DNA from: Physcomitrium patens
Lineage: Eukaryota; Streptophyta; Bryopsida; Funariales; Funariaceae
Assembly: GCF_000002425.4 (NCBI RefSeq)
Contig: NC_037270.1
Location: 10,883,935-10,947,934 of the forward strand
Length of the DNA stretch: 64,000 bases
Direction of reading: 5' to 3'
The notes beneath the pieces were generated by a model. The model saw only the letters and a list, made by a program, of their open reading frames with translations, had not been told where the DNA came from and did no database searches. Positions 1-64,000 of the stretch are shown piece by piece. Made by a program: the position numbers and the translations under genes. Numbering within the stretch: the first letter of the stretch is position 1; each line of letters begins with the position of its first letter.

Positions 1-560
1 CATAAAGATAAAAGCTTGATCTTTGCTACTCTTTCTTGATCATTTTCTTTGAATGTGGTTGTAAATACTTCTAGGAATGAATTCAAATCATAAAAGAATC
101 ATAAATCTTTTTTTGTTAAAGGTGTAAATTAAGAGAGAAAACTTTGAGATAGAAATATACCTAAATATTTGACTTGAGTAAATCCATTAGGATATTAGAA
201 GGAATGCAACCTTAGATAGAGCTTGATCTATTATATAAATCCTTGAAATTTTGATCTTGTTCTATCAAACTTTTGAGGCATACTAATCTTTGTGCTTGTC
301 ATACTTAAAGAAATAAAATTACCTAGATTTGATTGTGAGATAGATCTACTTGCTTCATTCAATTGCATAATTTCTTATTGAAGACTTTGAACTTCTTTCA
401 TAGGCATAGAAATAGTATCTCTATAATTCATGTTGAAAATATGTTAGATTTCTACTCTTAAAATGTTGACAAACTCATGAAGATCTATATTAGTTGTAAA
501 TCTATTTTGACTTCCATTGAGAGTAGCACCTATAATATTTTCTTCTATAAAAAATTCAAA
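1..560 (-). pseudogene. A' copy 1: decayed gag of a Ty3/gypsy element (continues off left edge)
   Basis: This is the 5' part of a gag gene read on the minus strand; the rest of the element lies beyond the left edge. No long frame survives. The assignment rests on close nucleotide similarity to the gag regions at about 61.74-62.33 kb, 45.42-45.95 kb and 37.66-38.04 kb, which share the same order of blocks. In all of them the N-terminal part reads like a region rich in the pattern I-D-A-T-L ... D-L-H ... E-I-S. It lies just downstream (minus sense) of the LTR at 786-1324. Many CAA, CGA and TGG codons appear to have become stops. The role in an intact element would be the capsid polyprotein. Confidence 0.7.
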
Positions 561-785
561 TAAATTCAAAAAATTAAATTAAAAGAAGATAATCTATAAT
601 TTTTAATATTAAATAAAAATTTCTACAAAAAAAATAATTCTTTAAGAAAAAGATCATTGTTAAAAAATACGAGTATTTGTACAAAGGTGGATAGTTTGCA
701 ACCTTCAAAATACAACAATAGAAGTGAGATAATTCATTCACTTCTAAAATAAGATAAAAATAGTAAGTTAGAACTCTTGTCAAAG

Positions 786-1324
786 TATCAATGACATAAA
801 TTTTGAAGAAAGAAATCTTCAATATACTCTTGTGACATTGAAAAGAATTACAAAGTGACTCAAAGATGATATATTATTGAAGCAGAATAGCTAATGCCAA
901 AAATAAGTAGACTATAGAGTCTTGAAATAAGACTAAGGACTAAAAAGACATTAATAAGAGTAAAGAAGGCTTCACTCTTGCCTCTATATATACTCTTAAC
1001 TAAAAGCTATGTAGTGATGTCTTATAGGACCTCAAAAACGTATTGACTTTATAAGACAAGTATCTTAACTTGTAAGGTAAGTTCTCTATTTATGCTTCAT
1101 ATAATTATCTTATTTTGCAAGCTATCAATATGTGTTTAACTTATTGACCAAGTTTCTAGCCTACTAATCAACTATAAATACATGTAAAATTAAAGCAACA
1201 TCTATAAAGCTTCTAAGAAGCTTTTCTAGAAGATATTATGAAATTAACTTATTTTCATCTAATTTTATGTACTTCTATCTAATCATATAAATATTTATTA
1301 GAATACATATGTATATTTGTAACA
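786..1324 (-). repeat. LTR of A' copy 1 (5' LTR, minus orientation)
   Basis: About 539 bp matching, in reverse complement, the LTRs of element A (18749-19309) and of A' copies 2, 3 and 4. A shared landmark is the block at about 960-1030, the reverse complement of the LTR segment that holds the TATATATA-type promoter box and the downstream 'tcttcactctt' region. The right end (tgtaaca, 1324) directly abuts ORF3 sequence of A' copy 2, so copy 1 is nested in copy 2. The partner LTR is outside the window. Confidence 0.75.
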
Positions 1325-1495
1325 TTATGATATAAAAACGTTATATCTTGCCATCTATTTGAAAAAGAACATATTATTCTTTATAAACTTTATTTTGTTT
1401 TATTGTCTAGGAGGTTGTGACAATTGCAATATCTTGTTCGATAAATCCTCAAACAATAGTTCTTGAATTGAATTTTCCAGTTGTTGATTCTCCAT
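1325..1495 (-). pseudogene. A' copy 2: N-terminal remnant of ORF3
   Basis: On the minus strand this segment aligns base by base (with many transitions) to the first part of ORF3 of element A (29567-29923), starting at a conserved ATG (minus-strand start at 1495). It is cut at 1324/1325 by insertion of A' copy 1. It contains several stop codons. It matters mainly as evidence that ORF3 was present in the A' lineage too. Function unknown. Confidence 0.6.
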
Positions 1496-1599
1496 CTTTA
1501 ACATCAAAGTTATACAAAAATTATAAACTATAATAGAAGGTAGAATGTAATTCTTATCAACTTTTATTTTTTTTTATACTAAAAAATTAATTTTCTCTT

Positions 1600-4500
1600 T
1601 ATCTTCATTTTGATGAATGGCATTGATGAAAAGCATCAATCTTTTTAATTGTATTTATAAGATTCTTAGGTGTTTCCTATGTACATTCAATAATATTATA
1701 TCTAGGCTAATACATAAGATATTTCAATCTATTTCAATAATTACCTTAAATCTAAGACTTCTTCAATCTCAAACTCTTTATTATTGTCTATTTTTAAAGA
1801 AAGAAGTAGCATTTATCTTCTTCTTGGAATATTCATTATTTTGTATGGTTTAAGAAGACATACATAAAATATAAGATGGATCTTAATTGACTTTGGTAGT
1901 TATAATCAATAAGCAATTCGATTGATTTATTTATAAATAAAAAAAGATTCAAGCCTATAATAATCCAACTTGTTATAAGGACAAATAGTCTTGATATTGC
2001 AATGAAGTAATCATACCTTATTATCCACATTGAATTTTAGTTGTTCCTTACAATAAGCATCTACATTCATCTTTTGTTGTTCTTGAGCTTCCTTTAATTA
2101 CACCTTTATTGTTATATATAGCTCTAACATACAATTAATCAAATCTTTTGCTATAAGTTTATTAATTTTTAAAAAGTTAAAAGTATTAAGTCATGGATGA
2201 TAATCATAATTAGCAAAAAAAGATGTTTTTTGAATAGAAGAATATATCAAATTATTGTATATAAATTCTATTAATGGAAAAAAATTATCTAATTATCTTA
2301 ATGGTGATTAATAGTACATCTTAAATATTGCTCCAAAACTTGATTCATCTATTTTGTTTGTTCATCAATTTGAAGATGAAAGATGAAAGATAATTTTATA
2401 TCTATCTTTAATATCTTAAAAAGGATTCTCAAAAATTTTAATACAAATTGTATCTTTTTATCTAATGTAATATCCTTTGATAATTCATGATAGGAATAGA
2501 TGTTGTCAAGAAAAATCTTACATATTTTTTTACCTAAAATAGATTTTTTATTTGATAAAAAATATGCTATTTTGATGAAATTATCTTAAGTAAAAAATAT
2601 AAAATCATATGAACTTGAATTTGAAAGATCCATAATAAAATCTATAAAAATAAAAGACCATAATTATTCTGATATAAGTAATAATTGGAGAAGTCTATAA
2701 GGTTGATGACAAGGAGTTTTTGACCTTGAGCAAATATCATATAACTATATAAAGTCTTTCAAAGCCTTTAATATTTGTAGCCACTAAAAATCTCTAAATA
2801 TTAGCTTCAAAGTCTTGTAGTATCCAAAATATTATACTACTAGAAAGTCACAACGAGCTTAAACAACAAGTAAATGTATTTTTTTTTTTAGAATATATAA
2901 GCAACCTTCAAAATAAAATAGATTGTTCTTAAATTTGAACTTAGGAGTATCATAAAACTTAAAAGAAGTATTCTTAATATCATAAACAAAAGGATCAAAG
3001 GACATATTTGTTTGAATTTACTTTACAAAGGTTGAATCAGCAATCAATTTTGATTTTATTGCTCAAAGATAAAATTACTTAAGCTTTGAGACGACTATTT
3101 TTTATTGATTAAAAGCTTCATCTTCTTCTTTTGGTGTTAGATAAGAACATCTAAAAAGTGAATATGAAAAATCTTATTATTTTTAAAGTCAATATTCAAT
3201 CTTAAAATAAAATCTTAATAATGACATGTTTTAATGAATTTGGCCATAATTCAAGATAAGTACTAATATGAAGTACTTGAGATTCTTGTCATTTATATAT
3301 ATAGTGACTAGATTGAAAGTACTTTCTAAATAGTAATATCATTATTAAAAAGAATCTACAATTGCAAGAAGTTCTTTATTATAGATTTTGTAGTTGATCT
3401 TTAATATTAAAAATTTCTTAGAATAGAAATCTATTGGATGGAATTTACCATTTTCTCCCATTTTTGACATTATTGTATAGAAGACAAAGTTTGATGCATT
3501 TGTTTCTATGAAAAATTCCTACAAGAAGTCAATGCAATATAAGATTGGTACAAAAATAAATTCTTTCTTTAAAAAATCAAATAATCCTTTAGCTTCTTTA
3601 TTCTTCTTAAGTTTGTCTTTACAAGTCAAATATATAAGTAGAGATGCAACTTGAGAAAAGTTCTTAATAAAGATTTTATAATAATTAGCAAAGCTCAAAA
3701 AGTATTATATATCTCTTATTATTTTTAAAATCTTCTAATCAATGATAATCTAGATTTTCTTAGAATCTATCATAAGATCTTTTTTAGGATCTTTGTTAGG
3801 AAGTTAACTTAAGTAGTGTAGAATACATAATTTTCCATCTTGATATATAATCCTATATTTCTAAGTTTTTGTAATATATAACAAATATAAAGTTTATATT
3901 CTTTTATATTTTTAGATTAGATTAAAATATCATCTAAATAGTAGATGACAAATCCATTAAGAAACTCATAAAAAACATCATTTATAAGATGTTGAAAAGA
4001 GACTAGTGCATTTGTGAATCTAAAAAGCTAGACATTATATTCAAAATATCCATACATAGTTTGAAAAATAGTCTTCTATTCATCTCTTTCTTTGATGCGG
4101 ATCAAGCTATATGCTCCTTGTAGATCTATTTTTATATAGATTTTTATTTGATTGACTTAGTTAAGAAGTCTTAAAGTTATAGGTAAGGAATATCTATTTT
4201 TAATGGTCTTCTTGTTAAGTCCTCAATAATTTATGTATATTTGTAGAAATCCATTATTTTTCTTGATAAATAAGACAAAAGCTTTTGCTAGAAATTTTGA
4301 ATGGTATATGAAGTTTTTAGCCAAGTTTTCACTAATGTACTCTTTTAGTGTAGTTAACTCATTCTACAATAAGTTATAGATTGGTCTAAATGGTGATGGA
4401 GATTTTTCTCAAAGATTGATTGATCAATCATAAGATTGATGCTCTAAAAGAATATCTACATTCTTCTTTTTAAAAACGTCCTAAAAATCTTGATACTAAT

Positions 4501-5000
4501 TAAAAATACTACTTAATTTCTATCTACTATTAAAAATAAGCATAGCATATATAGCAAAAAATAATCTTTTTTTGTTGCATGTATAAAAGCTCTTGCACAT
4601 ACTTGTAAGGATTTGGATTTATTAGACTTGTGTATTTTTAGTTGACTAATAGAATTTTAAATTAAACTACAAAAATAGTCAAGGTTACAAGCAATCTCGT
4701 CTATCTAAGGATTATACTTTTTTAACTACAATAATCCTAAAATAATTGTGTTATAAGAAGATCTAATCACATTAAATATTAATATACCATTATGATCTTT
4801 GATGCCTACATCTAAAAAAAAAATCTCATTGGTAACATCTTTAAAAGATAATAAAAAATTATTTATAACTTCTATACATACGGATTTAGCTTTTTTGATT
4901 AAAGATATTTCTTATTTTTTTACAAAGTCATTGTTTGTAAAATAAGTCAAAGCTTTTAAATTTAATGAAGCAAAGACTTTGATTTGTGATTTTTAGGTCC
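1600..5000 (-). pseudogene. A' copy 2: decayed pol (PR-RT-RNaseH-IN-chromodomain)
   Basis: Reading right to left the blocks are: protease about 4.56-5.0 kb, reverse transcriptase about 3.65-4.45 kb, RNase H about 2.95-3.65 kb, integrase about 1.84-2.95 kb, chromodomain about 1.60-1.84 kb. The best preserved stretch (minus, 1836-2030) corresponds to the integrase C-terminal domain and aligns with 23557-23790 of element A. The sequence is saturated with C-to-T and G-to-A changes, so no frame longer than about 65 codons survives; domains are recognised by collinear similarity to element A. The product would be a chromovirus Pol polyprotein. Confidence 0.75.
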
Positions 5001-5049
5001 TAAATATACATCTATTATAAAAAAATATAAAATATCTAAAAATAAATAT

Positions 5050-5540
5050 GATCTTTATTAGATATTATATAAGATTCTAGTTGCATGGTTTTTATTATAA
5101 TTGGAAAAAAATGTTTTTTGATAAATTATCTCTTCTAGCAATTGTACTTTTCATTTTGCAATTGCATTGCTTCTTTGGACAAAGTTGACCACTATGCTTA
5201 GTTTTTCCACAATATAAGTACAAATATTTTTAACAAAATTAAGATTTTTTCTACTTAGTGAGAGATTTAAAACATATTGTATTAATTTACATTGATTTTG
5301 GCTTTGATAAATAAAATTTTAAAAACTTAGGAGATGCTAATATTACTTGACTTATTTTTCTTTAATTAAATATTTATTCTTGATTACTTTCTTCAAATGT
5401 GGCTTTAAACACTTCTAAAAATGAATTAAAATTATGAAGGAGTCATATATCTTTTTCCATCAAAGATGAAAATTAAAAAAAAAAATACTTTAAGGTAGAT
5501 GTATATTTATAAATTCAACTGGACTAAATTATAAGGTATT
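5050..5540 (-). pseudogene. A' copy 2: C-terminal gag with zinc knuckle, cut by element B
   Basis: The minus strand at about 5.13-5.23 kb aligns with the CCHC zinc-knuckle codons of element A (20400-20450). The gag-pol boundary heptamer A AAA AAC is kept here, preceded by TC as in element A. The capsid region continues to 5540, where element B is inserted; the missing part of gag resumes at 37654. The two halves join smoothly once B and one copy of the GTATT duplication are removed. Confidence 0.7.
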
Positions 5541-6011
5541 TGGAACGAGACTAAATTTTCTTAAAGATCTAAAATATTTTTAGTCTATAGCAACATAAAT
5601 TCCATCACAAAGTAGGAAAAAATAAACCAAAAAAAATTGAGAAAAATTAAATAGAATAGAATATAAAAGACAAAACAAAGCAAAAAAATAGAACAAAATA
5701 AAATAAAAAATGCAAACCAAACTTTATTGAGACAAAGGAATTAAAGCCATACTTGATTAAGTGTCTAAATGGCCCTAATTAGTCTTATTTATACTTTATC
5801 CAACCATCTTAAAACTTTCTAGAATGATTTTAATGGTAGATCTTATATAGATAACCACCCTAAGCTCTTTGTAGAATGTCTTATGGTAGATCCTATATAA
5901 TCCATTAACCTTGCTTCAATTCTAAAAACTTCTATAAACTTCTCAAATATGACATCAACCATCTATTCCTATATATTAATAATACAAATAGCTTAGCTAT
6001 ATCCCATTACA
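5541..6011 (-). repeat. Element B left LTR (3' LTR)
   Basis: 471 bp, starts tggaacgaga and ends cccattaca. It matches 37082-37653 throughout, including the 'agtctatagcaacataaatt' block. The right copy is about 100 bp longer, mainly because it has more units of an approximately 60-bp tandem repeat built around 'tagaatgttc'. Flanked on the left by TSD GTATT. Confidence 0.85.
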
Positions 6012-6059
6012 ATTAATTCTTCTCTACTAATATGGAATGTCTTCATTTTACTCTCGATA

Positions 6060-6662
6060 ATATCTCCAAATTATTTCTTAGTAATACATGAGGTTACGTA
6101 CAAGTTCTCATATTATATTGTAGATGAAATAACTTTTTTAGAGGACTTTATGTTGAAATTGTAGACATCCATGCCATGGCAAAGGTAGCAATGCTTCAAA
6201 ATACTATCCGTTTCATACTCTTCTTGGTCATCAATTACAACAAGTGGAAGTGGTGGTTGGTGTCAGTCCAAGAAGTGCCTTGATTTAATATAAAATTCCT
6301 TGAATTATAAAATATAAAAGACCAAATGGATTTGAACATATGGTAGAAGCTCAAGGCGGTATACAACATAAGAAATTGTTATAGAAATACAAAAAGATTG
6401 AAGCCATTGAAATACCAGTTTACAAATTTGAGTTGATGTAATAAGTAGTAAGTTGGCATTAGAGAATAATACATAATGACCTTCTTGAAAGGTCTTGTGT
6501 TGTTAATATTTATTTTCATGGTGCTTTTTTCAATTTTGTGCAATAAAATAGCAGTGCCATACTTCCTATAAGGTTGTTGTAAGTTGTTGTATAAACTCTT
6601 CTATTGTCAAGTTGTTAGTATCAATGGGACGAAGGAGAGTTGCAAATGTAATTGAATATTGA
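6060..6662 (-). pseudogene. Element B pol: integrase C-terminus and chromodomain
   Basis: The minus-strand translation gives an integrase tail of the type 'VYRLELLPYVQIH' followed by a chromodomain-like stretch 'DDQEEYETDSILKHCY' at about 6.14-6.25 kb, the usual C-terminal module of chromoviruses thought to direct integration to modified histones. Stops interrupt the frame. The pol frame is broken at 6663-6666 by a family C LTR and resumes at 8556. Confidence 0.7.
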
Positions 6663-6666
6663 CTGG

Positions 6667-8555
6667 TGTCATGATATAAAATGGCTAATAGGTGAAAGTA
6701 TGAAAAAAACATTATATTTTTGAAGATCTTATTTCAAATATATTGTAACAAATTATCTTAGAAAAATAAATAATAGTCAAAGGGTAGAAAAATTAAAGAT
6801 GCTAGTACTATTTTTTTACAAAATAGGCTTCTACTTACTTTGTAGGGCTATAAATAAGGCAAAATAAAATAGATTAGAAAAATAAATGATATAGGAATCT
6901 TTAAGAAGAAGTTAAGAGTAAATCCTAATAAAAATTTTCTAAAAAAATTAAATATTGGTACCTAAAGAGGGCCAGTTATGAACTAGGGTTGAAATCAGAC
7001 CCTAAGGTATAAAACCAAGCTTCGACGACGATTTTGGAATTCCTTGGAAGATCAAAGAATAGAAATTAAAGAATAAACTTAATAAGATTTTGATGACTAT
7101 TAATTTTGGGTGCTTTGAATTTGTATTGATTTTGTTAGAGCTTTACAAAGTTGGGATTTGTTTTAGGTGAGTCTAGATTTATAAAATAAAGAGGCTAATA
7201 CTTTTTGGAGAATTTTGTAAGTTTGGCAAAAGATCTATAGATGAAATTTTGAAGGTTTGTGGATTTATATGTATTAAACATATGCTCTAAGTTTGAGCTA
7301 GATCGAAGTGTTGAATCAAGGATTATTGAGGTTTAAGTGGATTAGAGTCTCAAAAAATAGAATTTTAGATCTACAAAAGATTTCTTAGAGTTTTTGCAAT
7401 CTATTAGTTGAATTGGAGTAAAAATTAGATGCATGGATAGTAGACTTGTTTTTCTACATATGTAAGAAATTTGAAATCAATTGAATAGTTTTATAAGGAG
7501 ATATTGGCACTAAAAATTTAACATTCAGATTGCCAGTTAAAATCAATGATTCATTCATTAATTATTGAGATTTAAATCTATTGTAGGAATTATTTGGATT
7601 ATTTAAGATTTGGTTAGGATATATTTAAGGTTTGATTAGGATTTGGTTAAGGTTTGTTTAGATTTTTTTAGAGTTTGGTTAGGATTTGGTTAGGATTTGA
7701 CTAGGATTTGGTTAGATTTTTTTTTAGGATTTAATTAGGATTTGATTAGCATTTGTTTAGGATTTGATTAGAATTTGGTTAGGATTTATTTAGGATTTGA
7801 TTAGGATTTATTTAGAGTTTTATTAGAATTTAGTTAGGATTTGTTAGGATTTGACTATGACTTATTTAGAATTTAGTTAAGATTTGTTAGGATTTGACTA
7901 GGACTTATTTAAAATTTAGTTAGGATTTATTTAGGATTTGAACAAGATTTGTTTAGGATTTGATTAGAATTTGGTTAGAATTTGGTTAGGATTTATTTAG
8001 GATTTGATTAGGATTTATTTAGAGTTTGATTAGAATTTAGTTAAGATTTGATTAGAACTTATTTAGAATTTAGTTAGGATTTGTTAGGATTTGACTAGGA
8101 CTTATTTAGAATTTAGTTAGGATTTATTTAGGATTTGAATAAGATTTGTTTAGGATTTGATTAGAATTTGGTTTAGGTTTATTTAGGATTTCTTTAAGAT
8201 TTGTTTAGAATTTGACAAGGATTTATTTAGAATTTGGTTAAGATTTGACTAGGATTTAATTAAGGTATCTATTTTAATATTTTATTATTTTTTCTATCAT
8301 AGTATATTTTTGAATTTCTATGTTATTTATTTATAATTTCTTTAAAAGGTCTTTAAGAATACTTTGTATTTCTTACATAATTTCTTTGTAATTTTGATTG
8401 AATTTGATTGATGTTTGATTATACTTGTTAATCTTTAATTATAATTTATTTAAGAATCTATTAGAATTATTAGGATTTATTGTTGCAATTTTCTTTTTAT
8501 GTTCCACACCCAAGTGCCTGGTGCATTCTCAAGCCAAATGCCACATATTACGACA
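6667..8555 (-). mobile_element. Family C solo LTR 1 (minus), TSD CTGG/CTGT
   Basis: 1889 bp. In minus sense it begins TGTCGTAATATG and ends at tgtcatgata (plus 6667), matching the terminal sequences of the complete family C element at 23886-29333. The 4-bp flanks are CTGG (6663-6666) and CTGT (8556-8559). It interrupts integrase codons of element B. It carries a large 12-bp minisatellite absent from the complete element. Confidence 0.8.
7600..8262 (+). repeat. Minisatellite, 12-bp unit ttaggatttggt and variants
   Basis: Dozens of degenerate copies of a 12-bp unit (ttaggatttggt / ttaggatttgat), with occasional 11-bp and longer variants. It lies wholly inside family C solo LTR 1. The unit resembles but is not the plant telomere repeat TTTAGGG. 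Confidence 0.9.
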
Positions 8556-8902
8556 CTGTGTTAAAGAAGAATAGTGAATAACTGGTACTTACTTGAATAC
8601 TATCATTGTAAGCAAAATCTAAGGGTGTCAAATATTCATTCAAGTTATTATGATGAACTCCCACAAATGTCCATAGCATGTCTTTTAAGGTTCATTTTGT
8701 ACATTCTATTTGTCCATCTATTTGAAGATAAAAGACTATAAATATGGCAAGTTGTGTGCTTAGTAGCTTCAATAAGGCTTTCTACAAAATTCCTATGAAA
8801 TGTGGAACTTAATCTTAAATGATGACACGAGGTTATCTATGGTGACAAAAAAGAGTGATAAAGAAGATCTATGCAAGTGTTGAAGCATCAATATCTAAGC
8901 AT
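8556..8902 (-). pseudogene. Element B pol: integrase catalytic core, middle part
   Basis: The minus strand yields decayed integrase core text including a block like 'ALLKLLSTQLAIF' followed by 'LQIDGQIE', the counterpart of the Ty3/gypsy motif ending in TDGQTE that contains the third catalytic acid. Bounded on both sides by family C LTRs, so it is a 347-bp island of element B between two inverted LTRs. Confidence 0.7.
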
Positions 8903-10911
8903 TGTCGTAATATATGAAGTCTTACTTCAGAATACTTTGAGTACCTAGCTATAGAAGGTAGAATGGAAATTGTTACAACAAAATCTTAATTCTAATAGAA
9001 TACTAACAATGCTAAATAAGCTTTAATCAAATTCAGAGAAAATTCAAAAGAATTCCAAAGAAATAATAAGAAATCTTAAAAAAATATTAGAATGATTACA
9101 AACATATGTCAAATACATCTCAATTCAATTTTAATTTAATCCTAGTTGAAATCTTATTGGACTTCATTCAAACTTTAGGCCAAAAATTAACTAAATCTTA
9201 AATCTAAACAAAATCAAATAAAATCCTAAACCCTAAATCAAATCTTGATCAAATCCTAACCAAACCTTAAATCCTAAACCAAACTCCAAATTCTAAATCA
9301 AATCCTAACTAAATCCTAAACCCTAAATTTAATCCTAATCAAACTCTAAATCCTAAATCAAATCCTAATCCTAAATCAAATCCTAACTAAATTCTAAATC
9401 CTAAATCAAATCTTAATCATAAATCAAATCTTAACCAAATTCTAATCAAATTCTAATTCTAAATTAAATCCTAACCAAACTCTAATCCTAATTCTAAATC
9501 CTAAATCAAACCCTAATCAAATTCTAATCCTAAATCAAATCTTAATCAACTTTAAACCAAATCCTAAATCCTAAATCAAATCCTAATTAAATCTTAATCC
9601 TAAATCAAATCCTAATCAAATCCTAAATCATAAACCAAATCTTAACTAAATCCTAATCCTAAATCAAACCCTGACTAAATCCTAAACCCTAAATCAAACC
9701 TTAATCTTAAATCAAATCCTAATTAAATCCTAAATCCTAAATCAAATCTTAATCAAATCTTAATCAAATCCTAACCCTAAATCAAATTCTAATCATATTC
9801 TAATCCTAATCTTAAATCCTAAATCAAACCTTGACCAAATCCTAACCCTAAATCAAATCCTAATCAAATCTTAGTAATTTCTACAACAAATTTAAACCTC
9901 TATGACTAATGAATGAACCATTGATCTTAATAAAAAATTTGCATACTTCTTAAAAACTAAGTTGAAAACAAGCACAAAAAATTTGAAAAAGATCGAAATT
10001 ATTAAATAGACAATAACTTCAAAAATGTGCTCGAGTATTGGTCGGCCTCCTTCTCCAACTTTGATGTCAATCTCCCAAAGCCAATATCTCTCCAGTTCAC
10101 CATTCGATTGATCCCAAAAATTCTCATATACATAGAAAAACAAGTCTTATATCCTCTCACATAAATTTCAATCCAATCCAATTAGTAGATTGCAAGAAAT
10201 CTTAAAAATCCTCATTAGACCTAAAATTCTACTTTTTGAGACCTTGACTCACTTAAACCTCAATAACCTTTAATTCAACTGTTAGATCAAGCTAATATTT
10301 ACAATACATATTAGGCACAATTTTGACCATTAATCCAAAAAATTTTACTTATAGATCTATTACAAAACTCTTGAAATCATTAGAAACATCAACCCTACTT
10401 TATTTCATAAAATCCAAGTCATTTGAAAACAATCTTGACTTTGTAAAGTTCTTACAAAGTCATAACAACTTTAAGTCGTCCAAAACTAATGCATATAAAA
10501 ACCTTATCCAATCTGCTATCAAATTCCTTTCTTTGATTTGCAAAAGAATCTCTAAGTTGCTGTAGGTGCTCAGTTTTGTACCTCAGGGTCTAATTTCGAG
10601 CTAGGTTGATAATCGGCCCTCCTTGGATATCAATATCTAGATTTTCTAGATTATTTTTGCTAGAATTTACTCTTAACTTCCTTCTAAAGATGTCTATAAA
10701 ATTTATTTTTCTAATCTATCTTATTTTATCTTATTTATGGTCCTATAAAATAAATAGAGGTCACTTTTGTAAAAAGGTAATACTACTACTAAAATTTTTA
10801 CTACCTTCATATCTTTTTTCCATAATTTTTTACTTTATCTTTTAATTAGATTCTTATATAATAAGATCCATATTATCATCTTTTACTATATAGTCGTATT
10901 ACAACATGACA
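8903..10911 (+). mobile_element. Family C solo LTR 2 (plus), TSD GCAT/GCAT
   Basis: 2009 bp from tgtcgtaata to acaacatgaca. Perfect 4-bp duplication GCAT at 8899-8902 and 10912-10915. Same family as solo LTR 1 but opposite orientation; the two lie 347 bp apart inside element B integrase. Includes a long 12-bp minisatellite. Short frames inside (for example near 10.32-10.57 kb) have no recognisable product and are treated as chance. Confidence 0.85.
9188..9876 (+). repeat. Minisatellite, 12-bp unit aaatcctaatca and variants
   Basis: Long run of the reverse complement of the unit at 7600-8262 (aaatcctaatca, aaatcctaacca, aaaccctaaatc). Some positions read ccctaaa, a single telomere-like heptamer, but they are not in tandem 7-bp register. 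It lies inside family C solo LTR 2. Confidence 0.9.
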
Positions 10912-11031
10912 GCATATTATGGCCAAGTGAAGTTGTTTCAAGAGTTAATCTACAAAGTCAACAATCTCAGTAAAATTGTGAACTATCTGTGGCAAACACG
11001 TAAGGAGATCCATAATCATATACTCCCATCA
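10912..11031 (-). pseudogene. Element B pol: integrase core, N-terminal part
   Basis: The minus strand reads a decayed counterpart of the Ty3/gypsy segment W-x-S-I-x-M-D-L-I, containing the first catalytic Asp of integrase, followed by text matching 'RLTKT'. Bounded by family C LTRs at 10911 and 11032. The four bases at 11028-11031 (ATCA) are the duplication of the next insertion. Confidence 0.65.
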
Positions 11032-12145
11032 TGTCATTTTTATACTATAAAAGCTTATATTATATAAAAATTAGTTAAAATATATTATATAATAATAAAT
11101 CTAGATATATGTTAGAATAGTTAATAGCTTAATTTAAAGAGAGTGGATTTAAGAAATTTTATTTTAATTTTTTTAATTTATTATTATTATTATTATTATT
11201 ATAGTATTTCAAAAAAAAAAGTAAAAAAAAAACAAGATCTAATTGTTTAGTATGAAGCCTTGAGAGGAGATTAGAGCCTAAAAAAAAAAATCTTAACTAA
11301 TAGGAGGCTGCTCGAGGCCTTATTAGGGATTAGGATTTTTCTTTCGAAGTCATTTGAGCTTTAGAGGATAGAGTCAGCAATTTTAGGTTTTTTGATATGA
11401 ATTGGATGTAAATTTTGTATGATTTGGAGTTTTTATGAAAGAGATATTTGTGCTCAAAGTTAAGGTGTCTATTTTGTACCTACTATCACTCTTTGGAGCA
11501 TAACATATGTTTATACAGAGCAACAAAAGATCGACGATTAGGATTAAAGAGAAAAATTTTTTGACTACACTTTTCATATTTTTTTTTGATGAATTTAGAG
11601 TTTGGATGAAGAAATTATAGAGAGTTGAAGTCAGTGCATCTAAATCAAAGGTAGTAAGTAAATGATTTTGTTTATAGTAATAGTTGGAGCCATATTTTGA
11701 ATTTTTAGATGAATTTTTGGCTCAAAATTTTTGGAAAAAAATTGCTTATTATATGAAGAAGCTATGCATATAAATTTTGTGGCATTTGAGTGCTTATTTT
11801 GTGAGATATGAAGAAAATTACATGTAGGTGCATAAAAACTAAGGTTTGAAGCTATTGTTAGGATTTTGGTGATATCTTAAGATCTGCAATGAATTTATAG
11901 TTGAAATTTTTTGTGATAGTTGTTAAAAGTACATCAGTACTTCATGTAAAATTTGAGTGTGTTTGAACGGTCCAATTAAAAGATATGAGTTTTTGAAGTT
12001 TGGAAATAATACCTCATGAGGATATATAAGGATTTAGAGTTTTTTTAATCATATTTTGGATTTTTAGAAGTACACAAAAGCTTAAACATCATGATCCAAA
12101 ATCATGTTCTTAAGATCCATTCTAAAATCTTTTCATGCCTTAGAT
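11032..12145 (-). mobile_element. Family C solo LTR 3 (minus), TSD ATCA/ATCA
   Basis: The left end tgtcattttt matches the family C LTR terminus. The interior shares blocks with the LTRs at 32627-33961 and 41400-43087, including 'cctactatcactcttt' and a 'cgaggcc..atta' block. The right end is decayed; I place it at 12145 because ATCA at 12146-12149 matches ATCA at 11028-11031. About 45 codons of element B integrase (the zinc-binding region) seem missing at this site. The right boundary is less certain than the left. Confidence 0.6.
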
Positions 12146-12149
12146 ATCA

Positions 12150-14412
12150 TGTCTTTCTTGAAGTATGCATATTTAGAGTGTAACATTGTCAAGTACATAA
12201 ATTTGCTTCTTGAAATAGAATAAGCCATCACTAAGACTATAATCTTAATACTATATATTTTCCATTTTGAACCGATTACTAGCTATTTTGAAATTAAGAT
12301 CCTAATCCATAGCTTCTTTCTATTCTCTCTCTTTGGTTAGGTTTGAAATGACACAATTAATAGTAGCAAATTATGCCTTGTTTCTTGATTTAGCCTTCAA
12401 TTCCAGTCTCTACAATAAGCTTTTTAGCATAATATATTATTGCCTTCACTTATATTCAAGCTAAATATTAAAAAATTGCAACTATTCTTTCAAATGATGA
12501 TGTTGTGATTTCATATTTTTTAGATATAAATTGTATAGTAGGGATCAATGATCAGTTTGAACAATCATTGATTTTTCCATCAAAGAGTGTCACGACACCT
12601 TAGTAATATATATAATTAATAATTGCTCTCAATTAAGTATAGAATAATTATACTTTTTTTTTCTAAGCTTTCGTGATTCTTATGCCATAAGTTGAAGGCT
12701 CTTACTAAAGTCTTGTTGAAAAACTGCTCCAATAGCAAAGTTGGAAGCATCACTGTCAAGTATACATAGAAGATTGAAATTATATGGTTCCAATATTGGA
12801 GCAATAATAAGTGTATCCTTCAACCTATCAAAGATACTTTGTTGTTTTAATTTCTATTCAATTAAGACACCTTTCTCTAATAGACTTGTCATTGAAGCAA
12901 CAATGTGTATAAATTGCCAAATAAAATAGCAATAATATCCAACAAGGCCTAAAAAAGAGAAAACTTCAAAAACATCCATGGAGGTTAGTCAATCTTCTAT
13001 TGCTTTTATCTTATCCTACTCCATATGCATGCCTTTGGAGGACACAACATGCTTCAAAAAGGTGATCTTTGACTTCTAAAGTTCATATTTTCATTGCTTG
13101 TAATAGAAACAGTTATCTTGCAACTAATACAATACATCTCATAGATATTGCTTATGTTATTCAAGGATTTTATTATATACTAAGATATCATCAATGAAGA
13201 AAATTACATACTTGTCTAAAAAGTCACAAAATAATCTATTCATGTGATTTATAAAAGAAGCTGGAGCATTGATAAGGCCAAAAGATAAAATAAGCCATTC
13301 AAAATGCCCATAGTACATACAAAATGTCATCTTTTTTATATCCTCTCTTGCGATAGATTTTTGCCAATAACCACTCAAAAAGTTCAACTTACTAAAGATT
13401 ATTATATTTTGAAGTTTATTTAGAATATTTTCTATACATAAAAGTAGATATGTATTCTTAATAGTTTGCTTATACAAGCTTTGATAATCAATGCAAAGCC
13501 AAAGTTCACCATCCTTCTTGGGTGCAAAGAGTATAAGTGCTCTCTACAGTAATGTGTTTTCTTAAATAAGATGCTTCTTCAAGAGTTCATCCAATATCTT
13601 TTGTAACTCTTCAAGTTCTTTGATGTTAGGTGATAAATTGACCAACTTGTTAATTTGGCCCTAGGTAATAGTTCTATTTGAAAGAAGGTACTTCGATTAG
13701 GAGACATGCTATTAGGTAGGTGAGTTAGAAAGATATCTTGATATTTTCATATGAATTGTTTTGTCCATCCTATTCCTTTGGTTGTCTTTTCCACCAATGA
13801 AACTATCATATATATTAATTGCTTAGATTATATTTGCTTCTTCATAAAAGTCATCTCCACAAGTAAGTCTTTAGTCATAAATTATTTTTTCTCTTCACTC
13901 AATGTGGAGGTAAAAAGAGTCATTTTGCATTGACCATCTTTAAAGAAAATTGTCCTTGCTAGCTAATCAAATTTCTTATTATCTACCTCTAGCCATGGTA
14001 TATCAAAGATAACAACATTATGTACCAACATAATGTACCAACATAAAGCTTTATTATCTTAAATTTCTTTCTTAAGATGTAAGTATTACTCAACCTTAAG
14101 ATTTCTTCTTCACATGTCTCATTCAACACATTCTTTTGTTTCTCTATAAGGTATATACTTCCTCTTTTGATTTTCTTAATTTTAATTTTAAGTCAATTAA
14201 TAATTTTAGTCAAAATAAATTTTTTTGTGGAACTATAATTTACAAACACTCAATATGGATGTCCTCTTAATTATCCTATTATATACGCTAATCAATCCTT
14301 TTTATAGTTATTCAAGGCCATGCCATTTGTCTCTAAAAGACAATAGCTATTTCTAATATTGGCCATTGATATCTTTATTACGAAGCTTCATTTTTCTATT
14401 CTATCTTATTAT
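12150..14412 (-). pseudogene. Element B pol: zinc knuckle/PR-RT-RNaseH-IN N-terminus
   Basis: From right to left on the minus strand: a probable zinc-knuckle remnant near 14.31-14.35 kb, protease remnant about 14.15-14.26 kb, reverse transcriptase with its best stretch at 13157-13477, RNase H about 12.45-12.9 kb, then the start of integrase to about 12.15 kb. The RT stretch contains 'GHFEWLILSFGLINAPASF' and a catalytic box reading F-I-D-D-I-L, so both catalytic Asp residues are still encoded there. RNase H text such as 'LVRAFNLWHKN' is seen at 12616-12804. Many stops. Interrupted upstream by element D at 14413. Confidence 0.75.
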
Positions 14413-14417
14413 TTTGG

Positions 14418-14770
14418 TGTCACAAATTTAGAATACTCACTCGAAATAAGAAACTCAAGAAGAATCGGCAAGAATTAGATTAATTAGATGAATATAAGAA
14501 CAACACTAGAGAGGTGAGCTAGAGCTCTAAGAAGTAAGTTGTTGAGACTGAGGATCTCCTCAATCTCAGCTCTTATATATACTACCAGTTAGGAAGCTTC
14601 TCAAGTAGCCTCCACAAACTAGGAAGCTTCTCAAGCGGCTTCTATGAATTAGGAAGCTTCTCAAATAACTTCCACAATCTATGAAGCTTTTCAAGCAACT
14701 TTCACAAACCACAAAGCTTCTCTAGAACCATCTAGAATCTTCTACAACTTCCTAGTGTATGTCCTTGACA
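14418..14770 (-). repeat. Element D left LTR (3' LTR)
   Basis: 353 bp, tgtcacaaat to ccttgaca on the plus strand. It matches 36031-36321; the length difference comes mainly from five versus three units of a 30-bp repeat. A TATA-like box (plus tcttatatatac, 14571-14582) lies just downstream of the repeat array in the minus sense, the expected U3 promoter layout. Confidence 0.9.
14591..14740 (-). promoter_or_regulatory. U3 tandem repeat: five 30-bp units, each with a gaagctt-type core
   Basis: Units start at 14591, 14621, 14651, 14681 and 14711, typified by aggaagcttctcaag. Most units contain the palindrome GAAGCTTC, which fits the pattern nGAAnnTTCn of plant heat-shock elements. The array lies upstream of the TATA-like box in the element's sense, so it is placed as an enhancer. 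That it responds to heat is inference only. Confidence 0.5.
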
Positions 14771-14793
14771 TCACTCCCCTCCTCAGCTTCGAG
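14771..14793 (-). promoter_or_regulatory. Element D polypurine tract
   Basis: The minus strand reads GAGGAGGGGAGTGA directly before the 3' LTR, a standard plus-strand primer site. Confidence 0.85.
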
Positions 14794-14877
14794 GTCTCTG
14801 AGAAGCACTCCTATTGCGAGTCAGTACCAACGTGAGAAGTTGAAAATTTGTCGCATAGTATCTGTAATATACTCCAA

Positions 14878-15174
14878 TTATTGTTCACGCTGCAAATAAT
14901 TCATTGGTCCTTGTAACCAATGATAGTGTCCTATGCCTTCGATTTTTGACCAAGCATGAACTTCCATGTCTTCATTGTGAAAATGTCCTGCAAACACTCC
15001 TTCGGGAAGATCACAGTAGGCAGGTTCTATCTCAAATACAATCACTAGCAACCTGTTACTAGGTATCTTCCATTGTCTTTATGGTATAGGCAATTCTTCA
15101 TCTCGGGGTCGTCTTTGTGAGATACTTGATTGAAAAGACATAATAGATATGGTATCTATCTCTTGGCTATCCAT
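14878..15174 (-). pseudogene. Element D ORF3: small conserved protein of unknown function
   Basis: A 98-codon frame on the minus strand between the chromodomain and the polypurine tract, starting at ATG 15174-15172 and ending TAA at 14880-14878, with one internal TAA after about 31 codons (probably CAA decayed). The C-terminal two thirds aligns with ORF3 of element A (29567-29923): shared residues are R-x-LVIV-x-E, then a WS pair, then GIGHY-x-WL-x-G and N-x-L. The alignment holds at the same genomic position in a clearly different family, so the frame is likely to have been a real gene. No signal peptide, membrane segment or zinc motif is visible. I do not recognise the family and assign no function. 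Confidence 0.7.
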
Positions 15175-15330
15175 ATCACATCAAAAAATATAAGCACTAA
15201 ACATGAAAGAATGGGCTCAGGTTACAGATTTATAGTCTCTAACTATATCTTTTAGAGGTTCCTTCTCCCCCTTCTTTATAAAATCAAGGATTAAGAGGCT
15301 TCAAGAAGAAGGAACTTCACAGAAAAACTT

Positions 15331-17023
15331 TCATCGAAAGGGCTTAGGTTTCTGAGGATAGCATCGATGAAACTCCTGAATCTTTTGCGATGCATTGATA
15401 AGATTTTTTGCTAGTTCCCATGTGTGTTCATTGATATCATAGCCGCTCCAATGTACTAGGTACTCCAATTTCCTCCACTTACACCACAAATCTAGTACCT
15501 TTTCTACCTCATATTTCTCGTGGTTCTCAATTTCAATATTAGGTGGCGGATATTGCATTCTTCTAGGAAAAGATGATTCTCAATAAGGTTCCAACAAAGA
15601 AACATGAAAGACTAGGTGTACCTTCATAGCAGCCGATAATTCCAAACGATATGCTACTGGATTGATTTACTTTTGGATGATAAATGGTCCCAATCTTTGG
15701 TAGTCAAACTTATCACATGGCCACTTGATTTTGATATTCCATCAAAGCAGCCATACTTTATTTCCAATTTTGAAAGTAGGTGCCTGATTCCAAAATTTGT
15801 CTACGGATACCTTGTAAGCTTCTTGGACAGTTTGTAATTAAAGTTTCAATGTAGTTTGAAGCTTCGATAGTTGTTTCACAAATCCTTCAAGTGTTGGGTT
15901 GTTATTGGTTGACAGACTCAATAAATCAAGCTTTGGATGATACCCATAGTTAGAAAAGAATGATTTTTGTTGAGTCGATGCATAAAAGGTGTTGTTATAT
16001 GCAAACTCAGCTAACGATAGATATACAATCCAATCATCTTATTGATAGTTGATGCTGTATCATAAATACTGCTCTAAAGTTTGATTCATCCGTTCTATTT
16101 GGCCATCAATTTGAGGATGGAAAGCCAAAGAAAGCTTGATATCCACCTTCAATATTTCAAAGAGTGATCTCCAAAACTTTGATACGAATTAGGTTCCTCG
16201 ATCCGACATGATATCATCTAGTAAACCATGATATTGATACACACTATCAAAGAAGAGCCTTGCTGTGTCTTTGCTTGACGATGTTTTCTTGCAAAAGTCA
16301 AAGTGTGCCATCTTTGTAAGCCAATCTACCACAACAAAGATGTTGTCAAATGAATTTAATGGTGACAAGTCCATAATAAAGTTCATAGAAACTGAAGACC
16401 ATGGCTGATGTCGAATAGGTAATGGCTGAAGAAGACCATAAGGACGATGCCAAGGATTCTTGGATCTTGAACAAATGTTACAAAAGAAGTCAAAATCCTT
16501 TACATCCTTCCATATTTAGGGCCACCAAAAATCTTGAGAAATAAGTTTCAAGGTCTTATTGAATCCAAAATGTCTCGCAGCTGAAAAGTCGTGTCGAGAT
16601 TGGAAAACTCAGAGTCGTGCTGGTCTCTTTGGAATATACAACCGCTCTTCAAAGTATAAAAGATCTCCTTCTGCCTTGAACTTGTCATTATTTATACATT
16701 GCATGATATCGAGGGCTACAAAATCTCTAATAGTTGCAATAGGTACCTGGTTGAGGAAGTCAGCATCAATTGATACTATAGCAAAGCAAAGCCTGAATTG
16801 TTCTGACTTCAACAATGTTGTACATTGTTGATCAAACTCTACTTTTTTAACTTGTGGCACTAGATACAATCTTCTTGATAATGCATTGGATAGTCCTTGT
16901 TACTTCTGAGGCTGATAAGTAATAACAAAATCAAACTTAGAAAGCAACATATTCCATTGAGCTTGACAACGATTCAGAACCCGAGCCGACATGAAGTATT
17001 CCAAATTCTTGTAATCTGTGTAT
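15331..17023 (-). pseudogene. Element D pol: RNase H end, integrase, chromodomain
   Basis: The minus-strand pol frame ends with a well-kept chromodomain (15331-15558) that includes the aromatic-rich text 'LEYLVHWSGYDINEHTW'. Upstream are the integrase C-terminal part, the catalytic core (16189-16386, with 'FIMDLSP' around the first catalytic Asp and a tail reading SDRGT) and the N-terminal part (16609-16869). The RNase H segment runs to 17023, where family C solo LTR 4 breaks it between adjacent codons of the 'YTDYKNLEYF'-type block. Stops separate the pieces, mostly explicable by C-to-T change. Confidence 0.85.
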
Positions 17024-17027
17024 ATGA

Positions 17028-18406
17028 TGTCGTATACATGCTATCTTATTTGAGAACGCATTGAGCGTCTAGCTGTAGAAGATAAAATAATGTTTTATAA
17101 ATATCCAAGTAGTCTGGTGGGTTTCAACCTTCTAAATACAAACTATTTTGGATTTCAATGTAAAAACTTAATCCCAATACAAAGTGCTTAGAAATACTAT
17201 TTTTAATAACTTTAAGATATTATAAGCACAAATTTTTTTGTTATTTGTTAGTTTTATTTTATTTTTTTATTAGTATTATTCTTTTTTTTTTTAATTTTTA
17301 ATTTTTAATTTTTTAATTTTAAAACCCTAATCCTAGACAACGAGCTTTGGCAAGTTGTAATTCTCAATCTAACCATCCGATTGTTGTAAAACTTCTACCA
17401 CTAGTGTCTTTGCAAATCTTCTAAATGCTTAAGAAGTTTCAATCCAATTCAACTTTCAGATTGCAAGAAAACGTCGTAAATCTACATTGATGTCCCTTGA
17501 CTGCTGCTTAGAAAGTTGATGATGAACTTTGAATTACAATTTTTCTTTCTTCAATTATTAAATCTCATTCAAACTTTGTATGTAGCTCCACCTATAAGTC
17601 TTCGACTTATTACGCCAAAATTCACCTTATTCCAGCTACTAGATCTCCAGATATCGTAAAAACCTTAAACAACCCCAATCTACCAACTTCTGATACATCT
17701 TAACACTAATGATCAAGTATCCTCTACCCGTACCGTTAGATTAACACAAATTTTTGTATGCACTTGGAATAGTCAACCATCTAGATACCTCTAAAATTTC
17801 AAGTATAGATGTTTCTTCAATTTCACAAAACAGTCAAGAGTATTAGCCCTAACTTTATTGCAAAAAATCCAAATTACCAATACAAACATTGACTTTGAAC
17901 AATGATTGCAAAGTCCTCTCAAACCCTATGAAACTAAGTCTCATACTTTTGGAAGGAGCTTAAAGCTAGCTTTTTGATTCCAAATCTTGATCTTCAAATG
18001 CTCCCCTTCTTTGTCCTAAGCAGCTGTTTTAATGGCTAGAGGTCTGATTTCTACCATGACCCACAAACGGTCATCTTCCAGATATCAATCCTACTTATCC
18101 TAGAGGTTTTTCAGCACTTCCCTATCCTCAACTTCACCTTATTATCTACTATATTATTTTTTTACTTCATCTACCTTATTTTTACTAATTTATGGCCTTT
18201 CTAAAGTGGTAAAATAGTTTCTACAATCTAGAAAGAAAATTTAATGATAAGCTTTTATCTACTAGCTATCAAGACAAGAAAATACTCTAAAAGCTTTTAT
18301 AAAGCCTTTCTAAATTGTCTTGAGCTCTTATCAACTAAGATGTCTAAATATTAATAAAATCTTTTTCGTTTATATTTTTACCATATAGTTGTGTTACAAT
18401 AGGACA
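17028..18406 (+). mobile_element. Family C solo LTR 4 (plus), TSD ATGA/ATGG
   Basis: 1379 bp from tgtcgtatac to acaataggaca, with 4-bp flanks ATGA (17024-17027) and ATGG (18407-18410). Deleting it and one flank restores an uninterrupted RNase H frame of element D. The right half is similar to the LTRs of the complete family C element. Confidence 0.85.
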
Positions 18407-18410
18407 ATGG

Positions 18411-18743
18411 TCACTGGATGCGCAGCTCTTTTGAGAAAGTGACGCCACTCTTTGAAAGAATCCGCTATCGCAAGAAGTTCTTTATAATGGATTCCATAGT
18501 TGATCTCGACAACAGAAAACTTTTGAGAGTAGAGCTCAACCGAATGAAGCTTCTCGTCTATGCCTATCTACAAAAGTATAGCTCCCATAGCAAAGTCTGA
18601 AGCATTGGTCCCCAAATAGAAGGCTTTTACAAAGTCCGGATGTACCAAGATTGGAACTATAGCAAATGCCGTCTTAAAATCTTAAAATGCTTTTTTGACT
18701 AGAGGTCCACAATCAAGCTTGTCTTTATGTGTTAACCGAGTGA
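18411..18743 (-). pseudogene. Element D pol: RNase H N-terminal part
   Basis: The minus strand encodes the RT-RNase H connection and RNase H start, matching 21970-22300 of element A. It runs from the insertion site of solo LTR 4 to the insertion site of element A (TSD GCGGA, 18744-18748). The RT portion resumes at 30617. Confidence 0.8.
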
Positions 18744-18748
18744 GCGGA

Positions 18749-19309
18749 TGTCACAGACATAATCATGTAAGCTAATAATTACATATACAAATAGGTAGAA
18801 GTAAGTAAAAGTAAGTAAAAGTAAGTTAATTCTATAGTATTTAATATGGAAGCTTCCTAGAAGCTTTATAGATACTGCTTTGACTTCATAGGTGTCTTTA
18901 ATTGACCTTTTGGATTAGAAACATGGTCAACAAGTTGGCCATGTGCCACACATGTTGTTAGCTTGAAGATCAAGCTAACTATGTAGCCCACACGTAGAAG
19001 AACTTGCCTTGTAAGTCAAGGCATGTGTCCTACAAAGTCAATACATATTGGAGGTCCTATAGAATGTCGCTACGTAGCCCTTAGTTAGATAATATATATA
19101 GAGACAAGAATGAAGGCTTCTTCACTCTTGTCAACTCCTTTCTTACTTCTAGTCTAGTTTCAAGGGTCTCTAGTTTTCTTGTCTTTTGGCAATAGCCATT
19201 CCAGTTTTTCTTTCAATATATATACTTGTTTATATATATTTTGTTACCTCTCTTTGAGTGAAGGTTCACTTATTTGAATTGTTTTTTCATCGAGTTCTTG
19301 TCCTTGACA
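18749..19309 (+). repeat. Element A 5' LTR
   Basis: 561 bp, TGTCACAG to CCTTGACA, with inverted terminal TGTCA/TGACA. A TATA-like box (aatatatata) is at 19091-19100. A GAAGCTTC/TAGAAGC palindromic cluster near 18850-18866 lies in U3. It is very similar to 30031-30611, which has an extra run of the 'aagtaggta' short repeat. Confidence 0.92.
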
Positions 19310-19329
19310 AATTGACAAGAATGCACCTA

Positions 19330-19341
19330 CAATATCAGAGC
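19330..19341 (+). promoter_or_regulatory. Element A primer binding site (initiator-Met tRNA type, one or two mismatches)
   Basis: Reads caatatcagagc, close to the common plant TGGTATCAGAGC complementary to the 3' end of initiator-Met tRNA. It starts 20 nt after the LTR end, further than the usual 0-5 nt; element D shows a similar offset (16 nt). Confidence 0.65.
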
Positions 19342-19521
19342 TTTGTCTAATCTTGATTAAGAGTAGATTACCCCTTTTTTTTGATAAGATATAAGCATAT
19401 TAGAAGTTGCGGATTATCCTCTTCTAAAATGATATTGTCCTTAGTATTTTCTTTATTCTCAAGTCCTCTCTTCTATTTGTCTTGAGCGATATTAGACATT
19501 TTTTCTCTTCTAAGTATTATC

Positions 19522-20529
19522 ATGGTAGATCTTGTTGAATTGAAGAGTGCAATGGCACAAATGCAAGAGCAATTGAGGGAGTTAATGCCTGTGATGCATC
19601 AACTCAATTTATGACCACAAGGAGCAACAAGATTGGCAGGAAGTGAAGATATAGAAATGGTTGGAGCTGCTTCAACATCTGCACCAAACCATGTCTTTTC
19701 TCCTATGGAAATACGCCCTTCAAATGTTAGAGAACCAAGAATTGCCCTACCCGAGAAGTTTCATGGTACTAGATCCAAGTTTCGAGGATTTATCAATCAA
19801 GTGCAACTTGTGATTGAACTTCAATCCCAAAGCTATCCAACTCTAAGATCGCAAGTTAGATTCATTGGTACACTTCTTTCAGGTTCAGCACTATCGTGGT
19901 TTTCATCTTTTCTTGAACGATGAGATCCAATATTGGATAATCTAGAGGCTTTTTTGGCGGAGTTTCGATCCATGTGTGGAGAACATGATGCAATTTGTGT
20001 TGCAACCAATAAGATCCGTATTTTATGACAAGGCAATCGATCTGTAATGTTATATACTTCACAATTTCAACAACTTGCAACTGATATCAAGTAGGATGAT
20101 GTTGCACTTATTAGCCAATTTCTCTATGGATTACAATATGAGGTAAAAAAATTAATGCTCAACTTACATGATCCTCAAACATTGAGTCAAGCAATTGACT
20201 TTGCTGTGAAGTGCGACAATCACCTTTTTGAATTCCGATCTGAAAACCGTACAAGTGGATCTCAATGTTACTATAATTCAATGGCAACACCAACATCTCT
20301 TCAACACATACATTCGGAAGTAGAGGATATGCAAATTGATGCAGTACGTTTCAAACCTCTTACTGAGCAAGAAAAGACTCGTCGTCGTCAAGAAGGATTA
20401 TGTTTATATTGTGGAGAACCAAAGCACACTGCTCAACATTGTCCAAAGAAACGACGAAATCACAAAATGAGGAGTATGGCTATGAAAGAAGACAATATGT
20501 CAAAAAACGAGTTTGTCCAGCTACAATAG
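19522..20529 (+). pseudogene. Element A gag (capsid-nucleocapsid), four internal stops
   Basis: One frame of about 335 codons from ATG 19522 to TAG 20527-20529. It is interrupted by TGA at 19612, 19921 and 20026 and TAG at 20092, all single-base decay of CGA or TGG. The capsid region contains 'GTRSKFRGFINQVQLVI' and 'GTLLSGSALSWF', typical of the Ty3/gypsy gag domain. A CCHC knuckle is at about 20401-20445, spaced CLYCGEPKHTAQHC. The terminal TAG occurs at the equivalent place in element D, so it is a true gag end. The N-terminus differs from that of A' copies, which have a longer, unrelated-looking leader. Gag would package RNA and form cytoplasmic particles. Confidence 0.85.
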
Positions 20530-20576
20530 GGACCGTGTGGCTGGAACCTTGCACAACATCTAGTAAAGGTCCTATT
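20502..20576 (+). promoter_or_regulatory. Candidate -1 ribosomal frameshift signal between gag and pol
   Basis: Slippery heptamer A AAA AAC at 20502-20508 is in the correct phase of the gag frame. A 7-nt spacer follows, then a 6-bp stem (20516-20521 with 20540-20545). The 18-nt loop contains aatagggacc (20525-20534), which can pair with ggtcctatt at 20568-20576 apart from one bulged G, allowing an H-type pseudoknot. Slipping -1 here enters the pol frame before the gag stop. The heptamer is also present in A' copy 2. In D the equivalent place reads GGAAAAT, which is not a canonical slippery site. Confidence 0.6.
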
Positions 20577-23500
20577 CTCTCCTCAGAGCCCTCTTCTTCT
20601 TTTACATTAAATGTTATTTTAGGACCTAAATATTACAAAGTCTGTGCCTTATTAGATTCAGGAGCCTCAACGTATTTTTTAGATGAAGAATTTACTAAAA
20701 GACATAGCATATCTTTAGTAAAGAAAACTAAACTTGTTCATGTAGAAGTCATAGATGGTCGTCCATTGTCTTTTGGAGATATTACTCACGAAACCCTTCC
20801 TATAGAAGTAATAATCAATGGTCATAATAGTTTTGTAGTATTTAATATCATTAGATCTCCCTCTAATCCAGTCATTTTAGGTTTATCGTGGTTAGAAAAA
20901 TACAACCTTCAAATAGATTAGACTTCCCAAACTCTTACTTTCTCTAAAAGTATAACTAACAATGTAGTTAATCAAGTAGAGAGTCATAAGTCCAGTTCAA
21001 TTAAACCCGTATTTATAGGTGCAAAAGCTTTCTTGCATGCTGCTATGAAAGAATCACCATATATTATTTATGCCACACCTGTTTGTACTGGTGGAAAGAC
21101 TTCAAGTGGCATTCCAAGCCAATATCAAGAATTTCAAGATGTATTCAAAAAAAAGAATGCGGATACACTATCAGAACATTGTCCCTATGATTGTTCAATC
21201 GATCTTCAAGAAGGAGCACAACTGCCATTTGGACCAATCTATAGTTTATCACAAAATGAGTTGACTGAACTCAAAGAGTATATTGAAGAAAATCTAGCCA
21301 AGAATTTCATACGCCATTCTAAATCTCCGGCAGGAGCTCCAATTCTATTTGTGAAGAAAAAAGATGGATCATTGCGGATGTGTGTTGATTATCAAGGACT
21401 CAACAAGATTATCATCAAGAACAGGTATCCAATACCTTTAATATCTGAACTTCTTGATCAGCTCAATCAAGCTAAGATCTATACAAAAATAGATCTTCAG
21501 AGAGCATACAGTCTAGTACTCATCAAAAAAAGAGATGAATGGAAGACTGCGTTTCGAACTAGGTATGGACATTTTGAATACAACGTCATGCCTTTTGGAC
21601 TTACAAATGCACCAGCAGCTTTTCAACATCTAATGAATGATGTTTTTCCAGAGTTTTTGGACGATTTCATGGTTTGTTAATTAGACAACATCTTGATCTA
21701 TTCTAAGAATCCAGAAGAACATGAACTTCATGTTCGTCGTGTATTACAAAAATTAAGAGATGTAGGACTCTATGCCAAGATAGAAAAGTGTATGTTCTAC
21801 ACTACTCAAGTCGATTTCTTAGGTTACATCATTTCAAATGATGGACTTATGATGGATCCTAAGAAAGTTTAAACTATTATAGACTGGGAGATCCCAAAAA
21901 CGGTAAGAGATGTCCAATGTTTTTTGGGATTTGCCAACTACTATTGGATCTTCATCAAAGACTTCTCTCGAGTTGCAGCTCCACTTACACGTTTGACTTG
22001 TAAAGACAAACTCCAATGGAATCAAGAAGCGGAAGTTGCTTTTGAATCTTTGAAGACAGCGTTTCTTTCTGTACCAATCTTGTATCGTGTTGATTTTTTC
22101 AAAGCATTCTTTATGGAAACAAATGCATCGGACTTTATTCTAGGTGCGGTTTTATCACAAATGGGAATAGATGACAAACTTCATCCAGTAGCCTTTCATT
22201 CAAGAAAATTCTCAGCAGCAGAAATCAATTATGAGATCCACGACAAAGAACTTCTTACAATTGTGGATTCTTTTCAAGAAAGGCGTCATTATCTACAAGG
22301 CACTTCCAGTCCAGTCACCATGTATATGGATCACAAGAACCTCGAATATTTTATGTCAGTACACGTATTAAATCATTGCCAAGCTCGTTGGAGCATGTCT
22401 TTATCAAGATTTGAGTTCATCATCACTTATCGATCAGGAAAACAACAAGGTTTGTCCGATGCCTTGTCTAGACGTTCTTATCTTGCACCAAAAGAAGGAG
22501 ATGCAGCTTTTGAGCAACAAAGAATGGTTCTCTTGAAGCCAGAGCAATTTCATCTTTGAGCAATAAAATCAACATTGACTGTTGATTTAACTTTTCTTAA
22601 GCAAGTCGAGTTGAGTATGTCTTCAGACCCTCTTGTTCATGATATCAAGAATAATTCTTCTAAATCTCATGATCCCTCTAAATTTGAATTCAAGAACAAC
22701 CTATTCTATTTCGAAGGATGCCTATATGTTCCAGAAGGAGAAGCACGTTTACGTGTTCTTCAAGCTCATCACGACTTCCCAGTAGTAGGATATTTTGGAT
22801 ATAATAAGACTTTAGAGCTGATATCTAGAGATTTTTGGTGGCCTCAAATGTGGAAGGCAGTTAAAGATTTTGTACAATCATGTGATGTTTGCTCAAGATC
22901 AAAAACTCCTCGTCATCGATCTTTTGGACTTCTTCAGCTATTACCCATTCCAAAACAACCATGGTCTTCTGTTTCTATGGACTTCATCACGGATCTTCCA
23001 ATCTCAGGTTCTTATGACTCTATATTCGTGATAATAGATTGTTTTACTAAGATGGCACATTTTGTACCATGTACAAAATCTATCACAAGTGAAGAAACAG
23101 CTAAGCTCTTTCTTGACAATATCTATCGCTATCATGGATTACCCAAGGATATTATATCAGATAGACGAACTCAATTTGTATCAAGATTTTGGCGGACTCT
23201 TTTCAAGATTCTTAAAGTGGATATAAAACTATCTTCGACATTCCATCCTCAAACTGATCGACAAACGGAGCGTGTTAATCAAGTTTTGGAACAATATTTA
23301 AGATGTACCATTAATTACCAACAAGATGATTGGACAACTCTTTTGCTATTGGCAGAGTTTGCTTACAATAATACGGTACATTCTTCTACAAAACAAACAC
23401 CTTTCTTTGCTAATTATGGTTATCATCCACGACTTGATACTTTTGACTTTTCAAAAGTTGATAATCCTGCGGTGAAAGATTTGGCAATTCATTTATCAAA

Positions 23501-23885
23501 GCTACATGCAACGATGAAGGCGTAATTAAAAGAGGCTCAAGAAAAACAAAAGGACAATGCTGATGTCTATCGAAAGGAACAACCATCATTCATCTTGGGT
23601 GATAAGGTATGGCTACTTTGTCACAATATCAAGACCACTCGTCCTTGTGATAAATTGGACTATCAAAGGTTGGGACCATTTTCTATTTCTGCACAAATCA
23701 ATCCAGTTGCATATCGTTTACATCTACCGGAGTCAATGAAAATCCATCCAATATTCTATGTGTCTCTTCTTGAACCATACAAGACAGTGGACATACCAAG
23801 AAGACGACAAGCTCCTCCTCCTCCTATAGAAGTAGACAATAATAAAGAGTTTGAAGTAGAAGAAGTCTTAGATTCAAGGCGGCAC
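20509..23885 (+). pseudogene. Element A pol (PR-RT-RNaseH-IN-start of chromodomain), five stops
   Basis: A single frame, -1 relative to gag, with stops at 20919 (TAG), 21678 (TAA), 21870 (TAA), 22557 (TGA) and 23523 (TAA) and no frameshift. Domains: protease with LLDSGAS at about 20654; RT about 21190-21900 with '[12 protein letters not shown]'; its catalytic box reads stop-L-D-N instead of Y-L-D-D, so the second Asp is lost. RNase H about 22060-22550, with one catalytic-type Asp changed in 'ETNAS'. Integrase about 22575-23790; its zinc region has GYFG where GHFG is usual, and the core keeps MDFITDLP. The frame enters the chromodomain and is cut at 23885 by the family C element. Confidence 0.9.
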
Positions 23886-25581
23886 TGTCGTATTACGTGT
23901 TGTCTTGTTCGGGAATACACTGGTATCTGGCTGTGGAAGGTATAGTTGTTTTTACAAATAACAAAGAAATCCTAATAGATTTTATCCATGTATGAAGTAT
24001 ATAATTGAAATATCAATTTCCAAGTATTTAAAAACACTCCTCATAGTCATTTTAACCATACAATATTCCAATTGCTTTATTTCTTTTATAATTAAGTTGT
24101 TTTTGTTTTTCTTAACAAGCCCTAATACTAGCCAGTGAGCTTTGACAAGCTGTAACTTTTGATCCAACCGTCCACTTAGTGTGAAATTTTGCATCTAAAT
24201 ACCAGTATAAGCCTTCTACATGCTCAAAAAATTTCAGTCCAATCCAACTTACAGATTGCAAGAAAACGCCCAAAAACCGCACTGATGACACTCGGCCGCA
24301 ACCTTGAATTTTGATGTAGAAACTCCAGAAGTGATTTCTCCTTTGTCAACCGTTAATTCCAGCTCAAAATTGAATAGCCGCTTGATCTCCAAATCTTCTA
24401 TTACCAAGCCAAAATTTACGTCGATCCAACCAGTAGATCTTCAGATATCACAGAAATCCTATTCAACCCTAGACTGCCAACTTTCGACAACCCTTTGTAC
24501 TAAAACCCAGATATCTCTTGATTGCATTGTTAGATTAACACAAATTTTTGTATACACTTAGCACACCCAACCATCCAAAAAATACCAAATTTTGATCCAT
24601 AGATGCTACACGACTTGCACAAACCGATTGAGAATGCGAACCATCAATGTTTTATATAAAATCCGAAACACCAAAATAAACACTGACTTTGAGCAGCGAT
24701 TGCTCTCCCCTCACAAATCCTAATGAAACCAACGTAGTGACCTTGAAAAGAGCTTGAAGCTAGCTCTTCGATCCAAAAAACCTCTAATGAAACCAACCTA
24801 GTGACCTTGAAAAGAGCTTGAAGCTAGCTCTTCGATCCAAAAACCCGATCTGAAAAAAAACCCCCACTGAAAAAACCCCCCCCCCCCTTCATTTCTTAAC
24901 CTTTCTCCCCTTTAACCCTAATTCTCCCCTCTTTCAAACCCTATCCTCTGAATTTCTTTAATCTTTCATCTTGGATCCGGAATTGGCTCTCGCCATCAGA
25001 GCTTTCTCCTCCGTTTTACCTTTAAGAGATCCTATTACCGAAAACAACGTTCCTTGAAATGGCACAAAGAACAGGACAGCCTGAAACAGAATCGAAATCC
25101 CGCAATCGGGACTACATTGAGTCGCTCGACCAATTCAGGTCTCATATTGGATAAGAGTCCAGTAGTAAGACCCGGATGTTCCCGAAATTGGATCAATTTG
25201 GTCCTTCGTGTCAGATTGGTTGAGGCACGTAGTAAGACCTGGATTTTCCCGTAATTAGACTATATTGGGTTGCCCGACTAATTCAGGTCTCATATTGGGT
25301 AAGAGGACCCGGATTGGATTCTTGAAATTGGATCCAATTGGCTCTTCGAACCAGGCTCACCCGTCGTGTGAATTGGTCCTTTTCCTTCCTGTTGACTCCC
25401 ATTATTGGAATCGAATAGAATATTTCAGTATGCCTCGGCTGATTGTAACGGGGTGACTGAACCTAGTCTCTCAGTATTTGCACTGGAATTGGTCGTTGCT
25501 CCCAATATTCGAGATAACTGAACATTAATAAAAATCCTCTTCCTTTATATTTTCATAGTATACTCGTGTTACAATACGACA
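23886..25581 (-). repeat. Family C element left LTR (3' LTR in its own sense)
   Basis: 1696 bp, tgtcgtattacg to aatacgaca, with a 9-bp perfect terminal inverted repeat (TGTCGTATT/AATACGACA). Holds a near-exact internal tandem pair of an approximately 62-bp block ending 'gagcttgaagctagctcttcg' style near 24.72-24.84 kb. Short plus-strand frames in it are also present in the other LTR but have no recognisable product. Confidence 0.92.
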
Positions 25582-25823
25582 TCGATCCCCTCTGAACCTG
25601 CACATCCTCCGGTATGTGCCAAATTCAGTACACCATTATTCTTTATCCAATACCAAAAATCCATGTATCGATCTTGTACAAGTAAATTGGAAACATCCAA
25701 CTTTGTACATGACCAAACCATTGGCGAGGTACAAATTTTGAAATGGAAAGATTTAATTGAAACTTCTTCTATATGGCCACATACATCTTGCTTGCATTTT
25801 TTTTCTTGTTCCTTTGATTCCAT
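25569..25823 (-). pseudogene. Possible C-terminal extension of family C gag in a second frame
   Basis: An 84-codon minus-strand frame overlaps the end of the main gag frame and reaches the polypurine tract and LTR edge. It includes 'LLVQDRYMDFWYWIKNNG', which looks more protein-like than chance. It may be the original C-terminus reached through an indel, or chance. I see no homolog in the window to decide. Confidence 0.3.
25582..25600 (-). promoter_or_regulatory. Family C polypurine tract
   Basis: The minus strand reads tcagaggggatcga immediately before the 3' LTR. A short purine run in the position required for plus-strand priming. Confidence 0.7.
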
Positions 25824-27333
25824 GCTTGATTTAAGACGTCCATATAATCTTTAAATCCATTGCCCATGTCTTTATATTTGAAGATTTTTAGATTTTCAAC
25901 CTTTGAATTCCACACTTCAAGATGAATCTTTTTCTTATCAAAATCCAATTGTGCCCCCAATACATGTGCATTATCCATATAACCTTGATCTTGGTCCAAA
26001 AGATTAGTACTCACAATTGATTTGATTAAAGCCATTGATTTAGTACCTTTACCTTTGATTCCATAATCTTCTTTTGCCACATTATCTTGTGAAATATCTA
26101 TCATTTCTTCTTGAATGTATCCTTATAAAACATCATTCATTTCTTCTTGAATGCATCCTTGTGAAACATCATAACCTTGTGTTATCTCAATATGTTGTAT
26201 TACTTCATAATATTGAAAAATTTCATAGCCTTGTGAAACCTCATGTTCTTGAAAAATCTTGCAACTTTCACCATAATCTTTTTTACCACCATGAGATGTT
26301 CCATCCAAATTGCCATCATCCACTTGCATAAACATATTCAATGTAGAATAGCTATAATTTTCATCCTTATTGTCATTAATTTCTAAATCCTTGAGTTCCA
26401 TATTGCTTTCAATTTTTTTGATATTCTGACCTTCCATAGTAATAATTTGATCAAAGTCTTTGTTCTTTCCTTCACCATCCTTGATAAAAGATCCACTTTC
26501 TTTCATTTGCAAAAAATTGGCTCCTCCTTCGAAGTCCTCCAGTTGCTGTTCCATTTCTCTTTTTTCAAGATTAATCCCTTGTATTGATAAAGATGATATA
26601 GAAGCCAAAGTAGAAGATTTCTTAGACCATACTCCAACTCCTTTAGCTTGTGCTCTTTGTTGCTTTGCTAAAAGAATCGTTGCTTCTTTCAACTCTTCCC
26701 AATTATTAGTACAACCACTCTCCGTAGACTCATCTGCAAGAAGTATAAAAAGTTTGTCTCCCATGGCATCATCAAGACCATTTAAAAATAATTCTATTTT
26801 TATAGCACCCAATGACTGTCTCTCTGAGGATGACAGTTGATAAAACCTCTTTTCAAATTATTCAAGAATTCATAAAGATCCATATGCATGCCTGATTGTA
26901 ATTCTATCCAATCCAAAAACTGTCGCTTAGTAATCTTATCCTCATTTGCATCAATAAATTCTTTCTTCAAAAGTTCTTGAAATTTTGACCATGTCTCCAC
27001 ACCCCTTTCAAGTAATCTCTTCACCTTTCTATGAATCCCAGGTTCAGTAGCCAAATAAAAGCTTGAAATCATCTTTGCCTCAATGATTTGGCATGTCTCC
27101 ATCTCACATGTATAAACTTGTAAAAACTTAGTGATGTTGCATCCGTTAAACCTCCAAAATTTGTTGAAAATTCCTTGTAATGCCTTTGTGATATCCCTTT
27201 CAATTGCTTGTATCTTTTGTTGTTCTTCCATAAATATACAAAAAGCCTCAAAAAACTCTTTAACATTTGGTCCATCCAAAGTATTCAACCTATCCAAAGA
27301 CTTCATTGAAATATCTTCCATTTTCTTCCACAA
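25769..27333 (-). pseudogene. Family C gag-like gene (one frameshift, one stop)
   Basis: The minus-strand frame starts at 27333 and runs to 26800. It continues in another frame from about 26830 to 26123, then, after one TAA (probably CAA decayed), in the same frame to 25769. In total it is about 520 codons. The N-terminal part resembles retrotransposon gag: a helical region with 'KFQELLKKEFIDAN' and 'ITKRQFLDWIELQSG', then 'KIELFLNGLDDAMGDK'. The C-terminal half is acidic and repetitive, with several degenerate repeats of the type S-Q-G-x-x-I/E. No CCHC knuckle is visible. The overlap at 26800-26812 could be a recent indel or a programmed shift. The product would form particles; pol is absent. 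Confidence 0.75.
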
Positions 27334-27562
27334 TGTTAAAAAAATATCCCTGGAAATGCTCCAATAAATAACTTATGATACCTCAAAATGCCCCAAGATG
27401 TCTATAAGCCATAATATACTCCATAATAATCCAAATATCACCATTCCTTTTCAAAATATCCTCCAAAGCTCCAAGTCTTCCAAAAACTCTAAAATCAACC
27501 TTGTCATCTTGCACCATCAATCCAAATAACCACATACAAAATCCAATACTTTCCACCCCAAA

Positions 27563-27582
27563 CTTTCACGTCGGGTTCACCA
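27563..27582 (-). promoter_or_regulatory. Family C primer binding site
   Basis: The minus strand reads TGGTGAACCCGACGTGA starting 4 nt after the 5' LTR edge. Its complement ends in CCA as a tRNA 3' end must. It is not the initiator-Met type seen in A and D; I cannot name the tRNA with confidence. Confidence 0.7.
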
Positions 27583-27586
27583 CTTA

Positions 27587-29333
27587 TGTCGTATTACGTG
27601 TTGTCTTGTTCGGGAATACATTGGATATCTGGCTGTGGAAGGTATAGTTATTTTTTGCAAATAACAAAGAAACCTTAATAGATTTTATCCATGTATGAAG
27701 TATATAATTGAAATATCAATTTCCAAGTATTTAAAAACACTCCTCATAGTCATTTTAACTATACAATATTCCAATTGCTTTATTTCTTTTATAATTAAGT
27801 TGTTTTTGTTTTTCTTAACAAGCCCTAATACTAGCCAGTGAGCTTTGACAAGCTGTAACTTTTGATCCAACCGTCCACTTAGTGTGAAATTTTGCATCCA
27901 AATACCAGTATAAGCCTTCTATATGCTCAAAAAATTTCAGTCCAATCCAACTTACAGATTGCAAGAAAACGCCCAAAAACCGCACTGATGACACTCGGCC
28001 GCAACCTTGAATTTTGATGTAGAAACTCCAGAAGTGATTTCTCCTTTGTCAACCGTTAACTCCAGCTCAAAATTGAATAGCCGCTTGATCTCCAAATCTT
28101 CTATTACCAAGCCAAAATTTACGTCGATCCAACCAGTAGATCTTCAGATATCACAGAAATCCTATTCAACCCTAGACTGCCAACTTTCGACAACCCTTTG
28201 TACTAAAACCCAGATATCTCTTGATTGCATTGTTAGATTAACACAAATTTTTGTATACACTTAGCACACCCAACTATCCAAAAAATACCAAATTTTGATC
28301 CATAGATGCTACACGAATTGCACAAACCGATTGAGAATGCGAACCATCAATGTTTTATATAAAATCCGAAACACCAAAATAAACACTGACTTTGAGCAGC
28401 GATTGCTCTCCCCTCACAAATCCTAATGAAACCAACGTAGTGACCTTGAAAAGAGCTTGAAGTTAGCTCTTCGATCCAAAAAACCTCTAATGAAACCAAC
28501 CTAGTGACCTTGAAAAGAGCTTGAAGCTAGCTCTTCGATCCAAAAACCCGATCTGAAAAAAAAACCCCACTGAAAAAAACCCCCTCCTCATTTCTTAACC
28601 TTCCTACCCTTTAACCCTAATTCTCCCCTCTTTCAAATCCTACCCTCTGAATTTCTTTAATCTTTCGTCTTGGATACGGAATTGGCTCTCCCTGTCTTTA
28701 ATCCGGAATTGGCTCCTTCGTCTTGGATCTAGAATTGGCTCTCGCCATCAGAGCTTTCTCCTCCGTTTTACCTTTAAGAGATCCTTTTACCGAAAACAAC
28801 GTTTCTTGAAACGACATAGAGAACAGGACAGCCTGAAACAGAATCGAAACCCCGCAATCGGGACTACATTGAGTCGCCCGACCAATTCAGGTCTCATATT
28901 GGATAAGAGTCCAATAGTAAGACCCGGATGTTCCCAAAATTGGATCAATTTGGTCCTTCGTGTCAGATTGGTTGAGGCACGTAGTAAGACCTAGATTTTC
29001 CCATAATTAGACTACATTGGGTTGCCCGACTAATTCAGGTCTCATATTGGATAAGAGGACCCGGATTGGCTTCTTGAAATTGGATCCAATTGGCTCTTCG
29101 AACCAGGCTCATCCGTCGTGTGAATTGGTCCTTTTCCTTCCTGTTGACTCCCGTTATTGGAATCGAATGGAACATTTCAGTATGCCTCGGCTGACTGTAA
29201 CGGGATGACTGAACCTAGCCTCTCAGTATTTGCACTGGAATTGATCGTTGCTCCCAATATTCGAGGTAACTGAACATTAATAAAAATCCTCTTCCTTTAT
29301 ATTTTCACAGTATACTCGTGTTACAATACGACA
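27587..29333 (-). repeat. Family C element right LTR (5' LTR in its own sense)
   Basis: 1747 bp, same termini as the left LTR. It differs by a few substitutions and by an extra copy of a roughly 50-bp segment near 28.69-28.74 kb ('ccggaattggctc' block repeated). The near identity marks a recent insertion compared with all other LTR pairs in the window. Confidence 0.92.
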
Positions 29334-29337
29334 GCGC

Positions 29338-29475
29338 CGAAATAAATTAGAATATCTTGTCCATTGGCACGGATATGGTATTAGTGAACGCACATGGGAG
29401 CCAATAAAGAATCTTGTAAATGCAACAAAGGCGGTGGAGGCTTTTCATCGACGACATCCATCAAAATCAAGATGA
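29338..29475 (+). pseudogene. Element A pol: end of chromodomain
   Basis: Continues the pol frame after the family C insertion and ends at TGA 29473-29475. It contains 'KLEYLVHWHGYGISERTWE', matching the element D chromodomain at 15331-15558. The two halves, 20509-23885 and this one, join in frame when the insertion and one GCGC are removed. Confidence 0.88.
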
Positions 29476-29566
29476 AAATCTTCTTTATAAAAGAAACATC
29501 TAGGCAAGATAACATTCTACTTTCAATTCTTGTTCGTAGCTTCTTTGTAGTAGTCACGCTCAGGAG

Positions 29567-29923
29567 ATGGAGAACCAACAACTAGCGGATTCGACTCAAG
29601 AGCCTTCATTTGCTAACCTGCCGGACGAGACATTACGATTGTCACAACCTTCAAGATGATGCAATCGAGATGAAGATCTTCAAGAATGACATGTTCTTCC
29701 TCGAATAGATGGCGAGATACAATGCGTTTGGTATCACGATTTGGGAAGGGACTCCCGATGTTTGGTAATTGTGCTAGAGGTAGGAACAACTCCTGATGGT
29801 GTTCCAAATATTCTATTCAAAGGAAGTTACGAAGGCCTCAATAATGATCAAATAACTGGGTGGTCTTCCCGCCCTGGTATAGGACACTACCGATGGTTGA
29901 GAGGCCTTATCAATCATCTTTAA
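29567..29923 (+). pseudogene. Element A ORF3: small conserved protein of unknown function
   Basis: A 118-codon frame downstream of pol, ATG 29567 to TAA 29921-29923, with two in-frame TGA (29657 and 29687), both explicable as CGA decay. From about residue 55 it aligns with ORF3 of element D: R-x-LVIV-x-E, a central F-x-G, a WS pair, then GIGHY-x-WL-x-G and N-x-L. The N-terminal half is polar and poorly conserved. Collinear remnants occur in A' copy 3 (39221-39580) and copy 2 (1325-1495). It sits between the chromodomain and the polypurine tract, a place where most chromoviruses have nothing. No transmembrane segment is seen, so an envelope role is unlikely. Function unknown. Confidence 0.75.
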
Positions 29924-30016
29924 AGAGAACAAAGATCAAAGTATGTGGTGAATACAATTCGTCACATCATAGATTTCCTCAACATATGATGACCGCTCCT
30001 TGTCAAACTCATCCCT

Positions 30017-30030
30017 AGAAGAGGGGGTAA
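30017..30030 (+). promoter_or_regulatory. Element A polypurine tract
   Basis: agaagagggggtaa directly before the 3' LTR. Confidence 0.9.
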
Positions 30031-30611
30031 TGTCACGGACATAATCATGTAAGCTAATAATTACATATACAAATAGGTAGAAGTAAGTAAAAGTAGGTAG
30101 AAATAAGTAAAAGTAGGTAAAAGTAAGTTAATTCTATAGTATTTAATATGGAAGCTTCTTAGAAGCTTTATAGACGCAGCTTTGACTTTATAGGTATCTT
30201 TAATTGATCTTTTGGATTAGAAACGTGGTCAACAAGTTGGCCATGTGCCACACATATTGTTACCTTGAAGATCAAGCTAATTATGTAGCCCACACGTAGA
30301 AGAACTTGCCTTATAAGTCAAGGCATGTGTCCTACAAAGTCAATACATATTGGAGGTCCTATAGAATGTCACCACGTAGCCCCTAGTTAGATAATATATA
30401 TAGAGACAAGAATGAAGGCTTCTTCACTCTTGTCAACTCCTTTCTTACTTCTAGTCTAGTTTCAAGGATCTCTAGTTTTCTTGTCTTTTGACAATAGCCA
30501 TTCCAATTTCTCTTTCAATATATATACTTATTTATATATATTTTGTTACCTCTCTTTGAGTGAAGGTTCACTTGTTTGAATTATTTTTTCATCGAGTTCT
30601 TGTCCTTGATA
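30031..30611 (+). repeat. Element A 3' LTR
   Basis: 581 bp, TGTCACGG to CCTTGATA; the terminal CA has become TA. About 20 bp longer than the 5' LTR because of extra 'aagtaggtaaa' short repeats at 30080-30125. Followed by TSD GTGGA. Confidence 0.92.
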
Positions 30612-30616
30612 GTGGA

Positions 30617-31960
30617 GTAGTAATTTGAGAGTAATTCTAGATGAAGATCCTATAGAAGTTAGCAAAGCCAAGAAAGTATTGTACAACTCTAATCATCTTT
30701 GGGACTTCCCATGATACAATTGCTTCCACCTTCTTAGGATCTATCTTCAAACCTTTCGTAGTTGCAATGAATCCCAAAAATTCCATCTCATTTTGATTAA
30801 ACAAGCACTTCTCCAATTTGGCATTAAGTCCTCGCTTGTGGAGTTTTTCAAGGACTAGACGAACATGTTTCTCATTCTCTTCTATATTTTTGGAAAATAT
30901 CAAAATATCATCTAGATAGATGATAACAAAATCGTCAAGGTGCTCCCAAAAGATTTCATTCATCATGTGTTGAAAGACCGCAAGAGCATTGGTAAGATCA
31001 AAAGGCATGACATTATATTCAAAATGGCCATACCTTGTACGGAAAGCTATCTTCTATTCGTCTCCTTCTTTGATTAACACGAGGTTGTAAGCTCCCCTTA
31101 GTTCAATCTTTGTAAAGATCTTTGTAAAGATCTTTGTACGCCCAAGTTGTTTTAGAAGATCTAATATCAAGTCTAATGGATAACAATTCTTCTTTGTCAC
31201 CTTCTTGAGACCTCGATAATCTACGCACATCCACAACAAGCCATCTTTTTTCTTCACAAATAAGATTGGTGCCCCTACTGGCAACTTTGAATGACGAATG
31301 AAGTTCTTGGCTATATTCTCATCAATGTATTTTTGCAACTCCGCTAACTCCATCTGTAGAAAATTGTAGATTGGGCCAAAAAGTGGTTGTGCTCCTTCTT
31401 GTAAGTCTATGGCACAATCGTATGATTGATGCTCCAGTAGCATGTTGGCATTTTTTTTTTGATACACGTCTTCAAAATCCTTATATTGCTCTGGTATACT
31501 TGCTGTCAAAATCTTCTCTCCGCTAGTTAGAGTCACATAAATGACAAATAGTGTGCCTTCCTTGGATGATGTTACAAACGCTCTTGCTTCAATAAATAAG
31601 GGTTTTTTGATTTGGAATCTTCTAACATGCTTATTCTCGGGTTGTTCTATAAGAAATTTCATCTTTTGTAACGTACAATCTATGGATGAGTTATGCATTT
31701 CTAACCAAGAAAGACCAAGAATAATAGGATTTGATGGGGTTCTAATAATATTGAAAATAATATAACTATTATGATCTTTAAACGTCACCTTTATAGGTAC
31801 TGATTCATAGATGACACTACTAGATAATAAAGGTCATCCATCTATTACTTCTACGTGAACGGGTTTAGATTTTTGTACTAGAAGAATCTTGTGATGCTTA
31901 ACAAATTCTTCGTCTAAAAAGCAAGCAGATGCTCTTAAATCTAATAACACTAAGATTTTT
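30617..31960 (-). pseudogene. Element D pol: protease and reverse transcriptase
   Basis: The minus-strand RT segment 30637-31008 keeps the catalytic box 'FVIIYLDDILIFSKN'. The segment 31054-31788 covers the protease C-terminal part ('ILGLSWLEMHNSS') through the RT N-terminal half with '[19 protein letters not shown]'. It also contains a short in-frame duplication giving KIFTKIFTKI. The protease active-site region lies about 31.8-31.96 kb. The RT is cut at 30616 by element A; its continuation is 18411-18743. Few stops, so this copy is much younger than B or A'. Confidence 0.87.
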
Positions 31961-31963
31961 TGT

Positions 31964-32622
31964 TTATGAGGGCCAAAAGATAGAAGAATGATAAAGCAAT
32001 GGGCAGGCTAAGTGGAAAGAGAGGAACCTGATTATTGTTGTGGTATTGAATTGTCTAGCCGCATGGTCTCTATTGTGGCTGGGTATCCTCATTTTCCTGA
32101 ATAAATATACCTCTAGTCTTAACAATGCATTGATTTTGCTTCTTGGGCAGTTTCTAGCTCTGTGGCCTTCTTCACCGCAATACAAGCATAGTCCTTCCTC
32201 GATACGCCATTTTTTTTCTTCTAGAGTTAAGAATTTGATTCATATCGCGTCAATTTTCATGTCTTCCACCTTTGAATGTGAACTCAGGATGCTTGCTGAC
32301 ATAGTTGGAGCATGGTGAGCCGTATGTTGTCTTGAGCATTAGTCTTGATAACATTGAAATATGCAATTATCGCACTTCTTAGCTTCGCTAATGGCTTTGT
32401 TGAGCGTTCGCGGATCGGAAAGAGATAATAACAAATCCTTCACGTTGTTCCTCAAGTCACAATAATATTGACTCATCAATGCTTCCTCGTCCCAATTGAT
32501 GTCACATGCTAATTATCTGAAATCTGATGCATAGACTGATGCGGAGCGTGCTCCTTGTCATAGTGATTAGATCTTTGTTGTAGCCCATCACGCCTTGTCA
32601 TGTTTGCCAAATGCTTCCGCAA
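31964..32622 (-). pseudogene. Element D gag: C-terminal part with CCHC knuckle
   Basis: The minus strand at about 32.15-32.19 kb encodes a CCHC knuckle beginning LCLYCGEEGHRARNCP. Downstream, the gag frame ends with Q-P-Q-stop at the same place as in element A. Left of the knuckle in protein terms the capsid C-terminal part runs to 32622, where a family C LTR interrupts. The next gag piece is 33966-34070. Confidence 0.8.
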
Positions 32623-32626
32623 ACAC

Positions 32627-33961
32627 TGTCGTATGGCAAGATTTGCTATCTGGAAATATACTGGGTATCTAGCTGTAGAGAGTGTACCTTAAACCTTTAT
32701 ATGATTCTTTTCTTGGCTTCCAAAACTCCTTTATTTATGTATAAAACTCCAAATATAACAAAATCCCTTCAAAACATATTTTTCCCGCGAAGAGGTTTTC
32801 TCGCCTTGAACTTTAAAAAATCATAACTATTGATCTATCCGTTCAGTTTGTTTCAAATTTACAAGATAGGTAGAATTTACCCTTAACTTTTACCACAAAA
32901 AAAACCAACTGTAAATTTACTCCCGAACTTTTGGCATCTAAGAAACCCTAGCAGACACTCCAAACCCTAATTTACAAGCATCTGAAAAACTATTTTCCTT
33001 ATATCTCAAAAATCCGAACTCCAAATGTCATAAAACTTATGCACAAAGTTTACTAACATGAAATTACACATCCATTGAAATTTTGAGCCAAAACTTTATC
33101 AAATTGCTCAAGATATAGCTCAAGAAACAAACACTAGTAAATCGGTTTACTTACTACCCTTAGATTGCATGTGCTGACTTCAAAATCCAATAACTCCTTC
33201 ATCCCAACTTAGAATCCAGTAAGCAGTATGTGAAAAGTATTGCCGCAAAAGTGCTCTCTTCAATCGCGGTTGCCGATCCTCAATTGCCATCCGTACGCAT
33301 GCGTTATGCCTAAAAGAGTGACAGTAGGTCCAAAACTAACACCTTAACTTTGAGCGCCTATAACTTCTTCATAAAAACCCCAAATGACACAAAACTTGCA
33401 CCAAAACCTTAACCAAAAACCTAAACCTTCTGACCTTAGCCTTCAAAGTTCGAATGGGCTCGAAAAACTAACCCTAATCCCTATTATGGCCTCGGGCAGC
33501 CTACTCAAAGCCCATTGGTCATGATTTTTGACCAATAGGAATGGAGATTTTTATTTTTCATCTCCATTCATCTATATTGGTGCCCTAATTACTCCCTTTG
33601 CTACCAAAATCCTTCTTCAATCTTTTTTCTTATAAGATTTACATAATGTATGCTCTAAACACCAAATAAAAGAATCAAAATAAGTTTTCAAATGTCACCA
33701 ATGTCTAACAAAGGTGACTCTAAATATTTAGAAGTTACTATCAACCAAAACCAATCTTAAAAGCCACTATCAAAAGGAAATTAAAGTTATACAAATTTTA
33801 TAGTAATCTTTTTAAACAACCTCTTCTCAAAGTAATAATCAAATTATATCCTACAACCAACTAAAATCTACTAACATGGCTCTCACCAAATTACTTAATA
33901 AATTATATATTAAGTACATAATTACATTATTTTCATATAGTAGCCGAACCACAACACGAAA
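32627..33961 (+). mobile_element. Family C solo LTR 5 (plus), TSD ACAC/ACGC
   Basis: 1335 bp from tgtcgtatggc to acaacacgaaa (decayed acaatacgaca). 4-bp flanks ACAC (32623-32626) and ACGC (33962-33965) differ by one CpG transition. Removing it rejoins gag codons of element D in frame. Confidence 0.82.
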
Positions 33962-33965
33962 ACGC

Positions 33966-34070
33966 CTCCAAAATTTTTTCAAAGTTGTCCAAAATTGATG
34001 ATCTTTTCTCAAACAAAGGAGCAAACTATGATAGAGCTTGCCCCAAGAGCAAAGTTCCAACCAGTCCAAC
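33966..34070 (-). pseudogene. Element D gag: 105-bp island of capsid sequence
   Basis: The minus strand encodes capsid text matching element A 'GTLLSGSALSWF' and 'ILDN' (here decayed, with a stop at the W position). It lies between two family C LTRs in opposite orientation. Confidence 0.8.
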
Positions 34071-34074
34071 ACGT

Positions 34075-35398
34075 TGTCGTGATTTAATACGACTATATAG
34101 TGAAATTATAATCAAAATTGAATTTCTAATTAATATCTAATTATCTTAGTTTAATTATACTTTGAGGTATCTAAACATGGTTTTTATAAAAGCCTCTTAG
34201 GTTATTTTCTTATCTTAATAATTAGTAGGTTGAAGGTTACTTAGTAATTTTACCTTCTAGGTTGTAGAGACTCTTCTACTACCTTAGAAAGACCATAAAT
34301 TGATGAAATCAGGTTAGAAGAGGTAAAAAATTAGTATAGTTGGTACTAGGGTTAAGTTGAGAGTAGGGTTGGGCTAAAAAATCCTTAGGATAAGATAGAT
34401 TGATACCTGGGGATTGACCGTTTGTGAGACAGGGTTGAAATCAAACCTTTGGCCACTAAAACGACGGCCTAGGGCAAAATAGGATTTCATTCAAAGATCG
34501 GAGATTAGGATTTGAGATCTAGCTTGAAGTTCTTTCTAGAGACATAAGAGTTTTTTGGAGGGAGTTTTTGAAGACTTAGCAATTTTTGTTCAAAGTTAGG
34601 GTTTGTATCAGTGATTTGGGTTTTATACAATATAACTAGGGCTAGCAATTTTGGCTAGTTCGTACAATTAGCATGACATCTACAGTTGAAAATTTGATAC
34701 TTTTTGTATTATTGGGTGTGCTAAGTGTATGAAAAATTTTGTGATAATCTAACTGTACGGTTTAGAGATATCTAGTTTTTAGTACAAGAAGATTTGAGAA
34801 GGTGGTAGTTTGAGGTTGGATAGGATTTCTATGATATCTAAAGATCTATCAGTCAGATTAAGGTGAAAATTGGCATGGTGTTGGAAGACTTAAAGATCAA
34901 GCTACACACCAATTTTGAGACAAAATTAACGGTTGGAGAAGGAGAAATCATTGCTAGCATTTCTACTTCACTTTTCAAGTTGGCGGCTGAGTGACATTGG
35001 TGCAATGTTTGGAGATTTTTTCACAATATGTAAGACTTTTTCACAATATACTTCTTGAGCATTTAGAAGACTTGCATTGAAAATTGCATGCAAAATTCTA
35101 CATCAAGTGGATGGTCAGATTGGATGTTATAGCTTGTTAAAGCTCACTGATTAGAATTGGGATTTACAAGAAAAATCTAAATCGCTCAAATATGAAAGTA
35201 ACAAGGTAATTGGGATTTATGTATGGTTAAGACTACTAAGAAGAGTGTTTTAAGAAATTTTTGAATTAAAATTCAGATTATATTCTTCTTGCATGGATGA
35301 AATCTATTAGAATTTTTTGGCTACTTGTGAAACATAATCTCACCTTCCACAACTAAGTGCCCAGTGCATTCCTAAGCAAAACAACATGTTATACGAGA
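34075..35398 (-). mobile_element. Family C solo LTR 6 (minus), TSD ACGT/ATGT
   Basis: 1324 bp; the left end tgtcgtgattt and right end gttatacgaga are family C termini in minus sense, with the terminal CA changed to GA. The flanks ACGT (34071-34074) and ATGT (35399-35402) differ by one CpG transition. Confidence 0.85.
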
Positions 35399-35402
35399 AT
35401 GT

Positions 35403-35761
35403 GACTCCTTCATTAGATAGTATTGTGGCTATAAAGTTGTTATCAATCTAATTTGATTGACAAAACCTCAAAACTTGGAACGTGTACCATCGAACTTGTT
35501 TGGAAGGCTAATTTGGGGCTCCTTTCGTTGTAAGACCAACGGTCCTTGTTGAACTAGAGGCAAAGCTGATTCTCTTAGTGCTGAAGCTTGAGGCTGGTGA
35601 ATCTTCAATTGTGCCATCTCAAATGCTCGATCATCATGAAGTCTTACAATGATTCCTTTAATCTCTGTAGTTCTCTGTGATAACATAGCAAGAGCATTCA
35701 TAATGGCGTCTAACTTGGACTTCGAACTTTCAATCATACTAATATCTTGACATCCAGCCAT
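35403..35761 (-). pseudogene. Element D gag: N-terminal part
   Basis: The minus-strand frame from ATG 35761 runs about 97 codons and then on with two decay stops to the LTR insertion. Contains 'KFDGTRSKF', the start of the gag capsid domain, shared with element A. The leader is charged and helical. Confidence 0.85.
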
Positions 35762-36002
35762 TCTAAGAGATGGAAAGAAATGACTCTACAAAGAGGCAGT
35801 ATTGGTTTAGAGGAGGGTACTTTGCAACCTCTAAAACATCTTAAAACCTTCAAGAAGAGAGGTAATCCACTCTCTCCAAGAAAGATAAGACTCTAATAAT
35901 ATAATAGAAGAAATATCAATTTAGAGGAGGATAATCCGCAACCTTTAAAATGCCAATACCTTCAAGCAGAGGAATAATTCCCACTCTAATAAGAAGGAAT
36001 TA

Positions 36003-36014
36003 GCTCTGATATGA
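36003..36014 (-). promoter_or_regulatory. Element D primer binding site
   Basis: The minus strand reads TCATATCAGAGC, close to TGGTATCAGAGC (initiator-Met tRNA type). It lies 16 nt inside the 5' LTR edge. Confidence 0.65.
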
Positions 36015-36030
36015 AAGATGAGTATAGTCT

Positions 36031-36321
36031 TGACAAATTTTCATGAATTTAGAATATTGACTAAAAACAAGAAGCTCAAGAAGAATCGATAAGAACTAGA
36101 TTAATCAAATGAATACAAGAACAACACTAGAGAGGTGAGCTAGAGCTCTTAGAGGTGTATTGTTGAGACTGAGGATCCCCTCAATCTCAGCTCTTATATA
36201 TACTACCAGCTAGGAAGCTTCTCAAGCCGCTTCTATGAATTAGGAAGCTTCTCAAGTAGCTTTCACAAACTACAAAGCTTCTCTAGAATCTTCTACAAGT
36301 TCCTAGTGTATATCCTTGATA
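36031..36321 (-). repeat. Element D right LTR (5' LTR)
   Basis: 291 bp, matching 14418-14770. Three units of the 30-bp gaagcttc repeat (36211-36300) instead of five. Followed by TSD TTTGG. Confidence 0.9.
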
Positions 36322-36326
36322 TTTGG

Positions 36327-36950
36327 TCTTTAAATGTTTGTGGATCCATTACTTCAACTTCTCATTGGATCTCAGGTTTCAACCCTTATAGAAACCAATC
36401 CATCATCTTTGCTTCAAAAATATTGCAAATTTAGAGGCATAAGAACTTGAATCGAGAGACATAATCTTGCACTAACCTAGATTGTGTAAGATTTGATAAC
36501 TGATTGTGTACTATCTTCTCTACATTGATGGGCCAAAATTGATTCTTATATTTAGTCTTAAACTCTTTCCAATTACAAAATCTACCTTGAGTTTTATAGC
36601 TTTGAATTTAATGTTGCTACTAAATGACTGCCACATCTCTCAAATAGTTGGTTGTATATATAATTCCTTTGATAGTATTTACTTCAAATGATTGGAGTTA
36701 TTGTTGGATACTAAAGAGCCATTTGCATACATCTTCTTGCCTTAAAGTTTTAAAGTATGTATTAAGCTTATTCAATTTTACCCTAGCAGATAACAACTCC
36801 CTTATCCTAGAGGCTTCTTTTTGTCCTTGTATAATAGATATTTGGCCTAAGAAGTATTACATCTGAGTCTTGATCCAAAATTTCTCTATCATATGTCTCA
36901 AGTTGAAATTCTTTGCTGGACTCTATTATTGTAATACCTTCTCTCCTTCC
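36327..36950 (-). pseudogene. Element B gag
   Basis: The minus strand encodes a Ty3/gypsy gag capsid of a type different from A and D, with 'WKEFKTKYKNQFWPINVEK' and 'SRLVQDYVSRFKFLCL', then 'GLKPEIQ'. It was separated from the rest of element B by insertion of D at TTTGG. Several TAA and TGA stops interrupt it. About 200 codons are visible; the start lies near 36.9 kb. Confidence 0.8.
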
Positions 36951-37081
36951 AATGGACTTCTTAAGAGTAACTTGTATTAGCCTCAATACAATATCAATGT
37001 AATCTTAACAACTGATCTTAAACTAGATGATGGCTATCAATATGCTATGAAAGAATAGTCTAATACTTATTCTAATATTAA

Positions 37082-37653
37082 TGAAATGAGATTGAATTCT
37101 CTTAAAGATCTAAAATTCTTTTAGTCTATAGCAACATAAATTCCATCACAAAGTAGAAAAAAATGAACTAGAATAAAATTAAGGAAAAATAAAAAAAATA
37201 GAACATGAAAGATAAAATAAAGCTAAAGAAAATAAAATAAAAGAGAACAAAAAATTAAAATCAAAATTTACTAAAATAAAGGAATTAAATCCATATCTGA
37301 CCAAATGTCCAAATAGCCTTAGTCAATCCTATTTATACTTTGTCCAATCATCTTGAAACTTTTTAGAATATTTTTAATGATACATCTTATATAAATAACT
37401 ATCTTAAGTCTTTTTTAGAATGTTCTATTGTAGGCCCTATCTAAATAACCACCTTAAACTCTTTTAGAATGTTCTATGGTGGATCTTATCAAGCTAATTG
37501 CTCAAAGCTTTTTTAGAATGTTCCATAGTAGATCCTACATAAACCATTAACCTACCTCCAATTCTAGAAACTTCTATAAGCTTCTCAAATATGACTCCAA
37601 TTATCTATCTTTATATGTCAACAATAAAAATATCTTATTTATACTCCATTATA
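37082..37653 (-). repeat. Element B right LTR (5' LTR)
   Basis: 572 bp, tgaaatgaga to ccattata, matching 5541-6011. Includes three to four units of a degenerate tandem repeat with 'tagaatgttc' cores at about 37.37-37.54 kb. Followed by TSD GTATT (37654-37658). Confidence 0.87.
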
Positions 37654-37658
37654 GTATT

Positions 37659-38040
37659 GAAATAGATGTAATCTTAAATAGAACTTGACTTGTTGTAAAA
37701 ATCTTCAAATTTTTTATCTTCTTTCATCAAACTTCTCGGATATACTAATCTTTGTCTCCCTTTTGCCTCTAGAAGCAAGACTTTTTGGATTTGGTTGTAA
37801 GGTTGATGTACTTGCTTCCTTCAACTATACAACTTTGTAGTATAGACTTTAGATTTCTTTCATAGGTGTAGGAATAGTATTTCTATGGTTGACATTGGTC
37901 ATGTATGAAATTTCTATCCTAAGAATATTGGCAAGTTTGTGAAGATCTATAATAATTACAAATCTATTATCACTTCCACCAAGTGTAGCATCTATGATTT
38001 TTTCTTCTATTTCAAATAACTTAATAAATCCATAAGTCAA
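37659..38040 (-). pseudogene. A' copy 2: gag N-terminal part
   Basis: Continues A' copy 2 gag on the far side of element B. The best frame (37849-38040) reads '...IIDATLGGSDNRFVIII' and then '...LRIEISYMTN'. The same leader occurs in copies 1, 3 and 4 but not in element A, whose gag begins differently. Confidence 0.72.
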
Positions 38041-38252
38041 ATTAGGGGAGGATAATCTATAATTTCTAATGTTAAATAAAAATTTCTACAAAAAAAAGTG
38101 ATATGATCTATTTAAGAAAAAAAAAAGGTTTAAAAAAAAAATAGATTAAAGCTAGATAGTCTACAATCTTTAAACACAACAATAAAAGTGAGATAATCAA
38201 CTTACTTCTAAAATACAAAACAAAAAGAATACATTCTTCACTCTTATTTAAC

Positions 38253-38782
38253 TATTAAGTATATGAATCAAAATAAGAAGAAACTTAAAACACTATTATA
38301 TGATTAAAGAAGAATAAGTATTGACTTCAAAAATATTATAGTATTAAGATTAAAATGACTATAACCAAAGATAAGAAGAATATAGAAACTTGAAACTACA
38401 CTAAGAACAAAAAAGACATTGATAAGAATAAAAAAGGCTTCACTCTTGCCTCCATATATACTATCTAACTAAAAGCTATGTGGTGACATTTTATAAATCC
38501 TCCAACATGTGTCCAATTTATAAGATACATATCTAACTTATAAGACAAGTTTCTTATGTGTGTGCCACCTAGTTAACTTTTTTGACAAGCTATTAATATA
38601 TTCGTCATGTCGCTAATTTCTTGGCCAAGTTTTTAACCTATCAATCACCTACAATCATGTTTAAAGTCAAATATGTATCTATAAAACTTCTAAAAAGTCT
38701 TGCTATAAAATATCATTAAATCTACATATATTTATCTTTTATTTAATATTTTTTTATCTATATAAATATCTAAGTCCGTGAT
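38253..38782 (-). repeat. A' copy 2: 5' LTR
   Basis: About 530 bp of A'-type LTR in minus orientation ending gtccgtgata. It abuts a second, partial A' LTR. Confidence 0.75.
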
Positions 38783-39111
38783 ACTATACTATCTAATTAA
38801 AAGCTATGTAGCAACATTTTATAAGACCTCTAATACATGTTTAATTTCCAAGACACATGTCTTAACTTGCAAGATAAGTTTCTTACGTGTGTGCCACATT
38901 GTTATCTTGTACCATAAGCTACCAATATGTACAACACATGACTAATTTGTTGGCTAAACTTTAATCTATTAATCACCTATAATCAAGTTTAAAGATAAAA
39001 TTATGTCTATGAAGCTTCTAAAAAGCTTTTCTATAAGATATTATCAAATTAATCTACTTTTATTTATTCATGATATTTAGATAATTATTGAAGTAAATAT
39101 ATATCTTTGTG
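38783..39111 (-). repeat. A' copy 3: part of 3' LTR
   Basis: Starts in the middle of the LTR (ctatactatctaa) and ends at ctttgtgata. The missing part should lie left of copy 2, outside the window. This indicates copy 2 inserted into the LTR of copy 3. Confidence 0.7.
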
Positions 39112-39220
39112 ATATTACCTACTTTTTTGAAAACAAGTTCCACAAAGAATGATAATTATATGTTGAAGAAGTTTAAGATCCAACAAATTATATTTGCTAC
39201 ATATTTTGAACTTTTTTTCC

Positions 39221-39580
39221 TTTGAAGATAGTTGATAGGTCCTTTCAACCACTAATAATGTCTTATTCTAAGATAGAAAAATTACCTTGTTATTTGACCA
39301 TTTTTGAGGGCTTTGTAACTTCATTCAAATGAAACAAATTTGGAACACCATTAAGACTCATTCCTATCTTCAATAAAATCACCAAATATCAACAATCTCT
39401 TTTAAGGTTGTAATATCAAATGCATTGTAACTTACCATTTATTCAAAGTAAAATATGTCATTCTTGAAGGTCTTCAACTCAATTATGTTATCTGGAAGGG
39501 TGTAATAATTACAATGTTTCATCTGATAAGTCAATAAATAATGGCTCTTGACTTGAATTTTTTGGCTATTGGTTCTTCAT
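39221..39580 (-). pseudogene. A' copy 3: ORF3 remnant
   Basis: Collinear with ORF3 of element A along its whole length, from a conserved ATG (minus start 39580) to the C-terminus. Despite heavy decay the hallmark still reads R-H-Y-stop-W-L-K-G-P-I-N-Y near 39.22-39.26 kb, close to the element D form. Stop codons at several positions. Confidence 0.65.
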
Positions 39581-39689
39581 CTCTTAGGTGCCACAAATAC
39601 TTAGAAATTACAAATAAGGATGGAAGATCAAATGCAAACTTTCTTGAATTGCAGTTCTTTTATAGCAAAGATATGCTATTCTTTATCTT

Positions 39690-41395
39690 GGTTTTAATAG
39701 ATATTGTCAATACAAAATATCATCCTTCTTTGCTACATTTATAAGATTCTTTATTGGATTCCATGTATATTCACTAATATCATATTTGTACTAATGAATA
39801 AAATATTTTAACCTATTTCTACACCACCTTATGTGAAAGACTTCTTTGACCTAAAATTCTTAGTTATTATTCACTTCTATGACAGAAGATATCATTTATT
39901 ATCTTTTTGGTATATTTATTATCTTATATGATTAAAAAAGAGATACATGGAATATAAGATGGATTTTTATAGACTCTAATAGATATAATCTATAAGCAAT
40001 TAGATTAATTTATTCACATATAGAAAATGATCAAATTCTACAATAATCCAACTTATCACAAAGGTAAATAGTCTTAATATTACAACAAAGTAATCATACT
40101 TTATTGCTAATATGGAATTGAAATTTTTTCTTGTAATAAGCATCTATACTGATTTTTTTTTGTTCTAGAGTGTCTTTTAATCCTACCTAAATTATTACAT
40201 ATAGCTATGACAAATAATTTTCTAAATCTTTAATCATAGTATTATCAACTTTTAAAAAGTCAAAAATATCAAATCATGGATGATAATCATAATTAGCAAA
40301 AAAATATATATTATATTATTATTAGTAAATTTTATTAATAATAAAAGAATTATCTAATCATCTTATTGAAAATTCATGGTACACCTCAAATATTATTCTA
40401 GGACTTGATTTATTTGTTCTATTTGATTATTAGTTTAAGGATGGAAGACCAAAGATAGTTTTATGTCTACTTTTAAAATCTTGAAAAGAATTCTCAAAAA
40501 TCTTGATACAAAATGTATCTCTCTATCTAATATAATATTCTTTGGTAATCCATAATAGTAATGGATATTATCAAAAAAAAGGTTAATTGTTACTTTAGCT
40601 AAAATATATTTTTTATATAATACAAAATATTCTATCTTGGAAAATTAATCTACTATTATAAATATAGAGTCAAAAAAACTTAAAATTGAAAGATTGGTAA
40701 TAAAGTCCATAGAAACAAAAGACCATAGTTATTCTAAAATAAGTAATAATTAAAAACGTCTATAAAATTGATGACCAAGATTTTTTGATCTTCAATAAAC
40801 TTCACGTGATTATATAAAGTCTTTAATTACATTTCATATTAGAAGCTACTAAAAATCTCTAGATATCAATTTCAAAGTTTTATTGTATCTTAAATGTCTA
40901 GTTGTTGGAGTCAAAACAAGCTTAAAGAATGCATAATTGTGCTTCTTCTTTTTAAACATATAATTGTCCTTTAAAATAGAATAGATTATAAAAATTTTCT
41001 ATTTTGAATTAAAACTTAGAAGTATTTTGAGATTTAAGAGAATTATTCTTAATATCATGAATAAGAGGATTAGAAGACATATGTGATTAAAATTGTTTGA
41101 AAAAGATTGAATCAAAAATTAATGTTGATTTTATTACTTGAAGATGGAAATGCTTTGACTTCAAGAGAATTATATTTTATTAATTGAAAGCCACATCTCC
41201 TTCTTTTGATACAAGATAAGAATGTCTAAAAAGAACATCTAAAAAACCTTGATGTTTTTGAGATTGATAAGAGATCTTGAAATCAAATCTTTATAAAGAC
41301 ATGCTCCAACAAACTTGGCAACAATTCCAAACACATATTGACATAAAATATTTGAGGTTCCTATAATTTATATCCATTATGATTGGATTAAAAGT
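39690..41395 (-). pseudogene. A' copy 3 pol: chromodomain, integrase, start of RNase H end
   Basis: Minus-strand blocks: chromodomain about 39.70-39.93 kb, integrase about 39.93-40.98 kb, RNase H C-terminal part to 41395. Identified by collinearity with A' copies 2 and 4 and element A; no long frame remains. Cut at 41396-41399 (ACAT) by a family C LTR. Confidence 0.72.
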
Positions 41396-41399
41396 ACAT

Positions 41400-43087
41400 T
41401 GTTATATTGTAATTTATTCATAGTGTAAAAATAATGGTTATTATATTGATGTTATTTAGTAATGACTTTAGAAAATAATGAGTTATTTTCTATAGAATTT
41501 CATGGTTTATAGAAATCTTAAATAACTTGTGAAAGTTTTATAAATAAAAATAAAAGTATTAGGATATTTAATATGAAAGATGTAGAAAGATATGGATATT
41601 GATATTATAGTATTGTGGCCTTAGGCCATCTACGTGGATAGATAAGGCAAGGATAAGAGAATCTTCACTTTCATTGGCTATAGGTCATGACCAATGAACT
41701 TCAAGGGGCTGTCTGAGAGAAAACCGAAGGGGAGGCCACTTTTTCGGAGGCATTCGAGGGTTTAGAGGGGAAATTCAGAAAGCTTGTGTTTTGGGCTATA
41801 ATTTTGGTGTATAAAGTTTGTTATTTGAGTTTTGTATGAAGAAGTTAAGGTTGTTTGAAGTTAGGGTGTGAATTGTTTACCGACTGTCACTCTTTTAAGC
41901 ATACAGAAAGTTGTAGAAGGTTTTTTGGAAAATGAAAGGTGTCATTGCAAAGCTGGTTTGAAAGAATACAATTTTCATGCAAGGGTTGTTAACTTTGAGT
42001 CTGCAATGAGAGAGTTATGGCTATTTAAAGTCTAGATGTGAAATTTGTACCTACTATCACTCTTTCAAGCATACAAAGAGTTGTAGAAAGGCATTTAACA
42101 ATTGAAAGGTGGAGTTGGAAAGCTGACTTAAAGGGCTTTAACTAATGTACAAGATTTGATAAAATCAGACTAGAATGAAGAAGAAATGGCTAGTCGAAGT
42201 CAGAGCTTGCAAATTAAGGTAGTAAGTGAATCGAATTATTGATGGTTATGTTTTGAGCCATTTTTTTTGAGCATTTTTGAATGAATTTTGGCTCAAACTT
42301 ATCAAAGATGTAGTTATGATATTGAAAAGCTACACACAAAAAAAAATCATATCATTTGAGCATTGGATTTGTAAGAAATCGCAAAATCAGTACATAGGTG
42401 TTTGTAAGTCAACATATAAAGGCTGTGCTATTGAAATTGTGTTATCTAGAGTTTTGTAAAGAATCGATGGTTGAAATTTAGATATAAAAGAGGTAAGGGT
42501 ACTGCCTTACTTCTTAGATAATTTTAGCTCAATCTAACAATTGAATTGAGAATTACTAAATTTTAAAATTCAATGCATCAAAGGGATTCGATATTGAAGG
42601 AATTTTGGTATTACAAGGATTTTACTACTACAAAAAGGGTTTTGGAAATTACAAGAGATTTGAAATTAATGATTGATTTTACTATTATTGGAGGTCCAAT
42701 AATTATTATTTACTACAACAACTTTTATTATTATTGGAGGTCCGATAATTATTATTTATTGCTATAACTTTTACTATTATCAAAGCTCTGATAATTATTA
42801 TTTATTGCTACAACTTTTACTATTATTGAAGGTCTAGTAATTATTATTTATTGCTATAATTTTTATTATTATTGGAAGTCTGATAATTATTATTTATTGC
42901 TCCAAATTTTATTATTAATAGAGGCTTGGCATTTGATGTTTATTGCTACTATGTTTAATATTATGGAAAGGATCAAAAACAAAATTATAAATAATCTTGG
43001 ATTATTTTTTATCTTATAATTAATTGAGGTTTTAGTGTCAGCCAAAAGCCCAACGCTTTCTCAAGACAAGTTCTCTGTCTCCCGACA
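41400..43087 (-). mobile_element. Family C solo LTR 7 (minus), TSD ACAT/ACGT
   Basis: 1688 bp; left end tgttatattg, right end cccgaca. Flanks ACAT (41396-41399) and ACGT (43088-43091) differ by one CpG transition. It interrupts RNase H of A' copy 3. It holds a private tandem repeat near its 5' side. Confidence 0.8.
42670..42910 (+). repeat. Tandem repeat, about 60-bp unit, four to five copies
   Basis: Units contain 'ataattattatttattgct' followed by an 'aacttttactattattg' block and a gaggtcc-like core. Inside family C solo LTR 7; not seen in the other C LTRs, which instead have other expansions. Confidence 0.85.
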
Positions 43088-43091
43088 ACGT

Positions 43092-44810
43092 TCTAAATAA
43101 TGTTGCCATTTTTTAAATGAATCCATAATTACAAGAATGTCTTTATTATGAATCTCATAATTAATCTTGAGTATTGAAAATTTTCTAGAACAAAAAGCTA
43201 TAAGATGGAGTTTGTCATCTACTTTGATATGTGGCAAAATCACATCCATAATTAATATTGATGCATATGTTTCTATAAATAATGTCTTAAAAAAATCAAT
43301 GTGATACAAGATTGGTGCAAAAATAAATGATTTCTTTAAGGCTTCAAAAGATGCTATGGCTTTTTTGATTTACTCAAGTTTATTTTTATATATCAAACAT
43401 ATAAAAAGAGTTGTAACTTGAAAAAAATTCTTGATGAAGATCCAGTAATAATTTAGAAATTATAATAAACATTGCACATCTTTGATTGTTTTTGAGATCT
43501 TCTAATCTATGATAGTCTAAATCTTTTTAAGATCCATCACAAGACTACTATTTGAAATAATGTATCTTAACAAATTAACTTAAGTAATATAAAATATTTA
43601 TTTTTTATCTTAAAGTATAATATTATATTCTTTAATTTTTATAATACATGATGAATATGAATATCATATTATTTAATATTCTTGAAATAGATTAAGATAT
43701 TTTCTAAATAATAAATAAAAAATTCATAAAAAAACTTATAAAAATCATTATTTATTAGAAGTTGAAAAACAATTGATGTATTTATAAGTCCAAATAGCAT
43801 GAAATTATATTCATAATATCCATATTTGATTTAAAATATAGTTTTATATTCATCTCTTTCTTTAATGTGTATTAGATTACATACTCTTTATAGATCTATT
43901 TTGATATGGATCTTTGCTTGATTGAATTGATCAAAAAGTCTTAAAATCAAAGATAGAGGATACTTATTTGTGATGGTGATCTTGTTGAATCTTTAATAGT
44001 TTACATACATCTGCAAAGATCCATCTTTTTTTTCACAAATAAGATAGAAGCCTCCATTAGAGATTTAGAATAGCATATGAAGTTCTTAATCAAGTTCTTG
44101 TCAATATATTTTTTGAATGCAGCCAACTTATTCTATAATAAGCTATAGATTAGTCTAAATAGTGATTGAATTCTTTCTTCAAAATTGATGGAAAAATTAT
44201 AGAGATGATAATCTAAAAGAACATCTATATTTTTTTTTTCAAAAGCATCTTGATAATCTTAGTATTAACTTAGAATGCTACTTGAAATCTTTTTTCTAAA
44301 AAAAATAAGAATGACGTATATAACAAAAGCTGACCTTTCTTTTGCAACAAGCATAAAAGCTCTTGCACCTACTAATGAGTGTTTGGATGTATTATACTTA
44401 TAAATTTCTACTTAACTAGAAAAATCCTATGTTAAATTCAAAGAAAAATCTAGGTTATAAAAAATCCAATCTATTTAGAGGTTATATTTTTTTAGCAATA
44501 ATAATTCTAAAAATAATTAAATTAAAAAGAGATCTAATTACGTTAAATATCATTAAGCTATTATGACAATTAGTTTCTAAATTTAAAAGAATATTTTTAT
44601 AGATGACATCTTAGAAAGACAAAAAATGACCATCTATTACTTTTATATGCCTAAATTCAATATTTTAATTAAAGATATTTCTTATTTTTTAGCAAAGTCT
44701 TTATTTATAAAACAAGCTGAGGTTCTTAAATCTAGTAAGGCTAAGACTTTGTGATTTTTTGATCTTGAACAAATTTCTACTGTAAAACAAGGTGAAGGAT
44801 TTGAGGAGAA
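43092..44810 (-). pseudogene. A' copy 3 pol: RNase H, RT, protease
   Basis: RNase H N-terminal text is best at 43061-43309 (for example 'HLIAFCSRKFSILKINYEI'), RT about 43.45-44.25 kb, protease 44.45-44.81 kb with a decayed active-site block (LALLDLRTSACF, where LLDSGAS is expected). The Gly of the protease triad is changed to Arg. Stops and deletions throughout. Confidence 0.75.
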
Positions 44811-45960
44811 AATAAGACCATTATTAGATATTACATAAGATTTTGGTTGCAAAGTTCCTATTATAACTAGACAAACTAATTTCCAATATATCATCTTCTT
44901 TGGCAACCATGCTTCTCATTTTGTAGTTATATTGCTTCTTTGAACAACATTGAGTAGTATGCTTAGATTCTTGACAATATAAGCACAACCTTTCTTGACA
45001 ACATAGAGTCTTTTTTTGCTTAATAAGAGGTATGAAACATATTGTTTCAATTTGCTTAGATTCAAGTCTGAATGAATAAGATCCTATGAACTTAGAAGTT
45101 GTTGCCATGATTTGATTTGTACTTCTTCAACCAAATCATATTCTTGGCATCTTTTAAAGAATCAATTGTCACATGCAATGGCTTAAAGAATAAATTATTC
45201 CAATGAACCTATTTTTGATATTTTTAACAATAAATTTTTAATTTTATTCTTTAATCCATACCAAAATTAATTAATAAGGGCCTTATCATTCCAATCTATA
45301 TTGGAAGAGAGGTTTTGAAATTTAATAGCATATATAATGGTTGAACTTGATTCTTATCATAAAGATATAAGTTTAGATTCTATTACCTTTTTTTCATCAC
45401 TTTTTTCAAATGTAGCCATAAAAGATTCAAAGAATAAATTTAAATTATAGAATAGTAATGGATCTTTTTTCATCAAAGATATAAATTAAGAGAAAGCACA
45501 TCCAAAAAAAAAGTACACCTATGAATCCAACTTGAGTAAATCCAGCAGAGTATGAAAAAGGATTTAATCTTAAAAAGAGCTTCATTTGTATCAAAAATCA
45601 TCAAAACTTTGATCTTGCTCCATCAAATTTCTCCAGCATACTTAACATTCTTTCTTTTATACTTGTAGTCAGAAGTCTTTTTGAATTTAGATGTGAACTT
45701 GATCTACTTGCTTTTCTCAATTGCATAACTTCTTAGATTAGACTTTAAACTTTACTGGTGATTTTTTTTGTAGGCATAGAATAATACCTCTATAATTGTC
45801 ATTAGAGATATATGAAATTTCTATCTTAAGAGTGTTGATAAGCTTGTGAAGATCTACAATGGTTGCAAATTTATTCTTACTTTGATTGAGAGTAGCATCC
45901 ATAATTTTTCCTTCCATAGACAACTCAAAAAAAAATCTATAAGTCAAATTAGAGGATGTT
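44811..45960 (-). pseudogene. A' copy 3 gag
   Basis: The minus strand at 44824-45108 carries the CCHC knuckle 'LCLYCQESKHTTQCC'; the last His/Cys spacing is retained. The capsid region runs about 45.1-45.6 kb. The A'-type leader (45738-45947) reads 'IMDATLNQSKNKF...' and '...LKIEISYISN'. The gag-pol boundary has lost the AAAAAAC heptamer by a small deletion. Confidence 0.75.
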
Positions 45961-46162
45961 AATCCACAATTTCTAATACCAAATGAAAATTTCTACAAAG
46001 AGAGATACTTAATTTTTTTAAATAAAAAATTATTATTAGGGAATTAAAATATTAAATAAAAGGTTGGTAGTCTACAACCCTAAAAATGTAACAATACAAG
46101 TGGAGTAGTCTACTCACTTCTTAAAACAAGACAAGAACAATGAATTAGAATTCTTATCAAAC

Positions 46163-46695
46163 TATCAAGGACATGAATCTTAAAAAATTAATTGATTATT
46201 ACACTCTATTATTATTTAAAAAGGCTAAAAAATTATTCAAAGATGGTATGATATTAATTAAAAATAGCTATTGTTAAAGATAAGAAGATTAGAAAATCTT
46301 GAAATAAGACTAAGGACTAGAAAGGCATTAATAAGAGTGAAGAAGGTTTCACTTTTGCCTTGATATATACTAACTAACTAGAAGTTAAATGGCAAGGTTC
46401 AATAGGACCTCCAATACATGTTTAATTTGCAAGTCACATGTTTTAACTTGAAAGGCAAATTTTCTATACATGCACTACATTATTAGCTTATTCTACAAGC
46501 TACCAATATGTGCAACACGTGGCTAACTTATTGGCCAAGTTTCTAACCTACTGATCATCTACACACATGTATAAAGGTAATGTTGCATGTATGAAGCTTC
46601 TAAAAAGTTTCTCTATAAGATATTATCAAATTAATCTACTTTAATTTATTCATAATATCTAGGTAATTATTGAAATAAATATATTTATTTATGAT
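46163..46695 (-). repeat. A' copy 3: 5' LTR
   Basis: About 533 bp, tatcaaggac to atttatgata, of A' LTR in minus orientation. It marks the right border of the nested block. Confidence 0.75.
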
Positions 46696-47480
46696 AAAAA
46701 AAATAATAATAATTTGCTTAAAATATGATATAAGTTTTTATATATTTTTTTAAAATTTTAAAATCAAAATTTTAAAATCATAATTAAATATTACTACAAA
46801 CATATATTTTTAGATCCTTTCAAAGTCTTTCATATTATAATGGATTTTCTTTAAATTATTTAATAATATTTAATTATTTTAAAAACAATCATATTAATCC
46901 TACATAATATTATTAGTAAAAAGTAAATAAAGACATAAAATTAAGGCATCTTTAAGTATATCTTATTCTTTGTTTGAGACATTGTAGTATCTTTGTATTT
47001 ACCAATATCTATTCTATTTTCTTTTTGTTTCCATACAATTTTTTTTTGGTATTATACTTCTGATATTTTATTTTTAAAAATAAATATTTAAATTTTTACA
47101 TGTATATATTGTATTTTTTTATAATTCTTTTATAATTATAATCTTAAAATTTTATAAAAACCCTTATTTTAAATATCAAATTTCAATATTTTTTTGTTAA
47201 TAGTAAATATTTTTTATAAATAAATTAGAATCTAATGGGAATGAATTTCTATTAAATCTCCTTCATCTCTGTCTATAATATTAAATAAACATACTTCTGT
47301 TTTTTTAAGTATTAATATTGATTTTTAAAGTTTTTTTTAAAAAAAAAAAAAAATGAAACTATTTTTAAAAAATTATAATTTTGTAAATAAAAAATAAAAG
47401 ATATAAATATATAATTTAAATTAGAAATTATGTATATTAACGTTGTAAAATATAAGTTTTTTTATATTACAAGAAAAGAA
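46696..47480. other. AT-rich sequence without recognisable gene
   Basis: Long A and T runs and no frame of note. I see no similarity to the LTR families. Confidence 0.6.
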
Positions 47481-49248
47481 ATAACGTTGATACAAAGATT
47501 TTGGTAGGTATTGTAGAACCTAAATTCAAGTTAACAAAAATTTCAATATAAAACTTTTTAGAAACAAGAAAAAATGGAAAATTTAAAATTTAAAAATATT
47601 ATACAATAAATAAGGTTTGGTTAAAATAAAAATATAAGAACCACATTTAAAACTATATATATATATATATATATAGATACACTTAAATATTTTAATTTGG
47701 TTTTTTCATGTTTTTAATTTTTATTTATTATTTTTACACACCAGATCTAATAAATTATTTTATTTAATAAAAGATTTATTAGAATCTTTTTTCAATTGTT
47801 AAAGATGCTTTATCTAATACTGCAATTAAATTTTTGTGCCTTGAAATGATTTCTTTAATTTCTTATTTTAATTTATCTTCTATTTTTTATATTTATTTAA
47901 TATTTAATTTCTCTTTACTGATTTTTTAAAAAATTGTCTTAATAATTTTAATTTTTTTATATTATAAATATATGTATTTAGATATTTTTTAATTTTTCTT
48001 AATCTTTACGGTTATTTTTTTTGGTAGTGACTTTATAATTTTAATTTTTCTTCACAACTTCAATCTTTATAAAATCTCTTCTTAATTTTTAAATATATTT
48101 ATTTTTTTAATCTTTTTTAAATACTTCTAATTATTTAAACATGATTTATTTTTACTTAAACCTTTTTTAGGCATACATATTAAAATTTTAAAATTTCGTA
48201 TGATTTTACTACTTAATTTAAGTTTTAAAGACATTCTTTAAGGTTTTATTAGGATTCATTAAGGTTTAATGAAACTCTAATAAAATTCTCAAATTAATCC
48301 TAATCAATCATAATCTGTTCTTTTAATCAGTTTAAAACTCGAATACTTATTAATTTAATTAATAATCTAAATATTAAATTTATATGTATCTCATTCTTAT
48401 AATTAAAAACTTAGATCATAAGACTTGAAGAAAATTCAATATACAAATTGAAAGAAAAATCTCATAATCTACGCATGAGTTATCTATCTTCTTTTTCTAA
48501 TATTAATGTCAATTTTTTAGAATTGATAGTTCTTTCTTGTATTTTTCCTTTTCTCTAAAAACTTAAAAATACAAAAAATAAAATAAAATAAAATAAAATA
48601 ATTAAACTAATAGGTTGCTTAAAATTAAACAAATCATCACTAATCTTTAAAATCCAATTTTTAAAATTCTAAACTACTTAAATTTTATTTAATTATGACT
48701 TAAATATTTAATTTAGTTTATTTTTATACTACAAATTCAACATAATATTTTTTAAAAATCCAAAAATTTGCACATATTAGTTTGCTTTAAAACTTATAAA
48801 ACTCTCTAAAATATAAATCATTTTTTTTCACAAACTTAGAGTCATTCAAAACAACCTTGACATTGCAAAACTCTTGCAAAGTTTTTAAATATTCCAATCA
48901 CCTAAAACTATCAATTAAAATATGAAAGAATAGCTTTCATATCAACATATATGTGTGGTACTTTATTCATAAACTTTATTCATACATATATGTGTGGTAC
49001 TTGCAATAAACTTGTTTAATACTTATAGAAGACTATTTTTAAATCAAGGCTAAAAACCAAACTTCAATGCACAAAATAATAATGTATTTTTTACTATCTC
49101 CATGATGATTATTCTTTACTACCTTCATAAATTTTATCAAAGTGTTTTAAAATAATTTTTTATTATCTATTTTTAAATAAGCATCTCTATAATATTATAT
49201 TTTTTAATTTTTAATTTTTTTTATCCAATAGCCATATTACAACATAAG
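47480..49248 (+). mobile_element. Probable decayed family C LTR (plus); (TA)n run inside
   Basis: The right end ccatattacaacataaga matches the family C 3' terminus (compare 10889-10911). The block at 48.83-48.92 kb aligns with 10.42-10.50 kb of solo LTR 2 (the 'cttgacattgcaaaactc' region). The left end is a guess from a weak 'ggtaggtattgtagaacc' match. A dinucleotide (TA)n run is near 47655-47675. Confidence 0.45.
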
Positions 49249-49414
49249 AATGCACTCATGTTGTACTTGCAAAAAATCCCACTCATCACTCTTGAAAAAA
49301 CAAAATTTCATTCGACTTCATACCTTGTTAAAACTTGCCATCTACTGCATTTGCAAAGATCCTACTATTATTTTCTTAAAAAAAAGGTTTATTGCAAGTA
49401 CCATATATATATGT
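48984..49414. repeat. 28-bp inverted repeat pair, 375 bp apart
   Basis: 48984-49011 and 49387-49414 are inverted copies around the core ggtacttgcaataaac, with two or three mismatches. A second direct copy of the outer part lies at about 48943-48962 (catatatgtgtggtact). The pair spans the presumed family C LTR end. Confidence 0.7.
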
Positions 49415-49489
49415 TTTAAGAAGCGATGATGTAAGATAGAAGTTTATACTTATTATAAGAGAAAAACAAGAAGAAAAGTGAGATTTTAA

Positions 49490-49645
49490 ATGCAACTTGT
49501 AGAGGCCCAAAAAATAGAAGAGATTTATAACATCATCACAAATTTTAAGATGGAGGAGAAAGAAAAGAGGGAAGAAGATGTTGAAGGATTATTGATAGAT
49601 GCCAATTCAACAATCGAAGAATGTTGTATTAATATTATTTTATAG
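49490..49645 (+). CDS. Small 51-codon frame, hypothetical
   Basis: ATG 49490 to TAG 49643-49645. Very charged: contains 'FKMEEKEKREEDVEGLLID' and a C-terminal ECC. GC content and composition are more coding-like than the AT-rich surroundings. It could be a gene or exon fragment or chance; repeated exactly at 52298-52453 because the whole segment is duplicated. No family recognised. Confidence 0.25.
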   Translation: MQLVEAQKIEEIYNIITNFKMEEKEKREEDVEGLLIDANSTIEECCINIIL

Positions 49646-50164
49646 AAATCATGTAGTCTTAAATTTTATATTTTCATTATATAAGAAAACTATGTATATA
49701 TATATATATAAATATATCTATATATAAGAAATTTTTCCTAAAATAGTTAAATATTATTTTTATATATTTTTAAATTATATTTATATTTATAATATATATA
49801 TATATTCTAATTTTTTTAGAATTATAGAAATAATTTTAAATTATTATTTAAATTTATTTATTTATTAATATTTAGATTTATTTATAAAATATTATATTTT
49901 ATTTCATTTTATTTAAATAATTTTGAGTTACTTTTTTATAGAAGCATATATATAATTTTTGCATAAGATATAATACATTAAAATGTTTTATAAATATTAG
50001 ACTTTATTTTACTTTTTATTCAGGAATATTTTTTAAAATTTAAACTTCATTACTAGACTTAAAAAAATAAAGATTTTTTATTAAACTATTTTTATAATGA
50101 TGTATATTATACAAATAGTGCTTTTATTCTACTTAGATTAATACTATTTTATATAAATTCAGTA

Positions 50165-50750
50165 NNNNNNNNNNNNNNNNNNNNNNNNNNNNNNNNNNNN
50201 NNNNNNNNNNNNNNNNNNNNNNNNNNNNNNNNNNNNNNNNNNNNNNNNNNNNNNNNNNNNNNNNNNNNNNNNNNNNNNNNNNNNNNNNNNNNNNNNNNNN
50301 NNNNNNNNNNNNNNNNNNNNNNNNNNNNNNNNNNNNNNNNNNNNNNNNNNNNNNNNNNNNNNNNNNNNNNNNNNNNNNNNNNNNNNNNNNNNNNNNNNNN
50401 NNNNNNNNNNNNNNNNNNNNNNNNNNNNNNNNNNNNNNNNNNNNNNNNNNNNNNNNNNNNNNNNNNNNNNNNNNNNNNNNNNNNNNNNNNNNNNNNNNNN
50501 NNNNNNNNNNNNNNNNNNNNNNNNNNNNNNNNNNNNNNNNNNNNNNNNNNNNNNNNNNNNNNNNNNNNNNNNNNNNNNNNNNNNNNNNNNNNNNNNNNNN
50601 NNNNNNNNNNNNNNNNNNNNNNNNNNNNNNNNNNNNNNNNNNNNNNNNNNNNNNNNNNNNNNNNNNNNNNNNNNNNNNNNNNNNNNNNNNNNNNNNNNNN
50701 NNNNNNNNNNNNNNNNNNNNNNNNNNNNNNNNNNNNNNNNNNNNNNNNNN
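50165..50750. other. Assembly gap (586 N)
   Basis: Unsequenced bases only. Confidence 0.99.
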
Positions 50751-50752
50751 AT

Positions 50753-52972
50753 ATTTTAATTTTTTTATATTATAAATATATGTATTTAGATATTTTTTAA
50801 TTTTTCTTAATCTTTACGGTTATTTTTTTTGGTAGTGACTTTATAATTTTAATTTTTCTTCACAACTTCAATCTTTATAAAATCTCTTCTTAATTTTTAA
50901 ATATATTTATTTTTTTAATCTTTTTTAAATACTTCTAATTATTTAAACATGATTTATTTTTACTTAAACCTTTTTTAGGCATACATATTAAAATTTTAAA
51001 ATTTCGTATGATTTTACTACTTAATTTAAGTTTTAAAGACATTCTTTAAGGTTTTATTAGGATTCATTAAGGTTTAATGAAACTCTAATAAAATTCTCAA
51101 ATTAATCCTAATCAATCATAATCTGTTCTTTTAATCAGTTTAAAACTCGAATACTTATTAATTTAATTAATAATCTAAATATTAAATTTATATGTATCTC
51201 ATTCTTATAATTAAAAACTTAGATCATAAGACTTGAAGAAAATTCAATATACAAATTGAAAGAAAAATCTCATAATCTACGCATGAGTTATCTATCTTCT
51301 TTTTCTAATATTAATGTCAATTTTTTAGAATTGATAGTTCTTTCTTGTATTTTTCCTTTTCTCTAAAAACTTAAAAATACAAAAAATAAAATAAAATAAA
51401 ATAAAATAATTAAACTAATAGGTTGCTTAAAATTAAACAAATCATCACTAATCTTTAAAATCCAATTTTTAAAATTCTAAACTACTTAAATTTTATTTAA
51501 TTATGACTTAAATATTTAATTTAGTTTATTTTTATACTACAAATTCAACATAATATTTTTTAAAAATCCAAAAATTTGCACATATTAGTTTGCTTTAAAA
51601 CTTATAAAACTCTCTAAAATATAAATCATTTTTTTTCACAAACTTAGAGTCATTCAAAACAACCTTGACATTGCAAAACTCTTGCAAAGTTTTTAAATAT
51701 TCCAATCACCTAAAACTATCAATTAAAATATGAAAGAATAGCTTTCATATCAACATATATGTGTGGTACTTTATTCATAAACTTTATTCATACATATATG
51801 TGTGGTACTTGCAATAAACTTGTTTAATACTTATAGAAGACTATTTTTAAATCAAGGCTAAAAACCAAACTTCAATGCACAAAATAATAATGTATTTTTT
51901 ACTATCTCCATGATGATTATTCTTTACTACCTTCATAAATTTTATCAAAGTGTTTTAAAATAATTTTTTATTATCTATTTTTAAATAAGCATCTCTATAA
52001 TATTATATTTTTTAATTTTTAATTTTTTTTATCCAATAGCCATATTACAACATAAGAATGCACTCATGTTGTACTTGCAAAAAATCCCACTCATCACTCT
52101 TGAAAAAACAAAATTTCATTCGACTTCATACCTTGTTAAAACTTGCCATCTACTGCATTTGCAAAGATCCTACTATTATTTTCTTAAAAAAAAGGTTTAT
52201 TGCAAGTACCATATATATATGTTTTAAGAAGCGATGATGTAAGATAGAAGTTTATACTTATTATAAGAGAAAAACAAGAAGAAAAGTGAGATTTTAAATG
52301 CAACTTGTAGAGGCCCAAAAAATAGAAGAGATTTATAACATCATCACAAATTTTAAGATGGAGGAGAAAGAAAAGAGGGAAGAAGATGTTGAAGGATTAT
52401 TGATAGATGCCAATTCAACAATCGAAGAATGTTGTATTAATATTATTTTATAGAAATCATGTAGTCTTAAATTTTATATTTTCATTATATAAGAAAACTA
52501 TGTATATATATATATATAAATATATCTATATATAAGAAATTTTTCCTAAAATAGTTAAATATTATTTTTATATATTTTTAAATTATATTTATATTTATAA
52601 TATATATATATATTCTAATTTTTTTAGAATTATAGAAATAATTTTAAATTATTATTTAAATTTATTTATTTATTAATATTTAGATTTATTTATAAAATAT
52701 TATATTTTATTTCATTTTATTTAAATAATTTTGAGTTACTTTTTTATAGAAGCATATATATAAATTTTTGCATAAGATATAATACATTAAAATGTTTTAT
52801 AAATATTAGACTTTATTTTACTTTTTATTCAGGAATATTTTTTAAAATTTAAACTTCATTACTAGACTTAAAAAATAAATATTTTTTTATAAACTATTTT
52901 TATAATGATGATATTATACAAATAGTGCTTTTATTCTACTTAGAATTAATACTATTTATATAAAATTCAGGT
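50753..52972 (+). repeat. Gap-flanking duplicated segment, copy 2
   Basis: Second copy of 47945-50164. It includes the family C LTR end (about 52056), the inverted repeats (51792 and 52195) and the small frame. Confidence 0.9.
52298..52453 (+). CDS. Second copy of the 51-codon hypothetical frame
   Basis: Identical to 49490-49645 and part of the duplicated segment. If the duplication is an assembly artefact this is the same locus. Confidence 0.25.
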   Translation: MQLVEAQKIEEIYNIITNFKMEEKEKREEDVEGLLIDANSTIEECCINIIL

Positions 52973-54200
52973 ATTTTATATCGAAAATTGTCTTAAATTA
53001 TGATCAAATCTATTAGAACATGTAAATGTTTCAATTTATATTTAATGTTGCATATTTTCTTGGAAAATAATAAGACTTTCAAAACTTTATTTTATGATAT
53101 GTAATTTTTAATCTTCTTATACACTAATACTTTTGAAGTTAGTTCTTACCTTTTTTAACTTTTTTAAAGTCTTGTTCTTCTTGCAACAAATGCCTATATT
53201 ACTTAAGTCAATACAAGTAAATAGTAGTAAGTAGAAACAATATTTAACATATAATATCTTCTTTAAAAAGCTTCAAGAAATTTTAATAGGTGTAGTTTAT
53301 ATATTCAAACTTTTATAGATATGCCATGTCGCTACTAAATCTTATCCTATAAATTTTTACTTTTAGAAAATTACATTGGAAGTAATCTATAAATTGATAT
53401 TTATACTACAAGCTTTTTTGTCTATTAAAAGCATCCATAAGACCTTCTTGGTAGCTAACATATATAAAGATAAAACTAAGACCATCTTCAATCTTAATAA
53501 TATTCTTTTTTTATTCTAATCTAGATTTAAAACTTTCTAATTTTTATTTGATTAGTTATAAAAAAACTAGTTTCTTTTTATTCTATATTTATTCTATATT
53601 TATTTATTTTATCTCTTTTTATGTTATAAGAGTATATTTTCTTATCAAATTTTTAATTTCATTTATATCTTTGATAATTTTATAATATATTTTTAATTTT
53701 TTAAAAAATAATAAATATATTTTTACTATTTAATATTAGGTTTGAATATTTAATTGATGATAAAAATTTATAAAAATGTATTCATGATATAATTATTTGA
53801 ACTAAATTATAAAACTATTAAAAATTAAGATGACTTTTAAGTTATTATATATATTCCATTATTTTTAATCTTTCTTTTATCATTACAATATAATACATCT
53901 TTATATCAATATATAGTTATTGTATATTTTGCTAAAATCTATTTGATTATCTACTCTTTTTTTGAATTACAACTTTGTTTTGTTTAAATACTTTTGTTGA
54001 TATTCTTTCTATATATTGTCTCTATTTATTTTCAAATACTTTCAAATCTAATTCTAAATAATGATATTTATTCTACCATAGTATTATTCATGTATATAAT
54101 TAATTTCTATTCTTTTTTTGCTTGATCTAATTGATTAAATTTTGATAAAATAAAATAAAATAAATTAATTATTTTAAATTTTTTATTTTAACATATAAAA

Positions 54201-54237
<37 letters not shown>

Positions 54238-55240
54238 AAATATATTTGTCTATTTATTTATCTATAAAAAATAATTGATTTTAATGATGTGTAAAATTAG
54301 TTATAAAGTAAGTTATATGGAGAAGAATATATCTACATACAAGAAAAGAAGTCTCTTGCTACGACTTTGTCACGCGGTTGCCGCTTTTCAATATGCCATC
54401 CAACACATTTCTAGCCTTGTTCCATGTTCCAACCTTATCATCTCCCATCCTCATTCGTAGCTTCCAACTTCTCTATTCCTCCTATTTTCCAACCTCCTTA
54501 TTCCCTTTGTTCCTCTATTCCTTTATTTATACTACAACATCATGCTAGATTGATAAAATTTTCTACAAGGAATTCTATTAGAACTTATTGGTTTTATTAG
54601 GCTCCATTTACACTACAATTCCATGCTAGACAAAACAACTCCCTTCATATAGTTTCTCTGATCACATAAGGACTGCTTTCACACCACAACGTCATACTTA
54701 ACATAGTCTATGTTCATATTCAAGGAACAATAAATTTTATATATAGTATATATACTATATATACAATAAAAAATATAAAGAAAAATATATTAATATAAAT
54801 TTATAATTAAATAAAATTACAAATAATAGAACCAAAAAATAATCAAATGAATAATTGTTTCATTTAGCTTGCTAAATGGGCTCCTTTTCGTATATATATA
54901 ATGCTTAAAAGTTTTAATACATGGTAATTAAGTTATGTCCAAAATATAGTTAGAAGTAGTTAAAACTTTTATCTTACAATTGGCATAACTTTAAGAATAC
55001 GTGGACATATTGCATATAACCAAAGTGTGTTACTAAGTAATAAACCTTAATCAACATTTTACTAGAAAAGATTTTTTGACAATCAATTCAAAAAAAATAT
55101 ATCTTAGATACTTCCAAAATATTAGTTGTATGCTTTTAAAAATCTAAAAGAGACAACTTTAACTTGAATAAAGTTGAAAAAAATAATAGTTGTCTAAAAA
55201 CTAAGACAAAATATCCTATGAATAGATAAAAGATGATACA
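52973..55240. other. AT-rich intergenic sequence
   Basis: Mostly A/T with (TA)n near 54205-54236. At 54.34-54.72 kb it is slightly richer in GC and pyrimidine-rich on the plus strand, with three loose repeats of a 'catgctaga' motif. The 61-codon frame there has no coding signature. I see no gene. Confidence 0.55.
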
Positions 55241-55489
55241 AAGTAGAGAAGGTTGTCACTCCTTATGCAATTTGTTGGCGCTTTCCAAAACAAACCTCTC
55301 CACTTGGCTTGAAGATGATTGTTGCCTAATAGACTTTCTTCTATAAGCTGAGTTCCTAACTACATGGCTATGTGTTTAGAATGTTGTCTGCTTGATTGTG
55401 AACTGTCAAGAAGGCAATGGTTAAAGAATAGAATTTTTTATTTCATAAAGGATGCTCATTCTAAGAAAGAACTGGACATATAGAAGAAT

Positions 55490-55966
55490 GTGAGTAATTG
55501 TTGGGGGTTTTTACCAACGTCTAGGTCATGTGCTCAAAAGAAGCAGGTACAATGTGGGGAAAGTAAACCTCCCGTTACTTTCCCATTTCACACTGTTCAG
55601 ACACATGTTCGTCCCACCCTTGAAGTTGGTTGCTTTAGTGGCTCTCCAGTCAGAGAACCAAAACAGGTGAGCAAGTTTGAAACTTTAGAACCTGGTCAAA
55701 CACTTAGAACTGTATCAACAATTTGTCAACACCCTTCTTCGTTCCAGCTGCCGACAGGTGTGACCGCGTCTAGCTTTCCGGTAGCAGCTGCAACAGTGAC
55801 CATCGACGTTGTTGCTCTGGCTTATCAGTATGGCCAAGGATCTGACTCAACACCGTTTCTCAGGTTGGCAATAGCTCAGGAAGTTACGTGCATGCGAGAG
55901 ATGTGCAACCCATCTGTGTCAATAGAGCTTCGGGTTGATCGCAGACTAGACCTGGTCGTAAAGTAA
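55490..55966 (+). CDS. Exon-like frame of an unidentified host gene
   Basis: A 158-codon frame in a region with much higher GC than the rest of the window. The peptide is rich in Ser, Thr, Pro and Val with no recognised domain; its C-terminal part ('AAATVTIDVVALAYQYG') looks folded, and the rest disordered. The frame ends at a good splice donor context, AAA|GTAAGT at 55960-55968, so the true exon may end at about 55962. The start is unknown; a possible acceptor ctag is near 55523. Strand and exon limits are inferred. No homolog recalled. Confidence 0.4.
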   Translation: MSNCWGFLPTSRSCAQKKQVQCGESKPPVTFPFHTVQTHVRPTLEVGCFSGSPVREPKQVSKFETLEPGQTLRTVSTICQHPSSFQLPTGVTASSFPVAAATVTIDVVALAYQYGQGSDSTPFLRLAIAQEVTCMREMCNPSVSIELRVDRRLDLVVK

Positions 55967-56785
55967 GTTGCTGATTTTCGCACGCAATGGGTGATACAGT
56001 GTGGTTATGTTGCGAAAAGTGCGCCGAGAGTTTCCATCTTCATACATGGCTACTACCAGGCCGATACTGTAGTTCGAACAGATTTTCACAATTGAAACTT
56101 AAGGTGAACTGATCGAACAACTCTTGTTCGAAGTGTATATATTGAATTCTGCTATGCGAAAAAAGTGACCCTCTTATGTTAAAGAAACCTTACAGGTAAC
56201 TTTACGATGCCTTAGTCATGTTCTGTTTTCTGCACAATCTCATGCATGGTTTGGTTGTAGACTCACGTGCAGCTCGTGGTGTTGTTCATGTTCGGGTCTG
56301 ACGCTGTATGATCTTTGGCTTGAACAAGTTAAGTGCGTTTACCAATGTTTTGACGGTGTCATGGATCTTCACAAAGGCTTAGACATTCAGATCGCGTTCT
56401 TCATCTCACGTTTCAATGAGTTGGTTGGAGGAGAGTGCTGGAAACAGCAACAGAAAAGGGGTGGCACGAGAAATTGATGCTTTAAGTTGAATGATAAACG
56501 CATTCGGAGCTTTGTGGGTACAGCAAAACTTTGCGTGCTTTTTGGGTGCGACAGATGTTGACGTTCAGAATTCTCAACAGTATGCTTAGAGCTAGAATAG
56601 CGGGAGAGGTGTTAGACACTTCCTATACTTCTGAAAGGTCAACAGTCAGATCGTTAAAATAAGAAACGTTACATTAAGAACATGCTACTGTTTAGCATTA
56701 AGTAAAGCAGAGTGGTTTCCACGATGAGAGGGGGAAACAACAATAGAGGTTATGATCAGACTTCCGACTATGACAAGGGTGTGTT

Positions 56786-57379
56786 TTGCTGACAGGTAGG
56801 ATGATTTTGGAGAATCCGCTGCCATCTTCACAAGGCCTGCCCTCTCAAACTGTTCGTCAGGATTGTGGTGCTCCATGCCCTGAAGCTGTACAGGCTCCCG
56901 GAGTGTTACGCCTGCTCAGACCGCAGAAGGAGAGCCTCATGTCAAGTAAGGGGACCCCGCGGTCAACTTCTGGGACTGCTCCCAGGAAGCATTCTTCCTG
57001 AGGGCTTCATGTGGTCATCCATCAGCCGGCAGGTCCGGCGACACCTAGCAAGGTGCAATCTACACGAAACGATGTTAAGCAAGGTCAGCAGGTGGAGCAA
57101 TACCAATACCGCAAAGTAAAGAAAGTAACGATTCAAACGGGTGGCTCCAAGAATGGGTACTCGGTTACAATCCAGCCTTCTACATGTCTCTTATCCTTGT
57201 GCAAGTTCAAGATGCTAAATGTTTTTCAGTTGGGGATAATTCAAAAAAGTTTGATTCATGCAGTTTCAATTGTGTGCGTACCTGTCAACAGTCCTGATTA
57301 TCCTTCTTTTCGGGGATGTGAAATTCCATGTGAAGTTCCCATCAGTAGCTTAGGTGATTACTTTTCATTCGCAACTTAA
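56786..57379 (+). pseudogene. Exon-like frame with one in-frame TGA, unidentified host gene
   Basis: Two pieces in the same frame (56786-57001 and 57011-57379) separated by a single TGA at 56999 (SS-stop-GL, possibly CGA decayed). A plausible acceptor gctgacag ends at 56795. The peptide is Ser/Pro/Gln/Lys-rich, for example 'PLPSSQGLPSQTVRQDCG' and later 'KVKKVTIQTGGSKNGYSV', suggesting a disordered basic protein. Its reading phase does not simply match a donor at 55962, so the exon structure is unresolved. It could be a decayed gene or a non-coding transcript. Confidence 0.35.
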
Positions 57380-57399
57380 TGGATCAAATTTCCTTGCAG

Positions 57400-57485
57400 A
57401 TCGAGAGTGTGAGATTATGGAGGACGTTGGGATTATTAAAATGAAAGCGCATTCTGGTTCTAGCTCTAAAACAAGAAAAATTTAG
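57400..57485 (+). CDS. Possible terminal exon of the host gene
   Basis: Follows a good acceptor (tttccttgcag, ending 57399). In one phase it encodes 28 residues, starting after two bases with 'RECEIMEDVGIIKMKAH', a Ser/Lys-rich tail and TAG at 57483-57485. Copia-like sequence begins directly after. Support is only the splice context and GC content. Confidence 0.3.
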
Positions 57486-57489
57486 TAAC

Positions 57490-58000
57490 TAGTGTGTTAC
57501 TAGTAAGAAATAAGAACTTCTTATTGATATATAAGATTTTACTTGTAATTAAGTGTCATTGTTTTCCCGATATTCTTGGCGTATTCTGTGAAACCAATAG
57601 GTTATGGCCCACGATTCGTCGTTCTGTAAATTTTTTTATTTTTATTTTTTATTTTTTTTATTTAGAGTGCTAGATCAGAGTGCTAGATCTTGATTAATTC
57701 GGCGGTTTACAACCGATTTAGTTATTTTGTTTTGTTTTCGAGCAATTGACTGCCTCAGAAATAATATCAGAGTGATTGACTTCTTTAAGAGCAATTGATC
57801 AAGCGATTAGAGCAATTGAGCGGCTGCACCAATATATTTTTTAAGTTTTTCAATTGCAGTTTTTGGAAAATTCGCAGTGCTTATTTTTCCACTCAAAAAT
57901 TCTTGTTCTTTCGATCATTTTCTTGAACTTCTTGTTTTACACGCATTACATTTTTCAACTTTCCACTCATTTTCAGTTTCTTACAATTTGATCCCACATT
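57490..58000 (+). repeat. Probable Ty1/copia LTR and leader (copia 1)
   Basis: Precedes a copia gag start. A primer-site-like ataatatcagag is at 57761-57772, similar to TGGTATCAGAGC. Possible LTR start TGTTACTAGTAAG near 57502, next to the host exon's stop codon. No second LTR in the window, so limits are tentative. Confidence 0.4.
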
Positions 58001-58014
58001 GAAATTTTATCACA

Positions 58015-58695
58015 ATGTCCATCAATAAAGATCTAATTAAAATTCAGCATTTCAATGGTTCCAAATTTCACATATGGAAGTGGCAGATCAAGAATCTATT
58101 CCAAGCAAAAGGGTACATCACTCAAACTTCTTAGAAATGAATGCCCAAACGATTTGGATTACAATCAAGATAAAATACACAAGCTCCATCTGCAAAATCT
58201 TCAGATTCTAGCACTTCTCAAATATTCAGAAGCTTCTTATTCAAAATCTAAAAATTATCATTCAAATGATTTATATCAAGAACAATATTATAAACCAGAT
58301 CGAAATGGATTAAATTACAATTTTAATATTATATGAGCTTATAATACTTGAGAATTATAATTCTAATATTACTCAAGATTATAATACTTAAAAATTATAG
58401 AAGCATGGAAAGTTGATAGTTGCACAATAGAACATATGATTGACAAGCTTCATTGATTCATCAATTATAAATCTCTATCAGCAAATGCAATATGGCCAAT
58501 TAAAATACCTACAAGACATAAATGTTTTGTGATGGAAATAGGTGATATCAAGATTTTAAGTCAATTACCATATTTAAATGAAATCCATCTTCTACAACAA
58601 ATTGTTTATATTCTAAGTTTTGGAAGAAATCTTTTTAGTCTAACAAAGGTTGCAAGACAATATAAAATATTTACTCTTTATAAGAATTCAACATG
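58015..58695 (+). pseudogene. Copia 1: fused remnants of gag and protease
   Basis: ATG 58015 opens a gag N-terminus with 'FNGSKFHIWKWQIKNLF', the usual Ty1/copia start (N-G-x-x-F/Y ... W), stopping after about 38 codons. From about 58405 the plus strand reads a decayed copia protease: W-K-V-D-S-C-T-I-E-H-M (aspartic DSG-type box with Gly lost), then 'GRNLFSLTKVARQYKIFTL'. Most of gag is deleted between them. The element stops abruptly at about 58695, where A' copy 4 begins in the opposite orientation. Confidence 0.7.
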
Positions 58696-58696
58696 T

Positions 58697-61255
58697 GAGC
58701 TTATTTAAAATGCTATCTTAGTAAAATAATCTACTATCACGAATATAGAATCATATAAATCTGAGAGTAAAAGATTTGTGATAAAATCTATAGAAACAAA
58801 AGACCATAGTTGTTTTAGAGTAGGTAATGGCTAAAGAAGTCCATAAGATTGATGGCAAGGAGTTTTGGATCTTGAACAAATATCACATGATTGTACAAAG
58901 TCTTTGACTGCCTTCTACATTTGAGGCAACCAAAAATCTCTCAATATTAGCTCCTAAGTCATATTGTATCTAAAATATCCATCTGCTAAAAAGTCATGAT
59001 AAGTTTGAAGAATATATAATTATGCTCCACCTTTTTGAATGTATAATCATCTTTCAAAATAAAGTAGGTTATTCTTGAACTCGAACTTGAAAATATCAAA
59101 AGATTCAAAAGAATTATTCTTGATATCATAAACAAGAGGATCAAAAAACATACTTGATTGAATTTGTTTGATAAAGATTGAATCAATAGTCAATATTGAT
59201 TATATTGCTCAAATATAGAAATGCTTTGACTTTAAGAGAGTTATTCTTTGTTAATCAAAAGATATATTTTTTTTCTTTTGATATAAAAAATGAATGTTTT
59301 AAATATGGTGTACAAAAAAACTTATTTTTTGGATCAATAAGTAAGCTTGAAATCAAATCTTGATAAAGACATATTCCAATGAATTTGGCAACAATTAAAA
59401 ATACATGTAGAAATGAAATATTCAAAGTTCTTGTGATTTGTATATATGGTAATTAGATTCAAGATGCCTTCTAAATAATGATGTCATTCTTGAAATGAAT
59501 CCCCAATTCCAAGAAGGTTTTTATCGTGGATTTTATAATTAATCTTATTTGCAAAAAAAATTCTAAAATAAAAAGCTACTTAATGGAGTTTGTCATCTGC
59601 TCCAATTTGTGATAATACTTCACCTAAACAAAGTTTGATGCATTTATTTCCATAAAAGATGCCTTTGAAAAATCAACATAATATGAGATTGGCACAGAAT
59701 TAAATTTTTTTTTTAAAGCATCAAATAATATTTCAGCTTCTTTATTTCACTTAAGTTTGTCTTTACAAGTCAAATGTATAAATAAAGCTACAACTTGAAA
59801 AAAAATCTTGATGAAGATCCAATAGTAATTGGCAAAGTTCCAAAAACATTGCATGTCTCTTATTATTCTTAAAATATTTCAATCCATCTTAGTCTAGACC
59901 TTCTTTGGATCCATTATTAGCCCTTCATTAGAAATGATGTATCCTAAGAAGTCAACTTGAGTAGAGTAGAATAAATATGGATTTATATATCTATATTTAT
60001 ATCTATATTCTACATCTTTAAGTTTTTATAACACACAACAAACATCAACTTCATGCTCTTCTAAGTTTTTAGAACAGATTAAGATGTCATCTAAATAATA
60101 GATAATAAAATCATCAAGAAACTTGCAAAAGACATCATTCATTAGATGTTAAAAAGTAGTTGGTACATTCATGAATCCAAAAGGTATGATATTATATTTC
60201 AAATATAAAAACTTGGTTCAAAATGTAATTTTCCATTCATCTCTTTCTTTAATGTATACTAGATTAGATGCTTTTTATAGATCTATTTTTGTATAGATCT
60301 TTGCTTCATTTAGTTGATTAAAAATCTTAAAATCAAAGATAAAGAATACCTATTTTTTATATTGATCTTCTTGAATTCTTGATAGTCTACATACATTTGT
60401 AAAGATCCATCTTTTTTCTTCATAATAAGATAGGAGCCTTGCTTGGAGATTTAGAATGGCATATAAAATTTTTAGCTAAGTTATCATCAATGTACTCATT
60501 GAATGCAAGCAATTCGTTTTGTAATAGGCTATAGATTGGCCTAAATGGTGGTTGAGCTCTTCTGTGAATATCAATAGAACAATCATAAGAACAATGTTCT
60601 AGAAGAATATTTGCATTCTTCTTTTTAAAAATGTCTCAAAAATCTTAATATCAACTAGAAATACCATTTGATATCTTTTCACCATTAAAAATGGGCATAG
60701 CATATAAAATAGAAGATAATCCTTCTTTTGCGGTAGACATAAAAACTCTTGCACCTACCAATAAGGATTTGGATGTACTAGACTTAAGTATGTATTTTTA
60801 CTTGACTAGTAGGATTTTGGATTAAAATATCAAAATAATTAAGGTTATAAAAAATCCAATCTATACGAAGATTATACTTTTCTAATCAAAATAATTTTAA
60901 AATAATTAGATTTGACAAAGATCTTACTACATTAAATATTACTATGCTATTATGATTTTTAATTACTACATCTAAAGGAATAGTTTTATGCATAATATCT
61001 CTAGAAGATAACAAACAATTATCTATAACTTCTACATTTACAAGTTTATTTTTTTTCACTAACAATACCTCTCATTTTTTGACAAAATCTTCATTTATAA
61101 AATAAGCTAAGATTCTTGAATCTAATAAAGCTACGACTTTGTAAATTTTTGGTCCTAAATAAACTTCTATTGTAAAACAAGATGAGGGGTTTGAGGAGAG
61201 AATATGACCTTTATTAGGAATTATGTAAGATTCTAGCTGCACGGTCACTATTATA
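58697..61255 (-). pseudogene. A' copy 4: pol truncated in integrase
   Basis: Minus-strand order from right: protease about 60.7-61.2 kb, RT about 59.85-60.55 kb, RNase H about 59.2-59.8 kb, integrase from about 59.2 kb down to 58697. The integrase ends just after the block equivalent to 'SIFVIIDCFTKMAHF', so the rest of the core, the C-terminal domain, chromodomain, ORF3 and 3' LTR are gone. The RT box region and protease are decayed with many stops. Confidence 0.75.
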
Positions 61256-62335
61256 GCTGAAGAAATTCATTTACTCACACATCCTTATCTTTGGCAACTA
61301 TGCTTTTCATTTTGTAGTCGCGTTGTTTTTTTTGACAATGTTGAGTAGTTCATTTAATTTACCTATAATATAAGTATAGGCCTTCTTAATATTGTCGAGT
61401 CTTTTTCTACTTTGTAAGGGCTTTAAAATGTATTGTATCAATTTGCATTGGTTTTAGCCTTAATGAATGAGTTTTTAAAAATTTGAGAGCTGTCATCATT
61501 ATTTGATTTCTTCTTCTTAAACCAAGTCTTTGTTCTTGACAACTTTCAAATAACCAATTGTCACATGTATTGGCTTGAACAATAATTTTTTCTAAAAATT
61601 TTACCTTTGATATTGTTAGTAATAAATCTTTAATATCATCCTTCAATTCATATCAAAATTGATTGATAAGAGCTTTTTCATTTCAATCTATGTCGCAAAC
61701 AAGGTTTTAGAATTCAATAGCATATATGGTGGCAGACCTTGATCTTTGCTATAAAGATAAGAGTTTGGTCTTTTCTACTCTTTTTTTTATCACTATCTCC
61801 AATGTGGCTATAAACACTTCTAAGAATGAATTTAAATCATAAAGGAGTCATGAATCTTTTTCCATTTAAGATGCAAACCAAATAAAAACACTTTCTAATA
61901 GAAGTGCGCCTATGAATGCAACTTGAGTAAATCCATCAAGATATTGGAAGGAATGCAACTTTAGATAGAGCTTGATTTGTTGCCAAAATCCTCAAAATTT
62001 TGATCTTGTTCCATGAAACTTCTGGGGCATACTAATCCTTGTTCTTGTCATATTTGTAAAAGCAAAATTCCTTGGATTTGGTTGTGAGGTTCATCTACTT
62101 GCTTCCTTCAATTGTATAATTTTTTGCTATAGACTTTGAACTTCTTTTATAGGTATAGGAATAGTATATCCCTCATTCATATTAGAAATACATGAGATTT
62201 CTACTCTTAGAACATTGACAAGCTCATGAAGATCTGCAATAGTTGTAAATCCATTTTGACTTTTGTTAAGAGTAGCATCTATAATCTTTTCTTCTATAGA
62301 CAATTGAAATAAATTTAAAAAGTTAAATTAGAAGA
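61256..62335 (-). pseudogene. A' copy 4: gag
   Basis: Knuckle region about 61.33-61.38 kb (partly deleted), then the capsid region and the A'-type leader up to about 62.33 kb. The segment 61407-61646 reads '...ANTCDNWLFESCQEQRL', matching the 'CDNHLFEF' region of element A. The gag end has SKNEF-like codons but no intact AAAAAAC. Confidence 0.72.
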
Positions 62336-62384
62336 AAATAATCTATAACCTCTAATATCAAATAAAAATTTCTACATAGAAAGA

Positions 62385-62897
62385 TAATCCATCAATACAC
62401 TTTTGTGTCATTGAAAAGAAATAAAAAGTTACTCAAAGATCATATAATATTGAACTAGAATGGATATTCTCAAAAACAAGAAGACTAGAAAGGCTTGAAA
62501 GACGACTAAAGACTACAAAGCGGTTAATAAGAGTGAAGAAGGCTTCATTTTTGCTTCTATATATACTCTTAACTAAGAGCTACGTGGCAATGTCCTATGA
62601 GACCTCCAAAATGTATTGACTTTGTAAGACACATATCTTAACTTACAAGGCAAGTTTTTTATATAGACGCAATATAGTTAGCTTGTTCCAAAAGCTATTA
62701 ATACATGGTTAACTTATTAACCAAGTTTCTAACCTACCAATCAATTAAAAATACATGTAAAGTCAAAATAATGTCTATGAAACTTTTAGAAAGCTTCTCT
62801 AGAAGGTATTATAAAATTATTTTATTTTTATCTTTATTTACATACTTCTATCTAATCATATAGATATTTACTAGAATATGTATGTATATCCATGATT
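62385..62897 (-). repeat. A' copy 4: 5' LTR (outer part)
   Basis: A'-type LTR in minus orientation ending atatccatgatt. The first part (minus 3' side) seems shortened by a deletion compared with copy 1. Confidence 0.7.
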
Positions 62898-63101
62898 TAG
62901 GTACATCCCACTTGGACAATACATGCATTGGATTGATGGACAAATTATTGAATATCTCATATTGTATGAACCAAAAGTTATAATTTATCTAGCTCTTAAC
63001 TAAGACATCAAAAGTGCCTATTTTTTTTAGTTTCCGACACTTTTTGTTAGCAACAAATTTTGTCCATCATGGTTTCAAGCTTTTTTCTTATTTTCATAAC
63101 A
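62898..63101 (+). repeat. Copia 2: end of 5' LTR
   Basis: Sequence ending ttttcataaca immediately before a primer site. The upstream border merges with A' copy 4, which may have inserted into this LTR. Confidence 0.5.
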
Positions 63102-63112
63102 TGATATCAGAG
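63102..63112 (+). promoter_or_regulatory. Copia 2 primer binding site
   Basis: tgatatcagag, one mismatch from TGGTATCAGAG (initiator-Met tRNA type), directly at the LTR edge. Confidence 0.75.
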
Positions 63113-63142
63113 TTGAATGAATATAGTCTAAATAAATAGTAC

Positions 63143-63296
63143 CATGGATGAATATTAGTTTAGATGAACAGTATTATGGATGAATATTAGTCTAGATGAA
63201 CAGTATCATGGATGAATATTAGTCATAATGAATAGTACCACAAATGAACATTTTATTGGATGAACAATACTATGGATGAATGTTAATTTAGATGAA
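63143..63296 (+). repeat. Tandem repeat, about 32-bp unit, in copia 2 leader
   Basis: Four to five degenerate units built from atggatgaatattagt plus ttagatgaacagtat. Followed by a (ttta)n microsatellite at about 63319-63352. Confidence 0.85.
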
Positions 63297-63314
63297 ATTT
63301 GATTTTTTTTATAG

Positions 63315-63356
<42 letters not shown>

Positions 63357-63617
63357 ATTGAACTACTTATTGAAGTTTTCTTCCTATTGGACTACTATCA
63401 AAGCCAAGGAGTTTTTGAAGCTATTAAAGTTAGAATTTAAACTCTATTGATGTTATTTTTTACTTAATTAAATATCATTTGTTGCTAGTGGTGAGGACAA
63501 GTCTTTTTGCTCCAATATTGCTTAGTACTTCTATTCTCTATATATTACATTTTGTAGATTATTTTTTAATTGTTCTCTTATAGTTATTTGTTGTTATTGC
63601 ATTTATTGTATTTGGCA

Positions 63618-64000
63618 ATGGCATCCTTAATAGACTATTGCATTGATCAATTAAATAAAAAAACTATGGCACATGGACATTTGTTATAAAATACTTGATA
63701 TGCATTTGCAAGCTCTACATGCATGTTTATGGGACATTAAAATATCCTAGAGATACTAATGAAAAATTAAAATGAAAATCAATCAAAATAGAAATACAAG
63801 CATTGATTGCACTTAAAATTAAACCTTCTCAATTAAATAATATACACAATTGTAATATTACAAAAGAGATGTGGGATGTATTGGCTAAGATCCAAAAGCC
63901 TTCAAGAATTATTACTGAGATATTTTTAACGAAGAAATTATATAATTTTTTATATGTGGATAAAAAATCTATGGAGATTTTTCTTAGAGAGATTTTTGAT
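63618..64000 (+). pseudogene. Copia 2: gag (runs off right edge)
   Basis: A candidate ATG is at 63618, but early stops and a frameshift follow. A clean frame from about 63796 to the window end reads copia gag with 'LIALKIKPSQLNNIHNC', 'TKEMWDVLAKIQKPS' and 'FLTKKLYNFLY'. This is the UBN2/gag domain of Ty1/copia. It differs from copia 1 gag. Confidence 0.75.

What the first reader, a model, noticed from the sequence alone, without database searches (positions are those of the whole stretch)
29567..29923. A conserved third gene (ORF3) downstream of pol in two different chromovirus families
Seen: element A has a 118-codon frame after the chromodomain and before the polypurine tract. Element D has a 98-codon frame in the same place (14878-15174, minus). 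They share R-x-LVIV-x-E, a WS pair, GIGHY-x-WL-x-G and N-x-L with similar spacing. Remnants with the same hallmark occur in A' copies 3 and 2. The only damage in A and D is single-base stops (two TGA; one TAA). Known: chromoviruses normally end with the chromodomain, and extra genes elsewhere in plant LTR elements are unrelated in position or sequence as far as I recall. Inference: a previously undescribed accessory protein kept by selection across families. Element B has no room for it, so it is lineage-specific.
Basis: partly seen in the sequence, partly recalled or inferred. Interest (0 to 1): 0.88.

Follow-up and report, generated by a model that had tools for sequence, protein, structure and literature searches.

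The report
Hidden third gene in moss retrotransposons
Moss jumping genes of the chromovirus kind carry a small extra protein-coding gene after their polymerase gene; it is conserved between distantly related families and two moss genera, looks built to work in the cell nucleus, and matches no known protein family in the searches made here.

Summary
The frame at 29567 in element A runs to 29989 (140 codons; premature stops at codons 31, 41, 119). That of element D runs 15174-14821, minus (117 codons; stops at 32, 99). A and D share about 43% amino-acid identity over 73 codons, with DNA similarity no better than shuffles. Differences pile up at third codon positions (pN/pS 0.47, 95% 0.32-0.68). 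The four chromodomains found in the window are all followed by ORF3 or a remnant. Homologous protein clusters number 27, 42 and 755 (E up to 10) in three searches; named ones come from Physcomitrium patens and Ceratodon purpureus, most are unnamed. Of 128 listed, 84 keep the family's C-terminus. A bipartite basic cluster like a nuclear-import signal occurs in 39 of 46 selected non-A proteins, 0 of 13 A-type. No convincing Pfam, NCBIfam, PHROG or PDB relative was found. It is best read as a sense accessory gene of moss Tcn1-like chromoviruses, kept by selection, encoding a small nuclear, non-enzymatic protein; its role is inference. Nine paper searches showed no description; the key 2008 moss paper was not read.

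The parts
29567..29989 (+).
   Evidence: homologues of 140 aa
14821..15174 (-). ORF3 of element D, 117 codons plus terminator; premature stops at codons 32 and 99
   Evidence: homologues of 115-117 aa
39159..39580 (-). ORF3 remnant in an A-like (A') element, whole length, frameshift near 39335 and many stops
1394..1495 (-). ORF3 remnant in another A' element, first 34 codons only
18749..19309 (+). 5' LTR of element A (92.6% identical to the 3' LTR)
   Evidence: preceded by GCGGA at 18744-18748
30031..30611 (+). 3' LTR of element A; purine-rich tract just upstream (about 30017-30029); followed by GTGGA at 30612-30616 (probable 5-bp target duplication with one change)
19633..23885 (+). Element A gag, protease, RT, RNase H and integrase, in pieces interrupted by damage, up to the first part of the chromodomain
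   Evidence: DUF4939 and Ty3_capsid below their cut-offs; aspartyl protease; RVT_1; RT_RNaseH; Integrase_H2C2; rve
23886..29333 (.). another LTR element inserted into A's chromodomain (LTRs about 23886-25584 and 27587-29333, 93.7% identical)
29344..29475 (+). second part of A's chromodomain (Pfam Chromo E 3.6e-11) and the end of pol; 91-bp spacer to ORF3, which is in a different frame
15343..15516 (-). chromodomain of element D (Pfam Chromo E 1.1e-11); pol stop 15333-15331, 156-bp spacer to ORF3
14425..14770 (-). 3' LTR of element D; matching 5' LTR part at 36046-36322 (84% over the first 253 bases). A is inserted inside D

Best explanation
ORF3 is a genuine third gene, in the sense direction between pol and the 3' LTR, of moss Tcn1-like chromoviruses. 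It encodes a small accessory protein of about 115-150 residues. Shown: homologous frames without stops exist in many protein clusters; the sequence is conserved as protein and not as DNA between families; and it is not simply a tail of pol, because its frame relative to pol differs between A and D. Inferred: the protein enters the nucleus through its Arg-rich N-terminal tail and acts without enzymatic activity through a conserved C-terminal core of strands and a helix that probably self-associates or binds a partner. It would serve the element in the nucleus, either handling element RNA or DNA or countering host silencing in the heterochromatin in which such elements live. Expression from a spliced or otherwise separate mRNA is a guess (not tested).
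For: Gene: A-D protein similarity far above shuffles with none at DNA level; 35, 21 and 43 of 73 aligned codons differ at positions 1, 2 and 3; pN/pS 0.47 (95% 0.32-0.68), Fisher p 0.0003 for position 2 against 3 (71 codons). Homologous clusters: 27, 42, 755, among them Ceratodon purpureus clusters of 21, 3 and 138 members. Of the 128 listed clusters 84 end in the family C-terminus by a pattern that missed at least two further ones, 93 begin like the family, and 62 of the 83 that have 104 residues or more keep the C-terminus; in the 59 rows that I had picked as full length all end within the last three alignment columns and 18 columns are 93% or more identical. Own gene: pol-ORF3 frame offset differs between A and D; four of four chromodomains found are followed by it. 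Nuclear tail: bipartite basic pattern in 39 of 46 selected non-A proteins, 64 of all 128, against 25 of 2950 shuffles; short basic cluster in 42 of 46 non-A, 11 of 13 A-type, 87 of 128. No membrane span: maximum 19-residue hydropathy 1.39 in 15 proteins. Strands followed by a C-terminal helix in both models.
Against: The nuclear role rests on a motif that 0 of 13 A-type proteins have in its bipartite form. The structure models are poor (mean pLDDT 55 and 51), so the fold and the absence of an active site are not established. No expression, localisation or interaction data were seen. Selection was measured on one pair of damaged copies only, and ORF3 is less conserved than pol (pN/pS 0.47 against 0.31). 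A against its A' relative shows only a weak codon pattern (47, 32 and 44 differences at the three positions). The protein database holds predicted proteins, so it over-represents open frames; 44 of the 128 listed clusters did not match the C-terminus pattern, being shorter, fused or otherwise ended.
Confidence: 0.5

Rival explanations
1. ORF3 is a chance or relict open frame: the similarity of A and D is common descent of non-coding sequence, without any selected protein.
For: All four copies in the window are damaged; the A-A' comparison has little codon pattern.
Against: DNA similarity between A and D is no better than shuffles while protein similarity is far above them; pN/pS 0.47 with upper bound 0.68; shared C-terminus in 84 of 128 listed clusters; uninterrupted clusters in two moss genera.
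Confidence: 0.04
2. A narrower form of the best explanation: ORF3 is a counter-silencing factor, in the manner of anti-silencing proteins that I recall from plant DNA transposons (from no call). It enters the nucleus and releases the element from heterochromatic repression.
For: Nuclear-type basic tail; RLG1, the dominant P. patens chromodomain gypsy element, sits in heterochromatic islands yet is transcribed in protonema (PMC7466625, passages).
Against: No family match of any kind; no functional data; that A belongs to RLG1 was not tested.
Confidence: 0.2
3. Another narrower form: ORF3 is an RNA-binding regulator comparable in role to retroviral Rev (recalled). The Arg-rich tail binds element RNA, the core multimerises, and the complex promotes export or packaging of unspliced RNA.
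For: Small size, 3' position, Arg-rich tail next to a conserved core with a C-terminal helix. The N-terminal 45 residues have pI 11 or more in 7 of 12 non-A proteins tested, including 3 of 3 D-type, while the C-terminal 70 are acidic.
Against: No spliced transcript was examined. The N-terminal 45 residues are acidic in 3 of 3 A-type and near neutral or acidic in 5 of 12 non-A proteins. No export motif was tested for.
Confidence: 0.15
4. ORF3 is an env-like gene, as proposed for Athila, SIRE and Bagy2.
For: Same position and orientation as env-like frames (review PMC7264820, first of three parts read).
Against: No hydrophobic segment likely to span a membrane (maximum 19-residue mean 1.39 in the 15 proteins tested); only 115-150 residues.
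Confidence: 0.02
5. ORF3 is a degenerate second chromodomain or chromoshadow-like domain, duplicated from pol, that reads chromatin.
For: Predicted order of strands then a helix; a W-L-x-G-P-x-N-x-L stretch at the last strand recalls the chromodomain W-E-P-x-x-N-L (my reading).
Against: Profile comparison with the window's chromodomains gives probability 0.1 (only two sequences on that side); Pfam Chromo hit by 0 of 63 members.
Confidence: 0.08

Closest known systems
Sense additional ORFs between pol and the 3' LTR of plant LTR retrotransposons (aORF-3S; env-like frames of Athila, SIRE, Bagy2)
   Same: Position and orientation; function unknown or debated (PMC7264820, first of three parts read)
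   Different: Those elements are Athila, copia (SIRE) and Bagy2, some with membrane spans. ORF3 is 115-150 aa, has no span in the 15 tested, and keeps one core across families and two moss genera. The review's main text has no occurrence of chromovirus, moss, Physcomitr, Tcn1, chromodomain or Tekay
Extra ORFs (eORF) catalogued by Neumann et al. 2019
   Same: Additional ORFs in plant Ty3/gypsy elements
   Different: That survey counted eORFs of at least 250 codons only, so ORF3 would have been missed; it found eORFs heterogeneous within lineages (PMC6317226, passages)
Antisense TRP28 / Grande ORFs of Retand-lineage elements
   Same: Between pol and 3' LTR; nuclear localisation reported for Grande; DNA binding proposed for TRP28 (PMC11963269, passages)
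   Different: Antisense, non-chromovirus, flowering plants; no sequence comparison with ORF3 was made
AlkB (2-ODD) ORF of Phalaenopsis gypsy elements
   Same: An accessory protein fixed in a plant gypsy lineage, suggested to relate to host surveillance (PMC9289625, abstract)
   Different: Recognisable enzyme domain; ORF3 matches no known domain in the searches made
Selaginella SM1-Galahad downstream ORFs
   Same: Short ORFs downstream of pol in a gypsy element of a seedless plant (PMC3350952, passages)
   Different: Its ORF3 contains the chromodomain; the moss ORF3 lies after the chromodomain and does not match Pfam Chromo

Membership tests
Ty3/gypsy chromovirus | RT-RNase H-integrase order with a C-terminal chromodomain in pol | tested here: met
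   A: RVT_1, RT_RNaseH, Integrase_H2C2, rve, Chromo; D: zinc knuckle, RVT_1, Chromo, integrase by 59% aa identity to A
Tcn1-clade chromovirus | group I chromodomain with aromatic cage | tested here: met
   D: Y2, W23 and Y26 of the chromodomain at the spacing of the HP1 cage (spacing recalled); matches HP1 and CDYL chains in the PDB. In A only the W and the second Y are in the piece read
Tcn1-clade chromovirus | self-priming site after the 5' LTR instead of a tRNA-complementary site | tested here: inconclusive
   A: 9 bases from 19312, three bases after the LTR, are complementary to LTR bases from 19126; Neumann et al. asked for at least 10; no control was run and D was not tested by script
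Tcn1-clade chromovirus | RT/IN phylogeny placing it with Tcn1 | not tested
   no reference RT set was fetched
Sense aORF between pol and 3' LTR (aORF-3S) | same strand as pol, between pol stop and polypurine tract/3' LTR | tested here: met
   A 29567-29989 between pol stop 29473-29475 and LTR 30031; D 15174-14821 between pol stop 15333-15331 and LTR 14770
Sense aORF between pol and 3' LTR (aORF-3S) | kept in most copies of the family | tested here: inconclusive
   4 of 4 chromodomains found in the window are followed by it or a remnant; the genome-wide fraction could not be tested
env-like gene | membrane-spanning segment | tested here: not met
   maximum 19-residue hydropathy 1.39 in 15 of the 128 listed proteins
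Chromodomain / chromoshadow domain | sequence-profile similarity to chromodomains | tested here: inconclusive
   hhalign probability 0.1 against the window's two chromodomain pieces; 0 of 63 members hit Pfam Chromo; models of low confidence

The most novel reading that the evidence does not exclude
ORF3 founds a new family of retrotransposon accessory proteins, with no counterpart in cells, that moss Tcn1-like chromoviruses have carried at least since the Ceratodon and Physcomitrium lineages split (unless it moved between them later). It works in the nucleus to release these elements from heterochromatic silencing or to direct their RNA, which would help explain how one gypsy family came to dominate the P. 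patens genome. If so, it is among the most numerous protein-coding sequences in a model plant and has gone undescribed because surveys look for frames of 250 codons or more.
Probability: 0.3. Interest if true: 0.82.

Novelty: new variant of a known kind. Interest (0 to 1): 0.66.

Why it matters
Chromoviruses are usually described as gag-pol elements ending in the chromodomain. A conserved third gene in them, without recognisable relatives and shared by two moss genera, means these abundant elements encode something beyond replication enzymes. RLG1, a chromodomain gypsy family, makes up 47% of the class I space of P. patens and is transcribed in unstressed protonema (PMC7466625, passages). If A belongs to it (not tested), ORF3 could be tested directly in a plant with efficient gene targeting. 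It also shows a blind spot in repeat surveys that use long-ORF cut-offs.

Tried and rejected
Own-genome search: the genome search (where own) returned 'machine busy or cannot be reached' in all 12 attempts, so no genomic copies and no internal-branch dN/dS. DNA of relatives: the viral contigs and genome-contig scans with alignment A1 found no relatives.

Chromodomain duplication, env-like protein and C-terminal tail of pol (frame offset differs) were considered and set aside. A-A' codon comparison: 47, 32 and 44 differences at positions 1, 2 and 3, dominated by G-to-A and C-to-T (78 of 123), not informative. Splicing of an ORF3 mRNA was only considered by eye. Rows dropped: I picked 63 of the 128 listed clusters for A2/A3, mostly those that looked full length, so counts on A3 lean towards intact ends; 59 of those 63 (104 aa or longer) went into the tree and column counts; one search repeats the main counts on all 128. 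Codons holding a stop were left out of pN/pS (71 of 73 kept). The tree's bootstrap had not settled.

Full report
What was claimed.

What is there. Element A is a Ty3/gypsy element with LTRs at 18749-19309 and 30031-30611 (92.6% identical), probable 5-bp target duplications GCGGA and GTGGA, and pieces of gag, protease, RT, RNase H, integrase and chromodomain. Its chromodomain is split by another LTR element (23886-29333). Element D lies on the minus strand around A: its 3' part is at 14.4-18.7 kb, and its RT and zinc knuckle are at 30.6-32.2 kb. A is inserted into D (inference from this order and the target duplication). Both frames lie between the end of pol and the 3' LTR, in the sense direction, 91 and 156 bp after the pol stop.

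Extent of the frames. The A frame runs 140 codons to 29989 with premature stops at codons 31, 41 and 119; the D frame runs 117 codons to 14821 with premature stops at 32 and 99. Remnants occur at 39580-39159 (-) and 1495-1394 (-). A search with D's chromodomain finds four chromodomains in the window, D's included; all four are followed by ORF3 or a remnant. The pol-like stretch at 58.7-62.9 kb has no chromodomain hit and could not be scored.

More than chance. A against D aligned as protein scores 148; the maximum of 500 codon shuffles is 45. The DNA alignment scores 26 against a maximum of 27 in 300 shuffles. The other eight forward frame pairs score 22-35; two of nine reverse-strand pairs score 55 and 79 and the rest 20-27. 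Of 73 aligned codons 35, 21 and 43 differ at positions 1, 2 and 3. Nei-Gojobori counts on 71 codons give pN/pS 0.47 (bootstrap 0.32-0.68) with saturated synonymous change; the same pair gives 0.31 for RT/RH (431 codons), 0.31 for integrase (374) and 0.33 for the chromodomain piece (43). ORF3 is thus constrained, less tightly than pol. This is one pair of damaged copies; the fair test, many copies with internal branches, was not possible because the own-genome search did not complete (12 attempts).

Relatives. Protein searches returned 27 clusters for A, 42 for D and 755 at E up to 10 for the combined alignment, of which the best 120 were listed, all below 1e-25. The window is therefore most likely P. 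patens or a near relative (inference). A tree of 59 selected proteins splits A-type (13) from the others on a branch with 100/100 support, and shows further branches among the others, though the bootstrap had not settled. A Ceratodon and a P. patens D-type protein are 90% identical over 115 residues; D-type and A-type are 43-44%. The high Ceratodon-Physcomitrium identity may reflect constraint or horizontal transfer, and I cannot tell which.

Anatomy of the protein. Of all 128 listed clusters, 84 match a pattern for the family C-terminus (it missed at least P0085 and P0106), 93 a pattern for the N-terminus, and 62 of the 83 of 104 residues or more keep the C-terminus; the others are shorter, fused or end differently. 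In the 59 rows that I picked as full length, all end within the last three alignment columns and 18 positions are 93% or more identical, among them R21, E26, F61, W75, S76, G82, H83, Y84, W86, L87, G89, I110 and F113 of P0075. The N-terminal part is variable with an Arg-rich patch: a bipartite basic pattern is present in 39 of 46 non-A proteins, 0 of 13 A-type, 64 of all 128, and 25 of 2950 shuffles; a short basic cluster in 42 of 46, 11 of 13 and 87 of 128. No membrane-spanning segment was found in 15 proteins tested. Both models show strands followed by a C-terminal helix, at low confidence. No convincing family or structure match was found.

Own gene, not a pol tail. In A, ORF3 is out of frame with pol. 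In D it is in the same frame but separated by four stops. Spacers differ in length. The start codon in both has G at -3 and G at +4 (sequence), compatible with translation from its own mRNA. How that mRNA arises is not known; a spliced message is my guess.

How it may work. I commit to a nuclear, non-enzymatic accessory protein that serves the element's RNA or its chromatin state; the gene part is well supported and the role is inference. Anti-silencing and RNA-regulator versions are given as rivals, though they are narrower forms of the same reading. The fit with biology is that a chromodomain gypsy family, RLG1, dominates heterochromatic islands in P. patens and is transcribed in protonema (PMC7466625, passages). 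That A is RLG1 was not tested.

Comparison with the literature. Sense ORFs between pol and the 3' LTR are known in other plant elements (PMC7264820, first of three parts read). That review has no occurrence of chromovirus, moss or Tcn1. Neumann et al. counted only extra ORFs of 250 codons or more (PMC6317226, passages), so this one would be missed. The Tcn1 papers found (PMC2864245, PMC3350952; passages) describe two ORFs for SM-Tcn1, and an 'additional ORF' appears in a figure legend without further detail in the passages seen. The word ORF does not occur in the main text of the P. patens element paper (PMC7466625). Nine searches showed no description of this gene in titles, abstract starts or the passages opened. 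The earlier survey of moss chromoviruses (2008, recalled) and the 2018 P. patens genome paper were not read, and no supplementary files were seen, so priority is not established.

Verdict. It is a new variant of a known kind: an accessory gene in a retrotransposon lineage usually described without one, with a protein family that has no known relatives in the searches made here.

Noticed in passing
window 39159-39580 and other A' regions (1-6000, 37000-47000, 58000-64000; about 21-29% GC): A' copies are very AT-rich; from A to A', 78 of 123 ORF3 differences are G-to-A or C-to-T, as expected of long methylation-driven decay.
   Followed up: partly
P0022 and P0026 (P. patens predicted proteins): Both hold A-type ORF3 sequence followed by D-type ORF3 sequence: gene-model artefacts, nested insertions or recombinants between element families.
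   Followed up: no
P0013: An ORF3 protein sits in a 549-bp contig of a Kitasatospora herbaricolor assembly, probably moss DNA in a bacterial record.
   Followed up: no
window 23886-29333: LTR element with about 1.7-kb LTRs inserted in A's chromodomain; the longest frames of its 2-kb interior are minus-strand, 177 and 229 aa, without a Pfam match at 0.01, so it looks non-autonomous.
   Followed up: partly
window 19312-19320 and 19126-19134: Nine bases just after A's 5' LTR are complementary to a stretch inside the LTR, a hint of Tf1/Tcn1-type self-priming.
   Followed up: partly
window 47945-50162 and 50753-52970: A 2.2-kb stretch is repeated at 99.6% identity on either side of a run of N (586 N in the window), possibly an assembly duplication at a gap.
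   Followed up: no
window 7599-8265 and 9180-9930: Self-similar repeats in opposite orientation with strong GC skew (+0.57 in 7001-8000, -0.75 in 9001-10000).
   Followed up: no
window 29657-29689 and the A' copy at 39580-39335: Premature stops at codons 31 and 41 of ORF3 occur in both A and the A' copy: shared ancestry or repeated decay at the same sites.
   Followed up: no
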